Assembly (NCBI GenBank): GCA_040220875.1
Contig: JAVJVX010000006.1
Coordinates: 62,001-126,000 of the forward strand
Length of the DNA stretch: 64,000 nt
Direction: 5' to 3'
DNA from: Alphaproteobacteria bacterium
Lineage (GTDB): Bacteria > Pseudomonadota > Alphaproteobacteria > JAVJVX01
This document shows positions 1-64,000 of the stretch, one piece after another; the first letter of the stretch is position 1, and each line of letters begins with the position of its first letter. Made by a program: the position numbers and the translations under genes. A model generated the notes under the pieces. It searched no databases and was not told the origin of the DNA. It saw nothing but the letters and a program-made list of their open reading frames with translations.

Positions 1-236
1 AGCTCCCATTCCTTTTCAAAGCGGTCACGAAACGCATACATCTCCGGAAATTTCCGGCCAGTATCGATATGGATCAGGGGAAACGGGACGTGACCGAAGA
101 ACGCCTTTCGCGCCAGCCACAGCATGACATTTGAATCCTTGCCGAGCGACCACAGCATGGCGAGCTCGTCGAAACTGTGAAACGCTTCGCGAATGATGAA
201 GATGCTCTGGCTTTCAAGCTGGTCGAGATGGTTCAT
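1..236 (-). CDS. cysD: Sulfate adenylyltransferase subunit 2 (partial, N-terminal 78 residues)
   Basis: Small subunit of ATP sulfurylase, which makes adenosine 5'-phosphosulfate (APS) from sulfate and ATP. Only the N-terminal 78 residues lie in the window; the gene runs off the left edge. The visible part starts [19 protein letters not shown] and carries the PP-loop SLGKDS near residue 30 and [12 protein letters not shown] further on, both typical of CysD. The ATG at 236 overlaps the cysH stop as ATGA, so it is the last visible gene of the minus-strand sulfur operon. The GTPase partner CysN would be expected next, outside the window. Confidence 0.93.
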
Positions 237-1021
237 CTGTCGTCCTGTCTTTGCCCGATTTGTGATTGCGGCGACGAAACTGCCGCCGCCTGCTCGCGGC
301 CCAAATGAATGCCGCATTCGTTCTTGCTGGAGCCCGCCCAACGCCCGGCACGGACCTCTTCGCCGCCCACCACCCGACGGGTGCAGGTCTGGCACCCGAT
401 CGAGAGATAGCCTTCCGCCACGAGCGGATGGGCCGGCAGGTCACGTTCGGCGAAAGCGGCATCGATCTCCGCCTGGCTCCAGGGCGCGAGCGGGTTGATC
501 TTGAATTGGCCATCCATGAATTCGATCACCGGCAGGTCAGACCGCTGACCGCCGTGAAACCGCTTGCGCCCGGTGATCCAGGCGTCGAATTCAGGCAGCG
601 CCGCGTCGAGCGGCACCACCTTGCGAATATGGCAGCAACTGTCCGGCTCCGTTTCCCAGAGATTGCCGTCAGGGTCCCAGCGCCTCAGCCGGGCGGCATC
701 GGGCTTCAGGCGGCGGACATCGGTCAGGCCCAGCCGCTTCGTGACCATCTCGATATAGGCATAAGTCTCGGGAAACAGCTTCAGCGTGTCGATCACCAGG
801 ACCGGTGTCGCCGGATCGACCTGCGCGACGAGATCGAGCAACACCACTGCCTCGGCCCCGAAGCTGGAGCTGAGCGCGATCCGGCCGGGAAACACATCCC
901 GAATCATCACCTCGAGAAGCGCCTTGCCGTCGAGATGCCCGTAGGCCCGGCGCAACGCGTCGAGATCGGGGGTCGGCGATGTCCGCTCTAGACCCGAATG
1001 TTTGGCGTTGGTCGGGGTCAT
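233..1021 (-). CDS. cysH: Phosphoadenylyl/adenylyl-sulfate reductase
   Basis: Reduces activated sulfate to sulfite in cytoplasmic sulfate assimilation. The 262-residue protein has the PP-loop-like [13 protein letters not shown] region, a CC pair in DSCCHIRKV, a CxxC in IGCQTCTR and the C-terminal KNECGIH with the catalytic Cys. The CC plus CxxC set is the 4Fe-4S ligand pattern of the APS-using (plant/bacterial) type, so APS is the likely substrate rather than PAPS. A GTG at 1030 is in frame, but the ATG at 1021 overlaps the upstream stop as ATGA, the junction style used throughout this operon, so 1021 is preferred. A short polar tail follows the catalytic Cys. Confidence 0.93.
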
Positions 1022-1581
1022 GTCAGCCACTCCTGTTCGGTGATGTGTTTTTCGGAAAGCCGGCGCACGCTGGCCGGGTCATGGCCGTCACGCCGCCAGG
1101 CCTCGCGCAGACGGGCCATCTCGTCAAGCCGCGCCGCCCATTCGACTCCGAAGCGTCCGGAAATCGCCTCCCGGATGCGCTGACCCAACGCCGGGCTCTT
1201 GCCCGCCGTCGAGACCGCGATCAGGAGATCTCCCCGGCGGATCAGGGACGGCATGAAAAAGTCGCAGAACGGGCGCAAATCCTCGACATTGACCAGCACC
1301 CGATGGCGGCGCGCAAGGGTGGCAAACTCGCGGGCGAGACTTTCGTCGATCCCGGCAATAAAGGCGATCCGGAATTCGCCCATTCGGGCCGCCCCCGGCC
1401 AGTCGCGGATGAGGCGTTCGCCGGCAGCCGCCGCCAGCGCGTCGTCGGCCTCTTTCGCGAACACCGTGATGTTGTCATGTGCGCCAGCGGCCTCCACCTG
1501 TTCGAGACGCATCAGCGCCTTGCTGCCCTGGCCGATCACGGCGACGGGCACGGTCGCGATATCCATCATCAGGGGCAGCAT
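1018..1581 (-). CDS. Siroheme synthase N-terminal-type protein (precorrin-2 dehydrogenase/ferrochelatase)
   Basis: Predicted to oxidise precorrin-2 and insert iron to give siroheme, the cofactor of the two sulfite-reductase-like proteins encoded just upstream. The 187-residue protein starts MLPLMMDIATVPVAVIGQG, the usual entry into a Rossmann fold (MLPL..D....V.V.G.G), and contains VLVNVEDLRPFCDFFMPSL and LLIAVSTAGKSPALGQ, matching the central and dimerisation parts of CysG-N/Met8. The methyltransferase half of CysG is absent, so uroporphyrinogen methylation must come from another gene. The ATG at 1581 shares a base with the upstream stop (TGATG); the GTG at 1584 is an alternative start. Confidence 0.88.
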   Translation of the reverse strand: MLPLMMDIATVPVAVIGQGSKALMRLEQVEAAGAHDNITVFAKEADDALAAAAGERLIRDWPGAARMGEFRIAFIAGIDESLAREFATLARRHRVLVNVEDLRPFCDFFMPSLIRRGDLLIAVSTAGKSPALGQRIREAISGRFGVEWAARLDEMARLREAWRRDGHDPASVRRLSEKHITEQEWLT

Positions 1582-3395
1582 CACGCGACCCCCGCCGGGG
1601 CCGGGACGTTGCCCGCGCGGCCAAGCCGCGCCAGCCAGTCAAGTATGCCCGCGCGGTAGGCGATCAGATCCCCGTCGCGATGGCCAGAAAGACGAATGGC
1701 CAGCACCCGGTCGATATCACCTGCCAGATCGGGGCGGGTCGCCCGCAGGCGTGCCAGCGTTTGTTCCGCCCTCCCGTCAAAGGCGGCGGGGGTGCTGTTC
1801 AAAAGATCCGTCGCCGGCAGGGCCAGCGCCGCATCGCCAGCGGCAAGGGCCCCTGTCAGGTCACCGCCCGCGACGCAGCGATCGAAATGAAGAAGCTCAT
1901 GCAGGGTGCGGTCGGAAGCACCGGCTTCCCGGCGGGCGGGTTGCCGGACGCCATCCCGGGCCAGAATGGAAACCAGCGCGTCGCGCCCGGCCTCTTCGCC
2001 CGCTACGCCCGAGCGCCAGACGCGATAGCGCGCGCCGCCGAGCGCCTCGAGACCGCGGGCCGCCCGGTGGTGGCCGGCGCAGCCGCGCGCGCAGCCTGAA
2101 ACATGCAGCGCGTCCAATCGGTCGGCCACGGCCGGGTGCAGGCGGGCAACGAGCGTCAGCGTGTTGTCGAGCCCGTGGCGGCACACAGCATCGCCCCCGC
2201 AGGCGACGACCTGTCCGCCGCCGAAGGCATCGTTTGCGACGGCAAGTCCGGCGCGCGTCACCGCCGCCATGAAAGCCCTGATTTCCACCGGCTCGATCCC
2301 GGTCCAGACGAGAGCCTGGTCCGTCGTCACGCGCAGCGCGGCCGCACCGAATTCATCGGCGATATCGGCCACTCGCTCGAGCGTCTCGGCGCTCAACTGT
2401 CCCCCGGGCAGGTTGGCCCGCACCGCGAAAACGCCGTCGCCCTGGGGACGGACTCCGCCGGGCAGGTCAGCCGGCACCGCCGAGGCCTTGGCCGGCCGCG
2501 CCCGCGCCTCGATCCGGGTGGCGAACGCCCGGCGCCAGTCGGCAGAAAGGCCCGAGCGCGCGCGATCGAAGGCCTCGGCGAAAAGATCGACCGCCACGTC
2601 CGGGCCGAGGCGCTCGACAATCGCCGCCAGGGATTCGGACCCGGCCGCTTGCGAAAAGCGCTGCTGCAACTGAATGGCAGCCTCGACCGCGCCCGGCAAC
2701 AAGTCCTCGGCTATTGCGTTCTGCGTGACCCGAAGCGCGCCCAGCCTGACTTCGTAGCCTGGCACGCCGTCCTTGAGGTGCGCGTGAATGGCGAGATCGG
2801 TCGCGCCCGCGCCGGGATGGGCCGCCTGGCACCCGACGACGCAAATGCGCAGGCGATGCGCCATGTGCTGGGTCGAGGGATGACACAGCCAGAATTGCGT
2901 CAGCCGGTCGGCCAGGGCCGCCCCGTCGACCACCTCCTCGATGCAGACACCGGCATAGGGGCAGGTCGTCACATTGCGCAGGCCACGGCCGCCTGTGTGA
3001 CGGGTCTCGAGCCCGGCCGCCTGAAGATCGGCCAGGAGATCAGCGAAATCGGGCTCCCCTGCGCCATAGAGCTGGAGTCCCTGGCGCGTCGAAAGATGCA
3101 TCGGCCGGTTGCCAAGCCGACGGGCCAGTCGCGCCAGTGACCGGGCCGCGCGCGGGTCGAGCTGCCCGCCCGGCAGACGGGTCCGCACCATGAAACGGCC
3201 GGGCTCTTTCTCGGCGAAAATTCCATATTGCAGTCGGAAGCTGCGCCAGCGCTCATCCGACCAGTGCCCCTCGCGATACCGCGCGAGACCGGCCCGGAAT
3301 TCGGCAAGATCCAGCGCCTGACGGGCGGCACCCGATGGCTGGCCAGCGGGCAGGCTCGAGTTCGGACGGGCGGGAACTGGATGCAGCGCAGTCAT
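1581..3395 (-). CDS. Divergent nitrite/sulfite reductase-like siroheme protein
   Basis: 604-residue protein with two ferredoxin-like half-domains, each with an [R/N]LPGGQL motif (residues 73-79 and 328-334). It has the 4Fe-4S/siroheme ligands C399-x5-C405 and C435-x3-C439. In the first half RNVTTCPYAGVC (140-151) replaces the RNVTTNP of the neighbouring CysI and adds a C-x5-C pair. Where CysI has KFKIG, the expected sulfite-contacting lysine pair, this protein has R181-L-R183. A tail of about 120 residues after the last cluster Cys has no motif I recognise. It sits 8 bp after cysI, so both are probably co-expressed. It may be a second sulfite reductase, a nitrite reductase or a CobG-like enzyme; the substrate is not established. 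Confidence 0.8.
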   Translation of the reverse strand: MTALHPVPARPNSSLPAGQPSGAARQALDLAEFRAGLARYREGHWSDERWRSFRLQYGIFAEKEPGRFMVRTRLPGGQLDPRAARSLARLARRLGNRPMHLSTRQGLQLYGAGEPDFADLLADLQAAGLETRHTGGRGLRNVTTCPYAGVCIEEVVDGAALADRLTQFWLCHPSTQHMAHRLRICVVGCQAAHPGAGATDLAIHAHLKDGVPGYEVRLGALRVTQNAIAEDLLPGAVEAAIQLQQRFSQAAGSESLAAIVERLGPDVAVDLFAEAFDRARSGLSADWRRAFATRIEARARPAKASAVPADLPGGVRPQGDGVFAVRANLPGGQLSAETLERVADIADEFGAAALRVTTDQALVWTGIEPVEIRAFMAAVTRAGLAVANDAFGGGQVVACGGDAVCRHGLDNTLTLVARLHPAVADRLDALHVSGCARGCAGHHRAARGLEALGGARYRVWRSGVAGEEAGRDALVSILARDGVRQPARREAGASDRTLHELLHFDRCVAGGDLTGALAAGDAALALPATDLLNSTPAAFDGRAEQTLARLRATRPDLAGDIDRVLAIRLSGHRDGDLIAYRAGILDWLARLGRAGNVPAPAGVA

Positions 3396-3403
3396 GGCCG
3401 GTC

Positions 3404-5137
3404 CTAAAGATGTGCCGCAGTCGTCGCGCCGCTTTCGCTGGCAATATAGTCGCGCAGCACGTCGACACCCTTGCGGTCACAGAAATCACCGAAGCTTTCA
3501 TGATCGCGGCGTTCACGCGCATACAGGCCGAACAGAAGGTCGAAGACCTGGGAGATCGATTCTGTCGAGGCCTTTTCGAACAACTTGGTATTGAGGCGCG
3601 TGCCCTCGAAGTCGCCGCCGACGAAGATGGCGTAGTGACCGGGCATGCGGCCGACGAAGCCGATATCGCCCACATAGGGCCGCGCGCATCCGTTGGGGCA
3701 TCCGGTGACGCGGACCGAAATACGCTCGCCGTCGATGCCATGCTTGGCCATCAGCCCCTCCAGCGTGTTCATCAGATCGGGCTGGATGCGCTCCGCCTCG
3801 GTCAGCGCCAGGCCGCAGGTGGGGAGTGCCGGGCACGCCATGGCCGCGCGCCGCGTCCGCGAGGGGGTATCGCCGGGCATCACCCCGAAACCGCCGAGGA
3901 AATCCTCGATCTCCTGGCGCTTGTCGGCCGGGATATCGGCGATAAGAAAATCCTGGGTGGTGGAGAAAATGGGCCGCAACTCACGGGTCGCAAAGAGCCT
4001 GGCGAGGGCCGTCTTGAGCCGCCAGCCGGGCTTGTCCGCGATCCGGCCATTGGGCACATGGAGCCCCAGATACCAATGGCCGTCACCCTGCTCGTGCCAG
4101 CCCATATGGTCCCGGACCCGAAATCTGGCCATGGGACGGGGCTCTTCGAGCGCGCGGCCGAAATAGGATGCCAGCCTCTCCTTGACCCAGGCGAGGCCAT
4201 GGTCGTCGATCGTGTATTTGAGACGCGCGTGCCGGCGGTTCGAGCGGTCACCATGATCGCGCTGCAGGGCGATGACGGCTTCGGCGATCCCGAGAAGATC
4301 GTCCGGCCCCACGAACGCGACGGGAGTAGCAAGCCGGGGATACGTTTCGGGCTTGTTGTGGGTCGTCCCCAGCCCGCCGCCGATTGCGATGTTGTAGCCC
4401 TCGAGCGTGTTGTCGCGAAACAGCGGGATGACGGCGAGATCGTTGGTCAACACGTCGACCGTGTTGTCGTCTGGCGTGGCGATGCCGATCTTGAACTTGC
4501 GCGGCAGGTAGACCTCGCCATAGAGCGGCTCGTCCACGGGGGCCGCCGGCGTCTCCTGCTTCTCGCCGTCGATCCAGATGTCGTGATAGGCGCGGGTGCG
4601 CGGCAGCAGGTGGGTGGAGAGCAGGGCCGCGTCCTCATCCATGCGCCGATGGGCGTAATCGGCGATGGGTGCGGGATTGGTCGTGACATTGCGCACGACA
4701 TCGCCGCACGCGCCGAAGCTGGTGATGACCGCCTCGTTGACTTCGCGGATCGTCGCGCGCAGATCGCGTTTCAGGATGCCATGGAACTGGATGGTCTGGC
4801 GCGTGGTGATGCGCAGCGTGCCGTTGGCGTATTTATCGGCCAGGTTATCGAGCGCGAGATACTGCGCGGCCGTGAGCTTGCCTCCCGGCAGGCGGAGCCG
4901 GAGCATGAAGGAGAATTCCTTCTCCAGCCCTTCCTTCTTCCGGGTGGTCGCGGTATCGCGGTCGTATTGCTGGTAGGTGCCATGGAACTTGAGAAGCTGG
5001 ATGTCCTCCGGACCGAACTGGTCCGAATCGCGCGCGAGTTCCTCCTGCAGCGTGCCGCGAAGCTGGCGGCTGGCCGTCTTGATTTCCTCGACCTTCGAGG
5101 GCTTCGGCGGCGCTTCGGTCAAAGAATTCCTGGTCAT
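3404..5137 (-). CDS. cysI: Sulfite reductase hemoprotein (CysI/NirA family)
   Basis: Six-electron reduction of sulfite to sulfide, using siroheme and a 4Fe-4S cluster. 577 residues from the ATG at 5137; an in-frame upstream extension of 16 residues is possible but reads as non-conserved. Visible motifs are RLPGGK, TRQTIQFHG, GACGDVVRNVTTNP, RKFKIGIA, and in the C-terminal half CPALPTC plus VTGCPNGCARP, which supply the cluster ligands. No CysJ flavoprotein lies nearby, so the electron donor (ferredoxin or a distant flavoprotein) cannot be read from context. It is the first gene of the operon cysI, divergent paralogue, cysG-like, cysH, cysD. Confidence 0.92.
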   Translation of the reverse strand: MTRNSLTEAPPKPSKVEEIKTASRQLRGTLQEELARDSDQFGPEDIQLLKFHGTYQQYDRDTATTRKKEGLEKEFSFMLRLRLPGGKLTAAQYLALDNLADKYANGTLRITTRQTIQFHGILKRDLRATIREVNEAVITSFGACGDVVRNVTTNPAPIADYAHRRMDEDAALLSTHLLPRTRAYHDIWIDGEKQETPAAPVDEPLYGEVYLPRKFKIGIATPDDNTVDVLTNDLAVIPLFRDNTLEGYNIAIGGGLGTTHNKPETYPRLATPVAFVGPDDLLGIAEAVIALQRDHGDRSNRRHARLKYTIDDHGLAWVKERLASYFGRALEEPRPMARFRVRDHMGWHEQGDGHWYLGLHVPNGRIADKPGWRLKTALARLFATRELRPIFSTTQDFLIADIPADKRQEIEDFLGGFGVMPGDTPSRTRRAAMACPALPTCGLALTEAERIQPDLMNTLEGLMAKHGIDGERISVRVTGCPNGCARPYVGDIGFVGRMPGHYAIFVGGDFEGTRLNTKLFEKASTESISQVFDLLFGLYARERRDHESFGDFCDRKGVDVLRDYIASESGATTAAHL

Positions 5138-5418
5138 GGCGCGTCCTCGGAAACAGCGCGGATAAAGGCAGCGAGGGCGTGACACCCCTCTTTCACGAAA
5201 AATAGGTGGGAATTGTCAATATTCAACACATCTCTTTTGTGTATAAATCATATTTCACACTTAATATTTGTTCTATTTTCGTCTCCAGGGCGCCAAAATC
5301 CGCCGATGCGGCCGATCGTCCCGCCACCGCCGGATCGGTTCGGATTTCTTGACAGAGTTTTGCTGCCGGCTTACCGACGAAAGCCACACTTCCCGACCTC
5401 TTGCCCGGCGCATCAGAC
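5138..5418. promoter_or_regulatory. Divergent intergenic region between the sulfur operon and ctaA
   Basis: 281 bases that must hold promoters for both directions. The stretch 5205-5280 is strikingly AT-rich for this genome and includes an imperfect inverted repeat at about 5239-5260 with GTGT and ACAC outer arms. This is where an operator for sulfur control could sit, but no match to a known binding site is claimed. No confident -35/-10 pair was found. Confidence 0.4.
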
Positions 5419-6537
5419 ATGACCTCGGCCAACCCCATTCCCACCCAGCCGACCATCGGTGCTTCCGGCGTCACAGCCGACCCGCGCGCCCGGGGCCTGG
5501 CGGGATGGATGTTCACGCTTGCCGCCATGGTCTTCATCATGGTGGTGGTCGGCGGAATTACACGGCTCACCGAATCCGGTCTCTCGATCGTCGATTGGCG
5601 GCCCTTTACGGGGCTGTTCCCGCCGATGAACGAGGGCGAGTGGCAGCGGGTTTTCGAGGCTTATCAGGCCTACCCCGAATTTCAGAAAGTGAACCGCGAG
5701 ATGACCCTCGCCGCCTTCAAGGGGATCTTCTGGTGGGAGTACATCCATCGCCTCTGGGGCCGATTGATCGGTGTTGTCTTTCTGCTGCCCTTTATCTATT
5801 TCCTTGCGAGCGGCACTCTGCGCGGCCCGGCCGCCTGGCGGACATCGCTCGCTTTCGTGCTGGGCGGCGCCCAGGCCGGGCTCGGCTGGTTCATGGTGAA
5901 AAGCGGCCTTGCCGACGATCCACGGGTGAGCCCCTATCGCCTCGCGGCCCATCTCGGCCTCGCGGTCATCATCTACGGCTATCTGCTCTGGCTGGCGCTG
6001 GCGTTCCGCGACCAGTACCGGGCGCCGATCCGCCTGCACACGAGGGCGCCGGCCTGGACGCGGCGGGCGGCCGGGCTGCTGCTGGCATGGGTCTTCCTTG
6101 TCATCCTGTCGGGCGCCTTCGTGGCCGGATTGGACGCAGGGCTCGCCTATAACACGTTTCCGCTGATGGGCGGCGAATGGGTCCCGCCCGACCTGTTTCA
6201 TCTCACTCCGGCGTGGCGGAACTTTTTCGAGAACGTGACGCTGGTCCAGTTCGATCACCGGCTTCTGGGGACACTCACGCTCTTCCTGACGATAGCGCTG
6301 GCGCTCGCCGTGTGGCGGGCGGCGCGCCAGCAACTAATACCGGCTCCCGCCCTCGCCGGCTTTCATGTGATGGCCGGGGTTGCCGCCTTGCAGGTGATTC
6401 TGGGCGTCGCAACCCTGCTGGCCTATGTGCCGGTGAGCCTGGGCGCGCTCCACCAGGCCAACGCACTCGTCCTGTTTACGCTGGCGCTCTGGACACGCTA
6501 TCGCCTGACAGACCATGGCAGACATGAGACGGGATGA
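5419..6537 (+). CDS. ctaA: Heme A synthase (COX15/CtaA)
   Basis: Inner-membrane enzyme converting heme O to heme A for aa3-type cytochrome oxidase. 372 residues with eight hydrophobic segments. It has GGITRLTESGLSIVDWRP near residue 45, EYIHRLWGR near residue 110 with a heme-ligand His, AHLGLAV, a second-half VQFDHRLLGT and a terminal LHQANALVL. This is the normal size and order for the alphaproteobacterial type. The frame is open back to a TTG at 5401, but the ATG at 5419 gives the usual short cytosolic tail. No oxidase subunit genes are adjacent. Confidence 0.93.
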   Translation: MTSANPIPTQPTIGASGVTADPRARGLAGWMFTLAAMVFIMVVVGGITRLTESGLSIVDWRPFTGLFPPMNEGEWQRVFEAYQAYPEFQKVNREMTLAAFKGIFWWEYIHRLWGRLIGVVFLLPFIYFLASGTLRGPAAWRTSLAFVLGGAQAGLGWFMVKSGLADDPRVSPYRLAAHLGLAVIIYGYLLWLALAFRDQYRAPIRLHTRAPAWTRRAAGLLLAWVFLVILSGAFVAGLDAGLAYNTFPLMGGEWVPPDLFHLTPAWRNFFENVTLVQFDHRLLGTLTLFLTIALALAVWRAARQQLIPAPALAGFHVMAGVAALQVILGVATLLAYVPVSLGALHQANALVLFTLALWTRYRLTDHGRHETG

Positions 6538-6543
6538 AACACC

Positions 6544-7305
6544 ATGACACGGCTTCTCTCCGATCGGCAGATTTCCGACTTCAAGCGCGACGGGTTTCTC
6601 GTCGTGCGTAGCATGTTCGATGACGCGACATTGGCGAAAATCGAAAGCTGGAGCCGCGGGTTGGAAGAGGCGGCGGACCGGCCCGATTATGTCTGGAAAT
6701 ATTACGAGGACAGCCTCACACAGCTCGGCACGAAGGTACTGAACCGGATCGAGAATTTCTGCGCCTACCATGACGAGTTCAGCGCCTTCGTGCGCGGCCC
6801 TCGCATGGCGGGGCCGGTGGGTGAGCTGTTCGGCGAGGAGGCGGTCCTGTTCAAGGACAAGATCAACCTGAAACGCCCCGGCGGCAGCGGCTTCACGCCG
6901 CATCAGGATGTCCAGGCTGGCTGGGACAGCTACGCCCCCTTCTTTATCACCATGCTGGTCAGCATAGACCGGGCGACCGCGGAAAACGGCTGCCTGGAAC
7001 TGGCGGCCGGGTTTCACGACAAGGGGCTGATCGGCGATTACTGGGCGCCGCTAACGGAACGGGACATGGCGGACATGACCTTCGTGGCCTGTCCGACCGA
7101 GCCGGGCGACGTGGTGTTCTTCGATTCTTTCGCCCCGCATCGTTCGGGACCGAATCTGAGCTCCCATCAGCGCCGCGTGCTGTACATCACCTACAATCCG
7201 GCTTCGGACGGCGATCACCTCGCCCGGTACTACGCCGAAAAATTCGCCTCCTACCCGCCGGATGTCGCGCGCGACCCGGACAGGGACTACCGCTTCAAGG
7301 TCTAG
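6544..7305 (+). CDS. PhyH-family Fe(II)/2-oxoglutarate dioxygenase
   Basis: 253-residue non-heme iron oxygenase of the phytanoyl-CoA dioxygenase superfamily. The iron triad is visible as HQD in GFTPHQDVQA (about residue 119) and the distal His of FAPHRSGPN, followed by the 2-oxoglutarate-binding Arg in SHQRRVLYITY. The C-terminus (ARYYAEKFASYPPDVARD) resembles members annotated as small-molecule dioxygenases, including the 2-aminoethylphosphonate hydroxylase type (PhnY*), rather than acyl-CoA enzymes. That is a resemblance, not proof. It starts 6 bp after ctaA and may be co-transcribed. A phosphonate substrate would fit the pepM cluster 19 kb away, but is inference. Confidence 0.8.
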   Translation: MTRLLSDRQISDFKRDGFLVVRSMFDDATLAKIESWSRGLEEAADRPDYVWKYYEDSLTQLGTKVLNRIENFCAYHDEFSAFVRGPRMAGPVGELFGEEAVLFKDKINLKRPGGSGFTPHQDVQAGWDSYAPFFITMLVSIDRATAENGCLELAAGFHDKGLIGDYWAPLTERDMADMTFVACPTEPGDVVFFDSFAPHRSGPNLSSHQRRVLYITYNPASDGDHLARYYAEKFASYPPDVARDPDRDYRFKV

Positions 7306-7340
7306 CGCGCAAAGCCACCGGCGGGCAGCACGCGGGAAGC

Positions 7341-8096
7341 CTAGAAGGCCCGGGCAATGGTGAAGACCGCGCGCGCGTCGGTCAGCGGATCGTCGCTCTC
7401 ATCGGCATCATGATAGGCGACGGTCATATCGAAACCGATGACCGAGGCGGTCAGCCCTACCGTCCAGTGCCAGTAATCGTCATTGGACTCCAGATCGAAG
7501 CCCTGATAGGCGAGCCCCGCATCGAGGCTCAGGCCACGCGGCAGCGGAACGCCGGCACTGAAGGCGTGGTAATAGCTGTCGCCCACTTCGCCGAAAAATT
7601 CCGGAGACCAGGCGAAGTCATAGGCGAGACCGACCACCTCGAAATCGTAGCCAAGAGCGGCGGTCAGCTCGATGAAATCATAATTCAACGACTGGTCGGC
7701 CCCCGGATACTGGTAGTAAAGCCCGCCCAGTGACCAGTCGACGCCCTGGATGTTCCCGGTCAGCCCGCCGTAGTAATCGATCTCCACCGTGCCACCCTGC
7801 GGGCCATCGTCGAAATCGATATTGGATGCCCAGGTGCCAAGATAGAAGCCGATCTCCTCGAACAGCCCCACCCCATAATCGAACCCGCCCTGTACGGCGG
7901 GGTTCCCGTTCGACGTCTGGGAAATCCCGCGATACATATAGTCCGTCGTCAGCGCGATATTGGCGGAAATTGTCCCCGGAATATCTGTTTCCGGGATCAG
8001 CGAATCCGGCGCTTCCGACTCGGCCATCGTCGGCGTGACCAGGAACGGCAGCAAGAACGCCGCCCCAAGGGTGGCAAAGGAAAGTCGCTTCTTCAT
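7341..8096 (-). CDS. TorF-family putative porin
   Basis: 251-residue outer-membrane beta-barrel protein. It has a signal peptide with cleavage probably after PTMA (about residue 25), alternating aromatic/hydrophobic strands, the early TTDYMYRGISQ that marks the TorF/Gcw_chp family, and a C-terminal Phe as expected for barrel assembly. Function is unknown; members are predicted outer-membrane channels. It is convergent with the dioxygenase gene (35 bp between stops) and divergent from hpnB. Confidence 0.82.
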   Translation of the reverse strand: MKKRLSFATLGAAFLLPFLVTPTMAESEAPDSLIPETDIPGTISANIALTTDYMYRGISQTSNGNPAVQGGFDYGVGLFEEIGFYLGTWASNIDFDDGPQGGTVEIDYYGGLTGNIQGVDWSLGGLYYQYPGADQSLNYDFIELTAALGYDFEVVGLAYDFAWSPEFFGEVGDSYYHAFSAGVPLPRGLSLDAGLAYQGFDLESNDDYWHWTVGLTASVIGFDMTVAYHDADESDDPLTDARAVFTIARAF

Positions 8097-8340
8097 GAAA
8101 TCATCCCCAGTGTTGTTTCCCGGTGTAGATTTGCCTTCGCCTGTGCTGTGTTTTCCGGGCGGTCATCCGACAGGCGGCTCCTCGTCGAGGCAGCTCGGGG
8201 CTCCGACGGGTTTTCGCACTGCAAAAGAAGGACCAATGCTGAAGGTCATGGGAAATAACCCATAAAATATTGATATCTATTAAGAAAATAAGACGTGACT
8301 AAAAAATGATCTCTTCCCACGACAGGCTATTTTTTAGGCA
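8097..8340. promoter_or_regulatory. Intergenic region upstream of hpnB and the porin gene
   Basis: 244 bases between two divergent genes. The last 100 bases before hpnB are AT-rich (8255-8335), with an ATGGG/CCCAT inverted repeat at 8248-8252 and 8259-8263. This is the likely promoter of the six-gene hopanoid operon. I looked for the EcfG stress-sigma pattern (GGAAC, 16-17 bases, CGTT), which controls hopanoid genes in some alphaproteobacteria, and did not see it here. Confidence 0.4.
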
Positions 8341-9654
8341 ATGGCCGAACCCCTGTCCGTCTCCTGGGCAGGCGTCAGGCGTGCCGGGGCGAAAAGCATG
8401 GCAGTCGTGACGGGCGCGGACATGGCCTCGATAAGCGAAGCGGATCTGGCCGCCGCCCTTGCCCTCGCCGTCTGGATTTATCTGATCGTCGGCCATGGCC
8501 GGTTCTGGCGCTGGCGGGCCGAACCGGTCGCTGACGAACTGCCGGCAGGTCTCGACACCCTGCCGGAAATCGTTGCGATCATCCCCGCCCGCAACGAGGC
8601 CGATGGCATCGGGACAGCGGTAACGTCACTCCTGACCCAGGATTACCCGCGTCCGGTCTCCGTCATCGTGGTCGACGACCAGAGCACGGATGGCACTGCC
8701 GAGTTGGCCCGCCAGGCGGCCGAGGCGATTGGTGCGGGTGACCGGTTGATCGTCCGGGCGGGACAGAACCTGCCGCCGGGCTGGACCGGCAAACTCTGGG
8801 CCGTCGCGCAGGGCGTCGACCTGGCGGGGGAAAAATTCCCCGATGCGCAATACTGGCTGCTGACCGACGGGGACATCCATCATGATTTTGCGAATCTGCG
8901 CGAGCTTGCCACCCGGGCCGAAACCGCCGGGCTCGATCTCGCTTCGCTCATGGTCCGGCTGCGGATCGACTCGTTCTGGGATCGCCTCCTGATCCCGGCC
9001 TTCGTTTTCTTCTTCCAGATGCTTTACCCGTTCTCGCGCGTGGCTGATCCCCGGCGGCGCGAGGCGGCGGCCGCGGGTGGCTGCATGCTGGTACGCCGTC
9101 GCGCGCTCGAGGCGGCGGGCGGGATCGGCGCCATTCGCGATCGTCTGATCGACGATTGCGCGCTGGCGGCGCTCCTGAAACGCCGGGGCGGCGCCATCTG
9201 GCTGGGCCTGTCCGACAGGACATATTCTCTCAGGCGCTACCGCGGGCTCCGGGACATTTGGGACATGGTGGCGCGCACCGCCTACACCCAGTTGCGCTAT
9301 TCTCCCTGGCTTGTCGCCGGCACAGTCCTCGCGATGGGGATGGCCTATCTGGTGCCCCCGCTGGCCTTGGCCGTGGGCCTCTGGCGGGGCGAGATGCTGA
9401 CGGCGGCGCTGGGCGGCGCCGGCTGGCTGCTCATGGCCGTGGCCTATCTGCCCACCGTCGGGCGGTATCGCCTGGCGCCGCCCGTCGCCTTGAGCCTGCC
9501 TGTCGCCGGTGTGTTCTACGCGCTGATGACGCTAAGCTCCGCCTGGCGCCACTATCGCGGCGCGGGCGGCGCCTGGAAGGGGCGGCACTATGACGGGCCG
9601 AGAGGCTCCCGGCCGGCGGCGGCCTTATCCGACGAGGACACCCCCAGCTCATGA
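8341..9654 (+). CDS. hpnB: Hopene-associated glycosyltransferase HpnB
   Basis: Family 2 glycosyltransferase of unknown acceptor, found almost only in hopanoid clusters. An N-terminal membrane segment (AAALALAVWIYLIVGHG) precedes a GT-A domain with IIPARNEADGI, VVDDQSTDG, a DGD metal site (LLTDGDIHH) and IDDCALA. Two or three C-terminal membrane helices follow. The start is uncertain: ATG codons at 8341, 8398 and 8422 are all in frame, and 8422 would place the helix right after the initiator. First gene of the hpnB-C-D-E-shc-G operon; it overlaps hpnC by ATGA. Confidence 0.88.
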   Translation: MAEPLSVSWAGVRRAGAKSMAVVTGADMASISEADLAAALALAVWIYLIVGHGRFWRWRAEPVADELPAGLDTLPEIVAIIPARNEADGIGTAVTSLLTQDYPRPVSVIVVDDQSTDGTAELARQAAEAIGAGDRLIVRAGQNLPPGWTGKLWAVAQGVDLAGEKFPDAQYWLLTDGDIHHDFANLRELATRAETAGLDLASLMVRLRIDSFWDRLLIPAFVFFFQMLYPFSRVADPRRREAAAAGGCMLVRRRALEAAGGIGAIRDRLIDDCALAALLKRRGGAIWLGLSDRTYSLRRYRGLRDIWDMVARTAYTQLRYSPWLVAGTVLAMGMAYLVPPLALAVGLWRGEMLTAALGGAGWLLMAVAYLPTVGRYRLAPPVALSLPVAGVFYALMTLSSAWRHYRGAGGAWKGRHYDGPRGSRPAAALSDEDTPSS

Positions 9655-10535
9655 CGACATCGCAGCTTGAAACACCCTCTGGCAAGGGCGCCGCGGACGA
9701 GAATTTTCCTGTGGGATCGTGGTTGCTGCCGGCCGCGCTCCGCCCCCATATCGCGATTTTCTACGCCTTCGCGCGCGCGGCCGATGACATCGCCGACAAT
9801 CCCGCCCTGCCGGCGGACGAAAAAATCCGCCGCCTCGATGCCTTCGATCGAGTCCTTGCCGGCGCGGGGGACGCCATGGACGGGCTTGAAAAGGCGGCGC
9901 GCATGCGCGAGAGCCTGGCCCGAACGGGCGTCAGCCCGCGCCATTGCCACGATCTTCTGAAAGCCTTCAAACAGGATGCGACCAGGGCCAGATATGCCGA
10001 CTGGGACGACTTGATGGCCTACTGCAATTTGTCGGCAGCCCCGGTGGGCCGCTACCTTCTTGATCTGCATGGCGAAGACGCGGCCGACTATCCGCCCAGT
10101 GACGCCCTGTGCAACGCGCTTCAGGTCATCAACCACCTTCAGGATTGCGCCGAGGACTACCGCCGGCTCGACCGGGTCTATCTGCCGGCACCTGCCATCG
10201 AGTCCGCCGGCGGGCAGGTGGCTGACCTGGCGCGGGACACGGCAAGCCCCGCGATCCGTTTGGTCATCGACGATCTCCTGGCGCGGACCGATGAGTTGCT
10301 CGATGCGGCCGGCGAACTTCCCGGCCGGCTGCGGAGCACCCGCCTCGCGATGGAATCGGCGACGATCCTGCGCCTGGCGAGACGCCTCACCCGACGGCTC
10401 GGGCGAGAGGACCCGCTGGCCCAGCGCGTGCGGCTGCGCCCGTGGGCCGTCGGAACCTCGGCGGTGGAAGGAATTCTTTGGGGACTTTCCCGGGCAGGAC
10501 GGGGCGGCCCGGCGGCCGGCCACGCCCGCCACTAA
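9651..10535 (+). CDS. hpnC: Squalene biosynthesis protein HpnC
   Basis: Trans-isoprenyl diphosphate synthase family protein that converts hydroxysqualene-type intermediates in the three-enzyme HpnCDE route to squalene (HpnC hydrolyses presqualene diphosphate to hydroxysqualene). 294 residues, all-alpha. It has FYAFARAADDIADN near residue 38, the first Asp-rich site, and NHLQDCAEDYRRLDRVYLP in the second half. It lies between hpnB (4-bp overlap) and hpnD, as is usual for the cluster. Confidence 0.9.
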   Translation: MTTSQLETPSGKGAADENFPVGSWLLPAALRPHIAIFYAFARAADDIADNPALPADEKIRRLDAFDRVLAGAGDAMDGLEKAARMRESLARTGVSPRHCHDLLKAFKQDATRARYADWDDLMAYCNLSAAPVGRYLLDLHGEDAADYPPSDALCNALQVINHLQDCAEDYRRLDRVYLPAPAIESAGGQVADLARDTASPAIRLVIDDLLARTDELLDAAGELPGRLRSTRLAMESATILRLARRLTRRLGREDPLAQRVRLRPWAVGTSAVEGILWGLSRAGRGGPAAGHARH

Positions 10536-10582
10536 ATATCTTGAGCGCCGGCGAACGCCCATATTAGGGTCGCCGGGCCCGA

Positions 10583-10618
10583 GCGGGACAACTCGCGGGA
10601 CAACTCGCGGGACAATTT
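10583..10618. repeat. Three tandem copies of a 12-bp unit
   Basis: The unit GCGGGACAACTC occurs twice perfectly and once with the last bases changed (10583-10594, 10595-10606, 10607-10618). It lies in the 122-base gap between hpnC and hpnD, about 40 bases before the hpnD start. Such repeats can expand or contract by slippage and so change the spacing upstream of hpnD. Confidence 0.85.
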
Positions 10619-10657
10619 GCGGGGCGGCCCGGGCGGGGCAGCGGTACGGATGAGGGA

Positions 10658-11551
10658 ATGACGCAGGCAGGATCGCTGGCGGAAGACGTCGGGAACGAGC
10701 AGGAAGCGCGGCTGATCGAGGAAGCGCGGCACCATGTCAGCGCCCTCACGCGTGCCTCGGGCACGTCGTTCTACTGGGGGATGCGGATCCTGCCTCCGGC
10801 CCGGCGCGAGGCCATGTTCGCAATCTATGCCTTCTGCCGCGAGGTCGACGATATTGCAGACGGGTCCCTTGAGCCGGCCGGCAAGCGCGCCGCCCTCGAG
10901 GATTGGCGCCAGGAAATCCAGAACCTGTATCTCGGCCGGGCCAATAAGGCCGTGACCCGGGCGCTCCTGCCGGCACTTCGCGACTACAAGCTTCGGCGCG
11001 AGGATTTCCTCGCCATTATCGACGGCATGGAAATGGACGCCGCCGGTCCGATCGTGGCGCCCAGGCGGGCGGAGCTCGAACGGTATTGCGATCGCGTCGC
11101 CGGCGCGGTGGGTCTTTTATCGATCCGCGCCTTTGGTGATTCGAGTTCGGCCGCAGAGGATTTCGCCCTCGCCCTCGGCCGCGCGCTGCAACTGACGAAT
11201 ATCCTGAGAGACCTGAAGGAGGACGCCGCCATCGGCCGGCTATATCTGCCGCGCGAAACGCTGCTCGCACACGGTATTTCGCCGGATGATCCGGCGGCCG
11301 TCCTCGACCACCCCAATCTGCCCGGGGTCTGCGCCGAGATCGCGGCCGAGGCGGCGCGACACTATGCGCTGGCCGATCGCCTGCGCCCCCGGCTGGACCG
11401 CCATGCCATGCGCCCCGCCTTCATCATGGGCGCACTCTATCGCCGTGTTCTCAACAAGCTCGTCCGGCGTGGCTGGCACGATCTGGACCGCGATGTGCGC
11501 GTTAGCAAGCCGGTCAAACTCGCCATCATATTGCGCTATGCCCTTACCTAG
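10658..11551 (+). CDS. hpnD: Presqualene diphosphate synthase HpnD
   Basis: Condenses two farnesyl diphosphates to presqualene diphosphate, the first committed step to squalene. 297 residues. It has FYWGMRILPPARREAMFAIY, CREVDDIADG (first Asp-rich motif, near residue 65), and LTNILRDLKEDAAIGRLYLP (second motif). The Asp-rich pair is fuller than in HpnC, which separates the two paralogues. The ATG at 10658 follows the repeat-containing gap; the protein start (MTQAG) gives a normal family length. Confidence 0.92.
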   Translation: MTQAGSLAEDVGNEQEARLIEEARHHVSALTRASGTSFYWGMRILPPARREAMFAIYAFCREVDDIADGSLEPAGKRAALEDWRQEIQNLYLGRANKAVTRALLPALRDYKLRREDFLAIIDGMEMDAAGPIVAPRRAELERYCDRVAGAVGLLSIRAFGDSSSAAEDFALALGRALQLTNILRDLKEDAAIGRLYLPRETLLAHGISPDDPAAVLDHPNLPGVCAEIAAEAARHYALADRLRPRLDRHAMRPAFIMGALYRRVLNKLVRRGWHDLDRDVRVSKPVKLAIILRYALT

Positions 11552-11578
11552 CCGCGCGCCAGCCGCCGGGGCGTGGCG

Positions 11579-12862
11579 ATGAGCAGGCGCCGGTCGGGCC
11601 GTGCCCCGGGCCGCGTTCATGTCATCGGCGCGGGGCTGGCCGGGTTGGCGGCAGCCGTCGAACTGGTGCAGCGGGGCCGGACGGTGACCGTCCATGAGGC
11701 GACCCGGCAAGCGGGCGGGCGGTGCCGCTCCTTCGTCGACCCCGCCCTCGATGCCCTCATCGATAATGGCAACCACCTGCTGATGGGTGCCAACACGGCA
11801 ACCTTCCGGTTTCTCGATTTGGTGGGAGAGCCGGAGGCACTGGCGGCGCCGGCGCACGCGGTATTTCCGTTTCTCGATCTCACGACCGGCGAAAGATGGA
11901 CGATCCGTCCGTCGCGCGGCCCCCTGCCCTGGTGGGTGCTGCGGGCGAAAAGCCGCATTCCCGGTACCGCGCCTGGCGATTATGCCGGGGTGCTGCGCAT
12001 GATGCTGGCCGGGCCGAAGAAGCGCGTGAGCGAGATCACTGGTCTGCACGGGACGATGGTCGACCGCTTCTGGGAGCCGCTCACCGTGGCCGTGCTCAAT
12101 ACTGAAATCGAGGCGGCGTCGGCCCGCCTTCTCGGCCGCACCCTGGCCCTCACCTTTGCCAGGGGCGAAGCGGCCAGCCGGCCCTACATGGCGCGCGACG
12201 GCCTGTCCCCTGCGCTGGTAGATCCCGCGGTCGCCTTCCTCACGCGGCTGGACAACGACCAGGCGCGGTTCGTATTCAATTCCAGGCTGCGCGGCCTCGA
12301 ATTCGGCCCGGATGGCGTAACCGCGCTCGACACCACCACGGGCCTGATCCCGCTCGCGCCCGAGGACAGCGTCGTGCTCGCCGTCACCGCACCGGTCGCG
12401 CACGATCTGCTTCCCGATATCGTCCCCGATTTCGCCGGCCGGCCGATCGTGAACGCGCATTTTAGCTTGCCGGCCCCGGCCGCCTTGCCCGAGGGCAGCC
12501 CGCTCCTCGGCCTGATCGGAGGCACCGGGCAGTGGCTTTTCGTGCGAGGTTCCATCGCCTCCGTCACCGTCAGCGCCGCCACCGGCCTGGTGGACGAGGA
12601 ATCGGAAACCATTGCACGGCGGATCTGGCCCGAAGTCGCCCGCGCCCTCGACCTTGGCAGCGCGCCACTCGGGGCTTACCGGATCATCAAGGAAAAACGG
12701 GCAACCTTCGCCCAGACACCGGCCAACGTCGCCGCCCGCCCGGGTCCCGATACGCCCTGGCGCAACCTGGTGCTGGCCGGAGACTGGACCGATACGGGCC
12801 TGCCGGCCACGATTGAAGGGGCTATTCGCTCGGGCTTCACCGCCGCCGGCCGGCTGGGATGA
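11579..12862 (+). CDS. hpnE: Hydroxysqualene dehydroxylase HpnE
   Basis: FAD-dependent amine-oxidase-fold enzyme that reduces hydroxysqualene to squalene, completing the HpnCDE route. 427 residues. It has an N-terminal dinucleotide site VHVIGAGLAGLAAAVEL, the following EATRQAGGRCRS, and a C-terminal LVLAGDWTDTGLPATIEGA, the second FAD contact. A GTG at 11573 adds two residues. It follows hpnD by 27 bp in the same operon. Confidence 0.92.
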   Translation: MSRRRSGRAPGRVHVIGAGLAGLAAAVELVQRGRTVTVHEATRQAGGRCRSFVDPALDALIDNGNHLLMGANTATFRFLDLVGEPEALAAPAHAVFPFLDLTTGERWTIRPSRGPLPWWVLRAKSRIPGTAPGDYAGVLRMMLAGPKKRVSEITGLHGTMVDRFWEPLTVAVLNTEIEAASARLLGRTLALTFARGEAASRPYMARDGLSPALVDPAVAFLTRLDNDQARFVFNSRLRGLEFGPDGVTALDTTTGLIPLAPEDSVVLAVTAPVAHDLLPDIVPDFAGRPIVNAHFSLPAPAALPEGSPLLGLIGGTGQWLFVRGSIASVTVSAATGLVDEESETIARRIWPEVARALDLGSAPLGAYRIIKEKRATFAQTPANVAARPGPDTPWRNLVLAGDWTDTGLPATIEGAIRSGFTAAGRLG

Positions 12863-13014
12863 GGCCATGACACGGCGGGCCGGTCGAATGCGCGCCTCGA
12901 TAGACAAAAACACGCCCATACAGTAGGTTCCCGGCCAATGTGACGGCCCGATGACAAGATTCAGGGCGGGTCGCGTTGCGAAACCCGATTTTGGTGATTC
13001 TCAGGGCCCCCATA

Positions 13015-14991
13015 ATGGCGACAGTGTCCGAAAATATTGAATCACAGCCTGATTCGGTAACGGACGCAGCGAGTGCAGACATCCAGGGAGAAGCGCTCGA
13101 TGCGCTGATCAAGGATGCGCGCGAGGCTCTCCTCGCCCGCCAGCGCGAGGACGGGCACTGGGTCTACGAGCTTGAGGCCGACGCAACGATCCCGGCCGAA
13201 TACATCATGCTGCTGCACTATCTTGGCGAGGAGGCGCCCGAGACCGAGGCGCGGCTCGCCAACTACCTTCGCGCCATTCAGGGCGACGACGGGGGCTGGC
13301 CGCTCTTCCATGCCGGCGAGATGGACCTGAGCGCCACGGTGAAAGCCTATTTCGCGCTCAAGCTGGCGGGAGACGACCCGTCTGCGGCGCACATGGCGCG
13401 GGCGCGCGAGGTCATCCTCGCCGCCGGCGGCGCGGCGCGTGCCAACGTCTTCACGCGGATTGCGCTGGCGCTCTTCGGCGAAGTGCCCTGGCGCGCGGTG
13501 CCGGTGATGCCGGTCGAAATCATGCTGCTGCCGCGCTGGTTCCCCTTTCATCTGGAAAAGGTCTCTTACTGGTCGCGCACCGTCATCGTGCCGCTGCTCA
13601 TCCTGATGGCGCTCAAGCCCCGTGCGCGCAATCCCGGCGACATCCATATCCGGGAGCTGTTTGCGACACCACCTGACGAAGAGCGCCACTACCTCAGGAG
13701 CGCGACAGATCGCCCGCTGGCGCGTCTCTTTCTCGGCCTCGACAGGCTCCTGCGCCTGGCCGAGCCGCATATGCCGACGCGGCCACGGGCCCGGGCAATC
13801 GAGGCGGCGCTGAACTTCACACGGGAAAGACTCAACGGCGAGGACGGGCTGGGAGCCATCTTCCCCGCCATGGCCAATGCTGTCATGGCGTTCGAGGCGC
13901 TCGGTTACGCACCCGATCACCCGGACCGGGCGATCGCGCGTCAGGCGATCGACAAACTGCTGGTCTTCCATGATGACTGGGGCTACTGCCAGCCTTGCGT
14001 CTCACCAATCTGGGATACGGCGCTGGCCGCGCATGCACTGATGGAATCGGGCGTCGAGCCCGAGCAGCCCGAGATGCAGAGCGCCCTGTCGTGGCTGCGC
14101 GATCTACAGATCCTGGACGTGAAGGGCGACTGGACAGCGCGCCGGCCCGATCTGCGTCCGGGCGGCTGGGCTTTCCAGTATCGCAACGATTTTTACCCCG
14201 ATGTCGACGATACGGCCGTTGTCGGCATGGCGCTCGACCGGGCGGTTCGCGGACGGACGGACACGGCGGTGGACCGCGCGGTCGAGTGGATCGACGGGAT
14301 GCAATCCGGCGACGGGGGCTGGGGTGCCTTCGATCCCGAAAACACGCATCACTACCTGAACCATATCCCCTTCGCCGATCATGGCGCGCTTCTCGATCCG
14401 CCGACCGAGGACGTGACCGCGCGCTGCCTCAGCCTTCTGGCGCAACGCGGGCGCAATCGCACCGATCCCGTGGTCGCGCGGGCACTCGCGTATCTGAAAC
14501 GCACGCAACAGCCGGACGGCTCGTGGTTCGGCCGCTGGGGGACAAACTATATTTACGGCACATGGTCCGTCCTTTCGGCTCTCAACGCGGCTGGCGAGGA
14601 CCCCCGGGCGCCCTACATTCGCAAGGCGGTCGACTGGCTAAAATCGCGCCAGCGCGCGGATGGCGGCTGGGGCGAGGATGGCGCCAGCTACTGGGACGAC
14701 CGGAAGGACGTGGTCAAGGACAGCACGCCCTCGCAGACTGCCTGGGCGCTGCTCGGCCTTATGGCGGCGGGCGAGACTCACTCGGCAGAGGTTGCAGCCG
14801 GCATCAGGTATCTGATGAGGGCCCGACGCGACGGTGACAAATGGCACGAGACGCTTTTTACCGCTGTCGGCTTTCCACGCGTATTCTACCTGCGCTATCA
14901 CGGTTACAGTGCCTACTTCCCGCTTTGGGCCCTGGCGCGATACCGGAATCTGACGCGCTCCAATCGCTCCGCCACGCCTTACGGCATGTAA
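13015..14991 (+). CDS. shc: Squalene-hopene cyclase
   Basis: Cyclises squalene to hopene/hopanol at the membrane. 658 residues, standard size. The catalytic acid motif DVDDTA lies at about residues 396-401. Several QW repeats are visible, such as QREDGHWVYEL near the N-terminus, QSGDGGWGAF, QPDGSWFGRWG and QRADGGWGED. The C-terminus has the YHGYSAYFPLWAL signature. The frame is open back to a TTG at 12976, but the ATG at 13015 (MATVSENIE) starts a typical short disordered leader. It lies 152 bp after hpnE. Confidence 0.97.
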   Translation: MATVSENIESQPDSVTDAASADIQGEALDALIKDAREALLARQREDGHWVYELEADATIPAEYIMLLHYLGEEAPETEARLANYLRAIQGDDGGWPLFHAGEMDLSATVKAYFALKLAGDDPSAAHMARAREVILAAGGAARANVFTRIALALFGEVPWRAVPVMPVEIMLLPRWFPFHLEKVSYWSRTVIVPLLILMALKPRARNPGDIHIRELFATPPDEERHYLRSATDRPLARLFLGLDRLLRLAEPHMPTRPRARAIEAALNFTRERLNGEDGLGAIFPAMANAVMAFEALGYAPDHPDRAIARQAIDKLLVFHDDWGYCQPCVSPIWDTALAAHALMESGVEPEQPEMQSALSWLRDLQILDVKGDWTARRPDLRPGGWAFQYRNDFYPDVDDTAVVGMALDRAVRGRTDTAVDRAVEWIDGMQSGDGGWGAFDPENTHHYLNHIPFADHGALLDPPTEDVTARCLSLLAQRGRNRTDPVVARALAYLKRTQQPDGSWFGRWGTNYIYGTWSVLSALNAAGEDPRAPYIRKAVDWLKSRQRADGGWGEDGASYWDDRKDVVKDSTPSQTAWALLGLMAAGETHSAEVAAGIRYLMRARRDGDKWHETLFTAVGFPRVFYLRYHGYSAYFPLWALARYRNLTRSNRSATPYGM

Positions 14992-14995
14992 CGCG

Positions 14996-15718
14996 GTGGG
15001 GGAGCGCGCGCCGGGCCGGCCATCCACATCACCGGGGACGGCGCTCATTTGCGGCATGGCGGCGGAGTTTCACTGCCTGCCCCCCGATATTCGCGCCCGC
15101 GTCAGGGGCGCATGGTCGGGCGGCCTGGCCAGCCAGGCCTACACGCGCGCGACCGATCTGTTACAGGCGGGTGCGGGACGGCTGGTGAGCTTCGGGATCG
15201 CGGGCGGGCTCGAGCCCGGACTCACCCCCGGGACGGTCGTGATCCCCCGCATTGTTCTGGCGCCGGACGGCACTCGCTACGAGACCGATGCCGAGGAATT
15301 TGCCCGCCTGAGCGCGCTTCTGGAGGCAATCCGCATTCCCTACGTGACCCGGCCGATCCTCGGTGTGGACAGGCCTGTCACCGACCGGCGGGAGAAGCGC
15401 GCCCTGTACGACCGCTGGGGGGCGGCGGCCTGCGATATGGAGAGCCATCACGCGGCCCGGGCGGCGCGCCGGATCACAACCCCGGGCGGCCTGCCCCATC
15501 CCTTCGTGACTGTTCGCGTGATCAGCGATCCGGCCCATCGCACCCTGCCCTCGACGGCCCTCCTTGGCCTGTCGGCGACGGGTGAGGTCGATACCGCTCG
15601 TGTCCTGGGCGCGCTTCTGCGCCGACCGTGGGAGATTCCGGCGATGGCCGGCCTTGGGCTGGAGGCAGCGCGGGCCTTCCGTCGCTTACGCCGCCTCGGT
15701 GCGCTCGGCGTTCTCTAG
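14996..15718 (+). CDS. hpnG: Hopanoid-associated phosphorylase HpnG
   Basis: Nucleoside-phosphorylase-fold enzyme that removes adenine from adenosylhopane to give the ribosyl intermediate of C35 hopanoids. 240 residues from a GTG start 4 bases past the shc stop. It has ALICGMAAEFHCL at the N-terminus, GIAGGLEPGL (phosphate/ribose site) and CDMESHHAAR (purine-binding Glu region). The later ATG at 15055 would delete the first beta strand, so GTG is preferred. Its last 33 bases overlap the 3' end of hpnH on the other strand. Confidence 0.88.
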   Translation: MGERAPGRPSTSPGTALICGMAAEFHCLPPDIRARVRGAWSGGLASQAYTRATDLLQAGAGRLVSFGIAGGLEPGLTPGTVVIPRIVLAPDGTRYETDAEEFARLSALLEAIRIPYVTRPILGVDRPVTDRREKRALYDRWGAAACDMESHHAARAARRITTPGGLPHPFVTVRVISDPAHRTLPSTALLGLSATGEVDTARVLGALLRRPWEIPAMAGLGLEAARAFRRLRRLGALGVL

Positions 15719-16819
15719 TTTCTCGAGCTGCGCGGTAACGAGTTCCTCGTGCACATCGATCGCCGGCCTCTGGCTTCCGAGCGGTATATCCGGCGTCATC
15801 GGCTTGTCGATGTTGATGCCGCGGAGCCAAATCTTGAGCGCCTTGAGGGGATGCTTCACCGTATCGTTGACCGCCGTCGGCTCATAGCCGCAATGCACCA
15901 TGCAGTTGGCGCATTTTTCGTACTTACCCGTTCCGTATTGGTCCCAATCGGTCTCCTGCATCAGCTCTGCGAAGCTCTTCGCATAGCCCTCGCTCAGCAG
16001 ATAGCAGGGCCGCTGCCAGCCGAAGACATTGCGCGTGGGATTGCCCCAGGGCGTGCAGTGATATTCCTGATTCCCGGCCAGAAAATCGAGAAACAGAGTG
16101 GACTGGCTGAATTGCCATTTTGACTTTCGTTCACGACCGAGGCGAAAGACATCCCGGAACAGTTGCTTCGTCTTCTGGCGATTCAGGAAGTGGGTCTGGT
16201 CGGGCGCGCGCTCGTAGGCATAGCCGGGCGACACGGTAATCCCCTCGACATTGAGCGAGGACGCGAAATCGAAGAATTCCGCCGCGCGCTCGGGCGCCAC
16301 GCCGTCGAACAGGGTGCAGTTGACGTTGACGCGAAAGCCCTGGTCACGGGCGGTCTTGATCGCGTCGATGGCTCGGACGAAGACCCCTTTCTGGGAGACG
16401 GCGCGGTCGTGTTCCTCTTCGAGGCCATCGAGGTGGACCGAAAAAGTCAGATACGGGCTAGGCTTGAAAAGATGCAGTTTCTTTTTCAGCAGCAGCGCGT
16501 TGGTGCAGAGGTAGACAAACTTCTTGCGCTCGACCAGGCCGGCGACGATCTGGTCGATCTCTTTGTGCAGCAGGGGCTCACCACCCGGGATCGAGACAAT
16601 CGGCGCGCCGCATTCATCGGCCGCTTCCAGACATTCGGCGACACTGAGCCGCTGCGCCAGAATGGGGTCCGGGTAATCGATCTTGCCGCAGCCGGCACAG
16701 GCCAGGTTGCACTGGAACAACGGCTCCAGCATGAGCACCAGCGGATAGCGGTGGTTGCCTGTAAGCCGCTGCTTGAGAATGTAGGCGCCGACTCGCACTT
16801 GCTGTAACAGTGGAACCAC
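15686..16819 (-). CDS. hpnH: Adenosyl-hopene transferase HpnH (radical SAM)
   Basis: Radical SAM enzyme that joins the 5'-deoxyadenosyl group to hopene, the first step of side-chain extension. 377 residues from a GTG start. The cluster ligands are C37, C41 and C44 in CNLACAGC. SIPGGEPLLH follows, as does the long C-terminal domain with CTPWGNPTRNVFGW, CYLLSEGYAKSF and CANCMVHCGYEP. The start MVPLLQQVRVGAYILKQ matches the family's usual N-terminus. It lies downstream of ispH (59 bp) on the minus strand and converges on hpnG, which acts on its product. Confidence 0.95.
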   Translation of the reverse strand: MVPLLQQVRVGAYILKQRLTGNHRYPLVLMLEPLFQCNLACAGCGKIDYPDPILAQRLSVAECLEAADECGAPIVSIPGGEPLLHKEIDQIVAGLVERKKFVYLCTNALLLKKKLHLFKPSPYLTFSVHLDGLEEEHDRAVSQKGVFVRAIDAIKTARDQGFRVNVNCTLFDGVAPERAAEFFDFASSLNVEGITVSPGYAYERAPDQTHFLNRQKTKQLFRDVFRLGRERKSKWQFSQSTLFLDFLAGNQEYHCTPWGNPTRNVFGWQRPCYLLSEGYAKSFAELMQETDWDQYGTGKYEKCANCMVHCGYEPTAVNDTVKHPLKALKIWLRGINIDKPMTPDIPLGSQRPAIDVHEELVTAQLEKLENAERTEAA

Positions 16820-16878
16820 GTAATCTGCCTTTCCTGAGTTTTTGGCCCGGCCGAATTAGCCTCGCCCGACTGGCCGGA

Positions 16879-17907
16879 TCAGTGTATCTGGCCGCTTTCC
16901 ACGCGGGCAACGTCGTCGCGAAGCTGCTCCGGAAGCTTGAACTGCACGTTTTCGTGAATACCCTCGAGAGTGCTCACGGTCACGGTCCCGAACTGACCGA
17001 TCCGTTGAATCAGTTCCTTGACCAGTTCTTCCGGTGCCGAAGCGCCAGCCGTTACACCAACGGTATCGACGCCATCGAACCATTCGGGGCGCACCGAACC
17101 CGCGTCGTCGATCAGGTAACTGGGCACGTTCATTTCGCGCCCGATCTCACAAAGCCGGTTGGAATTGGAACTGTTCTGCGCACCTACGACGAGGATGAGG
17201 TCGACATGGCGCGCCAGTTCGCGCACCGCCGTCTGGCGGTTTTGCGTCGCATAACAGATGTCCTTGACATCGGGGCCAACGATCGCGGGAAAGCGCCTCT
17301 TCAATGCGTCGATCACCTCGCGCGTGTCGTCGACACTGAGCGTCGTCTGGGTCACATAGGCGACCTTGTCGGGATCTGAAACGCGGAGCGAATCCACCCC
17401 TTCCACGCTGGAGACGAGATGCACCGGCCCGGGGATACGGCCGAGCGTCCCTTCCACCTCGGGATGGCCTTCATGACCGATCAGAACAACCTCGTGCCCG
17501 CGCGCGGCATAGCGCTGGCCTTCCATATGAACCTTGGCCACCAGCGGACAGGTGGCGTCGATCACCGGGAGCTCGCGCGACTTGGCGGAATCCTCGACGG
17601 TCTGGGAGACACCATGCGCACTGAAAACCGTTACCGCGTCCTCCGGCACTTCGTCGAGCTCCTCGACGAAAACCGCACCCTTGGCCTTGAGATCCTCGAC
17701 CACACGCTTGTTATGCACAATTTCGTGGCGCACGTAGACGGGTGGACCGAAAAGCTTGATCGCCCGCTCGACGATTTCGATCGCCCGCTCCACCCCGGCG
17801 CAGAAGCCGCGCGGCTCCGCCAGCAGAAGCTTGAACTCCCGCTTGCCCGGTGCCGATCCGTGCGCGTCGTCGCTTGCGTTTGTCTGAGCCTCGACCATTG
17901 CTGTCAC
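16879..17907 (-). CDS. ispH: 4-hydroxy-3-methylbut-2-enyl diphosphate reductase
   Basis: Last step of the MEP isoprenoid pathway, giving IPP and DMAPP with a 4Fe-4S cluster. 342 residues. Cluster cysteines are visible in [12 protein letters not shown] (C36), [11 protein letters not shown] and [10 protein letters not shown], with the catalytic TQTTLS. A GTG at 17907 has GGAG a few bases upstream; an ATG at 17898 is also in frame. Its place in front of hpnH ties isoprenoid supply to hopanoid synthesis. Confidence 0.95.
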
Positions 17908-18130
17908 CTGTCTCCTGCGGGCGCGCCGTCGCGCGGCCCGATGGTGGCCCCGCTAATAGCTAGCGCCCCAGCATCGTTCTAAAAACCATAAAGTTTTCCG
18001 GACTTTAGGCGGATTTTGCCGGGGTCCGCGTCCTATCCCAAGGACAGAACATGCGGATGGCGGTGCGCGCCGTCAACCAAAATTCGGGACGAATCCGGGG
18101 GCGGAATTGGAGCTGCCGACCGGGGTCGGG
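17908..18130. promoter_or_regulatory. Intergenic region upstream of ispH
   Basis: 223 bases between the ispH start and the stop of the upstream CDP-alcohol phosphotransferase gene, both on the minus strand. It should hold the ispH-hpnH promoter. There is a moderately AT-rich stretch at 17975-18000, but I see no convincing promoter pair or terminator hairpin. Confidence 0.3.
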
Positions 18131-18826
18131 TCACCTGGCGCCCGGGCCGTGCGAGCGGGGCATGGTTTCGCGCACCTGCTGAAAGGCCGTCCAGAGCGCA
18201 AAGACCACCGCGCCCGCCGCGGCCAGAACGAAAAACACCGCCAGTCCGCCGAGCCAGGTGGCCGGTGCCAGAAGATAGATGCCGTCCTCGAGGTCGAATC
18301 TGCCAAACCGCGGATAGTCGCCCGCTGCCTGCCCCATCCCGTCCGATCCGCCATCCGGCCCTCGCCCGACGCGCGCCTGCCTGGCGGTCACGCGAAGCAG
18401 CATATGCGCGAAGCCCGCCAGGACACCCAGCACGGTCAGTACGAGCGCGGCCGCACCAAGCCAGCTATCCGACAGGCCTATCCCTATACCGATGAAAAGC
18501 GCCGCGTAGGACAGTGCGCCCGCGACATAATCGTAGCGCGCGCCCAACCGGCTGGCGGTTCCCTGCATACGCGCCAACTCTCCATCGCCGTGATCGAGAA
18601 AACGGGCGAGCACGAACAACCCGGCCGCGACATGAATGGCCGGGCCATGTCCCGTGGCGAAGAGGACCGCCGCCACGAGGCAAAGAATGAGAGTTGCCGT
18701 GGTCACGTGATTGGGAGCCAACCGGCTGTTCACGAAGGGCCGCATCAGCCAGCGGGCGAGCCGCTGGTCGTAGGCCCCGGGGTTATCGGCGTCTGCAATG
18801 CGACGGGACATTCTTTCGTTCCGCAT
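18131..18826 (-). CDS. CDP-alcohol phosphatidyltransferase family protein (copy 1, D4 missing)
   Basis: 231-residue integral membrane protein with about six helices. The family motif D-x2-D-G-x2-A-R-x8-G-x3-D-x3-D reads DHGDGELARMQGTASRLGAR then YDYVAG: the first three Asp are present but the fourth, the proposed catalytic base, is Gly. It is clearly paralogous to the gene at 20995-21645 (shared QRLAR..MRP start and EDxxYLLAPxxWLGG near the C-terminus). Such enzymes normally swap CMP for an alcohol or lipid. The ATG at 18826 has GGAG at good spacing; a GTG at 18835 is also possible. Substrate unknown; a phosphonate head group is suggested by context only. Confidence 0.82.
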   Translation of the reverse strand: MRNERMSRRIADADNPGAYDQRLARWLMRPFVNSRLAPNHVTTATLILCLVAAVLFATGHGPAIHVAAGLFVLARFLDHGDGELARMQGTASRLGARYDYVAGALSYAALFIGIGIGLSDSWLGAAALVLTVLGVLAGFAHMLLRVTARQARVGRGPDGGSDGMGQAAGDYPRFGRFDLEDGIYLLAPATWLGGLAVFFVLAAAGAVVFALWTAFQQVRETMPRSHGPGAR

Positions 18827-18860
18827 GGCACTCACTCCATAACTGTCGAGCAGGCGTGCC

Positions 18861-18906
18861 TGGGGCCGCTTTTAACTGGGGCCGCTTTTAACTGGGGCCG
18901 CTCTTA
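18861..18906. repeat. Three tandem copies of a 16-bp unit
   Basis: The unit TGGGGCCGCTTTTAAC is repeated perfectly at 18861-18876 and 18877-18892, with a partial third copy carrying one change (18893-18906). It lies just upstream of copy 1 of the CDP-alcohol phosphotransferase gene, in the 160-base gap after hpnL, where a promoter or 5' leader for that gene would be. Confidence 0.9.
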
Positions 18907-18986
18907 ATATGACATTCCCATTAAAGCATCGGGCGTCCGGGAACCGGTTGACGCGGATCAAACCTCAGCCGCACCGGAGGGACAGG

Positions 18987-19985
18987 TCAGGTGGCGGGCG
19001 GCGGGCGATGGCGCCACAAACGCTTGCCCTCGGCCAGTTGCCAGGCAAGGAGGGCGGGAAGGCCGAGGACAAGCTCGCGCACGCGCTTGACCAGCGACAG
19101 GGCCAACGCGAGCTCGGGCCCGATGCCGATCATGGCGCCGAGCGCCACCAGGCCAACTTCCTGCACGCCGAGTCCGGCCGGCACGAAAAACGCGGCCCCG
19201 CGCGCGGCCTGGCTCAGGCTTTCGAGCATCACGGCCTCCATCAGGGTGACGGGATGACCGAGGAAATACATGGCGAGCCATACTTCGCCGGCGCCAATCA
19301 CCCAGCTTGCGAGCCGCCAGACGCTCGACCAGAAAAGCGCGCCAAGCCGACGATAAGCGGCGACGATCTCGTCATCGAGCGCGGCCGCTCCACCGGAGAG
19401 GGCCATAAACTCGCGCCCGCCCGCGACTTTTTCGAGCGCCCGCGCGAGCACCAGGAAGAGCCCGTAATGCTGGGCGACATAAAACCCGACGAACAACAGC
19501 GAAAAAACGCCGAGCCCGAACAGCAGCCCCTGGCCCAGGTTGCGGCTTTCGCCGGCATCGGCCACGAGGTAAAGGGCAGCGACGCCCATCAGGGAGAAGA
19601 TCACTTGCGTGAAAACGCCGATCGTCATGTCGACGACGACCGTGGCACCCCCGACCGGCCCCCGGACTCCTGCCTGACTGATGAGACGGGCGCGCACGAA
19701 TTCGCCGCCAAGCTGGGCGACGGGAAGAAGCTTGTTGACCGATTCGGCCACCCAGCGCGTCCAGGTAAGGGTGAACGTGCGGGGGCGATCGGTGGGCCGA
19801 AAGACATGGGCCCAGGCGAGCACATCCGCGATCAGCGGGAAGACGTGAAACGCGCTGACCCAGAACAGTCCCCAGAATCCGGCCAGCGCCATCGCATCCA
19901 GCACCTCCCCTCCGCCGTAATAGGCGATCAGCGCGATCACGGCGGTAAATCCGAGGAAGGCGAGCACCCAGCCTGCCTTGTTCAT
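18987..19985 (-). CDS. hpnL: HpnL-like membrane protein (lysylphosphatidylglycerol synthase TM/flippase family)
   Basis: 332-residue multi-pass inner-membrane protein with about eight helices, of the UPF0104/LPG-synthase transmembrane family. The regions GGEFVRARLISQAG and AGLGVQEVGLVALGAMIG are typical of the family, and the length and hopanoid context match the HpnL subgroup. Role unproven; family members are suspected lipid translocases. The ATG at 19985 overlaps the hpnA stop (ATGA), so it is translated with hpnA. Confidence 0.82.
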   Translation of the reverse strand: MNKAGWVLAFLGFTAVIALIAYYGGGEVLDAMALAGFWGLFWVSAFHVFPLIADVLAWAHVFRPTDRPRTFTLTWTRWVAESVNKLLPVAQLGGEFVRARLISQAGVRGPVGGATVVVDMTIGVFTQVIFSLMGVAALYLVADAGESRNLGQGLLFGLGVFSLLFVGFYVAQHYGLFLVLARALEKVAGGREFMALSGGAAALDDEIVAAYRRLGALFWSSVWRLASWVIGAGEVWLAMYFLGHPVTLMEAVMLESLSQAARGAAFFVPAGLGVQEVGLVALGAMIGIGPELALALSLVKRVRELVLGLPALLAWQLAEGKRLWRHRPPPAT

Positions 19986-20998
19986 GAGCCTTTGCCGCTT
20001 TGCCCTGTCCCGAGATAGCCTGCCTGCCGGAACCAGTCGATCGCATCGACAAGCGCCTCGCGTGCGGGGCGCGGCTTGAAGCCCAGCTCATGTCGTGCGC
20101 GGTCGGCCGAGAAAAACATGGTTTTCCGGGCCATGCGCACACCGTCACGGGTGACACGCGGTTCGCCCCCGCGCGTGAGACGCGCCCAGCCCTCCGACAG
20201 ATAGGCAACCGGCATGATCAGATTGTGTGGCAGCCTGACCATCGGCGGCCTGCCGCCTGTCAGGTCCGCAATGTCGCGGAGAATCTCCTTCAGATACAGA
20301 TTCTCCGCACCGAGAATATAGCGTCGCCCCGGAACCCCCTTCTCAAGCGCCAGGAGATGGCCCTCGGCGACATCATCGACATGCACGACGTTCAGTCCGG
20401 TATCCACATAGGCGGGCATCCGCCCCGCCGCCGCATCGAGAATCATACGGCCGGTGGGAGTCGGTTTGACGTCAAAAGGCCCGACGGGCGCCGCCGGATT
20501 GACGAGACGCACCGGAATCTTCTCGTCGCGCACGAGCGCCATGACCGCTTCTTCCGCAAGAAACTTCGACCGCTTGTAGTGGCCGATCATGCCGGAAGCG
20601 GTCGACGGCGTCTCTTCGTCCGCCGGGCGGCCGTCGGGGTGAAGTCCCAGTACGGCGACGCTGCTGGTGTAGACGATGCGATCGATTCCCGCCTCCGCCG
20701 CGGCCAGTATGATATTGCGGCTGCCTTCAACATTGGCGGCATAGATCGTCGGCGGGTCCGGTACCCAGAGCCGGTAATCGGCCGCCACGTGGAAAAGCGT
20801 GTCGGTCCCCCGGACCGCCGCCCGCACCGAATCGCGGTCGGTCAGATCGCCCGTCACAACCTCGACATCGAGTCCGGCAAGCGCCCGGCGATCGCTGGTC
20901 GGCCGGGTCAGGACACGCACGCTCTCGCCCGCCGCCAGAAGCCGGCGAACCACGGCCGAGCCAACGAAACCTGTCCCGCCAGTGACCAGGCTGGTCAT
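19982..20998 (-). CDS. hpnA: Hopanoid-associated sugar epimerase HpnA
   Basis: 338-residue extended short-chain dehydrogenase/epimerase. It has the NAD site VTGGTGFVGSAVVRRL at the N-terminus, VYTSSVAVLG, and the catalytic Tyr-x3-Lys in HYKRSKFLAEE. FHVAADYRLW and RLVNPAAPVGPFDVKPTPTG are characteristic of the HpnA group. The substrate is unknown; it is probably a nucleotide sugar or lipid-linked sugar. Both ends overlap neighbours by ATGA, placing it inside the hpnN operon. Confidence 0.9.
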   Translation of the reverse strand: MTSLVTGGTGFVGSAVVRRLLAAGESVRVLTRPTSDRRALAGLDVEVVTGDLTDRDSVRAAVRGTDTLFHVAADYRLWVPDPPTIYAANVEGSRNIILAAAEAGIDRIVYTSSVAVLGLHPDGRPADEETPSTASGMIGHYKRSKFLAEEAVMALVRDEKIPVRLVNPAAPVGPFDVKPTPTGRMILDAAAGRMPAYVDTGLNVVHVDDVAEGHLLALEKGVPGRRYILGAENLYLKEILRDIADLTGGRPPMVRLPHNLIMPVAYLSEGWARLTRGGEPRVTRDGVRMARKTMFFSADRARHELGFKPRPAREALVDAIDWFRQAGYLGTGQSGKGS

Positions 20999-21645
20999 GA
21001 GGGGCGGTCCGGCGTGCCGGCGGCCGCGCGCCGGTGGCGCAGGAGGTCGCGCCCGGCGAGGGCGAGCACGATCACCGCGCCAACGGGTGCACCGATGGCG
21101 GCGGCCATCAGCAGGTACTCGATACCGCCAAGCCAGATGACCGGCGCGAGGAGGTAGAGCATATCCTCGGGCTCGACGCCGCCCTTGATCTTCTGGCGGA
21201 CGTGGTGGCTGCCGATAATCTCCTCAAGCGCCAGGCGGGCGCCAAAAATCACGGCACAACCAAGACCCGCAACGATGCCCATCCAGATCGCCGTCGCCCC
21301 GAGATGGCCCTGGGCCAGCCCGATCCCCATGCCGACCCACACGCTCGTGTAATTGAAAACCGCCTGCACATGATCGAAGTAATGCCCCGCGCGGCTGGTC
21401 TTGCCGGTCATGCGGGCCAGTTCGCCATCGGTGTGGTCCATGAAGATCGCCAGCACATAGACGAACACGGCCAGGTTCTGGACCGTGCGGTCGATACCAA
21501 GCGCGAAGAGCCCGGCCGCGACCGCACCCAGCCCCAGCCCCAGCGCCGTCAGCCAATTGGGATGGAGCGCCGTGCGCGCCAGCGGGCGCACCAGAATCCG
21601 CGCCAGTTTCTGATCGAGGGCGATGGTTTCGCCGTCAGTGCCCAT
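20995..21645 (-). CDS. CDP-alcohol phosphatidyltransferase family protein (copy 2, D4 missing)
   Basis: 216-residue membrane protein with six predicted helices. Its motif reads DHTDGELARMTGKTSRAG then HYFDHVQA, so the fourth Asp of the family signature is Ala. It is paralogous to the gene at 18131-18826. The ATG at 21645 has a strong GAGGAGG ribosome site and overlaps the upstream nucleotidyltransferase gene by 11 bases. That pairing suggests the nucleotidyltransferase makes its CDP- or CMP-linked donor. The acceptor could be diacylglycerol, inositol phosphate or a hopanoid polyol; nothing in the sequence decides. Confidence 0.82.
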   Translation of the reverse strand: MGTDGETIALDQKLARILVRPLARTALHPNWLTALGLGLGAVAAGLFALGIDRTVQNLAVFVYVLAIFMDHTDGELARMTGKTSRAGHYFDHVQAVFNYTSVWVGMGIGLAQGHLGATAIWMGIVAGLGCAVIFGARLALEEIIGSHHVRQKIKGGVEPEDMLYLLAPVIWLGGIEYLLMAAAIGAPVGAVIVLALAGRDLLRHRRAAAGTPDRPS

Positions 21646-22399
21646 AATCGGCCTCCTCGATGGCCCGGATCGCGGGCATGACCTCCCGCTCCGCTCGGAC
21701 GAGGTCTTCCGGAAAATCTATCTCCAGCCACGGGTAGCCCGTGACATCCTCGTAGCCGAACGTGCCGGCCGGGCTGTCCATCAAAAGATCCCGGATGGCT
21801 TCCTCATACCATTCCTCGCGTCGCCCGGTCGCCAGATAGGCCTCGGCGCGCGCCGCCAGGCGACGGCCGAACTCACCCGAAAACCGGAAAAACCCCACGG
21901 ATTCGCCCGCGAAATCGTACGCGTTCCGAACCCGCTTGTGGAAATCCACAATATGGCCGTCCTGGATGCAGAGTTTAACCGGTTCCGCCCCCGGTTCGAA
22001 ATCGCGATCCATCAAAAAGCAGTTGGCGTGCCGTGTTCGCGTCAGGCGGTCGATCAGGCGGCGATCGTAAAGCACGTCGCCATCCATCAGCAGAAAATCA
22101 CGGCCTTCACGAAGCCGGTCGGCCAGGCAGGCCAGGCTGACGACACTGCCCTCCTCATAATCGGGATTATGGATCAGTTCGACCCGCGCGCGGGCGCCCA
22201 GCCTGTCGAGCTCGGCCTCGATGTCGCGATGGCGGTAGCCCACGACCATGACGAGGCGCTCGATGCCGGCTGCGGCCAGGATATTGAGATGACGGGCCAG
22301 CAGGGTCTGCCCGGCGATGCGCAACAGAACCTTGGGCGGTGCGTCGTCGCCCGCACCGAGGCGCCGTCCCTTGCCGGCAGCCAGCATCAGCGCCTTCAT
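21635..22399 (-). CDS. LicC-like nucleotidyltransferase
   Basis: 254-residue NTP-transferase-fold enzyme of the phosphocholine cytidylyltransferase/sugar nucleotidyltransferase type. It has the nucleotide loop MLAAGKGRRLG then PPKVLL, a metal-binding DGD in LLMDGDVLYD, and WLEIDFPEDLVRA near the C-terminus. It lies between hpnN (ATGA overlap) and CDP-alcohol phosphotransferase copy 2 (11-bp overlap), so it probably supplies an activated alcohol phosphate or phosphonate to that enzyme. This is distinct from the nucleotidyltransferase domain fused to PepM at 25928-27598. Substrate unknown. Confidence 0.82.
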   Translation of the reverse strand: MKALMLAAGKGRRLGAGDDAPPKVLLRIAGQTLLARHLNILAAAGIERLVMVVGYRHRDIEAELDRLGARARVELIHNPDYEEGSVVSLACLADRLREGRDFLLMDGDVLYDRRLIDRLTRTRHANCFLMDRDFEPGAEPVKLCIQDGHIVDFHKRVRNAYDFAGESVGFFRFSGEFGRRLAARAEAYLATGRREEWYEEAIRDLLMDSPAGTFGYEDVTGYPWLEIDFPEDLVRAEREVMPAIRAIEEADYGH

Positions 22400-25056
22400 A
22401 AGCGTCCCGCCCGTCGGCGCGCGCGAAGATCGAGCAGGGCCGGGAGAACGACCAGCGTCGCCACCAGCGTGAACAGGATCGCGAGGCTCAGGAGCAATCC
22501 CATGCTGGCGGTTCCGCGGTGGCTGGAAATCGCCAGCGAACCGAACGACCCCACAGTGGTCAGGGCGCTGAACATGACCGCGCGCGGGGTCGAGCTTGCG
22601 AGCAAATCCTGGGTAGTTGCACTCTCGCGGCTGCGCAGCACGAGATGGATCGCGCTCGCGACACCAAGCCCCAGCAGCAGCGGCAGCACGATGACGTTAG
22701 CGAAGTTGAAGGCCTGACCCAGCAGAACCGATGTCGCCGCGGTAAGTATGGCCGCAAGGGCGAGCGGACCGAGCACGAGAAGTGTGTCGGCGAAACTGCG
22801 CAGCACAATCACCAGCAGGATTGTGATACCGATCAGCGCGATCACCAGCGCCTCGACCAGCGCCTTAACGACCGCGCGGCCCGACTCCAGAAGAATGACC
22901 GGGCTGTCCGTGGCATCGGGCGCGACTGCGCGCACGGCCTCGACAAAGCGGGTGAGACTTTCATTATCGCGCAGATCATCTCGGGGCAGAACCTCCACGC
23001 GAGCACGGCCATCAGCCGCCATATAACGCGCCACCAGCGAATCGGGCAGATCGTCCGGCACTACCCCTTCGGTCGAAAGCGCCAGGCGAAGATCGGCCAG
23101 ACGTTCGTCGAGACCGCCAAGCAGGCGGTTCTCCAGGTCCAGGAAGTCGGCGTCATCGGGTTCGGCCAGAAGAAACTGATCGAACGCATCGGCGAGATAG
23201 GCGGCCGCCTCCGAGAGTTCGGGAAAGCGATCGAGGGCGGCGAGACTGACCACGCTCTGACGCAGGGATCTCACGGCTGCGCGCCGATCGAGCGGCGATT
23301 CGGGCGTCACTTCGGCCGGCGCCAGGGCCGGCCCCAGAAACAGAACCGCCTCGGCGACAAGCTCCAGCTTTACGCCCTGGTTCGCCGGTACGAAGCTGGC
23401 GGCAGTAATGGTGCCATCCACTTCCGGCAACGCATCGAGGCGGGACGCGATCGCCCAGGCCTCGCCCAGATCGGGCGCGAGGACGCTGATCGTATAGACC
23501 GGCTGGTCGCTCGCTTCCGTCAGATCGGCGAGCGTCCGCATGCTTTGGGTCTGCGGGTCGCGCAAACTCAGCGTATCGAAATCGAACCGGGCCGCGGGCA
23601 GGACCGTCAGGCTTGCGAGAGCGGCCAGCAGGGCGAGGGCGAGCACCGGCCGGGGCTGACGCGCCAGCCAGGTGAGCGCCGGCGATGTCGCCCGTGCCGA
23701 CTTGGCGGGTGAAACCTTCACCACCGGAAACCGTGGCGGCCAAAGCCTCAGCAGAGCGGGCAGGACCGTCAGACTGGCCACCAGGGCAATCGCCATGCCG
23801 GCGCTCGAAATGACCCCCAGCTCGGAAATTCCGACGTAGCTGGTCGGTACGAACGAGAGAAAGCCGATCGCGGCCGCAACTGCACTCAGCGTCAGCGCGG
23901 CGCCGACGCCGCGCGCCGAGAGGGCCAGCGCCTCGTCGGGTGCGGAGCCGGCGCGCGCCGCTTCGCGGTAGCGCAACGCGAAATGGATGGCGAAGTCCAC
24001 GCCCAGCCCGATGAACAGCACCGCGAAAGCCACGGAGATGAGATTGAGATGGCCGATGGCAAGCGTCGCGAAGGCGGCCGTCCAGACCAGCCCCATGATG
24101 AGCGTCACCAGGGCCGCCGCCACCATTCTGAACGAGCCCAGCCCCACGACCAACAGCACGCTGACCAGAACCAGCGAGATCAGCGCGGCCGTCTCGGCCC
24201 CCGCGGCGACGCTTTCGAGCTCTTCCGTCTCGAGAGCGGCCGAGCCGGTGATCCCGATCTTCACGCCATTTTGCGGGACCAGCCCGAGGTCGCGCTGCGC
24301 CTCGCGGATCCATTCCATGGCCGGCCGGGCGGGGTCGAGCCTGCCGTAATCGAGCACCGGCTGGGCCACGATGATGCGCCGGCGGGCCTCGGCCACATCG
24401 GCGGGCGATTCCATGACCTCGCGCCAGGGCATGCGGCCCGGCTGGTCCCGGCTGGCCTTGTCCACGACCGCGCCCATGTGATCGAGAAACAGCTCGAAAT
24501 CGCCGGGGGCCTCTTCGCCGCGCCCGATTTCGCGGGCCGCCTCGGCCATGACCGTGGCAAGCCCCCTGAGGCTCAGGTCTTCCGTCAGGCTGGCGATGAG
24601 GGGCTGGGCCTCGGCGAGACGGGCCAGCAGCCGGTCCAGATCGTCGACGTCCAGATAAAGGAGGCCGTGCTTGCGGAAAAACGGGTCCCCCGCGGGGTAG
24701 AAGACGGATTTGAACCGCCCCGCCCCTTTTTCGCCCATTTCTGCGCGCATTTTCCCGACCAGGAGGCGCGCTGCCGTGTCGGCCCGGTCGGCCGTCGCCC
24801 CGTCGACCACGAGCACGATATTGTCGGCGAACTGCGGAAACGCCTCCTTGTAGGCGATATAGGTCTGGCGGTAATCCAGGTCCCGCGAGAGCATGTCGGC
24901 CGTATCGGTGTTGATCTTGAGGCCGCTAGCGGTGATATATCCGGCACCGGCGGTCACGACCAGGGCCGCGAGGATCACGATCAGGGCGTGTTGCTGCACA
25001 CGGCCGACCCAACGGGCGAGAAATGAAACATAGGCGTCGACAAGGGATTGGATCAT
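22396..25056 (-). CDS. hpnN: Hopanoid transporter HpnN (MMPL/RND family)
   Basis: 886-residue RND-family inner-membrane protein proposed to move hopanoids to the outer membrane. There are two repeats, each a single helix, a large periplasmic loop and five further helices. The first loop starts GLKINTDTADMLSRDLDYRQ, and the first helix block has VDFAIHFALRYREAARAG, with Asp in a membrane segment. The second block has ATSVLLGQAFNFANVIVLP and GVASAIHLVLRSRE. It is the first gene of the minus-strand operon and divergent from hpnM. Confidence 0.92.
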   Translation of the reverse strand: MIQSLVDAYVSFLARWVGRVQQHALIVILAALVVTAGAGYITASGLKINTDTADMLSRDLDYRQTYIAYKEAFPQFADNIVLVVDGATADRADTAARLLVGKMRAEMGEKGAGRFKSVFYPAGDPFFRKHGLLYLDVDDLDRLLARLAEAQPLIASLTEDLSLRGLATVMAEAAREIGRGEEAPGDFELFLDHMGAVVDKASRDQPGRMPWREVMESPADVAEARRRIIVAQPVLDYGRLDPARPAMEWIREAQRDLGLVPQNGVKIGITGSAALETEELESVAAGAETAALISLVLVSVLLVVGLGSFRMVAAALVTLIMGLVWTAAFATLAIGHLNLISVAFAVLFIGLGVDFAIHFALRYREAARAGSAPDEALALSARGVGAALTLSAVAAAIGFLSFVPTSYVGISELGVISSAGMAIALVASLTVLPALLRLWPPRFPVVKVSPAKSARATSPALTWLARQPRPVLALALLAALASLTVLPAARFDFDTLSLRDPQTQSMRTLADLTEASDQPVYTISVLAPDLGEAWAIASRLDALPEVDGTITAASFVPANQGVKLELVAEAVLFLGPALAPAEVTPESPLDRRAAVRSLRQSVVSLAALDRFPELSEAAAYLADAFDQFLLAEPDDADFLDLENRLLGGLDERLADLRLALSTEGVVPDDLPDSLVARYMAADGRARVEVLPRDDLRDNESLTRFVEAVRAVAPDATDSPVILLESGRAVVKALVEALVIALIGITILLVIVLRSFADTLLVLGPLALAAILTAATSVLLGQAFNFANVIVLPLLLGLGVASAIHLVLRSRESATTQDLLASSTPRAVMFSALTTVGSFGSLAISSHRGTASMGLLLSLAILFTLVATLVVLPALLDLRARRRAGRL

Positions 25057-25103
25057 CGGTGGCTTCTCGACTTAACCAAGGACGCACCCTGCGGGGCGGG
25101 CTG

Positions 25104-25799
25104 GTGACCGTGATCCGTCAGAGGTCGCGCCGGGCGCGCCAATGGGGCGGCGCGCTCCTGGCGCTTTCCCTGCTTATAGCCTCTGGCGTGGAAGCCGGGC
25201 AAGGTACCGCCACCAATGTGGCTCAGATCGCCGGCACCACGGCTCGTGACAGCGCGGAGCAGACCGCTCGCCTCACGGTCGAGAATTTTCACGCCACACT
25301 CCTGAACATGATGCAGGAGGCCGAGCTTCTGGGATATGAGGGGCGGTACAAATGGCTGGAGCCCGCGATACATGAGAGCTTCGCTCTTGAATTCATGGCC
25401 CGCGTCGTTGCCGGCAGCAAGTGGCGCCAGTTGTCGGAAAGCGACCAGGAGCGGCTTTCCAAGGCCTTTGCGCGGATGACGGTGGCCACCTATGCCTCGC
25501 GCTTCAGCGGGTTCAGCGGTGAAACCTTCAAGACCCTGGGGGTCGAGGACGCGCCGCGCGGCACCAAGCTGGTCAAGACCCACCTGGTCAAGTCGGATGG
25601 CAGCACGGTGTCACTCAATTACGTCATGCGCGGCGACGGAAACTGGCAGGTGGTCGATATCTACCTCGATGGCCGGATCAGCGAGCTGGCGACCCGGCGT
25701 TCGGAATACAGCTCCGTCCTGCGCAATCACGGGATCGAGGAACTGCTGCGCCGGATCGATGCACGGATCGCCGATCTGGCCAGCGACGAGGCTTCCTGA
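25104..25799 (+). CDS. hpnM: HpnM / MlaC-family periplasmic lipid-binding protein
   Basis: About 231 residues. The N-terminal basic and hydrophobic stretch ([22 protein letters not shown]) is a signal peptide. The mature part has [21 protein letters not shown] and [19 protein letters not shown] with [10 protein letters not shown], the pattern of MlaC/Ttg2 auxiliary proteins. The open frame extends to an ATG at 25023, which would overlap the divergent hpnN start, so the GTG at 25104 is preferred; the start is uncertain. It probably binds and shuttles a lipid across the periplasm for HpnN. A phosphonate operon follows 128 bases later on the same strand. Confidence 0.83.
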
Positions 25800-25844
25800 C
25801 GGGCGCCAGCCCCGTTTTCCGGCTGGTTTCACCCTGTCACCTCT

Positions 25845-25871
25845 TTGAAACAGCGAAAAATCCCGTATATT
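25845..25871 (+). promoter_or_regulatory. Possible promoter for pepM-ppd
   Basis: TTGAAA at 25845-25850 and TATATT at 25866-25871, 15 bases apart, lie 57 bases before the pepM start in the only AT-rich part of the gap after hpnM. The spacing is short, so this is a candidate only. Confidence 0.35.
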
Positions 25872-25927
25872 GGCGGGACTTGGAGACGTCATGCCGGGAC
25901 CCGGGAACGGGCGGCTGGGGACGAGGT

Positions 25928-27598
25928 ATGGTGAAGGCCGTCAATTTCATTCGTCATCTGCGCCAGCCGGCGGCGCCCACGAAAGCGGGCCAGTTGCGTC
26001 AGCTTCTCTACGCGCCCGAGCTTTCCTTTCTGATGGAGGCGCATAACGCGCTTTCGGCCAAGCTGGTCGAGGAGGCCGGATTTGGCGGGATCTGGGCCTC
26101 AGGGCTTTCCATGTCGGCCGCGCTCGGCGTGCGCGACAGTAACGAGGCGAGTTGGACTCAGATCCTCGAAGTGCTCGAGTTCATGTCCGACGCCACGACG
26201 GGGCCGATCCTGGTCGACGGCGATACCGGGTATGGCAATTTCAACAATGTCCGGCGTCTCGTGAAAAAACTGAGCCAACGCGACATCGCCGGTGTCTGCC
26301 TCGAGGACAAGCTCTTTCCGAAAACCAACTCCTTCATCGGCGAAGGCCAGCCGCTGGCCGATATCGACGAGTTCTGCGGCAAGATCAAGGCGGGCAAGGA
26401 CAGCCAGCTCGACGACCAGTTTTGCGTGATCGCACGGGTCGAGGCGCTGATATCCGGCTGGGGGCTCGAGGAGGCGCTGCGCCGGGCCGAAGCCTACCAC
26501 GATGCCGGCGCCGACGCGGTGCTCATCCATTCCAAGAAAAAAAGCCCCGACGAAATCTTCGCCTTCATGCGTGAATGGGGCCAGCGTGCCCCCGTGGTCA
26601 TCGTGCCCACCATGTATTACACAACACCCACGCAACGCTTCCGGGACGAGAAAATTTCCACCGTCATCTGGGCCAATCATGGCCTCCGGGCTGCCATCAC
26701 GGCGATGCGCGAGACGTATCACGAGATTCTTGAGGCCGAGAGCCTGATGGAGGTGGAAGGCCGGATCGCCTCGGTCAGGGATATCTTCGATCTCGCCGGC
26801 AACCAGGAACTCTCGCAGGCGGAAAAACGCTATCTGCCGCAGGATGCCGACCGGCCGGGGGCAATCGTGCTGGCCGCCTCGCGCGGGGCGGCCCTGGGCG
26901 AGCTCACGGCCGATCAGCCGAAATGCATGGTGGATGTGCGCGGGCGGCCCCTGCTGCACCGCCTTGTCAGCACCCTGCGCGAAGGCGGCATCCGGGATAT
27001 CGCCGTCGTGCGCGGTTATCAGAAGGACAAGATCGACCTGCCGTCGGTCGCGACCTACGACAATGACGACTATGAAACCACGGGCGAGTTGCATTCGCTG
27101 GCCCGCGCCGCCGACAGGCTGACCGGCCCCAGCGTCATCACTTACGGCGATATCCTGTTCCGCCGCTATCATCTCGACAACCTGCTGGATACACCGGGCG
27201 ACATCGTGGTGGTGGCCGATGCCTATTGGCAGAAGCGCGATGTCGCGCGCGAACATCGGGTATCGGACCTGGTGCAATGCTCTCGCCCCTTCACCGGCGA
27301 TTATCTGGCCGACGAGGCACCCGTCCATCTGGAGGAAATCGGCGATCATCTGCCGCCGACCCATACTCACGGCGAATGGGTCGGGCTGGTCAAGCTCAGC
27401 GCCGCCGGGGCCGAGATGGTGAAGACGGCGCTGGCCGCGATGGCGGATGGTGCGGAGGGACTTGGCCGGAAGGGCATGCCCGATCTGATGAACCACCTCA
27501 TCAGGCAGGGCCACAAGCCGCGCGTCGTTTACGTCACCGGCCACTGGCTCGACGTGGATGACGCCTTCGACCTCGCCAATGCGCGGAACTTCCTGTAG
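25928..27598 (+). CDS. Phosphoenolpyruvate phosphomutase fused to nucleotidyltransferase
   Basis: 556 residues. Residues about 1-290 are PEP mutase, which forms the C-P bond of phosphonopyruvate. All marker residues are present: [27 protein letters not shown] (metal-binding Asp) and [10 protein letters not shown], the EDKxxxxxNS signature that separates PepM from isocitrate lyase-like enzymes. Residues about 305-556 are an NTP-transferase domain with [20 protein letters not shown] and [13 protein letters not shown]. The usual AAGxG loop reads AASRG. PepM-nucleotidyltransferase fusions are known to go with CMP-activated phosphonates (PntC type). The ATG at 25928 follows GACGAGG. An upstream in-frame ATG at 25880 is less likely. 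Confidence 0.93.
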
Positions 27599-27607
27599 CG
27601 TCCGGCC

Positions 27608-28747
27608 ATGATTGAGGCCGACGGGTTTCTCGCCCCCGCACGCGCGCGGGGCATCGACTTCTTCACCGGCGTCCCCTGCTCCTTCCTGACACCGATCATC
27701 AATCGCGTCATTTCCGACCACGCCCTCCACTACGTGGGAGCGGCAAATGAGGGCGAGGCGGTCGCAATCGCGGCCGGGGCCTGGCTTGCCGGGCGCGGGA
27801 CGGCCGTGATGTGCCAGAATTCGGGGCTTGGCAACATGGTGAACCCGCTCACCAGCCTGAACTTCGCCTTCCGGATCCCGACATTGCTGATCGTCACCTG
27901 GCGCGCGCAGCCCGGCCTCAAGGACGAGCCGCAGCACGAGCTCATGGGCCAGATCACGCCCGATCTGCTGGAACTCATGCGCATCCCCCATCTGCTGTTC
28001 CCGACCGAGGCGGACCAGGTGGTGCCGGTGCTGTCGGAAGCGCGGCGCATGATGGACCGGACGGATCTGCCGGTGGCGCTCATCATGCAAAAGGACAGCG
28101 TGCGCGATGACGGGCTGGACGAGCCCGAACTTCCACGCCGGCCGCGCGGGACGCTCACCGATCTGACGACGGGCGGCGCGCGGGTGCGCCGCGTCGAGGC
28201 GCTCGAGGCATTTCTGGCGCATAACAGCGCCGCCCATCCCGTCATCGCGACGACCGGCAAATCCGGGCGCGAGCTGTTCACGCTCGACGATCGCGAAAAC
28301 CACCTCTACCAGGTGGGGTCCATGGGCTGCGCCTCGGCGATGGGGCTGGGCCTGGCGCTGAACACGGAAAAACCCGTCTTCGTGCTCGATGGCGACGGCG
28401 CGCTGCTGATGCATATGGGGGTGATGAGCACGATCGGCGCGCGCCATCCCGGAAAATTCATCCATATCGTGCTCGATAACGGGGTGCACGATTCCACCGG
28501 CGGCCAGCGCACCGATTCGGCCCATGTGGACTTTGCCGCCATCGCCCTCGCTGCCGGCTACGATTGCTCTTTCGTCACTGACGATATCGGCGGCTTTGAG
28601 GCCGCGCTGAGACAGGCCGCCACCGCCGGCGGTCCGGCGCTCGTGCATATGCGGATCGCACCCGGCTCGATCAGCGGGCTCGGCCGGCCCACCATCACAC
28701 CCCCCGAGGTGGCCCGCCGCTTCCGGGACTGCATTGCGCGCGCCTGA
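27608..28747 (+). CDS. Phosphonopyruvate decarboxylase
   Basis: TPP-dependent enzyme that decarboxylates phosphonopyruvate to phosphonoacetaldehyde and so pulls the unfavourable PEP mutase reaction forward. 379 residues. It has FFTGVPCSFLTP and YVGAANEGEAVAIAAGAWL at the N-terminus, where the Glu would activate TPP. It also has the TPP/metal motif LDGDGALLMHMG with downstream LDNGVHDSTGGQ. It starts 9 bases after the PepM fusion. No transaminase or alcohol dehydrogenase for phosphonoacetaldehyde follows; the next genes are on the other strand. Confidence 0.93.
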   Translation: MIEADGFLAPARARGIDFFTGVPCSFLTPIINRVISDHALHYVGAANEGEAVAIAAGAWLAGRGTAVMCQNSGLGNMVNPLTSLNFAFRIPTLLIVTWRAQPGLKDEPQHELMGQITPDLLELMRIPHLLFPTEADQVVPVLSEARRMMDRTDLPVALIMQKDSVRDDGLDEPELPRRPRGTLTDLTTGGARVRRVEALEAFLAHNSAAHPVIATTGKSGRELFTLDDRENHLYQVGSMGCASAMGLGLALNTEKPVFVLDGDGALLMHMGVMSTIGARHPGKFIHIVLDNGVHDSTGGQRTDSAHVDFAAIALAAGYDCSFVTDDIGGFEAALRQAATAGGPALVHMRIAPGSISGLGRPTITPPEVARRFRDCIARA

Positions 28748-28764
28748 AGCGCGGCTATTTTTTC
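28737..28764. terminator. Weak hairpin plus T-run after ppd
   Basis: CGCGC at 28739-28743 can pair with GCGCG at 28749-28753 across a five-base loop, followed closely by six T (28758-28763). The stem overlaps the ppd stop codon. It could end the pepM-ppd transcript, but the stem is only five base pairs. Confidence 0.3.
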
Positions 28765-29120
28765 AGATAGGCGAATTTCGGATCGTCGGGGATGCCTGTC
28801 AGCGCGCCACCCTCGTTCTCGGGCCGCCAGAGCAGCACCTCGTCGATCTTGCGCGCGAGTTCGAAATCGCGGTCGGTAATGCCCATCGATTCGTGGGTCT
28901 GCAACTGCACCTGCACCCAGGGGAAGGAAGCCGTCAGCAGCGGGTGATGCCAGGCGGCCTCGGCGAGATGGGCGATGGCACCGATCGCCATCGCGGTCGC
29001 CTTCCAGTTATGGGTGTCATAGCGCCGCGTCAGATGACCGTCCGTATAGGTCCAGCCCGGCAGTTCGGCTGCGAGCCTTCGTTCGATCTCGCTTTCGCTA
29101 TAGGCCTCGGGTTTTGCCAT
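28755..29120 (-). CDS. phhB: 4a-hydroxytetrahydrobiopterin dehydratase (PhhB family)
   Basis: 121-residue pterin-4a-carbinolamine dehydratase fold protein. The family signature is visible as AEAAWHHPLLTASFPWVQVQ then LQTHESMGITDRDFELA, with the His-His-Pro catalytic region near residue 57. It may recycle pterin cofactors or have a folate-related role; no aromatic amino-acid hydroxylase lies nearby. It is the downstream gene of a pair with folB (17 bp apart), an arrangement that supports a pterin link. Confidence 0.87.
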   Translation of the reverse strand: MAKPEAYSESEIERRLAAELPGWTYTDGHLTRRYDTHNWKATAMAIGAIAHLAEAAWHHPLLTASFPWVQVQLQTHESMGITDRDFELARKIDEVLLWRPENEGGALTGIPDDPKFAYLKK

Positions 29121-29137
29121 GGCGTCCCCCTCGATCG

Positions 29138-29551
29138 TCAGCGGATGCGGCTGATCTCGATCCCGACGCTTTCCGCGTCCTCGAACACATCGAGCTTCTC
29201 GAGGCGCACCGTCGCCCCCGCGACACGCGAATCAGTAAAGCAGGCCTCGAGAATCCGCTCGGCCAGGGTCTCCATCAGCCCGACATGAGCGCGGGTCACG
29301 ACCGCCCGGATGCGGGTCACGAGGTCTTCATAGCACACCACCTCGTCGATATGCCCGCGGCCCCCGGCGGCCGGCATTTCGGCATCGAGCTCGATATTGA
29401 TGCGGATGCGCTGGGCCAGTTCGCGCTCATGCGCGTGGATCCCGACCTTCGCGTCGAGCAGCAGATCGCGGACGAAAACCGTATAAAGCCCCGCCGGCTG
29501 CGGCGGTGTCACGGTGCGGGAGGAAAGATGGGTGCGGCGGTAAGCGGTCAT
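29138..29551 (-). CDS. folB: Dihydroneopterin aldolase
   Basis: Cleaves dihydroneopterin to 6-hydroxymethyl-dihydropterin in folate synthesis. 137 residues from the ATG at 29551. It has VFVRDLLLDAKVGIHAHERE, CYEDLVTRIRAVV and the active-site LMETLAERILEACF, then VRLEKLDVFEDAESVGIEI. These are the standard FolB blocks. The frame is open further upstream, but without conservation. The other folate gene in the window is folE at 46834. Confidence 0.9.
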   Translation of the reverse strand: MTAYRRTHLSSRTVTPPQPAGLYTVFVRDLLLDAKVGIHAHERELAQRIRINIELDAEMPAAGGRGHIDEVVCYEDLVTRIRAVVTRAHVGLMETLAERILEACFTDSRVAGATVRLEKLDVFEDAESVGIEISRIR

Positions 29552-29626
29552 GGACCTGTCCCTGTCATCGGAACGCCGACGGTACCAAAGCCGGGCGGGC
29601 GACGCCATCGCCACGATGAGGGCGTA

Positions 29627-30436
29627 TCAGGCCGGCACCACTCGCCGGGTGCTGTAGCGCCGCAGGCTGGCGATGACGGAAAGCGCCGTCAGCTTGCTCG
29701 TCTTGGGATTGATGCTGGGGACGTTGGCCAGTTCCACCCTGAGTTCGCCGAACGGCCCCTTGGCATGGAGTTCCACCGTGTTGCGCGACACGGCCGGATC
29801 GGCGATCACCTGCACCCTGGTCCGGTCGAACCCGGCGCCCGCCAGCGCGAGCGCGGCGGCGATATTGGAATTGCGCGGGAAGCGCAGCGCCGTGTCCCGC
29901 GCGGTCCCGTCATAGAGCACCTGCTCGGCCGTCACCTTCACGGCTTCGGCCGGCTCCAGGAGCGCTGCCGGCGGCTTGCGCTGTATGAGGGTGACCCGGT
30001 CAAACCCCTCGGAAGCCGCGGCCGAGATCGCGTCCAGCCCCGCGATGGCGCCCGAGGGGACGAGGATTTTGCCGCCGCCCGTTTCCGCCGCCCGGTCGAG
30101 CGCCGCCTCGATATCCCGCTCGGCCAGGGTCGAGACCGACAGGCAGAGGAGATCGATCCCGCGGGCAAGCACCTCGGGCCCGAAGCGGGCGAGCACTTCG
30201 GCGCCCGCCGCCTCGATCACGAGGCGCGGGGCACGGGCGAGAAGGGCCTCGAAATCGAGGCAGAGGAGATCGGCCGGCGGGAGCGAGGCCGCCCCCTCGT
30301 CCCGCGTGAAAACACCGACGAGGCGGACGTCCGGCGCCTTGCCCGCCTCGAGCAGGCGCAGCACGTCACGCCCGATGGCGCCATAGCCGATCAGGCCGAC
30401 GGGAAGGGGCTGGCGAACACTGGAATCTTCGGTCAC
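29627..30436 (-). CDS. nadX: L-aspartate dehydrogenase (NadX type)
   Basis: Oxidises aspartate to iminoaspartate, an oxygen-independent entry to NAD synthesis. 269 residues from a GTG start preceded by GAGGA. It has the NAD site VGLIGYGAIGRDVLRLLE, ILVPSGAIAGLDAI and LRFPRNSNIAAALALAGAG, which are diagnostic for the AspDH family. The frame stays open to 30730, and the ATG at 30517 would add 27 low-complexity residues; the GTG fits the family length better. It is divergent from the Rrf2 regulator, so the palindromes between them could affect both. Confidence 0.88.
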   Translation of the reverse strand: MTEDSSVRQPLPVGLIGYGAIGRDVLRLLEAGKAPDVRLVGVFTRDEGAASLPPADLLCLDFEALLARAPRLVIEAAGAEVLARFGPEVLARGIDLLCLSVSTLAERDIEAALDRAAETGGGKILVPSGAIAGLDAISAAASEGFDRVTLIQRKPPAALLEPAEAVKVTAEQVLYDGTARDTALRFPRNSNIAAALALAGAGFDRTRVQVIADPAVSRNTVELHAKGPFGELRVELANVPSINPKTSKLTALSVIASLRRYSTRRVVPA

Positions 30437-30622
30437 GACGTCGTCCTCGCTGGCGCCCGGCGGGCGACCGCCGGGAGCGCGACCATACGGCCCTGGCGGG
30501 CCGCACCCAAGCGCCATCGTGGGCTCAGGGCCGATCCGGGGTTTTCGGGTGTCGATCAGAGCGTGCACGGATTTCCGGTGGCGGCGTTCTTGACTCTCGC
30601 TGCCGGGCTCTCTATCTAAAAG

Positions 30623-30637
30623 GCACCAAATTGGTGC
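30623..30637. promoter_or_regulatory. Palindrome 1, candidate operator for the Rrf2 regulator
   Basis: GCACCAAATTGGTGC: two perfect 7-base arms around one central base, 88 bases before the regulator gene. Symmetric sites of this size are typical of dimeric Rrf2-type repressors, which often autoregulate. It does not match the textbook IscR type 1 or type 2 sites, so binding is inferred from position and symmetry only. Confidence 0.55.
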
Positions 30638-30650
30638 TATTTGGCAGCCA

Positions 30651-30666
30651 TGGCGGAATTCCGCCA
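30651..30666. promoter_or_regulatory. Palindrome 2, candidate operator for the Rrf2 regulator
   Basis: TGGCGGAATTCCGCCA, a perfect 16-base palindrome 44 bases before the regulator start and about 28 bases centre-to-centre from palindrome 1. The two sequences share little beyond a central AATT-like core, so they may bind different proteins or two states of one protein. Confidence 0.55.
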
Positions 30667-30710
30667 ATTTTTGCCGCCAGCAGCACCGGAAGAGGAGCCG
30701 GGAGAACAGG

Positions 30711-31184
30711 ATGATCCGTCTGAGCCGCATGGCCGATTACAGCGTGATTGCGATGAGCCGGCTGGCCCAGCGCCCGGACCGCCAGTTCACGGCGGCCGAG
30801 CTGGCCCATGAAACGGCCCTGCCCCAGGCCACCGTCAGCAAAATCCTGAAGCTGCTGAGCCATGCCGGACTCCTCACCTCTCAGCGCGGCCCCCGAGGCG
30901 GCTACAGCCTGGCCGAGGATGCGGCCGACATCCCGGTCGCCCATATCATCGCCGCCGTCGACGGCCCCATCGCCCTGACGGAGTGTTCGAGCGACGGCGA
31001 GACGTCGTGCAACCTCGAATCCCTCTGCCCGACGAGCACCGCCTGGAAAAAAATCAACACCGCGATCAACCAGGCGCTCGACAACCTGACCCTGGCCGAT
31101 CTTTCGGCCCCCGATCTGATCTTCCCCGACCCGACCCGACCCGTGCCGGCGCCGACGGTCATCAAACAAGACGAACGAGTGTAA
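30711..31184 (+). CDS. Rrf2-family SUF regulator
   Basis: 157-residue winged-helix regulator that senses Fe-S status and controls the following suf operon. It has [20 protein letters not shown] at the N-terminus, the recognition region [19 protein letters not shown] and [11 protein letters not shown] (wing). The Fe-S ligands are probably the three Cys in [10 protein letters not shown] and SLCPTS, at about residues 92-106. It starts 10 bp upstream of sufB, so it is the first gene of the operon and probably autoregulated. Confidence 0.9.
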
Positions 31185-31194
31185 GGAGCGCATC

Positions 31195-32643
31195 ATGGCC
31201 TCAGTCGAGACCAGAGAAACCGTCGAGGAAGTCTCCAGGTACAAATACGGCTTCTATACGGATATCGAGTCCGAGTTCGCCCCCAAGGGGCTGAACGAGG
31301 ACATCGTACGGTTCATCTCGGCCAAGAAAAAAGAGCCCGAATGGATGCTGGAATGGCGCCTCAAGGCCTTCCGCCACTGGCAGACCATGACGGAGCCGGA
31401 ATGGGCGCGGGTGCATTACCCCAAAATCGATTTTCAGGACGCCTATTATTTCGCGGCCCCGAAAAGCAAGGACGACGCGCCCAAAAGCCTGGACGAAGTG
31501 GACCCCGAGCTGCTTGAGACCTACGAGAAACTCGGCATTCCGCTGGCCGAGCGGGCGGCGCTGGCAGGTGTTGCCGTGGACGCGGTCTTCGACAGTGTTT
31601 CGGTCGCCACCACCTTCAAGGAAAAGCTCTCGGAGGCCGGCGTCATCTTCTGCCCGATTTCGGAAGCCATTCAGAACCATCCCGATCTCGTACGGAAATA
31701 TCTCGGCAGCGTCGTGCCGGCGGGCGATAATTTCTATGCGGCGCTCAACTCCGCGGTTTTCAGCGACGGATCCTTCGTATACATCCCGAAGGGCGTGCGC
31801 TGTCCGATGGAACTCTCCACCTATTTCCGGATCAACGCGGCCAACACGGGCCAGTTCGAGCGCACGCTGATCATCGCCGATGACGACAGCTATGTGAGTT
31901 ACCTCGAGGGCTGTACGGCCCCCATGCGTGATGAGAATCAGCTTCATGCCGCCGTCGTCGAGCTGGTCACCCATGACGACGCGCAGATCAAATACTCCAC
32001 GGTGCAGAACTGGTACCCGGGCGACGCGGAAGGCAAGGGCGGCATCTACAATTTCGTCACCAAGCGGGGGGCCTGTCGCGGGCGAAATTCGAAGATTTCC
32101 TGGACGCAGGTGGAGACCGGCTCCGCCATCACCTGGAAATACCCGAGCTGCATCCTGCAGGGCGAGAATTCAGTCGGTGAGTTCTACTCGGTCGCGATCG
32201 CCAATAACTACCAGCAGGCCGATACGGGCACCAAGATGGTGCATCTTGGCAAGAACACGAGATCCACGATCATCTCCAAGGGGATTTCAGCCGGGCGCGG
32301 CCAGAACACCTATCGCGGGCTGGTGCGCATTAGCCCCAAGGCCGAGAACGCGCGCAACTTCACCCAGTGCGACAGCCTGCTCCTGGGCGACAAATGCGGC
32401 GCCCACACAGTCCCTTATATCGAGACGGGCAACCGGACCGCGCGGGTCGAGCACGAGGCGACGACCTCCAAGATCAGCGATGACCAGATGTTCTATTGCC
32501 GCCAGCGCGGGCTGTCGGCCGAGGATTCGGTTTCGCTCATCGTCAACGGCTTCTGCAAGGAAGTCCTGAAGGAACTGCCGATGGAATTTGCCGTCGAGGC
32601 GCAAAAACTTCTGGGCGTCAGCCTGGAAGGCAGCGTCGGCTGA
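31195..32643 (+). CDS. sufB: Fe-S cluster assembly scaffold SufB
   Basis: Core scaffold of the SufBCD complex, where Fe-S clusters are built. 482 residues. It has [18 protein letters not shown] at the N-terminus and [20 protein letters not shown] in the middle. Toward the C-terminus are [19 protein letters not shown] (Cys residues of the beta-helix core) and [21 protein letters not shown]. This is full length. It starts ATGGCCTCAG 10 bases after the regulator stop. Confidence 0.97.
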
Positions 32644-32647
32644 CGAA

Positions 32648-32693
32648 CCGGACATGCACCACAAGGCCACAAGGCCGGACATGCACCACAAGG
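32648..32693. repeat. Two direct copies of a 19-bp sequence between sufB and sufC
   Basis: CCGGACATGCACCACAAGG occurs at 32648-32666 and again at 32675-32693, with a CCACAAGG-like linker, a 27-base period. The duplication makes up nearly the whole sufB-sufC spacer and brings the AAGGA ribosome site of sufC with it. Confidence 0.9.
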
Positions 32694-32702
32694 AATGACG
32701 AC

Positions 32703-33455
32703 ATGCTGAACATCAAGGATCTGCACGTGACCGCCGGCGGGAAGGAAATCCTTCGCGGCATCGACCTCGAGGTCGGGGCGGGTGAGGTGCACGCCATCAT
32801 GGGGCCCAACGGATCGGGCAAAAGCACGTTGTCCCACGTGCTGGCCGGGCGCGACGGATACGAAATCACAAAGGGTAGCGTCACCTACCAGGGCAGGGAC
32901 CTGCTTGCGCTCGAGCCCGAGGAACGCGCCGGCGCCGGCATCTTTCTGGCCTTCCAGTATCCGGTGGAAATCCCGGGCGTGGCATCCATGAGCTTTCTCA
33001 AGGAATCCGTGAACGCGGTGCGCAAGGCGCGCGGCGAAGCCGAGCTCGACGCCATGGAGTTCCTCCAGATCATGCGCGAGAAACTCAAGCTGCTCGAGAT
33101 GCGTGAGGAGCTTCTTAAACGCGCGGTCAATGTCGGGTTTTCGGGCGGCGAGAAAAAGCGCTTCGAGGTTTTCCAGATGGCGATGCTGGAACCCACGCTC
33201 GCCATCCTGGACGAGACCGATTCGGGGCTCGATATCGATGCGCTGAAGGCCGTGGCCGATGGCGTGAACCGGCTGCGGAGCCCCGAGCGCGGGTTTCTCC
33301 TGATCACCCACTACCAGCGGCTGCTGGACTATATCGTTCCTGATTTCGTCCACGTCCTGGCGCAGGGCAGGATCGTCAAGTCGGGCGGCAAGGAACTGGC
33401 CCACGAGCTGGAGAAAGAAGGCTACGGCGAGCTGGTGAACGGCCGGGCAGCCTGA
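32703..33455 (+). CDS. sufC: Fe-S assembly ATPase SufC
   Basis: ABC-type ATPase that drives SufBD conformational change; it is cytosolic and not a transporter. 250 residues. It has Walker A GPNGSGKST, the Q-loop FQYPVEIPGV, the signature FSGGEKKRFE, Walker B LAILDETDSGLD and the switch His in LLITHYQRLL. The ATG at 32703 follows AAGGA in the repeat-bearing spacer. Confidence 0.97.
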   Translation: MLNIKDLHVTAGGKEILRGIDLEVGAGEVHAIMGPNGSGKSTLSHVLAGRDGYEITKGSVTYQGRDLLALEPEERAGAGIFLAFQYPVEIPGVASMSFLKESVNAVRKARGEAELDAMEFLQIMREKLKLLEMREELLKRAVNVGFSGGEKKRFEVFQMAMLEPTLAILDETDSGLDIDALKAVADGVNRLRSPERGFLLITHYQRLLDYIVPDFVHVLAQGRIVKSGGKELAHELEKEGYGELVNGRAA

Positions 33456-33504
33456 TCGACACTCCGACATCCGGCGATTTCGCGAGTCGCACAAGAGCGA
33501 GGCA

Positions 33505-34835
33505 ATGAACGAGCACACGACCAGAACCGAAGACAGCGGCTACGGCACGCTGTTCGAAGAGCAGAAATCCCGCCTGCCGGGGGCCGGCACCTGGGTGGCC
33601 GAGCTTCGCGCCGAGGCGTTGGACCGGTTCCAATCCAAGGGCCTGCCCACGCCCCGCCTCGAAGCGTGGAAATACACCAATCTGCGCCCGCTGGCGCGGG
33701 CCGCCTTTGCGCCGGCGGCCGATTCCGACGCCATCGCGGCCCAGGCCGAAGGCCTCGTGCCGGCAGTCGCGAACGCGCTGAAGATGGTCTTCGTCAACGG
33801 CCATTTCCGGCCTGATCTTTCGGAAAAGATCGATATCCGCGGCCTTCGCGTGTCGTCACTGGCCGATCTGCTGGCCATGGGCGATCATGCGCTCAAGGCC
33901 GCGCTGGCGGTGGGCGAGGACACGGCCGCGCTGACGGCCCTCAATACGGCCTTCATGAGCGATGGCGCGGTGATCGAGCTGGACCCCGAAACCGTGCTGG
34001 ACCGGCCGCTGCATCTTGTCTTCGTGGGCGACGGACCGGCCAGGGAAGCGACGGCCCTGCATACCCGGAACCTTCTGAGGCTGGCGGACGGGGCCGGCGC
34101 GACGGTGATCGAATCCTATATCGGGGCCCCGGGCGAGACGACCTACTGGACCAACAGCGTCACCCGGATAGACCTGGGCAAGGGTGCGCGGCTCGAGCAT
34201 CTCAAGCTGCAACGCGAAAGCGATGCCGCATTCCATGTCGCGCGGACCGAGGCGACACTCGGCGAGAAATCCGCCTACCGGAATTTCGCCCTTTCGACGG
34301 GGGGCGAGATCGCGCGAAACGAAATTCACGTTCGCCTCGAGGGCGAGGCGACGCGGCTCGATCTCAACGGCGCCTATCTGGGCCGGGGCCGCCAGCATCT
34401 CGATAACACGACCGTCATCGATCACCTGAAGCCGGCCGGCTATACGAACGAGGTCTACAAGGGTGTGCTGGATGACGAGAGCACGGGCGTATTCCAGGGG
34501 CGCATCATGGTTCATCCGGACGCGCAGAAGACAGAAGCGCACCAGTTAAATCGCAACATCCTGATTTCCGACAAGTCCCACGTGGATACCAAGCCGGAGC
34601 TGCTGATCTTTGCCGACGACGTAAAGTGCAGCCACGGCGCGACGGTGGGGGATCTCGAGACCGATTCGCTCTTCTACCTGCAGTCCCGCGGCATCGAAAA
34701 GGAGAAGGCCCGGGCCCTCCTCGTCGCGGGCTTCATCGCCGAACTCGTCGACAGCATCGAGGCCCCGGCCGCGCGCGATCATGCGGCGGATCTCGTTGCC
34801 GCATGGCTCGGCACGACAAGGGACGGTGCGGATCA

Positions 34836-34839
<4 letters not shown>
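33505..34839 (+). CDS. sufD: Fe-S assembly protein SufD
   Basis: Partner of SufB in the SufBC2D complex. 444 residues. The N-terminal helical part has PTPRLEAWKYTNLRPLARAAF. The beta-helix core carries NTTVIDHLKPAGYTNEVYKG, GVFQGRIMVHPDAQKTEAHQ and the C-terminal ADDVKCSHGATVGDL with the conserved Cys and His. The start ATG lies 49 bases after sufC; its stop overlaps the sufS start (ATGA). Confidence 0.96.
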
Positions 34840-36094
<1,255 letters not shown>

Positions 36095-36098
<4 letters not shown>

Positions 36099-36550
36099 TG
36101 GATTTACGCGATCTCTACCAGGAGGTCATCCTGGATCACAGCCGCAGCCCGCGCAATTTCGGGGGTTGCGCCCAGTGCGAGAAAAACGCGCGAGGCAACA
36201 ACCCGCTTTGCGGCGACAAGCTCGAGGTGCACGCTCATCTCAAGGATGGCGTCATTGACGACATCACCTTCGAAGGGTCCGGCTGCGCGATTTCCACCGC
36301 CTCGGCCTCGGTGATGACGGAAGCGGTGCGCGGCAAGACGCCAGCGGAGGTTGCCAGGTTGTTCGACAGCTTTCATGAGGCGGTGACGGGGCGCGAAGAG
36401 CCAGACCCGGACTCGCTCGAAAAACTCGGCAAGCTGGCAGTCTTTGCCGGAGTGCGCGAATTTCCGATGCGCGTCAAATGCGCGACCCTCGCCTGGCATA
36501 CGCTGAATGCGGCGCTCAAGGGCGACGTGAAGGAGATTTCGACCGAGTGA
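36095..36550 (+). CDS. sufU: SUF sulfur acceptor/scaffold, NifU-like (SufU)
   Basis: 151 residues, IscU-fold protein that accepts sulfur from SufS. It has DLYQEVILDHSRSPRNFG, NPLCGDKLEVH (first Cys), FEGSGCAISTASASVM (second Cys) and MRVKCATLAWHTL (third Cys), the SufU pattern with the longer insertion before the last Cys. It starts inside the sufS stop. Confidence 0.94.
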
Positions 36551-36584
36551 CTTCGGTCGGGCACAGAGGAAAGAGAGGGCAGTC

Positions 36585-37184
36585 ATGGTATTCGGAATGA
36601 GGACCAAATCCTCCCAGCGGCGCCGGAACGCCGATCCCGACGGCACGCAATCGGCCGCGCTGCGCGACGACGAACGCGGGCGGGCTGAAGACCCGTCGAC
36701 GACGGTACCCGAGCCCGGTCCCGCGAGCGCCCCCACCTCCCTGACCTGGCGCCCGGCGGCGCCGGCCGGGACGAGCGGTCCCGAGGACATCTCGCCCGCG
36801 AACCGGACGGAGAGCGCAAGGGCCTCCGCGCCGGCGGACGCGGGCAGTGAGGCTGGTCAGGACACCGGGTCCGCCGGAAGCAGCGATCTTCCGGACCGGA
36901 TCGTCATGGCGCTGCGCGAGATTTACGATCCGGAAATTCCGGTCAACATCTACGACCTGGGGCTGATCTACGATGTCGATCTCGACGCCGACAACATGGT
37001 CCGCATCCGCATGACCCTGACTGCCCCGGGCTGCCCGGTGGCCGGCGAGATGCCGGGCTGGGTGGAAGATGCGGTGCGCAAGGTCGAGGGGGTGCGCGAT
37101 GTGGCGGTCGAGCTCGTCTGGGACCCGATGTGGAACCCCGAGATGATGTCCGAGGCCGCGCGCCTCGAACTGGGCTTTATGTAG
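36585..37184 (+). CDS. sufT: SufT-like DUF59 protein with long N-terminal extension
   Basis: 199 residues. The C-terminal 100 are a MIP18/DUF59 domain: IVMALREIYDPEIPVNIYD, LTAPGCPVAGEMPGWVEDAV with the conserved Cys, and VWDPMWNPEMMSEAARLELG. This family helps Fe-S maturation. Residues 1-95 are rich in Ala, Ser, Pro, Glu and Gly, have no recognisable fold, and roughly double the usual length. The ATG at 36585 is the only good start with AAGAGAGGG upstream. Operon position between sufU and sufA supports the assignment. Confidence 0.9.
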   Translation: MVFGMRTKSSQRRRNADPDGTQSAALRDDERGRAEDPSTTVPEPGPASAPTSLTWRPAAPAGTSGPEDISPANRTESARASAPADAGSEAGQDTGSAGSSDLPDRIVMALREIYDPEIPVNIYDLGLIYDVDLDADNMVRIRMTLTAPGCPVAGEMPGWVEDAVRKVEGVRDVAVELVWDPMWNPEMMSEAARLELGFM

Positions 37185-37205
37185 CTTTAGGCAAGAGAAG
37201 AAATC

Positions 37206-37550
37206 ATGAGCGTGGAAACCAAGCAGATCCTGACCCTCACCGACCGTGCCCGGGCGCGGGTTCGCCACCTGGTCGAAAAGGCGGACCGGCCGGTCAAGGG
37301 GATTCGGGTCAGCGTGACCAACAAGGGCTGTTCGGGCATGGCCTATGACGTCCGGTATGTCGACGACGTCGTGCCCATGGACGAAAAGGTCGAATACGGC
37401 GACGTGACCGTCTATGTCGACCCCTATGCGGTGATGTTCATTCTGGGCAGTGAGATGGATTACCAGGAAGACAAGCTGCAATCGGGATTTGTCTTCAACA
37501 ATCCCAACGAGACGGCCCGCTGCGGCTGCGGCGAATCCTTCAGCGTCTAG
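37206..37550 (+). CDS. sufA: A-type Fe-S carrier (SufA/ErpA family)
   Basis: 114 residues. It carries clusters from SufBCD to client proteins. The three conserved Cys are in VTNKGCSGMAYDV and the terminal CGCGESFSV. It follows sufT by 21 bases and is the last gene of the suf operon. Confidence 0.95.
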   Translation: MSVETKQILTLTDRARARVRHLVEKADRPVKGIRVSVTNKGCSGMAYDVRYVDDVVPMDEKVEYGDVTVYVDPYAVMFILGSEMDYQEDKLQSGFVFNNPNETARCGCGESFSV

Positions 37551-37835
37551 CCCTGTCCGGGCCGGCCCCTACCCCTTCCGCCGGATCCCTTCCGCCGGAT
37601 CCCGGCCGGCCGGCACCGCGGCGCCGGATCGCCGCCCGTACGCGCCCGCCGGACCCCCCTTAACCTATCGTTAACACTACTTGTGGTTGTTATACTTTAT
37701 TGCCATTCTAGTGGTGTCGGATTTCGTATGTCTGGAATCAAGGCCGTTTCAGGGGCTCCCAACCTTCGGGGCCCGACAGGCCTGCCCTGATAGTAAGAGG
37801 AATTATTCTAGTTATACGTGTGAGGTAGCGACACG
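37551..37835. other. Intergenic region after the suf operon
   Basis: 285 bases. The first 120 are very GC-rich and contain a perfect 14-bp tandem duplication (annotated separately). From 37655 the sequence turns AT-rich, with TTAACC, GTTAACACT and TTATACTTT, the probable promoter zone for the histidine kinase gene. I see no coding region with conserved features and no clear hairpin/T-run terminator. Confidence 0.4.
37575..37602. repeat. Two tandem copies of a 14-bp unit
   Basis: CTTCCGCCGGATCC is repeated at 37575-37588 and 37589-37602 without a mismatch, in the gap after sufA. Confidence 0.85.
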
Positions 37836-40670
37836 ATGGACGTCCGAACGAATCGGGGCGCCACCCCGGGCACGGGAAGCAAGCCGGGGCAGGATGACGG
37901 CGAGGGGACCCTTCGGTCCGGCCGTCTCGCCACGCTGGTGCTGATCCTTTTTCTGGCCGCCGGGGGCCTTTTTCTCGGCATCCTGGCCGACCGGGCGGTC
38001 CATTGGGGCGATCTCAACGAAACCGCCATGCGCGGCCTTTTTTCCGGAATCGCCACCGGCGCGGCGCTCCTGATCGTTGCCCTGGCGGCCGCGCGGTATT
38101 ATGCGCGCACCACGCCCGATCTTCAGATCCTGGGCATCGGCTTCTTCGGCGCCGCCCTCTTTCAGGGGCTCCTCGCCATCCTCATTATCCGCAGCAGCGT
38201 CGTGCCCGGATCGATCCGCGACAACCCCGCCCACCTCTTTGCCTTCGATCTTGTCTGGACCTCGGCCCAGGGCCTTATCGCCGTCGCCTTTGTCGCCATG
38301 CTTGTGGCGCGCTGGCTGACCTCGCGCCATGCCGCACCACAGACCGGGGAAGACGAAGCCGAAACTCCCCGCCGCTACGAGCGCCTCATCTATGCGAGCG
38401 GCGCGGCCATCATCGTGACGGTACTCATGCTCGCGGCCTGGATCTTCGATGCGGCTCTCAGGCAGGGCGACTTCACCGGCCTCGCGGGCGCCCACCTCGC
38501 CGTCGGCGCGGTTTTCGTCGCGATCTTCCTCGCCAAGCTGGAGGCGCTTCGGCGCGGGCAAAACACGACCCAGTTCTTCATTTTCGCCGGGCTGACGCTG
38601 CTCACCAGCGCCCATGTGCTGATGCTGCTGGGCGGCAGTGGACGCCCCTTTATCAGCCCCGTCCCAGGAGCTGCGGGCCTGATTGGCCGGTTTGGCGGCG
38701 AGTTGTCGATCGGCAGCCTCGCCTGTGACGCGGTGGTGGCGCTCGCTTATCTGATGATCGCCCTCGGCCTCGTGCGCCGCACCTACCAGGCGCATTTGAG
38801 CACGGAGAGCCGCGCCAGGGGGGCCATGGCGAGAAACGAGAAACTGCGCCGTGACCTCACTTTCCGGCGGGCCATCGAGGCCGAACGCAAGGGGCATATC
38901 GAGGCCCAGCGGATCATGGCCCAGCAGCTTTCCGAGGCGAAATCACGGGCGGAAGCCGCCAACCGCGCGAAATCGGAATTTCTCGCGGTCATGAGCCACG
39001 AGATCCGCACGCCCATGAATGGCGTCATGGGAATGGCCAGCGTCCTCGAGGACACGAATCTTGACCCCGAGCAGCGTCAGTACGTCCATGCCATCAGGCA
39101 ATCGGGCGAGGCGCTTCTCACCATCCTCAACGACGTGCTCGATTTTTCCAAGCTCGAAGCGGGCAAGGTGGCGCTCGAATTCGTCGATTACGATCCGCAG
39201 GAACTGATGGAAAGCGTGCTCGAACTCATGGGGCCGCAAGCCTTTGCCCGCGGCATCGACCTTGCCGGCTTCGCGGCGGCGAATGTCCCGCGACGGGTAC
39301 GTGGCGACCCCGCCAGAACGCGCCAGATCCTGCTCAACCTCGTCTCCAATGCGATAAAATTCACGGAACGCGGCGGCGTCGCCGTCAGCCTCAGGCGCGG
39401 CAGCGCGGCCGCCGCCGGACAGCCGCTGGTCTTTGGCGTGCACGACACCGGCGTCGGAATCCCGGCGAAGGCCCTGCCAGCCCTCTACCGGCATTTCGAG
39501 CAGGCCGATTCCTCCGTCACCCGCCGGTTTGGCGGCACCGGCCTGGGGCTCGCAATCTGCAAACACCTGTCGCAACTGATGTCCGGCCGGATCCGGTGCC
39601 GCAGTCGCGAGGGACAGGGCACGCGGTTTGAAATCACCCTGCCCTTCGAGACCACCCGCAACGCGCCAGACACTCTGGCGGCGCGACCGCTGTCCGGCCA
39701 TCGCGTTCTGATTATCGACCCGGGCCTGGTTACCGGCCACGTGATGAGCCGGCAACTGGCAGACTGGGGCGCCAATGTCGTGCGCACCTCCTCTGCGGCC
39801 GAGGCCGTCAATCTCCTGCCCGGTCTGGCGGAACGCGAGGAACGGCTCGATGTCGTCGTGCTTGGCGGCGGGCTCGGCAATGACGATCTCAAGCCGCTCA
39901 TGTGGCTCTTCGCCGACGAGGCGCTTTACGGGCAAACGAAGCTGGTCGCGCTCGATGGCGCCATCGCCGGCGAACAGGCCCGGAAACCGGAATCCCTGCG
40001 GGGCGCGACCATCGCCGGCACCATGCCCAGGCCGCTCGTCCCCTCGCGCATGCGCCGCCTGATGGCCGATATTCTCTCACTCGAGGAAAGCCCCGTCGGC
40101 ACGGCCGAGGATGGCGCGGAACAGCCGATTGTCACCCGCGGACTGCGCATCCTTCTGGCCGAGGACAACCGGGTCAACCAGATGGTCGCCAACGCGATGC
40201 TGCTGCGCGACGGGCACCGGACCGACATCGCCAATAACGGGATCGAGGCGGTAAATGCCGTACGCAATTTTACCTATGACGTGATTCTCATGGACATCCA
40301 GATGCCGGAGATGGGCGGCATCGAAGCCACGCGAGGCATTCGCAAGCTCCAGGACGAGTCCGGTCACATACCGATCATCGCGCTGACGGCGCACGCACTT
40401 TCGGGCATGCGCGAGGAGTTTCTCGAAGCGGGGATGGATGATTTCATCGCCAAGCCGATCGATAACGACGAGCTTCGCGACGCCCTGACCCGGGCCGTGG
40501 CGCGTTTCGGCCGGCGCGTGGCCGGCGGCGAGGCAGCGCGCGAGGCGGACGCCGGCAATCACCGGCCGGCCGAACGGCCCGGTCCAGACGCTGGCGAGAA
40601 CCCGGACGCGGCCGAGGCGGTGGCCGATTTCCTGAGGAAAATCGACCGGATCACGGGCACGGACGGCTAG
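37836..40670 (+). CDS. Membrane hybrid histidine kinase with one degenerate and one intact receiver
   Basis: 944 residues. Residues about 30-320 hold seven or eight hydrophobic segments that look like an integral membrane sensor. HisKA follows ([20 protein letters not shown], phospho-His 388), then HATPase ([38 protein letters not shown]). A first receiver-like domain (about 620-735) lacks the acceptor Asp: the strand reads [12 protein letters not shown]. The second receiver is complete, with [18 protein letters not shown] (Asp820), LTAH and KPID. It resembles BarA/ArcB-type relays, but no HPt domain is visible. Signal and output partner are unknown; no response-regulator gene is adjacent. 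Confidence 0.9.
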
Positions 40671-40779
40671 GCCGGTGCCAGCCTGAAACGCTGTCTGGAG
40701 CCCTGCGCCAACCTTGCCTATGCTTGCCCCATGATGTGGGCGCCCGCCCCGCACGCGGGCCGGCGCCAGGGAGGTCGGC

Positions 40780-42384
40780 ATGACGGACAGTCTCGGGTCT
40801 AACAGGCAAGCAAATCTCGAATGGCCGGATGGGACGGCGCCGAGCCGCCGGCGGGTCCTCGGCGCGATCGCGGCCCTGCCCGTGCTCGCCGCCGTCGGAA
40901 TGGGCGGCGCCTCCATGGCGCGGGCCCAATCCGGCGCCGCGCCCGGCCGAGGGGCAGCGGCAGGATTCCCCGTGCCCGATCCGGCCCGGGGCTTCGTCCT
41001 GCAACCGGGTGCGGCCCTCGTCCTGCGCGACGGCCGGCACGACGTGATGCGCGCACCCGCCATCCTCGTGCGCGGCGGCGTGATCGAGGAGATCCGGACA
41101 ACCGCCTTTCCCGGAGAATTTCCCCATCTTCGCCTTCCCGGGCAGTTCGTGCTGCCGGGCTTCATCAGCGCCCATACCCACACCTGCAGCGCGACACCGA
41201 CCCGCGGACTGATCGAAGGGGGACGCCCTTACGGCCGGCCGCTCGAACTGGTGGAAACGCTCAGCGATACCGAGCTCGATGACCTGACCGCCTTCAACCT
41301 GATGGAGTTGCTTAAGAGCGGTTGCACCACGCAGGTCGAGATGAGCCTCTCCCAGCGCCAAATGGATTCCTATGTGCGCGTGGCCGCCCGCTGGGGCGTC
41401 CGGGGCTATCCGTCGGCCATGGTGCCGGGGATCGACCGGCTGTTCCCGATCTGGTTCCGGGCCGATGACAAGGTTCTGATGGACTCCGCATCGGGCACAC
41501 TGGCCGAGATAGAGCGCAATCTCGCACAAGCACGCAAGGTGAAGGCCGATAACGATAATCGCCTGCGCCCCATGATGGCCCCGCATGCGCCCGACACCCA
41601 CACGCCGGAAACGATGCGGGCCTTGGACAGGGCGGCGCGCGAGCTTGGCAATGGCCTGCACATCCATCTCTCGCAGGTGCCGGTCGAGACCGCATCGGTC
41701 CGCCGCCTCTGGGGCATGACGCCCCTGCGCTGGCTCGAGTCGCTGGGACTCCTCACCCAGCCGGTCTTTGCCGCGCATCTTAACGAGTTCGACTGGCAGG
41801 CCGATGGCGCGCTGCTCGCCGACCGGCCCGTCATCTACGCCCACTGCCCGTCGGCCGAGGGCGCCGGCGGCGGCACCCAACCCTATCCGGAAGCACTGGC
41901 GGCCGGCGTCAAGGCGGCGATCGGCATCGACACCCATTCGAACGACTTTGTGGAAAACCTCAAGCTGGCGGTTCTCTATGGCCGCCAGAGGGCGCGCCTG
42001 CTGGGCGAGGCGGATGGGACCCCCCGCCGCCTGCCCGCCGTGATGGACGGCATCGACAGCGCCACGCTGGTGCCGGCGGCGGGGCTCGGCCGCGACGATA
42101 TCGGGCGAATCGAGCCTGGCGCCCGAGCCGATCTGGTTTCCATCGATGTCGCGGCCCCGCTGGTCGGATCAGGCGCCTTCCCGCCCGAGCCGGTCAACAA
42201 CCTGCTTTACGCCAATGGCCGGTTCGTCCGACATGTCATGACCGACGGACAGTTCCAGGTGTTCGACGGCACGCTCGAGAGCGCGGACGAGAACGCCGTC
42301 AGGCGGAAGGGCGCGCAGGTAGCCCGCAAGATCTGGGGCTTGCTGCGGGACGAGGACTGGTTCACGCCGACGGCCGGCGGGTGA
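40780..42384 (+). CDS. Tat-exported amidohydrolase
   Basis: 534 residues. The N-terminus has a twin-arginine signal (SRRRVLGAIAALPVLAAVG and cleavage near ARA), so the enzyme is predicted periplasmic. The metal-dependent hydrolase core has FISAHTHTCSATPTRG (HxH), NGLHIHLSQVP, PVFAAHLNEFD and AIGIDTHSNDF, in the order seen in chlorohydrolase/SAH-MTA deaminase and cytosine-deaminase groups. Substrate cannot be read from sequence. It stands alone between the kinase gene and gluQ-rs. Confidence 0.83.
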   Translation: MTDSLGSNRQANLEWPDGTAPSRRRVLGAIAALPVLAAVGMGGASMARAQSGAAPGRGAAAGFPVPDPARGFVLQPGAALVLRDGRHDVMRAPAILVRGGVIEEIRTTAFPGEFPHLRLPGQFVLPGFISAHTHTCSATPTRGLIEGGRPYGRPLELVETLSDTELDDLTAFNLMELLKSGCTTQVEMSLSQRQMDSYVRVAARWGVRGYPSAMVPGIDRLFPIWFRADDKVLMDSASGTLAEIERNLAQARKVKADNDNRLRPMMAPHAPDTHTPETMRALDRAARELGNGLHIHLSQVPVETASVRRLWGMTPLRWLESLGLLTQPVFAAHLNEFDWQADGALLADRPVIYAHCPSAEGAGGGTQPYPEALAAGVKAAIGIDTHSNDFVENLKLAVLYGRQRARLLGEADGTPRRLPAVMDGIDSATLVPAAGLGRDDIGRIEPGARADLVSIDVAAPLVGSGAFPPEPVNNLLYANGRFVRHVMTDGQFQVFDGTLESADENAVRRKGAQVARKIWGLLRDEDWFTPTAGG

Positions 42385-42430
42385 ATTGTCGCGACACCCC
42401 GGGTGACCGGACCGGGCCGCCATTTCAACC

Positions 42431-43354
42431 ATGATCGAAACAGCGCTGACCACCCGCTTCGCCCCCAGCCCGACGGGCGAGCTGCACCTCGGCCACGCCT
42501 TTGCCGCGCTGGTGGCGCGCGACGCTGCCCGGGCGTCGGGCGGGCGCTACCTGGTGCGGATCGAGGATATCGACCGGGCGCGCTGTCGCGAGGAATTCGT
42601 CACGCGCATTCTAGACGATCTGGAGTGGCTGGGCCTGTCTCCCGACGCGCCGGCCACACGACAGGAAGATTATCTGGCCGCGCATGGCGACGCGCTGCGC
42701 CGCCTCGACGCCATGGGGCTCGTCTACCCGTGTTTCTGCACCCGCGCCGAAATTCGCGCCGCCGCCTCGGCGCCGCAGGAGGACGGGGCCGGCGTGGCCG
42801 GGGGGCCCGATGGCCCGATCTACCCCGGCACCTGCCGCAGGCTGGGGGCGGATGAGCGCCGGGACCGGATCGCGTCCGGGCAGGCCTACGCGCTGCGCCT
42901 GGATATGGCCAGGGCGATAGCCCAGGCGGCAACCCGGGCCGGTCCGCTTTTCTGGCGGGACCGGAACCATGGCACGTTCCCCGCGCAGCCGGAAATCTTC
43001 GGCGACGTGGTGCTGGCGCGCAAAGAGATCGCCACCGGCTATCATCTCGCCGTCACGCTTGACGATGCGCGTCAGGGCATCACCCTCGTGACGCGCGGCG
43101 CCGACCTGATGCCCTCTACCCACGTGCACCGGCTGCTGCAGGCCCTGCTCGACCTGCCGGTGCCGCTTTACGCCCATCACCCGCTTCTGGCGGGACCGGA
43201 CGGCAAGCGGCTCGCCAAGCGTCACGATGCGCTGAGCCTTCGTCATTTGCGGGAGGCCGGGTATTCACCGGCCGAGGTGGCGGCCATGGCGGCCGCGGCG
43301 CCACGTTTGCCGGAGCCGGCGGCCCCCGCCGGCAGCGGAATCTGGAGCGGGTGA
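42431..43354 (+). CDS. gluQ: Glutamyl-Q tRNA(Asp) synthetase
   Basis: 307 residues, a truncated GluRS-like enzyme that attaches glutamate to queuosine in tRNA-Asp. It has TTRFAPSPTGELHLGHAFAA with the HIGH-type motif HLGH. The zinc ligands are in YPCFCTRAEI and IYPGTCR, and the KMSKS-type motif reads DGKRLAKRHDA. The anticodon-binding domain of true GluRS is missing, as expected. Its last 12 bases overlap the antisense tRNA-Gly gene. Confidence 0.93.
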   Translation: MIETALTTRFAPSPTGELHLGHAFAALVARDAARASGGRYLVRIEDIDRARCREEFVTRILDDLEWLGLSPDAPATRQEDYLAAHGDALRRLDAMGLVYPCFCTRAEIRAAASAPQEDGAGVAGGPDGPIYPGTCRRLGADERRDRIASGQAYALRLDMARAIAQAATRAGPLFWRDRNHGTFPAQPEIFGDVVLARKEIATGYHLAVTLDDARQGITLVTRGADLMPSTHVHRLLQALLDLPVPLYAHHPLLAGPDGKRLAKRHDALSLRHLREAGYSPAEVAAMAAAAPRLPEPAAPAGSGIWSG

Positions 43355-43416
43355 AGGGAATCGAACCCTCGTCTAAAGCTTGGGAAGCTTTCGTTCTACC
43401 ATTGAACTACACCCGC
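43343..43416 (-). tRNA. tRNA-Gly (anticodon CCC)
   Basis: 74 bases including an encoded 3' CCA. The acceptor stem is GCGGGTG/CACCCGC, the D arm GTTC-loop-GAAC, and the anticodon stem AAAGC/GCTTT with loop TTCCCAA giving CCC. The T arm is GAGGG/CCCTT with loop TTCGATT. It decodes GGG. The 3' 12 bases lie over the end of gluQ-rs on the other strand. Confidence 0.95.
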
Positions 43417-43472
43417 CCGGACCGCGATCGACCGGGCTGCGCCCGCCGGGCCGGAAGCGCCGGCGCGCGGTG

Positions 43473-43844
43473 CTAGCGGTTCAGGACGTCGTCGCGCGTA
43501 CCGCCGACGATGGTCATGACCTGCCCGCTCAGCTCCGCCGGCACGTTAAGCTCGTCCAGGGTTGCTTGCAAGTGGCCGGCGACGGCATCGAAATGACTGT
43601 CGTTCAACCCCTGATCCACGAGCCGCTTGTGGGCGTTGCGCATGTCCTGGCCGGTATAGTTGTTGGGCCCGCCGAAGGCCATTGTCATGAAGGCGTTCAT
43701 CTTGCGCCGCTGGTTGTTCATGTCGACACCGGCAAAATACGGCGCGATGCTCGAATCGCCCAGCACCTTGCCATAAAAGATTTCCACTGCCGCGCCGACG
43801 GCTGCGGCGCCCCCGATCTGCTCGTAAAGACTGCTTTCCGACAT
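43473..43844 (-). CDS. Group I truncated haemoglobin
   Basis: 123 residues from the ATG at 43844. It has SLYEQIGGAAAVGAAVEIFY with the B10 Tyr (Y24), YFAGVDM, AFGGPNNYTGQDMRNAHKRL with proximal His72, and a C-terminal helix ending DDVLNR. Group I proteins bind O2 and NO and are linked to NO detoxification or redox sensing. The region ahead of it has a perfect GACTATAGTC palindrome at 43886-43895, which contains a TATAGT -10-like element. Confidence 0.92.
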   Translation of the reverse strand: MSESSLYEQIGGAAAVGAAVEIFYGKVLGDSSIAPYFAGVDMNNQRRKMNAFMTMAFGGPNNYTGQDMRNAHKRLVDQGLNDSHFDAVAGHLQATLDELNVPAELSGQVMTIVGGTRDDVLNR

Positions 43845-43885
43845 TCCTGTCTCCTCGATGGTGTTCTGGTCCTTTGTCTCCGGGC

Positions 43886-43895
43886 GACTATAGTC
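43886..43895. promoter_or_regulatory. 10-base palindrome upstream of the truncated haemoglobin gene
   Basis: GACTATAGTC lies 42 bases before the start at 43844. On the minus strand it includes TATAGT, a plausible -10 element; no good -35 stands 17 bases away. It could be an operator overlapping the promoter. Confidence 0.3.
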
Positions 43896-43997
43896 ACCAA
43901 AATGCTCTTGGCCAGTTAATCGTGGGCGCCCCGGCTCACAGGGAATTGTCGTGACCCGCGACCGCACGCACCTATAGTGGCCGGACGGAGAGACGAG

Positions 43998-44960
43998 ATG
44001 GATACTACCTATTCCGCCGACGGGCTGGCCCCGCATACGGGAGCAGGCAGCAAGTTCAGCGACCCCGTGCGCACATGCGCCGGGGCCGAGCGGGCCAGCG
44101 TGCCGCTCGCCCGGCTGGAAACACTCTGGGTCAATACGGGCACGCTCTGCAACCTGGCCTGCGCCGGGTGCTATATCGAATCGAGTCCGAAAAACGACCG
44201 GCTCGCCTATATCACGGCCGCCGAAGCAACCAAATTTTTCGACGAGATCGCGCGCGACGGGCTCGGCACGCGCGAAATCGGGTTTACCGGCGGAGAGCCT
44301 TTCCTCAATCCCGACATCATAGAGATGAGCCGCGACGCGCTGACGCGCGGTTTCGAGGTTCTCATCCTGACCAATGCAATGACGCCGCTCTGGCTGAAGC
44401 GGACGGCATTGCGCGAATTGCGCGAGGCTGGAGGCCACCGGCTCCGACTGCGTGTCTCGCTCGATCATTATGCCCGGGAGCCGCACGAGGAACTGCGGGG
44501 CGAGGGAAGCTGGGCGCCTGCGCTGCGCGGACTGAAATGGCTCGACGAGAACGGCTTTCGTCCGACGATCGCGGGGCGGACCTGCTGGGCGGAGGACATC
44601 GGCACCCTGCGCGCGGGTTTCCAACGCCTGTTCGCGGCTGAAGGGATCGGCATTGATGCGCAGGCACCCGATCAGGTGGTCCTGTTTCCCGAAATGAACC
44701 CGACCGACGAGGTGCCGGAGATCAGCCAGGCCTGCTGGGGCGTTCTCGGGGTCGACCCCCGGGACATCATGTGCGCCAGTTCGCGGATGGTGGTCAAACG
44801 CCGGGACGCGGATCGCCCGACCGTCGTTTCCTGCACCCTCCTGCCTTACGAGCCCGAGTTCGAGCTGGGCGAGACCCTGCGCGCGGCCGCGGCCCCGATC
44901 CGGCTCAATCACCCGCATTGCGCGCGGTTCTGCGTGCTCGGCGGCGCGTCCTGCAGCTGA
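43998..44960 (+). CDS. Radical SAM protein of unknown function with Cys-rich C-terminus
   Basis: 320 residues from the ATG at 43998 (GGAGAGACGAG upstream). The radical SAM ligands are C51, C55 and C58 in CNLACAGC, followed by IGFTGGEPFLNPDI. Further cysteines occur in GRTCWAED, SQACWGVLG, DIMCASSRM, VSCTLLPYEP and the end HPHCARFCVLGGASCS, enough to hold an auxiliary Fe-S cluster. It is not HpnH-like beyond the core motif. The nearest gene, truncated haemoglobin, is divergent. No precursor peptide or obvious partner is nearby, so the substrate is unknown. Confidence 0.85.
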   Translation: MDTTYSADGLAPHTGAGSKFSDPVRTCAGAERASVPLARLETLWVNTGTLCNLACAGCYIESSPKNDRLAYITAAEATKFFDEIARDGLGTREIGFTGGEPFLNPDIIEMSRDALTRGFEVLILTNAMTPLWLKRTALRELREAGGHRLRLRVSLDHYAREPHEELRGEGSWAPALRGLKWLDENGFRPTIAGRTCWAEDIGTLRAGFQRLFAAEGIGIDAQAPDQVVLFPEMNPTDEVPEISQACWGVLGVDPRDIMCASSRMVVKRRDADRPTVVSCTLLPYEPEFELGETLRAAAAPIRLNHPHCARFCVLGGASCS

Positions 44961-45020
44961 CCGGATTTTCCTTCCTGTTTTCAACCCTTTGGCGCAAGAA
45001 GGGTGGGGCGGAGCGGGCGC

Positions 45021-45048
45021 TTGACTTGGCCCCGGCCAGTCCTTAACT
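45021..45048 (+). promoter_or_regulatory. Candidate promoter for metZ
   Basis: TTGACT at 45021-45026 and TTAACT at 45043-45048, 16 bases apart. They lie 36 bases before the metZ start, leaving a leader too short for a SAM riboswitch downstream of the start site. Confidence 0.55.
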
Positions 45049-45083
45049 GTCCCGGCGCCCCAACCAATGAAAAGACCCGACGT

Positions 45084-46280
45084 ATGAGCAAGCCCGAAAA
45101 CCCGATCGAGGACGCCCGGCTGGCGACCCGCCTGGTGCGGGGCGGCACGCTGCGCAGCCCGTTCATGGAGACGAGCGAATCGATCTTCATGACATCGGGA
45201 TATGTCTATGACAGCGCGGAAGAAGCGGAGAGCGCGTTCGAGACGGATGGCCAACGCTATGTCTATTCACGCTTCGCCAACCCGACCGTGGCAATGTTCG
45301 AGGAAAGGCTCCGCCTGATAGAGGGGGCGGAAGCCTGCCGCGCCACCGGCACCGGCATGGCCGCCGTCTTCGCCGCGCTGATGTGTCAGCTCAAGGCGGG
45401 CGACCACGTCGTCGCCGCCCGGGCGCTTTTCGGATCGTGCCGGTACATCGTCAGCGATTTGCTGCCGCGGTACGGCATCGACGTCACAATTATCGACGGG
45501 ACCGACGCAGCCGCCTGGGAAGCGGCGCTCTCGCGGCCCACTGCCGCCGTCTTCATGGAGACACCGAGCAATCCCACGCTCGAGATCATTGACCTGCCGG
45601 CAGTGGCGGAGATGGCCCACGAGGCAGGTGCCCAGGTGATCGTCGACAATGTTTTCGCGACCCCCCTCCTGCAACGCCCGCTGGAGCTGGGGGCTGATAT
45701 CGTCGTCTATTCGGCGACGAAGCACATCGACGGCCAGGGGCGCTCCCTGGGCGGTGCCATTCTGGGCCGGGCGGATTTCTGCACCGATATTCTCAAGCCC
45801 TTCATGCGTCATACCGGGCCCAGCCTCAGCCCGTTCAACGCCTGGGTGCTGCTCAAGGGTCTGGAGACACTGGAGCTTCGCGTCACGCGGCATGTCGAGA
45901 ACGCGGAGAAGATCGCGCGACACCTGGCGGGTCGCTCGGATGTCTCCCGGGTCCTCTTTCCCTCTCTCGAAAGCCACCCCCAGTACGACCTGGCCCGGCG
46001 CCAGATGTCCGGCGGCGGCAGTGTGGTGTCATTCGAGATTCCGGGGGGCAAGGCACGCGCCTTCGCCTTCCTGAACCGGCTCCGGATCATCGATATCTCC
46101 AATAATCTGGGCGACGCCAAAAGCCTCATCACCCATCCGGCGACCACCACGCATCAGCGGATTCCCGAGCCGGAGCGACTCGCACTGGGCATCACCCCGG
46201 ACCTCGTCCGGCTTTCCGTCGGGCTCGAGGATGTGGCCGATCTCCTGGCCGATCTCGACCAGGCGCTGGCGGGGATCTGA
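45084..46280 (+). CDS. metZ: O-succinylhomoserine sulfhydrylase
   Basis: PLP enzyme making homocysteine directly from O-succinylhomoserine and sulfide. 398 residues from the ATG at 45084. It has RLVRGGTLRSPFMETSESIF, RYVYSRFANPTVAMFEERL, TGMAAVFAAL, FMETPSNPTLEI and the PLP lysine in YSATKHIDGQGRSLGG. The PF(M/G)ETSE start and overall fit separate MetZ from MetB and MetC. It uses the sulfide produced by the sulfur operon at the left of the window. Confidence 0.94.
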   Translation: MSKPENPIEDARLATRLVRGGTLRSPFMETSESIFMTSGYVYDSAEEAESAFETDGQRYVYSRFANPTVAMFEERLRLIEGAEACRATGTGMAAVFAALMCQLKAGDHVVAARALFGSCRYIVSDLLPRYGIDVTIIDGTDAAAWEAALSRPTAAVFMETPSNPTLEIIDLPAVAEMAHEAGAQVIVDNVFATPLLQRPLELGADIVVYSATKHIDGQGRSLGGAILGRADFCTDILKPFMRHTGPSLSPFNAWVLLKGLETLELRVTRHVENAEKIARHLAGRSDVSRVLFPSLESHPQYDLARRQMSGGGSVVSFEIPGGKARAFAFLNRLRIIDISNNLGDAKSLITHPATTTHQRIPEPERLALGITPDLVRLSVGLEDVADLLADLDQALAGI

Positions 46281-46406
46281 AAAACCCCTGCATTCAGAAG
46301 GGCATAAGGCTATGGCACCAGCGGCCGCGACTGCTAGGATGCGCCGGGTCCGGGCCCCTCGGCCGGGATCGCCAGCCAGGGAACCAGTCAGGAGATCGAA
46401 GATAAA

Positions 46407-46808
46407 ATGACCGGCCGGTACCAGAAAACCACCGATCATGTCCGGGTCAGCGTCGAGAGCGACTATCTCGACGAACAATCGACGCCCGAGGACGGCCATT
46501 ACGTCTGGGCCTATCATATCACCATCGATAATCTGGGCGAGGAGCCGGTCCGGCTCCTCAACCGGTATTGGCACATCACGGATGCGCTGGGCCGCATACA
46601 CGAGGTACGGGGTGCGGGCGTGGTTGGCGAGCAGCCGGTGCTGGCGCCGGGCGAAAGCTACGAATACACCAGCGGCACGCCGCTCGGAACGTCATCCGGT
46701 ATCATGCGGGGGTCGTATGAAATGGAAACGGGACACGGAAAGCGGCTCGAGGTGGAGATCCCCGCATTTTCCCTCGACATGCCGCAGACCAATCCGCGGC
46801 TCAACTAG
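46407..46808 (+). CDS. apaG: ApaG
   Basis: 133 residues, single immunoglobulin-like domain. It has VRVSVESDYLDEQSTPEDGH, YVWAYHITIDNLGEEPVRLL and NRYWHITDALGRIHEVRG, with the C-terminal EIPAFSLDMP. ApaG is linked to Co2+ resistance and Mg2+ efflux in enterobacteria; the biochemical role is unclear. It lies between metZ and folE. Confidence 0.94.
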   Translation: MTGRYQKTTDHVRVSVESDYLDEQSTPEDGHYVWAYHITIDNLGEEPVRLLNRYWHITDALGRIHEVRGAGVVGEQPVLAPGESYEYTSGTPLGTSSGIMRGSYEMETGHGKRLEVEIPAFSLDMPQTNPRLN

Positions 46809-46833
46809 CGCCCCTCGCGGCGGGGAGTGAAGC

Positions 46834-47502
46834 ATGCGCGCAAGGAAAGGCAGTCCAGTGAGTGAAACCGGCCTCTCCAAGCTGAAGCAATGGGCAGACA
46901 ACCTGCCGCCCGCCGATGAAAGACCCTCCAGGACCGACGCCGAGGACGCGATTCGCGTTCTCCTGAAATGGGCCGGCGACGATCCGGGCCGCGAGGGCCT
47001 CCTGGATACGCCGGGCCGCGTCGCCCGCGCCTTCGAGGAATGGTTCTCGGGCTACCGGCAGGACCCGGTCGAAGTACTGGCGACCACCTTCGAGGAGGTC
47101 GATGGCTATGATGAAATCGTGCTGCTTCGAAATATCGGGTTCGAGTCCCATTGCGAGCATCACCTCGCTCCCATCATCGGTGTCGCCCATGTCGGGTATC
47201 TGCCCGATCACCGCGTTGTGGGAATTAGCAAGCTCGCGCGTGTCGTGGATCTTTACGCCCGCCGACTGCAGATCCAGGAAAAAATGACGGCCCAGATTGC
47301 GACCGCCATCGAGGCCGTCCTTGAACCCCGGGGCGTGGCCGTCGTCATCGAGGCCGAGCATCAATGCATGACGACCCGCGGCGTTCACAAACGTGGCGTG
47401 ACCATGGTCACCAGCCGGATGCTGGGCGTCTTTCGCGATCAGGGCGAGACGCGCCGCGAGTTTCTTTCTATGATCGGAAACCCGCAGACGACCGGATTTT
47501 AG
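46834..47502 (+). CDS. folE: GTP cyclohydrolase I
   Basis: First enzyme of tetrahydrofolate synthesis (GTP to dihydroneopterin triphosphate). 222 residues. It has [20 protein letters not shown], the zinc/active-site [34 protein letters not shown] and [12 protein letters not shown]. An alternative GTG start at 46858 has a good ribosome site; the ATG at 46834 also does. Confidence 0.95.
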
Positions 47503-47504
47503 AT

Positions 47505-47576
47505 ATGGCGTCGCTGCGCGGGGACGGGCCCCGGCCCGGCGGGAAGAAGCGCAATGACCTGGCAGACTCCGCGTGA
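47505..47576 (+). CDS. Possible 23-codon ORF coupled to trkH
   Basis: ATG at 47505 opens a 23-codon frame (MASLRGDGPRPGGKKRNDLA and three more) whose TGA overlaps the trkH GTG start. It could serve for translational coupling between folE and trkH, or simply be chance. It is basic and low-complexity, without a recognisable domain. Confidence 0.25.
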   Translation: MASLRGDGPRPGGKKRNDLADSA

Positions 47577-49021
47577 TTAGTTACCAGTCGGTTTTTTTCA
47601 TCCTGGGCATTCTCCTGACCACGCTGGGGATGATGATGTGCATCCCCATGGTGGTCGACCTGTTTCTGCAGTCGCCCGACTGGCTCGTCTTCATGGCCTC
47701 GGCCGGGGTCTCCATATTCGTGGGCGTGGCACTCATCCTGACCATGCGCAGCGAGCGGATCACCTTCCGTGCCCGCGAGGCCTTCATCCTAACCACGGCG
47801 AGCTGGCTGCTGATCGCGTTATTCGGCGCGCTGCCGTTCATGTTCTCGGAACTCCGGATGTCCGTCGCGGACGCCTTCTTCGAATCCATGAGTGGCATCA
47901 CGACCACCGGCGCCACGGTCATCACAACCCTCACCAACGCGCCTCCGGGCATTCTCATCTGGCGCGCCCTCCTTCAGTGGCTGGGCGGAATCGGGTTCAT
48001 CGTGATGGCCATCGCGGTTCTGCCCCTCTTGCGCGTGGGCGGCATGCAGCTGTTCCAGACCGAATCCTCTGACCAGTCGGAAAAGATCATGCCTCGCGCG
48101 ACGCAGATCGCAGGCGGAACAGTCGCGCTCTATGTTGGCTTTTCGTGTATCTGCGCCCTTTTATATTGGGCTGCAGGTATGTCGGGATTCGACGCCATAG
48201 CCCATGCCATGACGACAATTGCCACGGGCGGATTTTCCACGTCAGATGAATCCATTCGATTTTTCGATAACACCGCAATTGATGTGGTGGCCATCACCTT
48301 CATGCTGATCGGCAGCCTCCCCTTCGCATTGTATCTGCAGGCAATTCGCGGCCGACCGCTCATTCTCTGGCACGACAGTCAAGTGCGATGGTTTCTCACA
48401 TTCCTGGTTGCAACCATCACGATTATAACAGCCTGGCTTTATCTTACCGGCCAGTACGGTTTTTCGAATTCCGTGCGCTACAGCGCTTTTAACGTGATCT
48501 CGATTGTGACTACCACAGGGTATGCGAGTGCGAACTACGACACGTGGGGCGCCTTCGCCGTGGGCGCATTTTTCTTCCTGATGGTGGTCGGCGGCTGCTC
48601 CGGCTCCACAACCTGCGGAATAAAGATTTTCCGCTTCCAGGTCATTTACGAGACGGCGCGCGTCCAGATCAGTCGCCTGCTGTCGCCCCACGGGGTCTTC
48701 GTGCCGCGCTTCAATGGCAAGGCGTTGCCCGAGGGCGTGTCCGAATCGGTGATGAGCTTTTTCTTTGTTTTCGCGCTGAGTTTCAGCGTTCTCGCACTGG
48801 GGCTGGGCTTCGTCGGGCTCGATTTCGTCACCGCCATGTCCGCCGCCGCCAGCGCCATCGCCTGCGTAGGCCCGGGGCTGGGCCACATCGTGGGGCCGGC
48901 CGGCACGTTCGCGCCGCTTCCCGATGCGGCGAAATACATGCTCGCCGCCGGCATGCTGCTTGGCCGGCTCGAGCTGTTTACCGTCCTCGTCCTGTTTGCG
49001 CCGGCCTTCTGGCGCAAGTGA
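47573..49021 (+). CDS. trkH: TrkH/TrkG potassium uptake transmembrane subunit
   Basis: 482 residues, multi-pass inner-membrane K+ transporter. The four pore repeats are visible as SMSGITTTGATVI, AMTTIATGGFST, VISIVTTTGYASANY and AASAIACVGPGLG, the selectivity-filter Gly in each, plus GGCSGSTTCGIKIFR. It starts at a GTG overlapping a short upstream frame. The gene's middle is less GC-rich than its neighbours (about 48100-48530). No trkA lies in the window. Confidence 0.93.
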   Translation: MISYQSVFFILGILLTTLGMMMCIPMVVDLFLQSPDWLVFMASAGVSIFVGVALILTMRSERITFRAREAFILTTASWLLIALFGALPFMFSELRMSVADAFFESMSGITTTGATVITTLTNAPPGILIWRALLQWLGGIGFIVMAIAVLPLLRVGGMQLFQTESSDQSEKIMPRATQIAGGTVALYVGFSCICALLYWAAGMSGFDAIAHAMTTIATGGFSTSDESIRFFDNTAIDVVAITFMLIGSLPFALYLQAIRGRPLILWHDSQVRWFLTFLVATITIITAWLYLTGQYGFSNSVRYSAFNVISIVTTTGYASANYDTWGAFAVGAFFFLMVVGGCSGSTTCGIKIFRFQVIYETARVQISRLLSPHGVFVPRFNGKALPEGVSESVMSFFFVFALSFSVLALGLGFVGLDFVTAMSAAASAIACVGPGLGHIVGPAGTFAPLPDAAKYMLAAGMLLGRLELFTVLVLFAPAFWRK

Positions 49022-49023
49022 CG

Positions 49024-49644
49024 CTAGAGAGTGTAGGGCGAGAGATAGGTGGCGATATTCTGTTCCAGCGCCACATTCAGATCGCGCATCAGGCTGTCGA
49101 CCAGTTCGAACCAGACGGCTTCGCGCTCATTGAGCGTCGCATCCTCCGCCACCGTGCGTGAATGGGTCGCCTTGGCCGTCACCTGCGCCGCCGGCACGCC
49201 CCCGCCATCGTAAATCTCGATGCGCACCGCAAGCTCCGCGTCATACCGCTCTCCCTGCTCGGTGGTGAAGAGCCCCCGGAGGCCCTGATTGGTCTCAAGC
49301 GGCACCTCGATGACCGCTGCCGTGACGATCACGAATCTGGCTGTGGCCGTCGTCCGCCCTGCCCCCGCGGCCGCCTGGAGCCGGTCCCTCGCCCAGCGCC
49401 GGGCCGCCTGCTGAGGCGGTTCCGCCATCAGATGTTCGACATGAGGCGAACGGAGCGTCGGAGTGTAGGTGCTGGTGACTTCGATCCGGGCAACGTCGAG
49501 GCGGATCGGATCGAGGTGGCCGTAGGTGAGTTCGGGAAAGGATGGCTGGGGTGGCGACGTCTTCGTGCAGCCGGCCAGCGCCGACAGCAACAGCGTCGAG
49601 AGCACCAGCGTGGCAAGCCGGGATCGGAATGGGGGGCACGGCAT
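49024..49644 (-). CDS. Predicted lipoprotein, DUF-type, unknown function
   Basis: About 206 residues. The ATG at 49644 has GGGAG eight bases upstream and gives a compact lipoprotein signal, MPCPPFRSRLATLVLSTLLL then SALAGC with Cys26 as the acylated residue. Starts at 49671 and 49698 would lengthen the n-region. The mature part is alpha/beta with VARIEVTSTYTP, VIVTAAVIEVPLE and a C-terminal amphipathic helix; I do not recognise the family. It follows hslO and converges with trkH. Confidence 0.7.
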   Translation of the reverse strand: MPCPPFRSRLATLVLSTLLLSALAGCTKTSPPQPSFPELTYGHLDPIRLDVARIEVTSTYTPTLRSPHVEHLMAEPPQQAARRWARDRLQAAAGAGRTTATARFVIVTAAVIEVPLETNQGLRGLFTTEQGERYDAELAVRIEIYDGGGVPAAQVTAKATHSRTVAEDATLNEREAVWFELVDSLMRDLNVALEQNIATYLSPYTL

Positions 49645-49681
49645 GGGCTGCGAACTCCCGACAATGGGCATCTTCTGGCGT

Positions 49682-50665
49682 TTACGCTTCACCGTCATCA
49701 CCGGCGCTTCGCCGCCAGGCAGCGATGCGCCCGTCCAGCTCGTCGACCGGGAACATATAGACGGTACTACAGAACTGGCAGGTCACGTCGATGACACCGT
49801 CGCGCTCGAGCGTCGCCTTTTCCTCCTCGGAAAAACTGGCGAGCAGGGCCAGGACACGATCCTCGCTGCACCGACACTTGTCGCGCAACCGCTTTTCCGG
49901 GAAAACACGAACGCCGAGCTCGTGAAACAGGCGGTACAGGAGATCGCCGGTCGCGAGGTCTGGATCGAGAAGTTCGTCGTCGGTGGCACTCGACAATAGC
50001 ACTTCGGCCGTATGCCAGACCTCCGCCAGACTGTCCTCGGCAAACGCCCCTGCCGCTTCTTCCAGCGGCATCCGCTGCAGCGCCAGCGCCGCGGCCCGCC
50101 AGCTGCCGTCCGCCCCCTGTCCCGCGACCAGGCGCAGGCTGGTGGCGACCTGTTCCGACTGGGTGAAATAATTGCGCGCGCAATCCGCCAAATTGGCCCC
50201 GCAGAGATCGACGATCCCCTGATAGCGCTCCGTGTCCGGTCCCTGATCGACGGTGAAGGCGAGGTACCCGCCCCCCAGGAGCCGGGGCACCGGCGCCGCG
50301 GCGAGACCGCCGGCCGCCTCGGCGGCGGCGAATTTTTCCGCATCGAAATCGGCATAGGCGCGCAGGTTGCCGTCGCTGGTGACGTCCGCGACAAGCAGGC
50401 CTACCGGCCCGTCACCGCGGGTCTGCAACGAAAAGACGCCCTCATATTTCAGCCCCCCGGCAAGCACGGCCGCGAGCGCGAGCGCTTCCGACAAAAGGGC
50501 GGAAACCGGGACCGGGTAATCATGCCGGGCGAGGATCGTGCCGAGTGCGGGGCCAAGCCGCACGATGCGCCCCAGAATACCGGCCTCACCCAGGACGAAG
50601 GATTCGATGAAGTCGCTATCAGGCGCAAGGGTCGCGCGGGCTGGAGAACCGGGCCGGTTGGGCAT
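49682..50665 (-). CDS. hslO: Redox-regulated chaperone Hsp33
   Basis: 327 residues. A cytosolic holdase activated by oxidation of its zinc-binding cysteines. These are visible in the C-terminal CRCSED and VTCQFCSTVYMF (CxC then CxxC). The N-terminal domain has SEALALAAVLAGGLKYEGVF and GPVGLLVADV, and the middle PVPRLLGGGYLAFTVDQG. Length and order are normal. It follows argF on the minus strand after 77 bases. Confidence 0.95.
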   Translation of the reverse strand: MPNRPGSPARATLAPDSDFIESFVLGEAGILGRIVRLGPALGTILARHDYPVPVSALLSEALALAAVLAGGLKYEGVFSLQTRGDGPVGLLVADVTSDGNLRAYADFDAEKFAAAEAAGGLAAAPVPRLLGGGYLAFTVDQGPDTERYQGIVDLCGANLADCARNYFTQSEQVATSLRLVAGQGADGSWRAAALALQRMPLEEAAGAFAEDSLAEVWHTAEVLLSSATDDELLDPDLATGDLLYRLFHELGVRVFPEKRLRDKCRCSEDRVLALLASFSEEEKATLERDGVIDVTCQFCSTVYMFPVDELDGRIAAWRRSAGDDGEA

Positions 50666-50742
50666 ATCCCGATGTTACCCCCTGGCAACCGCCCGAAAAA
50701 GGGTGGGGTCGCGCATTGGCGGTGTGGCGGACGTAATCGTCC

Positions 50743-51663
50743 CTAGGCGTAGCACCAGGCGAGGATCGCTTTCTGGGCGTGAAGGCGGTTTTCCGCCTCG
50801 TCCCAGACAGCCGAGCGCGGCCCGTCGAGGACGCTGGCGGCCACCTCCTCATCGCGATGCGCGGGCAGGCAGTGCATGAAAATGGCGTCCTCGGCCGCCA
50901 CCGCCATGATGTCCTCCGTCACCCGAAAGGGCGTCAGGGCCGGATCGGGCGCGCCATCCTGTTCAGCCGCGTCGCCCATCGAGACCCAGGTATCGGTGAT
51001 CACCGCCCGCGCATCCTGAACGGCCGCGAGCGGATCGGTGGTGAAGATCAGCCGGCCGTTATGCTGCCGGGCGAGCGCCTCGCTGGCCCGGACGAGATCG
51101 GCCGCCGGGCGGCGGCTCTCGGGGATGGCGAGGCGAAGTTCCGAACCCAGCAGGGCGGCCGCCTGCATCCAGCTCACGGCGACATTGTTGCCATCCCCCA
51201 GCCAGGCGATCGGCTGGCCGGTGACGGGGCCGAACCGTTCTTCGAAGGTCAGCAGGTCGGCCACGATCTGGCACGGATGGGACCGGTCTGTCAGGCCGTT
51301 GATCACGGGCACGCTCGCGTGCCGGGCGAGCTCCTCGAGCTTGGCCGGATCGTCCGTGCGGATGAGGATGCCATCGACATAGCGCGACAGAACACGCGCT
51401 GTATCGGCAATGGTCTCGCCCCGCTTGATCTGCGTCTGCTCGCCATCCAGCACGATGGCATGCCCGCCAAGCTGGAAAGCAGCCACCTCGAATGAAACAC
51501 GGGTGCGGGTCGAGGGCTTCTCGAAAATCATGGCGAGGGTCTTGCCGGCCATCACGCCGGAACCCCCGTCGCCGGCCTTGAAGCGGGCGGCGCGATCGAG
51601 AATCTGACGCAACTCACCCGGAGTCAGATCGGCCAGATCGAGAAAATGACGGGGCGGGCTCAT
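50743..51663 (-). CDS. argF: Ornithine carbamoyltransferase
   Basis: Makes citrulline from ornithine and carbamoyl phosphate. 306 residues. It has FEKPSTRTRVSFEVAAFQLG (carbamoyl-phosphate site), LSRYVDGILIRT, RSHPCQIVADLLTFEE (ornithine/carbamoyl site) and IFMHCLPAHRDEEV. It lies 51 bases downstream of argD in a probable argD-argF operon. Confidence 0.96.
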   Translation of the reverse strand: MSPPRHFLDLADLTPGELRQILDRAARFKAGDGGSGVMAGKTLAMIFEKPSTRTRVSFEVAAFQLGGHAIVLDGEQTQIKRGETIADTARVLSRYVDGILIRTDDPAKLEELARHASVPVINGLTDRSHPCQIVADLLTFEERFGPVTGQPIAWLGDGNNVAVSWMQAAALLGSELRLAIPESRRPAADLVRASEALARQHNGRLIFTTDPLAAVQDARAVITDTWVSMGDAAEQDGAPDPALTPFRVTEDIMAVAAEDAIFMHCLPAHRDEEVAASVLDGPRSAVWDEAENRLHAQKAILAWCYA

Positions 51664-51714
51664 CGGATTTGACGTCTTTCGCTTATTATCTGTCTGTCGG
51701 GCACACGCGGCCCG

Positions 51715-52905
51715 TCAGCCTTTGGCTTCATGAGCCCGGCAGGCCTGCTCGAGCATGTCCATCGCTTCGTCGATATGGGCTTCGGTCACGATCAGAGGCG
51801 GTGCGAAGCGTACGACATCGGCTCCCGCTGCGGCGGTCAAAAGTCCCTCTGCGCGAATCTCATCCACCATCTCCCGGTTGGACGGCAGACAGACCAGGCC
51901 CTGCAACATGCCCAGCCCGCGCCTGGCTTTGAAAATCCCCGGAAACCTGCCGGGAAAGGCCTCGAGCCGGTCCGCCAGATAGGCGGCCGTGTGCCGCACC
52001 CCATCCAGGAAGCCGGCTTCGGTCATCACCTCGAGAACCGCCTCGGCGGCCGCCATGGCAAGCGGATTGCCGCCAAAGGTCGAGCCATGGCTGCCCGGTG
52101 TCATCGCCGCCGCCGCCCTGTCCGTCGCCAGCACCGCGCCCACGGGAAATCCGCCGCCCAGCCCCTTGGCGAGAGTCATTACATCCGGCGCCACATCGAA
52201 CCATTCGTAGGCGAAAAGCCGGCCCGTCCGGCCCATGCCGGTCTGGACTTCGTCGAAGATCAGCAGCAGGCCGAATTCGTCACATATCGCCCGCAGGCCC
52301 TGAAGATATTCTTTCCGCGCGACATTGATTCCGCCCTCGCCCTGGACCGGCTCGACCATGATCGCGGCCGTCTCCGGGGTGACGGCGGCGCGGGCCTCGT
52401 TGAGATTGCCGAAGGCGACGTGATCGAACCCCTCTACCGGCGGGCCGAATCCTTCCAGTGTCTTGGCCTGGCCGCCAGCCGCCATGGTGGCGAGCGTCCG
52501 GCCGTGAAAGGCGAGTTCGGCCCCGATGATGCGGTAGCGCTCCGGCGCACCGTTGAAGCTCTGATACTTCCGGGCAAGCTTGATCGCGCCCTCACAGGCC
52601 TCGGCCCCGGAATTGCAGAAAAACACCCGGTCAGCAAAGCTGTGCGCCACGAGCTGGCTTGCGACCCGATCCTGGCCCGGAATCCGGAAGATGTTCGAGC
52701 AATGCCAGAGCTTGGCGGCCTGAGCCTGGAGGGCCGCGACCAGCCGTGGATGGCTGTGGCCGAGAGAGTTCACGGCAATCCCGCTGGCGAAGTCCAGGAA
52801 GCGGCGGCCATCCTCGGTGAAGAGATAGGGCCCCTCGCCCCGCTCGAAAGCGAGGTCGCATCTCCTGTAAACATCCATCAGGGCGGTCGTCACGTCGTGC
52901 TCCAT
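51715..52905 (-). CDS. argD: Acetylornithine aminotransferase
   Basis: PLP transaminase of arginine synthesis (N-acetylornithine to the semialdehyde; may also act in lysine synthesis). 396 residues. It has LDFASGIAVNSLGHSHPRLV, FFCNSGAEACEGAIKLARKY, the PLP-Asp region LLIFDEVQTGMGRTG and the PLP lysine in MTLAKGLGGGFPVGA. The ATG at 52905 is used; an in-frame TTG lies directly before it. Confidence 0.94.
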   Translation of the reverse strand: MEHDVTTALMDVYRRCDLAFERGEGPYLFTEDGRRFLDFASGIAVNSLGHSHPRLVAALQAQAAKLWHCSNIFRIPGQDRVASQLVAHSFADRVFFCNSGAEACEGAIKLARKYQSFNGAPERYRIIGAELAFHGRTLATMAAGGQAKTLEGFGPPVEGFDHVAFGNLNEARAAVTPETAAIMVEPVQGEGGINVARKEYLQGLRAICDEFGLLLIFDEVQTGMGRTGRLFAYEWFDVAPDVMTLAKGLGGGFPVGAVLATDRAAAAMTPGSHGSTFGGNPLAMAAAEAVLEVMTEAGFLDGVRHTAAYLADRLEAFPGRFPGIFKARRGLGMLQGLVCLPSNREMVDEIRAEGLLTAAAGADVVRFAPPLIVTEAHIDEAMDMLEQACRAHEAKG

Positions 52906-53030
52906 CAAGGGGCGGAAGCCGGCCGATCTTCGGCCGGCCCGGCTGAAAGCCGCGGAGTATCTGGCCCGGCCCGGCTTCTGTCAACGGAGACCGACGTGCC
53001 GGCGAGGACGATTTCGCCCGGCGACCGGCC

Positions 53031-53792
53031 TCAAGCCTTCAGGCGATAGCCGGTCCGGAACATCTGGTAGGCTGCCAGGATCAACAGGGCATTCACCGCC
53101 AGCATGAGCACGACGCCGATCCAGACCGGCGCGTCGGACACGCCGATAAACCCGTAGCGGAACCCGTCGATCAGGTAAAAGACCGGGTTGAGCAGGGCCA
53201 GTGTGTGCCAATAGCCCGTGAGCCGGTCCACCGAATAGAACGAGCCCGAGATCAGGGTCAGGGGGGTGATGATGAAATGGTTGGTCGCCGCCATATGGTC
53301 GAACTTCTGCGCCCAGATGCCCACGATGATTCCGACCAGCGACAGGGTGGTCGCGGCCGCGATCGCGTGAAAGATCACGAAGCCGGGATGCAGGATCCGC
53401 ACATCCACGAAGATTGCCATCGCGAGCCCCGCCAGAATGGCCACCGCCACGCCCCGCGCCGCGCCCCCCAGCGCATAGGCGAAAGTGAGCTCGCCCGGAG
53501 AGAGGGGCGGCATCAGCACGTCGACGATGGACCCGTCGACCTTTGCAATCATGATGGAGCTCGACGTATTGCCGAACGCATTTTGCAGCACCACCAGCAT
53601 GATCAGCCCCGGCACCAGGAATTCCGCATAGGTGACGCCGCCGGGACCCAGACTGCGTCCGATCGCCACGGTGAAAATCACGAGAAAAATCAGGGCCTGC
53701 ACGCAGGGCGCCAGCAGGGTCTGCGACCACACCTTGAGAAAACGCCTGATTTCCTTGAAAAGAAGGGTCCTGAACCCGAGCCAGTTAACCAT
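53031..53792 (-). CDS. ABC-2 type transporter permease (YadH-like)
   Basis: 253 residues with six membrane helices. It has MVNWLGFRTLLFKEIRRFLK at the start, SSIMIAKVDGSIVDVLMPPL, then LSPGELTFAYALGG, and a late GSFYSVDRLTGYW, typical of the YadH/DrrB class. The frame is open upstream to 54026, but the ATG at 53792 fits the family. The ATP-binding partner normally encoded next to it is absent here; recX is divergent and argD lies downstream. Confidence 0.87.
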   Translation of the reverse strand: MVNWLGFRTLLFKEIRRFLKVWSQTLLAPCVQALIFLVIFTVAIGRSLGPGGVTYAEFLVPGLIMLVVLQNAFGNTSSSIMIAKVDGSIVDVLMPPLSPGELTFAYALGGAARGVAVAILAGLAMAIFVDVRILHPGFVIFHAIAAATTLSLVGIIVGIWAQKFDHMAATNHFIITPLTLISGSFYSVDRLTGYWHTLALLNPVFYLIDGFRYGFIGVSDAPVWIGVVLMLAVNALLILAAYQMFRTGYRLKA

Positions 53793-53902
53793 GGGCCGGC
53801 ATCGTTCCTTTACGTCGGGGGGCATGAGGTGGCCGCAGTATAGGCGGCCGACCTGTGACCGCAAGCCGCGCTTTTTCGGCGAATTTGTGCCAGTCTCGCG
53901 CC

Positions 53903-54550
53903 ATGGAAAACAGCGAGACGGACCCGCCCCCGGCAACCGCAGCCCCCGAGCGGCGCGCGGCGCGCGGGCCGGGCGATCGGCGCCGGCCACGCAGGCCGAC
54001 GGCAAAATCGCTGGAGAATGTCGCACTCTACTATCTGGAGTGCTTCGCCAGTTCGCGCGAAAACCTGCGCCGGGTGCTCGATCGGCGCCTCAGAAAGGCC
54101 CGGGCCGTTCATCCGGACGAGGATTACGCCGCGCTGGACGAGGCGATCGGCGATATGCTCGACCGGTTCGAGCGATCCGGCCTGCTCGATGACCGGGTTT
54201 ATGCCGAGCATCTGGCCGAGAGTCTGTTGCGCCGGGGCGAGTCCCGCCGCCGCATCCAGCAGCGGCTGCGCCAAAAGGGCGTCGGTGCCGATGATATCGG
54301 GCACGCGCTCGCGCGGCTGAATGACCAGACCGCGCAGCCCGATCTGGTCGCCGCCTGCCGGCTCTTGCGCCGGCGGCGCCTCGGCCCCTACCGGCAGCGC
54401 GATCGTGCCGAACGCTTTGAAAAGGATCTGGCCGCCCTGGCGCGGGCCGGATTTTCGCTCGATACCGCGCGCGAGGTCCTCGGACTGGCGTCTCCGGAAG
54501 AGGTCGAGGCGCTGGAGCGCGACGCTGCCGAACCCGCCGCTCCCCAATAA
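53903..54550 (+). CDS. recX: RecX-family regulatory protein
   Basis: 215 residues from the ATG at 53903, the first 45 basic and disordered. The three-helix repeats are visible as ALYYLECFASSRENLRRVLD, LDDRVYAEHLAESLLRRGES, then RRRIQQRLRQKGV, and ARAGFSLDTAREVLG. RecX proteins modulate RecA; recA is not in the window. Confidence 0.85.
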   Translation: MENSETDPPPATAAPERRAARGPGDRRRPRRPTAKSLENVALYYLECFASSRENLRRVLDRRLRKARAVHPDEDYAALDEAIGDMLDRFERSGLLDDRVYAEHLAESLLRRGESRRRIQQRLRQKGVGADDIGHALARLNDQTAQPDLVAACRLLRRRRLGPYRQRDRAERFEKDLAALARAGFSLDTAREVLGLASPEEVEALERDAAEPAAPQ

Positions 54551-54558
54551 CCGTTACT

Positions 54559-57027
54559 CTAGTAACCGTCACCCTCGGGCCCGGGGCCGAAGCCGGGTCG
54601 GCTGGACGCCCGACGGGCGGACGGATGGCCAGGACCGGCATCCCCATAGCCATCCCCATTGCCATCCCCATTGCCATTGCCATTGCCATTGCGATTGCCA
54701 TCCGCGCCCGCCTCCGGCTCGCCATCACCATCGCCCGCCGGGCCGGCGTCGAGCTGGATATGGGCCGGCGGCGCGTTGCCCTGCTGGTCCACACCAAAGT
54801 AGATCGTGCGATGGGGAAACGGAATTTCGATTCCAAGTTCATCGAACCGCGCCTTCATGCGCCGGTTGAATTCCCGACCCACGGCCCATTGCTGGATGGG
54901 CTCGGTCGTGATGCGCGCCTTGATGATCACCGCATTGTCGCCGAAGGAATCGAGGCCGAGAATTTCGAGCGGTTCCTTGATCAGCGGCCCGTATGTCTCG
55001 TCCTTCTGCATCTCGTCACTGATTTCGTGCAGCACACCGGCCACCTGATCGTAATCCTCACGATACGCAACGCCGATATTGAAGAGATAGCGCGAATAGT
55101 CCTTTGTCATATTCATCACGCTATCGACGGTACTGAAGGGAATCGTGTGCACATTGCCCGAAAGATCGCGCAAGCGGATCGAACGGACACTCATCGATTC
55201 CACAATTCCGGAATGATTGCCGAGCTCCACCACATCGCCGATCGAAATCGTATCCTCGGCCAGGATGAAGCCACCCGTGATGACGTCCTGAACCAGTTTT
55301 TGCGCCCCAAAGCTGACCGCAAGTCCCGCGACTCCGGCGCCGGCGATGAGCGGCGTGATATTTACGCCGAACTGGTCGAGCAGCATGAGCGCCACGACGA
55401 TCACAAGCACGATGAACGCGACGCGCCGGATCATGGGCAGAAGCGTTTGCAGGCGAGCCGCCCGGCGCCCGTTCTCCGCCGCCTCACTGAGGCTGCGCAG
55501 CCGGCGTTCCAGCTCGATACAGAAGGCATTCCAGGCGACGATCGCCAGGGTCAGGACCAGAAGGACGGTAAGCGTCTGCCCGATAAAGTTCTGGCCGCCC
55601 GCCGAGGCGAGCCAGTCGATCGTGCTGAGGCCCCAGACCTCCAGAATCGCGATGAGGGCGATCAGGTTGATCACGGTTCGGACAGCGCCCTGAAAAACCG
55701 GCAGGAAGCGGTTGGTCCGTTCCTCGAGAGTGGGAAAGCGGCTCTTGAGGTCGTTCGAGAATGCAAGCGCACGATTAAGCGCCGTGCGCACTGCCAGACG
55801 AATGAGACGCGCCAGCAGCAGGACGAACACGCTCAGAAGCGTGGCGCGGGCAACATAGGCAAAGCCCCCTTCGGTATTTGCCAGCCAGACCGCGAGCACC
55901 GCCAGGATGTAGAAAATCGCCGCGATGTGCCAGAAATCCGACAGCCGGCTGGCCACGGCATGAACGCTTGCCGGCAGCCCGCCGGTTTCGGCCTGTTCCT
56001 TGCGGAGCCAGTCCGCCACCTGGCCCCGCGACTGAAAGACCACGACGATCAGCAGCGCCGCGATGATGAGGCCCAGAAAATCGGTCAGCGCAGTCTGCGC
56101 CGGGACCGCGAGCCCGGCCGCGCCGGCGGCCATGATGGCGGCGTATCCATAGACCGAGATCCGCACGAGCCGCTTGACCCAGACATATTGGTAGACGGCG
56201 CTCTGATCCGTCAGGCCGACGAAGCGAAGCCGTGCCGTGCGAGGCGCGTAAAACGCCCGCGCGGCCGCCGAGACGGCCCGCTCGATCAGGCTTGCGTTGA
56301 TGAAGACCAGGGCCACGAGACGGGCTTCCGCCTCGAGCGCGACGAGGGCAAGGGCGGCCTGGGCGCCGGCCCAAAACAGCCCGATCGGAATCACATCGAG
56401 AACGGTGCGCAAGGCCAGAACGAGGGCGCGGCTTCCCAGACCCGGCACGGGCCAGGCTTCCACGGTGCGTCGGGGGTGGCGCAGCGCCCATCGGGCCAGT
56501 TCCTCGGCGGCGAAGCCGGCGGCGAGAATGAGCACGAGGTATCCCAGGGCAAGCCAAAGTCGGCCCTGCACGTCGGGGTTCTGCGCGCTTTCCCAGAGCC
56601 GGCCAAGACGGTCGGGAAGCTCGATAAAGAGTCGGGCGGTATCCGCGAGCGAAACGGCGGCGGCCTCGATCCGGGCGGCGGCAGCCCGGGCGGCCCCCTC
56701 GAAAATGCCGCTCTCCGGCGCCGCGGCCGCCGGGCCGGCCGCATCCCCTTGTGCGGCCTTTGCGTCCGTCGCCTCGAGGGCTTTCAGGCGATCGAGCAGC
56801 TTCTGGCGCTTGGCATCGTCCTCGAGGGTTTCGATGAGGGCCTGAATCCCCGCCTGCTCCCCGCTTCCCGCCGCCGGGGGCGCCGCCATCGACTGCGCCA
56901 GCGCGTTGCCCGGGGCAAGGGGGACGGCAAGCAGAAGCACCAGAAGCAACAGGCCGGAGAGAGCGCGCGTGCGCAACCGGCCGACAGGGCCGGGCGGGAT
57001 CGCCATCTTCCGGTCAGGCTGTCTCAT
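54559..57027 (-). CDS. Large MscS-family mechanosensitive channel
   Basis: 822 residues from the ATG at 57027 (open frame reaches 57117). It has a signal peptide, a periplasmic helical part, about ten membrane helices, and the MscS core near residues 560-730: GAGVAGLAVSFGAQKLVQDV (pore helix), then IGDVVELGNHSGIVESMSVR and IPFPHRTIYF. It resembles the long MscK/YbdG-like types. The C-terminal 60 residues are a Gly/Asn/Asp-rich tail encoded by a hexanucleotide repeat at 54641-54702. A long frame on the other strand spans the gene and is treated as non-coding. Confidence 0.9.
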   Translation of the reverse strand: MRQPDRKMAIPPGPVGRLRTRALSGLLLLVLLLAVPLAPGNALAQSMAAPPAAGSGEQAGIQALIETLEDDAKRQKLLDRLKALEATDAKAAQGDAAGPAAAAPESGIFEGAARAAAARIEAAAVSLADTARLFIELPDRLGRLWESAQNPDVQGRLWLALGYLVLILAAGFAAEELARWALRHPRRTVEAWPVPGLGSRALVLALRTVLDVIPIGLFWAGAQAALALVALEAEARLVALVFINASLIERAVSAAARAFYAPRTARLRFVGLTDQSAVYQYVWVKRLVRISVYGYAAIMAAGAAGLAVPAQTALTDFLGLIIAALLIVVVFQSRGQVADWLRKEQAETGGLPASVHAVASRLSDFWHIAAIFYILAVLAVWLANTEGGFAYVARATLLSVFVLLLARLIRLAVRTALNRALAFSNDLKSRFPTLEERTNRFLPVFQGAVRTVINLIALIAILEVWGLSTIDWLASAGGQNFIGQTLTVLLVLTLAIVAWNAFCIELERRLRSLSEAAENGRRAARLQTLLPMIRRVAFIVLVIVVALMLLDQFGVNITPLIAGAGVAGLAVSFGAQKLVQDVITGGFILAEDTISIGDVVELGNHSGIVESMSVRSIRLRDLSGNVHTIPFSTVDSVMNMTKDYSRYLFNIGVAYREDYDQVAGVLHEISDEMQKDETYGPLIKEPLEILGLDSFGDNAVIIKARITTEPIQQWAVGREFNRRMKARFDELGIEIPFPHRTIYFGVDQQGNAPPAHIQLDAGPAGDGDGEPEAGADGNRNGNGNGNGDGNGDGYGDAGPGHPSARRASSRPGFGPGPEGDGY
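54641..54702. repeat. Hexanucleotide repeat tract in the channel gene tail
   Basis: About ten imperfect copies of GCCATT/CCCATT/GCCATC in a row, coding on the minus strand for NGNGNGNGDGNGDGYGD. Six bases per unit means that copy-number change adds or removes residue pairs without a frameshift. Confidence 0.9.
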
Positions 57028-57231
57028 CGCGCCCCGTCTCCTCCCTCTTGTTCCAGCCCCGTCCCCGGCCCCATTGTCGGATCGGCGAGCGGCCGGGAAG
57101 TTTGCCCTTCGCTGCAACTCTCTTTAGCATTTTTACCAGCTAAGCGATGAAAGCCGAAGACCCAACCCCGGGGCGACCGCGCAACCGGCCGGACGGGCCT
57201 TCCCAACGAAACCTGACGAAAGGGGCGGGGC

Positions 57232-57579
57232 TTGGACGTTACGATTTACCACAATCCGAAATGCAGCAAATCGCGGCAGACACTCGATCTGCTTCGGGAA
57301 AAAGGCGTCACACCGCGCATCGTCGAGTATCTCAAGACACCGCCGGACGCGGCGGAGATTCGACAGATCCTGACAGAGCTCGGCCTCGCCCCCCGCGATC
57401 TGGTGCGCCGCAAGGAGTCCGCCTACAAGGAGGCCGGCCTCGACGACCCGGCGGTCGGCGACAGTGATCTGGTGGCGGCGATGGTCCGCCACCCGGTGCT
57501 GATCGAACGTCCGATTGTGCGCGCCAATGGCAAGGCCACCATCGGCCGGCCGCCCGAGCGGGTGCTCGACATCCTTTGA
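57232..57579 (+). CDS. arsC: Arsenate reductase, glutaredoxin-dependent (ArsC family)
   Basis: 115 residues. Catalytic Cys in TIYHNPKCSKSRQTLDLL near residue 11, with LVRRKESAY, LIERPIV and GRPPERVLDIL supplying the conserved Arg residues. The only suitable start is a TTG at 57232 with AAGGGGCGGGG before it. No ars operon surrounds it; YffB/Spx-like relatives share the fold, but the Arg set favours ArsC. Confidence 0.87.
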   Translation: MDVTIYHNPKCSKSRQTLDLLREKGVTPRIVEYLKTPPDAAEIRQILTELGLAPRDLVRRKESAYKEAGLDDPAVGDSDLVAAMVRHPVLIERPIVRANGKATIGRPPERVLDIL

Positions 57580-57609
57580 TGCGACTGAATGACGCGACTG
57601 ACCGACAAC

Positions 57610-57639
57610 GACATCCTGAACCCCGACATCCTGAACCCC
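57610..57639. repeat. Two tandem copies of a 15-bp unit
   Basis: GACATCCTGAACCCC is present at 57610-57624 and 57625-57639 without mismatch, just upstream of the nitroreductase start at 57661. Confidence 0.88.
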
Positions 57640-57660
57640 TGGAACCGGAAAGATAAATTC

Positions 57661-58266
57661 ATGGACAAGCCCGCGATCACCATGCACGACATCAACGCCT
57701 ACGCCCGCAAGCGCTGGAGCCCGCGATCCTTTGCCGACAAGGCAGTGGACCCGAAGACTCTGGCCTCGCTGTTCGAGGCGGCGCGCTGGGCTCCCTCATG
57801 CTTTAACGCTCAGCCCTGGGCTTTCATCGTGGCGACGAAGGACGAGCCCGAGGGGTACGAGAAACTCCTTTCCTGCCTGATCGAATACAACCAGGGCTGG
57901 GCCAGATCGGCGCCGGTGCTGGCCCTGTCGGTGGCGCAAAACAATTTCGCGCATAACGGCGAACCCAACGCGCACGCGCTGCACGATGTCGGCATGGCGG
58001 CGCTCAGCCTGACGCTGGAAGCGGCGGCGCATGATCTTTATGTCCACCAGATGGCCGGTTTCGATGCCGGGAAAGCGCGCGCGGCGTTTGGCATTCCCGA
58101 GGAATGGACACCCGTCGCGGCCCTCGCCATCGGCTTCAAGGGGGCGCCCGATGCCCTGCCGGACTCTCTGGCCGAAAAGGAAAAGGCGCCGCGCGAGCGC
58201 AAGCCGCTCTCGGCCTTCGTTTATTCGGGCGCTTGGGGGCAGGCGGCAGGGCTGGCCGGCGATTGA
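57661..58266 (+). CDS. Nitroreductase-family protein
   Basis: 201 residues. FMN-dependent oxidoreductase with RKRWSPRSFADKAVDPKTL, FEAARWAPSCFNAQPWAFIV (FMN-binding), HDVGMAALSLTLEAAAHDLY and AALAIGFKG. It likely reduces nitro or quinone compounds with NAD(P)H; the natural substrate is not clear. The frame extends 24 codons upstream through the duplicated 15-mer, but the ATG at 57661 has a better N-terminus. Confidence 0.87.
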   Translation: MDKPAITMHDINAYARKRWSPRSFADKAVDPKTLASLFEAARWAPSCFNAQPWAFIVATKDEPEGYEKLLSCLIEYNQGWARSAPVLALSVAQNNFAHNGEPNAHALHDVGMAALSLTLEAAAHDLYVHQMAGFDAGKARAAFGIPEEWTPVAALAIGFKGAPDALPDSLAEKEKAPRERKPLSAFVYSGAWGQAAGLAGD

Positions 58267-58304
58267 GGCCGGGACGTTCGACCCGTGGGACCGGCAGGGC
58301 AGCG

Positions 58305-58381
58305 TGGCGCGCCCGGGAAGACTCGAACTCCCAACCCCCAGATTCGTAGTCTGGTGCTCTATCCAGTTGAGCTACGGGCGC
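58305..58381 (-). tRNA. tRNA-Arg (anticodon ACG)
   Basis: 77 bases with encoded CCA. The acceptor stem is GCGCCCG/CGGGCGC; the anticodon stem is CCAGA/TCTGG with loop CTACGAA giving ACG, the inosine-modified type that reads CGU, CGC and CGA. The T arm has loop TTCGAGT. It converges with the nitroreductase gene. Confidence 0.95.
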
Positions 58382-58727
58382 AAAACGGCCGAATTCCGTC
58401 AGGGCGGAAAGGCGCGGGGAAGCTAATCGAATAGCCCGGCCATGGCAAGCGGGGTGGGCTGGATAGGCGCAAATGGGGGATTGGACCCGCCGGGCCCGGC
58501 CGATCCCGGCGTTAACCCGACCTTAGTCGGAACGAATCACACTTCAAACTCGGTGGCAAGCCGGGTAAAACGGTTGTGGCGCATCCGGGCGTAAGGTAGT
58601 ATCCGCTCGCAACTGACTGGATCAGAAGCGTTTTCGGGCTTGGAGGAAGCCTGTTCTTGAGTCTCGGGCCACGCCCCGCGACACCTCCTGCAACGTAGGT
58701 TCGGACAAACTTAAGGTAAGCACGCTT
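58382..58727. other. 346-base non-coding region before the lipoprotein gene
   Basis: Runs from the tRNA-Arg 5' side to the lipoprotein start. GGAAC at 58529-58533 followed 17 bases later by CGGT resembles the EcfG stress promoter pattern with one mismatch. A small hairpin GGCTT/AAGCC at 58637-58651 encloses GGAGG, and a 13-codon frame starts with TTG soon after. None is convincing alone. No longer coding frame with conserved features is seen. Confidence 0.35.
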
Positions 58728-59972
58728 ATGGCCCTGTGGAGAACGCCTGCTGGCATCTTGGCGGCAGCCCTGATCTTGAGCGGCTGCTCAACGGCTTCCG
58801 ACGTTGGAGACTTCCTCTGGCCTTCCCTGGAAGGGGACGAACCCGCGGCGCCGGAAGTAGTCGAAGCGCCGGCGGAGATTCCGGCGCAACCGACAGCACC
58901 GCAACAGGCGCCCGCGCCCTATGGCGGACCTCAGGCAGCCCCTCCCGCGCCGGCCCCGACCGCGCAACCGCAATTCCGCCCGCCGCCCCCGGTTCAGAAC
59001 ACGGTGCCGGTGCAGTTACCGGAAGTCACCCCGGGCCAGCCGACGGGCACCTTCGTCGGCCAGAAGATTCAACAACTGCGCAACGACCTGACCAGCATGC
59101 AGGCGGCTATCCGCGCGCACGGCAACGAGCTGGCGCGAGTCCGCAACAACATCGGCCAGAACAGCCAGGCCTATCACGGGATCGCAGCCGCTATTCGCGC
59201 CCGTCTGCAAGCCGGAACCACACCGGGCAACCCGATCCTGGTGCGCCAGTGGAACGAGGTGCAGCAGCAGCTCGACCGGATCCTGTCCGATGTGGCGCAG
59301 CTCAACAGCCTGTCCAATCGTGCCGCGGCCGACGCCGGGCTCGCCGCCTTCCTTCTGGAATCGACCCGGGCCGCCTACGGCCTTGCGGGCGCGGTCGAGG
59401 AGGACCACCGGCAGCTCGGCATTCTCGAGGACGAGGTCAATAAGACCGTCGTCAGTGCCGACCGGGTCCTGAACGAGCTCAGCGAGGAAATCCGCCGCCA
59501 GACGGATTACGTCTCGCGCGAGCGCCAGAACCTGCAGGTTCTCTCGCTGGCGATCAAGAACGGGGAGCTGTACGGCTCCAGCCTCGCGAACCGCGCCTTC
59601 GGCCAGGGCGGCATGGACAGCAGTCTTGCCTCGGCCGAGCCCTCGCTCGGGTCCTTCTCACAGGGGCCGACCCGCCGTCCGCTCGTGGTGGTCCGTTTCG
59701 ACCGCGAGGACGTCGAATACAAGCAGGCCCTGTACACGGCCGTGAGCCGGGCGCTGGAGCGGCGCGCCGGCGCGTCCTTCGACGTGGTCGCCGTTGCGCC
59801 GGCCATCGGCAATACGGCCGACCTCGCACGGGGCAGCAACTCCGCCCGGCGCTATGCCGAACGGGTCGCCCGCGCGCTGGTCGATATGGGCCTGCCCGCG
59901 GACCGGGTCAATCTCTCGGCCAGCACCAGCACGGAAACCGCCTCCAACGAGGTGCACGTCTACGTCCGTTAG
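58728..59972 (+). CDS. Predicted envelope lipoprotein with coiled-coil and C-terminal alpha/beta domain
   Basis: 414 residues. A lipoprotein signal (ILAAALILSGC, Cys20) is followed by a Pro/Ala/Gln-rich linker (about 35-105), then a long helical, probably coiled-coil part (about 110-270). A C-terminal alpha/beta domain has PLVVVRFDREDVEYKQAL, SARRYAERVARALVDMGLP and RVNLSASTSTETASNEVHVY. The end has the helix-strand order of OmpA-like peptidoglycan-binding domains, but lacks a clear match to its motif. Probably links membrane and cell wall; function unknown. It ends 27 bases before a strong terminator. Confidence 0.75.
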   Translation: MALWRTPAGILAAALILSGCSTASDVGDFLWPSLEGDEPAAPEVVEAPAEIPAQPTAPQQAPAPYGGPQAAPPAPAPTAQPQFRPPPPVQNTVPVQLPEVTPGQPTGTFVGQKIQQLRNDLTSMQAAIRAHGNELARVRNNIGQNSQAYHGIAAAIRARLQAGTTPGNPILVRQWNEVQQQLDRILSDVAQLNSLSNRAAADAGLAAFLLESTRAAYGLAGAVEEDHRQLGILEDEVNKTVVSADRVLNELSEEIRRQTDYVSRERQNLQVLSLAIKNGELYGSSLANRAFGQGGMDSSLASAEPSLGSFSQGPTRRPLVVVRFDREDVEYKQALYTAVSRALERRAGASFDVVAVAPAIGNTADLARGSNSARRYAERVARALVDMGLPADRVNLSASTSTETASNEVHVYVR

Positions 59973-59999
59973 AGCAGCGGGTTTCCGGACCGGAACACG

Positions 60000-60030
60000 A
60001 AACGGCGCTCCTCGGAGCGCCGTTTTATTT
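60000..60030. terminator. Rho-independent terminator after the lipoprotein gene
   Basis: A 12-base-pair GC-rich stem (60000-60011 with 60014-60025), two-base nominal loop, then TTTATTTT. It is placed right after the lipoprotein stop and could also end the converging panB-panC transcript. Confidence 0.9.
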
Positions 60031-60054
60031 TGCAGGTGTTTGCGGACGGGCCGA

Positions 60055-60930
60055 TTACGGACGGTCGGGCAGCGCAACATTGTCGATCAGCCGGACGCCC
60101 TCGATGAGGGCCGCGCCAAAGGCCCGTGCGGCGCCCTGCGCCGGCTCCCAACGCCGGCCGGGGCGGGACAGCGTGTCGGCGAGCCGGACTTCCACATAAT
60201 CGATCCGTTCGAACCCGGCCGCCGCGAGTTCCGTGCCGGCGCGCGCCTCGGCCGCCGCAATCTCCTCGCCCGCCGCCACCTCACCCGCCAGCCTCTCGAG
60301 CGCGCGATACAGCCCCGACGCGACCGCGCGCCCCGCGGTCGAGAGCTTGGCGTTGCGCGATGAGAGGGCAAGCCCGTCCTCTTCGCGAACGGTGGCCACG
60401 CTTTCAATATCGACCGGCTGACCAAGATCGGCCACCAGGCGGCGGATCACCTGCAATTGCTGAAAATCCTTTTCGCCGAAAAAGGCGCTGTCCGGCTGGA
60501 CCTGGTTGAGCAGTTTGGTCACGACCGTCGCAACGCCCTCGAAATGGCCAGGTCGGGCGGCGCCGCAAAGTCCGTCGCTGATACCACCGACCGATACTCG
60601 GGTCGCGAAACCCGCCGGGAAAATCTCGTTTACATCGGGCAGATAGGCGAGATCCGCCGCCTGCGCCGAGAGGGCGTCAAGATCGCGCGCCTCCTGGCGG
60701 GGATAGGTCGCGAGATCCTCGGCCGGCCCGAACTGTATCGGGTTTACGAAGATCGAGACCACGACCCGGTCGGTCCGGGCCCTCGCCTGGCGCACCAGTT
60801 CGAGATGACCGCGATGGAGTGCCCCCATGGTGGGCACGAACCCTATGCGCACGTTGTCCCGGCGCCACTCCACCAGGCGGTGGCGCAACTCCGCCGCCGT
60901 GCGGACAGTCGCGATGGAAGCCGCCGTCAT
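60055..60930 (-). CDS. panC: Pantothenate synthetase
   Basis: Joins pantoate and beta-alanine with ATP. 291 residues. It has GFVPTMGALHRGHLELVRQA (HIGH-type site), VVSIFVNPIQFGPAEDLATY, GHFEGVATVVTKLLNQVQPD, then FFGEKDFQQLQVI, and LALSSRNAKLS (KMSKS-type). Its ATG is 16 bases after the panB stop, a standard panB-panC operon. Confidence 0.96.
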   Translation of the reverse strand: MTAASIATVRTAAELRHRLVEWRRDNVRIGFVPTMGALHRGHLELVRQARARTDRVVVSIFVNPIQFGPAEDLATYPRQEARDLDALSAQAADLAYLPDVNEIFPAGFATRVSVGGISDGLCGAARPGHFEGVATVVTKLLNQVQPDSAFFGEKDFQQLQVIRRLVADLGQPVDIESVATVREEDGLALSSRNAKLSTAGRAVASGLYRALERLAGEVAAGEEIAAAEARAGTELAAAGFERIDYVEVRLADTLSRPGRRWEPAQGAARAFGAALIEGVRLIDNVALPDRP

Positions 60931-60946
60931 CGGCCGAAATCCGCGT

Positions 60947-61831
60947 TCAGGTGCCGGTCTCGCGCCGGGCCGCTACCGCGGGGCCGTTGAAGCAGTGTTC
61001 CGGCCCCGGAAATTTCCGCGCACGCACATCGGCCGCATATTGTCCGACCGCCTCGCTCACCGGCCCCGCCAGCTCGGCATAGCGCTTGACGAATTTCGGC
61101 GTGAATTCCGTGAAGAGCCCGAGCAGGTCCTCGGTCACCAGCACCTGGCCATCACACGCGTTCGAGGCGCCGATGCCGATGGTTGGAATATCCACTTCCC
61201 CGGTCAGGCGACGCGCAACCTCCTCGATCACGCCTTCAACGACCAGGCTGAAGGCACCGGCTGCCGCCACTGCGCGGGCATCCTCGATGATCGCCTCGGC
61301 CTCGTCCTGGCGCCGGCCCTGGGCGCGGTAGCCGCCGAGCGCGTTGACGGATTGCGGCTTGAGGCCGACATGACCCATCACCGGAATGCCGCGCCGGCCG
61401 AGAAAGTCGATCGTTTCCGCCATCTCGCGCCCGCCTTCGAGCTTGACGGCCGCCGCGCCTGTCCCGGCCAGGATCCGCGCCGCATGGCGATAGGCCTGAG
61501 CCGGCGATTCCTGATAGCTCGCGAAGGGCATGTCCACGACGACGCAGGCCCGGGTCGAGGCGCGCACCACGGCCGCGCCGTGATTGACCATCATGTCCAG
61601 GGTGACCGGCAGAGTGCTGTCGAAGCCGTAAAGCGCCATGCCCAGGCTGTCGCCCACCAGCAACACATCGACATGCGGATCGAGCAGCCGGGCCATGGGC
61701 GCCGTATAGGCAGTCAGGCCGACGATCGGCGCGCCCGTCTTGCGCCCACGGATCTCCGGCACCGTCATGCGCTTCTGCCGCGCGCCGGTGTCCGGCGGTG
61801 ATTCCGATACCGGGGATTTATGGATGCTCAT
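60947..61831 (-). CDS. panB: 3-methyl-2-oxobutanoate hydroxymethyltransferase
   Basis: Makes ketopantoate, the first step to pantothenate. 294 residues from the ATG at 61831. It has [40 protein letters not shown] (metal site), [22 protein letters not shown] and [17 protein letters not shown]. In the last motif the usual G-I-G-A-G reads G-I-G-A-S. Family length is normal. Confidence 0.95.
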
Positions 61832-61982
61832 GGGTGCCTCCTTTCGGCACACTGCAGTGCAATACAGCAAGCGCCCCTGTTTTACCCGCTCCGCAGGCCG
61901 GCTGCCAAGGGACCTCTCTCGGCCGCATTGCCCGGATTTCCCCCGCTTTCAGCCTTTATCCGGTCTTTCCAGCGGCAAAGTT

Positions 61983-62456
61983 CTAGCCCCGGCCCCTTTT
62001 TCCCGGGTGATGGTGGGTCGCGTGGAGGGGCCAGAATCGCTCCATCGTCAGATAGGTGAAAGAGGCGGACCAGGTGATCGTGAGCAGGCCCACGAAGCTC
62101 TCGCTCGCCGCCATCAGCCGCATGGCGCCGGTGGGGACGATATCGCCATATCCCAGGGTCGTGTAACTGACCGCGGAAAAATAGACGTAATCAGCCCAGA
62201 TGCCGGTAAACGCGCCGGCGATTTCACCGCCAAAGGCCCCGGCGGCGGCAAATTTCTCGGCGCCGTAATAGGCCAGAGCGTAAATGCCAATCTCGGTGAA
62301 ATGGGCCAGGGTGGCCGCGAGGACGACAACGACGACACGCAGCCGGGGATCGCCGTGCATTCTTGGCAGGAAGTTCCATATCCGGCGAAGGGCCTCGTAA
62401 TGGATCGAGATGCAAATCACGATCAGTGAGAGTCCCAGCCATAACCCGTTCGCCAT
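61983..62456 (-). CDS. Two-TM potassium channel-like protein
   Basis: 157 residues from the ATG at 62456. It has four hydrophobic segments. The last two flank a pore loop with AVSYTTLGYGDIVPTGAMRL, whose TLGYGD is a K+-channel selectivity filter. No RCK or cyclic-nucleotide domain is present. Such small alphaproteobacterial Ion_trans_2 proteins are of unproven physiology. It stands alone, divergent from ggt. Confidence 0.85.
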   Translation of the reverse strand: MANGLWLGLSLIVICISIHYEALRRIWNFLPRMHGDPRLRVVVVVLAATLAHFTEIGIYALAYYGAEKFAAAGAFGGEIAGAFTGIWADYVYFSAVSYTTLGYGDIVPTGAMRLMAASESFVGLLTITWSASFTYLTMERFWPLHATHHHPGKRGRG

Positions 62457-62600
62457 GTTCGCCCCTCCCCCTGACCGGCCTGCCTGCCCAAGCTCCCTGG
62501 CCAACCTGCCTGGCCGGCCTGTCCCGGCGGCCCGCGAGACGGTAGGCCCGCCGGCGCCGGTTCGCTAAGATACCCGCGCAAACCTCGATTGGGAAATTCC

Positions 62601-64000
62601 ATGCGTTCTCTCCCGCCCCCGGCATACCGGCGTCGGCGCGCCACACCGGCGCCGCCTGCCGCCGCCCTCCTTTTCGCCGCCATGCTGCTTCTTCCTTCCT
62701 GCGAAGCCGGGCAGCCCGGCGCGCTGTCAGCGTCGGCGCCCGACCGGGCCGGCCCGGCAGACTCAATCGATTCCGCCGGCAGCGCGGCCCCGTCGCGCCA
62801 GCGGGCGGCGGCGCACGGGCGGGCGGACGATCCGGCCGGACAGTCCGAGCCGGAGGCGACGAAATTCATGGTCGCCGCCGCCCATCCGCTCGCCGTCGAG
62901 GCGGGACTGGAGATGCTGCGCGCCGGGGGCAGCGCGGTGGACGCGGCAATCGCGACCGAGATGGTCCTCACACTGGTCGAGCCGCAGAGTTCCGGTATCG
63001 GCGGCGGCGCCTTCCTGGTGCATTTATCGAAAGATGGCGCCCTCACGACGTATGACGGCCGGGAGACCGCGCCGGCCGCCGCCGGGGGCGACCTTTTCCT
63101 GCGCGACGATGGCACGCCCATGGAATTCTTCGAGGCGGTGGTCGGCGGACGGTCCGTCGGCGTGCCGGGCTTCATGCGCATGGCCGAGCTCGCCCACAAG
63201 GATCACGGCACGCTGCCCTGGGCACAGCTTTTCGAGCCCGCGATCCGACTTTCGGAAAATGGCTTTCCCGTTTCCGAGCGCCTGGCGCGCCAGATTGCGG
63301 AAGACAAGTATCTCGACACGTTCGAGGCGGCGCGCGCGTATTTCTTCACGGCAGACGGCGCCCCCAAACCGGCCGGCACGATCCTCCGCAATCCGGCCCT
63401 GGCCGAAACGCTGCGCCATCTGGCGCAAGCCGGGGCCGGCGCCTTCTATGACGGGCCATTGGCCGAGGACATCGTCGCCGCCGTTCGATCGACCGCACGC
63501 AATCCGGGCCAGCTAACGCCCAAGGACATGGAGACCTACAGGGCCAAGGAACGCCCGGCGCTGTGCGGCCCCTACCGCCGCTGGCTCGTCTGCGGCATGG
63601 GGCCGCCGACCTCGGGCGGGCTCGCCGTCCTGCAAACCCTCGGTATTCTGGAGGAGTTCGACCTGTCCGGCCTCGATCCCAACTCGGCCAAAGCCGTACA
63701 TCTGATCACCGAAGCGATGAACCTGGCCTATGCGGACCGCAACCGCTATGCGGCCGATTCCGATTTCGTGCCGGTCCCGACGGCGGGTCTGTTGCGCACC
63801 TCATATCTGAAGGAACGGGCGCAACTCATTTCGTTCGACCGGGCCATGGGTCCGGCTGCACCTGGTACGCCAAAGGGGGCGGCGCTCGCCCCCAACGCGT
63901 CCGCGCCGCATAATTCGGGCTATTCCACCTCGCATATGAGCATTGTCGACGGCGACGGAAGTGTGGTGTCGATGACCGCGACGATCGAAATGGCATTCGG
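62601..64000 (+). CDS. ggt: Gamma-glutamyltransferase lipoprotein (partial, C-terminus outside window)
   Basis: Open to the right edge, 466 codons visible. The N-terminus has a lipobox (MLLLPSC, Cys34) rather than a plain signal peptide, then a 50-residue Ala/Gly/Pro-rich linker. The large-subunit part has MVAAAHPLAVEAGLEMLRAG, SAVDAAIATEM, EPQSSGIGGGAFLVHL, MGPPTSGGLAVLQTLGILEE and NLAYADRNRYAADSDFV. The autocleavage site reads SGYSTSHMSIVDGDG, keeping the catalytic Thr. It hydrolyses or transfers gamma-glutamyl groups from glutathione-like compounds, here predicted at the outer envelope. Confidence 0.93.
   Translation, partial: MRSLPPPAYRRRRATPAPPAAALLFAAMLLLPSCEAGQPGALSASAPDRAGPADSIDSAGSAAPSRQRAAAHGRADDPAGQSEPEATKFMVAAAHPLAVEAGLEMLRAGGSAVDAAIATEMVLTLVEPQSSGIGGGAFLVHLSKDGALTTYDGRETAPAAAGGDLFLRDDGTPMEFFEAVVGGRSVGVPGFMRMAELAHKDHGTLPWAQLFEPAIRLSENGFPVSERLARQIAEDKYLDTFEAARAYFFTADGAPKPAGTILRNPALAETLRHLAQAGAGAFYDGPLAEDIVAAVRSTARNPGQLTPKDMETYRAKERPALCGPYRRWLVCGMGPPTSGGLAVLQTLGILEEFDLSGLDPNSAKAVHLITEAMNLAYADRNRYAADSDFVPVPTAGLLRTSYLKERAQLISFDRAMGPAAPGTPKGAALAPNASAPHNSGYSTSHMSIVDGDGSVVSMTATIEMAF

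Follow-up and report, generated by a model that had tools for sequence, protein, structure and literature searches.

How phosphonoacetaldehyde is used is the question raised by this locus of an alphaproteobacterium (genome completeness 99.18%). Genes for PEP mutase (PepM) and phosphonopyruvate decarboxylase (Ppd) stand side by side in the 64,000-nucleotide stretch analysed (the window), yet no transaminase or iron alcohol dehydrogenase of the families searched adjoins pepM or occurs in the window. The initial annotation had noted this gap, proposing that the enzyme is encoded elsewhere or that the nucleotidyltransferase fused to PepM uses another phosphonate, and had cautioned that 2-aminoethylphosphonate (AEP) could not be assumed as the head group. 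We propose, with a probability of roughly 55%, that scattered genes support aminophosphonate tailoring of a membrane lipid via the AEP transaminase PhnW, a PhyH-type oxygenase and a second nucleotidyltransferase (NTase2).

The pepM-ppd locus and its neighbours

The PEP mutase and decarboxylase assignments hold, both proteins scoring above their family cut-offs in profile searches (Table 1). The PepM translation also contains a ten-letter stretch matching EDKXXXXXNS, given as the PepM motif in the available text of Rice et al. 2019 (PMC6697681), so that the TIGR02320 cut-off and the motif both place it among PEP mutases. The HpnM gene, in the same orientation, directly precedes pepM, and genes for a pterin dehydratase, FolB and an aspartate dehydrogenase lie downstream of ppd. 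The aspartate dehydrogenase (29627-30730) was rejected as a pathway gene, as it had no tblastn match at 1e-5 in relatives' loci. At the same threshold and in the same loci, many of them short, the pterin dehydratase had no match and FolB a single one, in L043. FolB is a folate enzyme, despite its Pfam name of dihydroneopterin aldolase.

Table 1. Features of the window, with profile scores in bits and family cut-offs
Feature	Position	Strand	Evidence
PhyH-family 2-oxoglutarate/Fe(II) oxygenase, candidate phosphonate (AEP) hydroxylase	6544..7305	+	PF05721, 86.1 (cut-off 22)
CDP-alcohol phosphotransferase 1; fourth signature Asp replaced by Gly	18131..18835	-	PF01066, 42.9 (cut-off 22); motif; tree
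HpnL-family membrane protein (LPG synthase TM / flippase-like)	18987..19985	-	TIGR03476, 322 (cut-off 195.65)
HpnA, hopanoid-associated epimerase-type SDR	19982..20998	-	TIGR03466, 496.5 (cut-off 367.65)
CDP-alcohol phosphotransferase 2; fourth signature Asp replaced by Ala	20995..21645	-	PF01066, 41.4 (cut-off 22); motif; tree
NTase2, second MobA-like nucleotidyltransferase, PntC-like	21635..22399	-	Profile match to 6pd1
HpnN, hopanoid RND-like transporter	22396..25056	-	TIGR03480, 968.1 (cut-off 751.85)
HpnM, MlaC-like	25023..25799	+	TIGR03481, 198.6 (cut-off 160.1)
PEP mutase (N-terminal) fused to MobA-like NTP transferase domain (about 26840-27598)	25928..27598	+	TIGR02320, 387.3 (cut-off 319.55); PF12804 (NTP_transf_3), 44.3 (cut-off 27)
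Phosphonopyruvate decarboxylase (Ppd)	27608..28747	+	TIGR03297, 425 (cut-off 312.5)

In a genome-wide search, the only class V-type matches inside the window were an O-succinylhomoserine sulfhydrylase and a protein that, from its operon, we take to be SufS-like; the only class III match there was ArgD. Iron alcohol dehydrogenase (PF00465) had no match anywhere in the genome, while 13 of 14 control genomes were positive. Thus, a 2-hydroxyethylphosphonate route of the PhpC type is not indicated.

An AEP transaminase elsewhere on the contig

The genome encodes a single PhnW (G000:C6:399176-400411, minus strand), about 310 kb from pepM on the same contig. It exceeds the cut-offs of three equivalog models (NF010006, 492.2 bits against 296; TIGR02326, 434.4 against 400.8; TIGR03301, 428.1 against 360.8), and the solved sequences closest to it are AEP transaminases (7e7g, 390 bits; 1m32, 283 bits). 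At the level of sequence, the identities of PepM, Ppd and PhnW are established by family membership. The suggestion that the enzyme lies elsewhere is thereby borne out, and the reported absence of a transaminase applies to the surroundings of pepM and the window, but not to the whole genome. The gap at pepM probably reflects gene order rather than chemistry, with an ordinary AEP route.

The genome search that the initial annotation had recommended for both transaminase classes and iron alcohol dehydrogenases gave no class III candidate and no iron alcohol dehydrogenase. Of five class III transaminases, ArgD, BioA, a PRK06105-type aminotransferase and EctB each exceed a curated cut-off, and the fifth is PRK06062-like but under that model's cut-off. 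For none of the five do the 25 best-matching families listed include the PhnW-AepZ model. The annotation had also held that an AEP transaminase elsewhere, co-regulated with pepM, would make the route conventional. The transaminase exists, but a scan for Pho-box-like sites gave no signal beyond chance (4 matches against 2.29 expected in the window; 1 against 0.76 in L019).

The association of PhnW with PepM extends across the class. Among 385 genomes, PhnW (E of 1e-40 or better) is present in 37 of 43 with PepM of this type, both counts including the source genome, versus 47 of the 342 others (Fisher p 4e-22, with relatedness not removed). Rows down to E 3.4e-108 were scored as PepM-positive, and weaker PepM-fold rows (E 4.5e-72 and above) were scored as not having this type; 'pepM-negative' in the tree and in the PhnX and PhnJ comparisons likewise means without this PepM type, and some such genomes hold a more distant PepM-fold protein. 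Two PepM-domain fragments (G007 and G311) were counted as positive without evidence of fusion. PhnW exceeds its family cut-off in 33 of the 37 genomes, and the pair occurs in 18 of 20 family codes. Six of the 43 PepM genomes have no PhnW match; for G343 (100% complete) and G125 (98%), incompleteness is no explanation.

Linkage is variable. In 17 of the 37 genomes the start of PhnW is less than 6 kb away from pepM; in five further ones PhnW adjoins ppd (G275, locus L134; G299; G209; G104; G146), and in G333 it adjoins HpnL and a CDP-alcohol phosphotransferase. By the contexts available, mostly from draft assemblies and lacking for G312, it is unlinked in 14. Locus L059 has nearly the gene order of the window, but with PhnW, on the minus strand, immediately after Ppd.

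PhnW is catabolic in many bacteria (available text of PMC9381506), and in G199, whose PepM is among those closest to the window's, it lies next to PhnX; therefore stand-alone PhnWs are not all biosynthetic. That PhnW here acts on imported AEP, leaving the phosphonoacetaldehyde made by Ppd to some other enzyme, is nevertheless highly improbable. The genome has no match to PhnX (phosphonatase), and so no phosphonatase partner for PhnW, or to PhnJ (C-P lyase); its best match to phosphonoacetaldehyde dehydrogenase (PhnY), at 310.2 bits, is below the cut-off of 635.65. In the PhnW tree its sequence does not group with PhnX-adjacent PhnWs and falls in a 14-row clade made up exclusively of pepM genomes, with moderate support (80/90 and 87/88, under the tool's star). 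The pepM-linked PhnWs overall do not form one clade (nine label changes) in this tree, which omits duplicate loci L151, L152 and L158, together with L164, L173 and some truncated hits, has linked rows L134 and L150 relabelled by hand, and labels as unlinked four rows that actually adjoin ppd (L166, L167, L169 and L170).

A generic dehydrogenase could in principle reduce phosphonoacetaldehyde to hydroxyethylphosphonate, and HpnA, encoded in the same cluster, is an SDR. However, HpnA scores far above its own hopanoid-family cut-off and iron alcohol dehydrogenase, the family proposed for the reduction step, is absent, making this reading barely credible. We consider AEP likely to be an intermediate of the pathway.

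Proposed activation and hydroxylation of the phosphonate

In an alignment of 78 PepM-fused nucleotidyltransferase domains, K28 and D104 are present in all rows and D238 in 74. At the substrate-contact position held by Glu104 in Treponema denticola PntC, the fused domains carry Tyr (72 rows), Phe (5) or His (1), and their nucleotide loop reads A-A-[ST]-[RQ]-G-x-x-L versus G-x-G-x-R-L. These departures, and the presence of a PntC-like NTase2 in the same cluster, would suit a fused domain that activates a phosphonate that is neither AEP nor hydroxy-AEP, giving a second activated phosphonate or a different head group. Against this, many relatives' loci have the fused domain beside PhnW, so that the domain is compatible with AEP pathways, and iron alcohol dehydrogenase is absent from the genome; we judge the proposal decidedly unlikely. 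In alphaproteobacterial loci holding PhnW the fused domains are 39-58% identical to the window's, and because they share the Tyr, that residue does not discriminate. The fused domain was given up as a sole guide to the head group; its alignment with LicC and PntC lies mainly in the N-terminal half.

NTase2 appears to be the best candidate for an AEP-type cytidylyltransferase. A profile of 17 homologues finds T. denticola PntC (6pd1) as its best PDB match (86.7 bits, E 1.6e-23, positions 2-244), compared with 52.6 bits for the inositol-1-phosphate cytidylyltransferase 2xme. D106 and E199 of NTase2 align with E104 and E196 of the T. denticola enzyme, leaving it acidic at both amine-contact positions, and D and E are kept in 36 of 36 rows. 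NTase2 also falls below the inositol-1-phosphate cytidylyltransferase model NF041135 (75.7 bits, cut-off 580), a weak test given that the model spans the fused synthase too. In the available text of Rice et al. 2019 (PMC6697681), the AEP-specific PntCs are Ari1348 and Tde1415, on our reading stand-alone genes not joined to pepM.

The PhyH-type oxygenase lies 18.6 kb from pepM. Its best NCBIfam model is methylphosphonate hydroxylase (NF052437), of which it is not a member (138.8 bits, cut-off 500); all 18 aligned members of its family match this phosphonate hydroxylase model, and H120, D122 and H199 are invariant among them. Of 80 named pepM loci, 26 hold a homologue; in 17 of these it lies upstream of pepM at a distance of no more than 300 bases, and in L166, L167 and L169 the family is close to ppd/PhnW/NTase2. 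Thus, a hydroxy-AEP head group is possible, and from these gene associations the final head group may be hydroxy-AEP; we lean slightly towards a hydroxylated one. A plain AEP head group, with PhnW retained and the oxygenase serving something else, would fit the distance from pepM, the scores below every curated hydroxylase cut-off and the lack of the oxygenase in 24 of 38 well-flanked loci (L059 included), but sits poorly with the loci in which the family is close to pepM or its partners, and we regard it as somewhat unlikely. The caution against assuming AEP finds support in the oxygenase family beside pepM in relatives, a point absent from the initial annotation.

Proposed lipid transfer and relation to known clusters

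CDP-alcohol phosphotransferases carry the signature D1xxD2G1xxAR...G2xxxD3xxxD4, with eight conserved residues (PMC4634129). Both of those in the window, the second encoded by a gene overlapping that of NTase2, fail it, as the catalytic fourth Asp is absent. As no canonical cluster-type copy was found and LicD (PF04991) has no match in the genome, the lipid-transfer step is uncertain.

We propose that PepM would form phosphonopyruvate, Ppd would convert it to phosphonoacetaldehyde, and the unlinked PhnW is predicted to work in the direction of AEP. The oxygenase probably hydroxylates AEP, whether free, activated or lipid-bound, to 1-hydroxy-2-aminoethylphosphonate; NTase2, our inferred choice of nucleotidyltransferase, probably activates the phosphonate with CTP; and the adjoining CDP-alcohol phosphotransferases probably pass it to a lipid acceptor. 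It is unlikely, though conceivable, that the hydroxylated aminophosphonate is carried as head group by a hopanoid or another polycyclic membrane lipid, that the phosphotransferases, as a paired lineage, transfer the CMP-phosphonate of NTase2 without the catalytic Asp, and that the fused domain serves a second phosphonate or a non-transferase role.

Known systems share parts of this arrangement. The Pnt clusters, in the available text of Rice et al. 2019 (PMC6697681), have in common with it the PepM-PF12804 fusion, Ppd and an AEP transaminase, and their unfused cytidylyltransferase has a candidate counterpart here in the PntC-like NTase2; here the transaminase is not clustered, LicD is missing, and CDP-alcohol phosphotransferases and hopanoid genes are found instead. 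Lichen Nostoc clusters (available text of PMC5987646, where hydroxy-AEP, HAEP, is among the abbreviations) match it in a CDP-alcohol phosphatidyltransferase, a 2OG-Fe(II) oxidase, an NTP transferase, pepM, ppd, an AEP transaminase and hpnL. They are drawn with the transaminase, whereas here oxygenase and transaminase are both distant and the hopanoid set is adjacent. Roseomonas hopene cyclase-PEP mutase clusters likewise have hopanoid genes beside pepM, ppd and an aminotransferase, and their authors propose an undiscovered terpene-phosphonate (available text of PMC8776678); unlike the window, the Roseomonas-type loci L095, L096, L098 and L099 have PhnW after ppd with just an HpnL hit between. 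PhnY*, an AEP dioxygenase that acts in catabolism as the partner of PhnZ (available text of PMC8154272), is PhyH-type like the window's oxygenase, whose nearest model is of the PhnY type. The window's enzyme is, however, under the model cut-off, its family sits with biosynthetic genes in relatives, and no PhnZ-like neighbour was recognised by eye.

The lack of a transaminase gene in a phosphonate cluster can mean no more than that the gene lies elsewhere, and the missing transaminase is in this respect an ordinary finding. Attention shifts to NTase2 as the likely activating enzyme and to what the common MobA-like domain fused to PepM may do. A hydroxy-AEP head group has already been reported in Bdellovibrio stolpii lipids (cited in the available text of PMC8154272), and attention also shifts to the possibility of such a head group in hopanoid-rich membranes.

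A transaminase outside the cluster

The plus-strand genes HpnM, PepM (PEP mutase fused to a MobA-like nucleotidyltransferase domain, PF12804) and Ppd (phosphonopyruvate decarboxylase) diverge from HpnN, NTase2 (a separate MobA-like nucleotidyltransferase), a CDP-alcohol phosphotransferase, HpnA, HpnL and a second CDP-alcohol phosphotransferase. The genes further left encode a PhyH-type oxygenase, a glycosyltransferase, two squalene/phytoene synthases, an amine-oxidase-fold protein, a squalene-hopene cyclase, a nucleosidase-type protein, a radical SAM protein with DUF3463 and LytB; taken together, we read these left-hand genes as a hopanoid set. Elsewhere in the window a long plus-strand ORF overlaps a long minus-strand one, and a Pfam search at 1e-5 gave no match for the former.

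Features of the window and the PhnW gene of the same genome
Feature	Position	Strand	Remarks
PhyH-type oxygenase	6544-7305	+	253 residues; PhyH 86.1 bits (cut-off 22)
CDP-alcohol phosphotransferase	18131-18835	-	
CDP-alcohol phosphotransferase	20995-21645	-	
NTase2	21635-22399	-	
PepM fusion	25928-27598	+	
PepM-fused domain	26840-27598	+	
Ppd	27608-28747	+	
Overlapping ORFs	54559-57150	-/+	852 aa (-), 841 aa (+)
PhnW	G000:C6:399176-400411	-	G000, the window's own genome; ~310 kb from pepM

In line with the initial annotation, neither a 2-aminoethylphosphonate (AEP) transaminase nor an iron alcohol dehydrogenase is present in the window. Of its two options, the one that places the enzyme elsewhere is borne out: in the assembly (2,538,109 bases, 9 contigs, completeness 99.18%), one of 10 class V aminotransferase matches is the transaminase PhnW, assigned by three curated models and closest among solved sequences to 7e7g (390 bits). 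The main explanation of the missing step is thus ordinary, and AEP is the best-supported intermediate. In the 20 kb surrounding PhnW, tblastn gave no other match to the cluster proteins searched, and inspection of the translated neighbours by eye revealed no recognisable phosphonate gene.

Across 385 genomes of the class, with relatedness not removed, PhnW (E 1e-40) occurs in 37 of 43 genomes with this PepM versus 47 of 342 others; by family code, the pair is found in 18 of 20. PhnW starts less than 6 kb from pepM in 17 of the 37 genomes having both, adjoins ppd in five more (G275, locus L134; G299; G209; G104; G146) and, in G333, has HpnL and a CDP-alcohol phosphotransferase as neighbours. 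None of these neighbours was seen in the remaining 14, which include the window's genome; 12 of the other 13 were read with flanks, G312 being left out. In G299, G209 and G104, pepM stands apart: the corresponding loci (L166, L167, L169) group Ppd, PhnW, the oxygenase, NTase2 and hopanoid genes but hold no pepM. Two genomes with the PepM fusion, G343 (100% complete) and G125 (98%), have no PhnW match at E 1e-40, which makes them candidates for another transaminase or for a route not involving AEP.

Among 80 named pepM loci, 38 are well flanked (at least 6 kb either side of PepM); of these, 31 have Ppd within 10 kb of PepM, 25 an NTase2-like gene, 21 PhnW and 16 two or more hopanoid genes. Because some genomes are represented by both a named and an unnamed locus (L054 and L142, for example, are identical in the PhnW tree), these sets do not count as independent. 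Locus L059 matches the window in that one side carries HpnN, NTase2, a CDP-alcohol phosphotransferase and HpnA, the other HpnM, PepM and Ppd; its HpnL/CDP-alcohol phosphotransferase pair is inverted, and PhnW directly follows Ppd. Outside the Alphaproteobacteria, hopanoid genes lie near a PepM fusion in L120 (Nevskiaceae), L121 (Proteobacteria bacterium) and L114 (Nitrospirales), and NTase2 and a CDP-alcohol phosphotransferase do so in L129 (Hassallia).

Biosynthetic or catabolic PhnW

Searches of the window's genome found no match to the phosphonatase model TIGR01422 and no PhnJ, and a phosphonoacetaldehyde dehydrogenase model gave four proteins, all below cut-off. Among the 43 genomes with this PepM, one exceeds the TIGR01422 cut-off and two have PhnJ; among the 37 PhnW genomes without it, the counts are 9 and 16. 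A tree of 73 PhnW-type proteins places the window genome's PhnW, with moderate support (80/90 and 87/88), among 14 rows that are all from genomes with this PepM: nine inside the pepM locus, one adjoining ppd (L170) and four elsewhere, this one included.

The PepMs closest to the window's are those of G199, G087, G369 and G291, whose PhnWs form part of a separate 16-row group. As that group also holds rows without this PepM, PhnX-adjacent rows and one linked row (L086), dual use of PhnW is possible in these four genomes. In G199, PhnW adjoins the phosphonatase PhnX (C23:6005-7935); given its PepM, a single PhnW may there both make and break AEP. Two Stappia loci (L118, L125) carry two different PhnW-type genes within 21.6 kb around pepM, placed in different parts of the tree.

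Activation and transfer

Rice et al. (PMC6697681) state that ~33% of PepM proteins carry a fused PF12804 domain, that Ari1348 and Tde1415 showed AEP-specific cytidylyltransferase activity, and that nucleotidyltransferases in their clusters are both ppm-fused and one or two genes away; we assume that the separate genes encode the assayed enzymes. The best PDB match to a profile built from 17 NTase2 homologues is the Treponema denticola enzyme (Tde; 86.7 bits, whole domain covered), ahead of LicC (58 bits) and inositol-phosphate cytidylyltransferase (52.6). Tde Glu104 and Glu196, which according to the same paper lie close to the amine of AEP in its product complex, align with NTase2 Asp106 and Glu199 (counted on the profile alignment), which are D and E in 36/36 rows. 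The PepM-fused domain profile scores 55 bits against Tde (6pd1). It retains Lys (78/78 rows) and the presumed metal Asps (78/78 and 74/78), shows Tyr or Phe in place of Glu104 in 77/78 and Arg at the GxGxRL loop position in 2/78, and conserves an [ST][RQ]GxxL loop instead. We therefore favour NTase2 as the probable activating enzyme. Among the open-licence PMC papers listed by our searches, we noticed none dedicated to a biochemical test of the fused domain.

Five PF01066 proteins are encoded in the genome; the three outside the window are taken, from motif and sequence, as PgsA/PssA-type housekeeping enzymes. Neither window copy has the fourth Asp of the signature, which probably acts as catalytic base and whose change to Asn nearly abolished the activity of a PIP synthase (PMC4634129). 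In a 55-row tree, Asp-less proteins form two lineages conserved in relatives, one with Gly (18 rows plus two nested rows with Asp) and one with Val/Ala (5 rows, support 100/95). The Asp-intact clade common as a partner in relatives is separate (23 rows); none of the five proteins falls there, leaving no canonical cluster-type copy found in this genome, and a search of it for LicD found none.

The oxygenase and the head group

The best NCBIfam model for the oxygenase is the PhnY-type methylphosphonate hydroxylase (138.8 bits, below the cut-off of 500), matched by all 18 aligned family members; its neighbours in the PDB are several PhyH-type oxygenases, and none of these carries the name of a phosphonate enzyme. 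Homologues occur in 26 of the 80 named loci and 14 of the 38 well-flanked ones, and are absent from the other 24, L059 among them. Seventeen loci place the homologue 117-280 bases from pepM, divergently in 15 and co-directionally in 2; in L166, L167 and L169 the homologue lies between ppd and NTase2. PhnY* converts AEP to (R)-1-hydroxy-AEP, and hydroxy-AEP is cited as a lipid head group in Bdellovibrio stolpii (both in PMC8154272). We infer that the oxygenase may hydroxylate AEP or an AEP derivative, possibly as a hydroxy-AEP synthase. Since plain AEP is no more likely as head group than a hydroxylated form, the initial caution against assuming AEP deserves to stand for the head group, although AEP is still favoured as intermediate.

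Published descriptions include a lichen Nostoc kit of CDP-alcohol phosphatidyltransferase, 2OG-Fe(II) oxidase, NTP transferase, pepM, ppd, AEP transaminase and hpnL (PMC5987646), and a hopene cyclase-PEP mutase linkage in Roseomonas, for which a terpene-phosphonate was suggested (PMC8776678). The window holds the same kind of gene set, with transaminase and oxygenase displaced. Its PhyH-type oxygenase, PepM-fused domain and Asp-less phosphotransferases are worth a second look.
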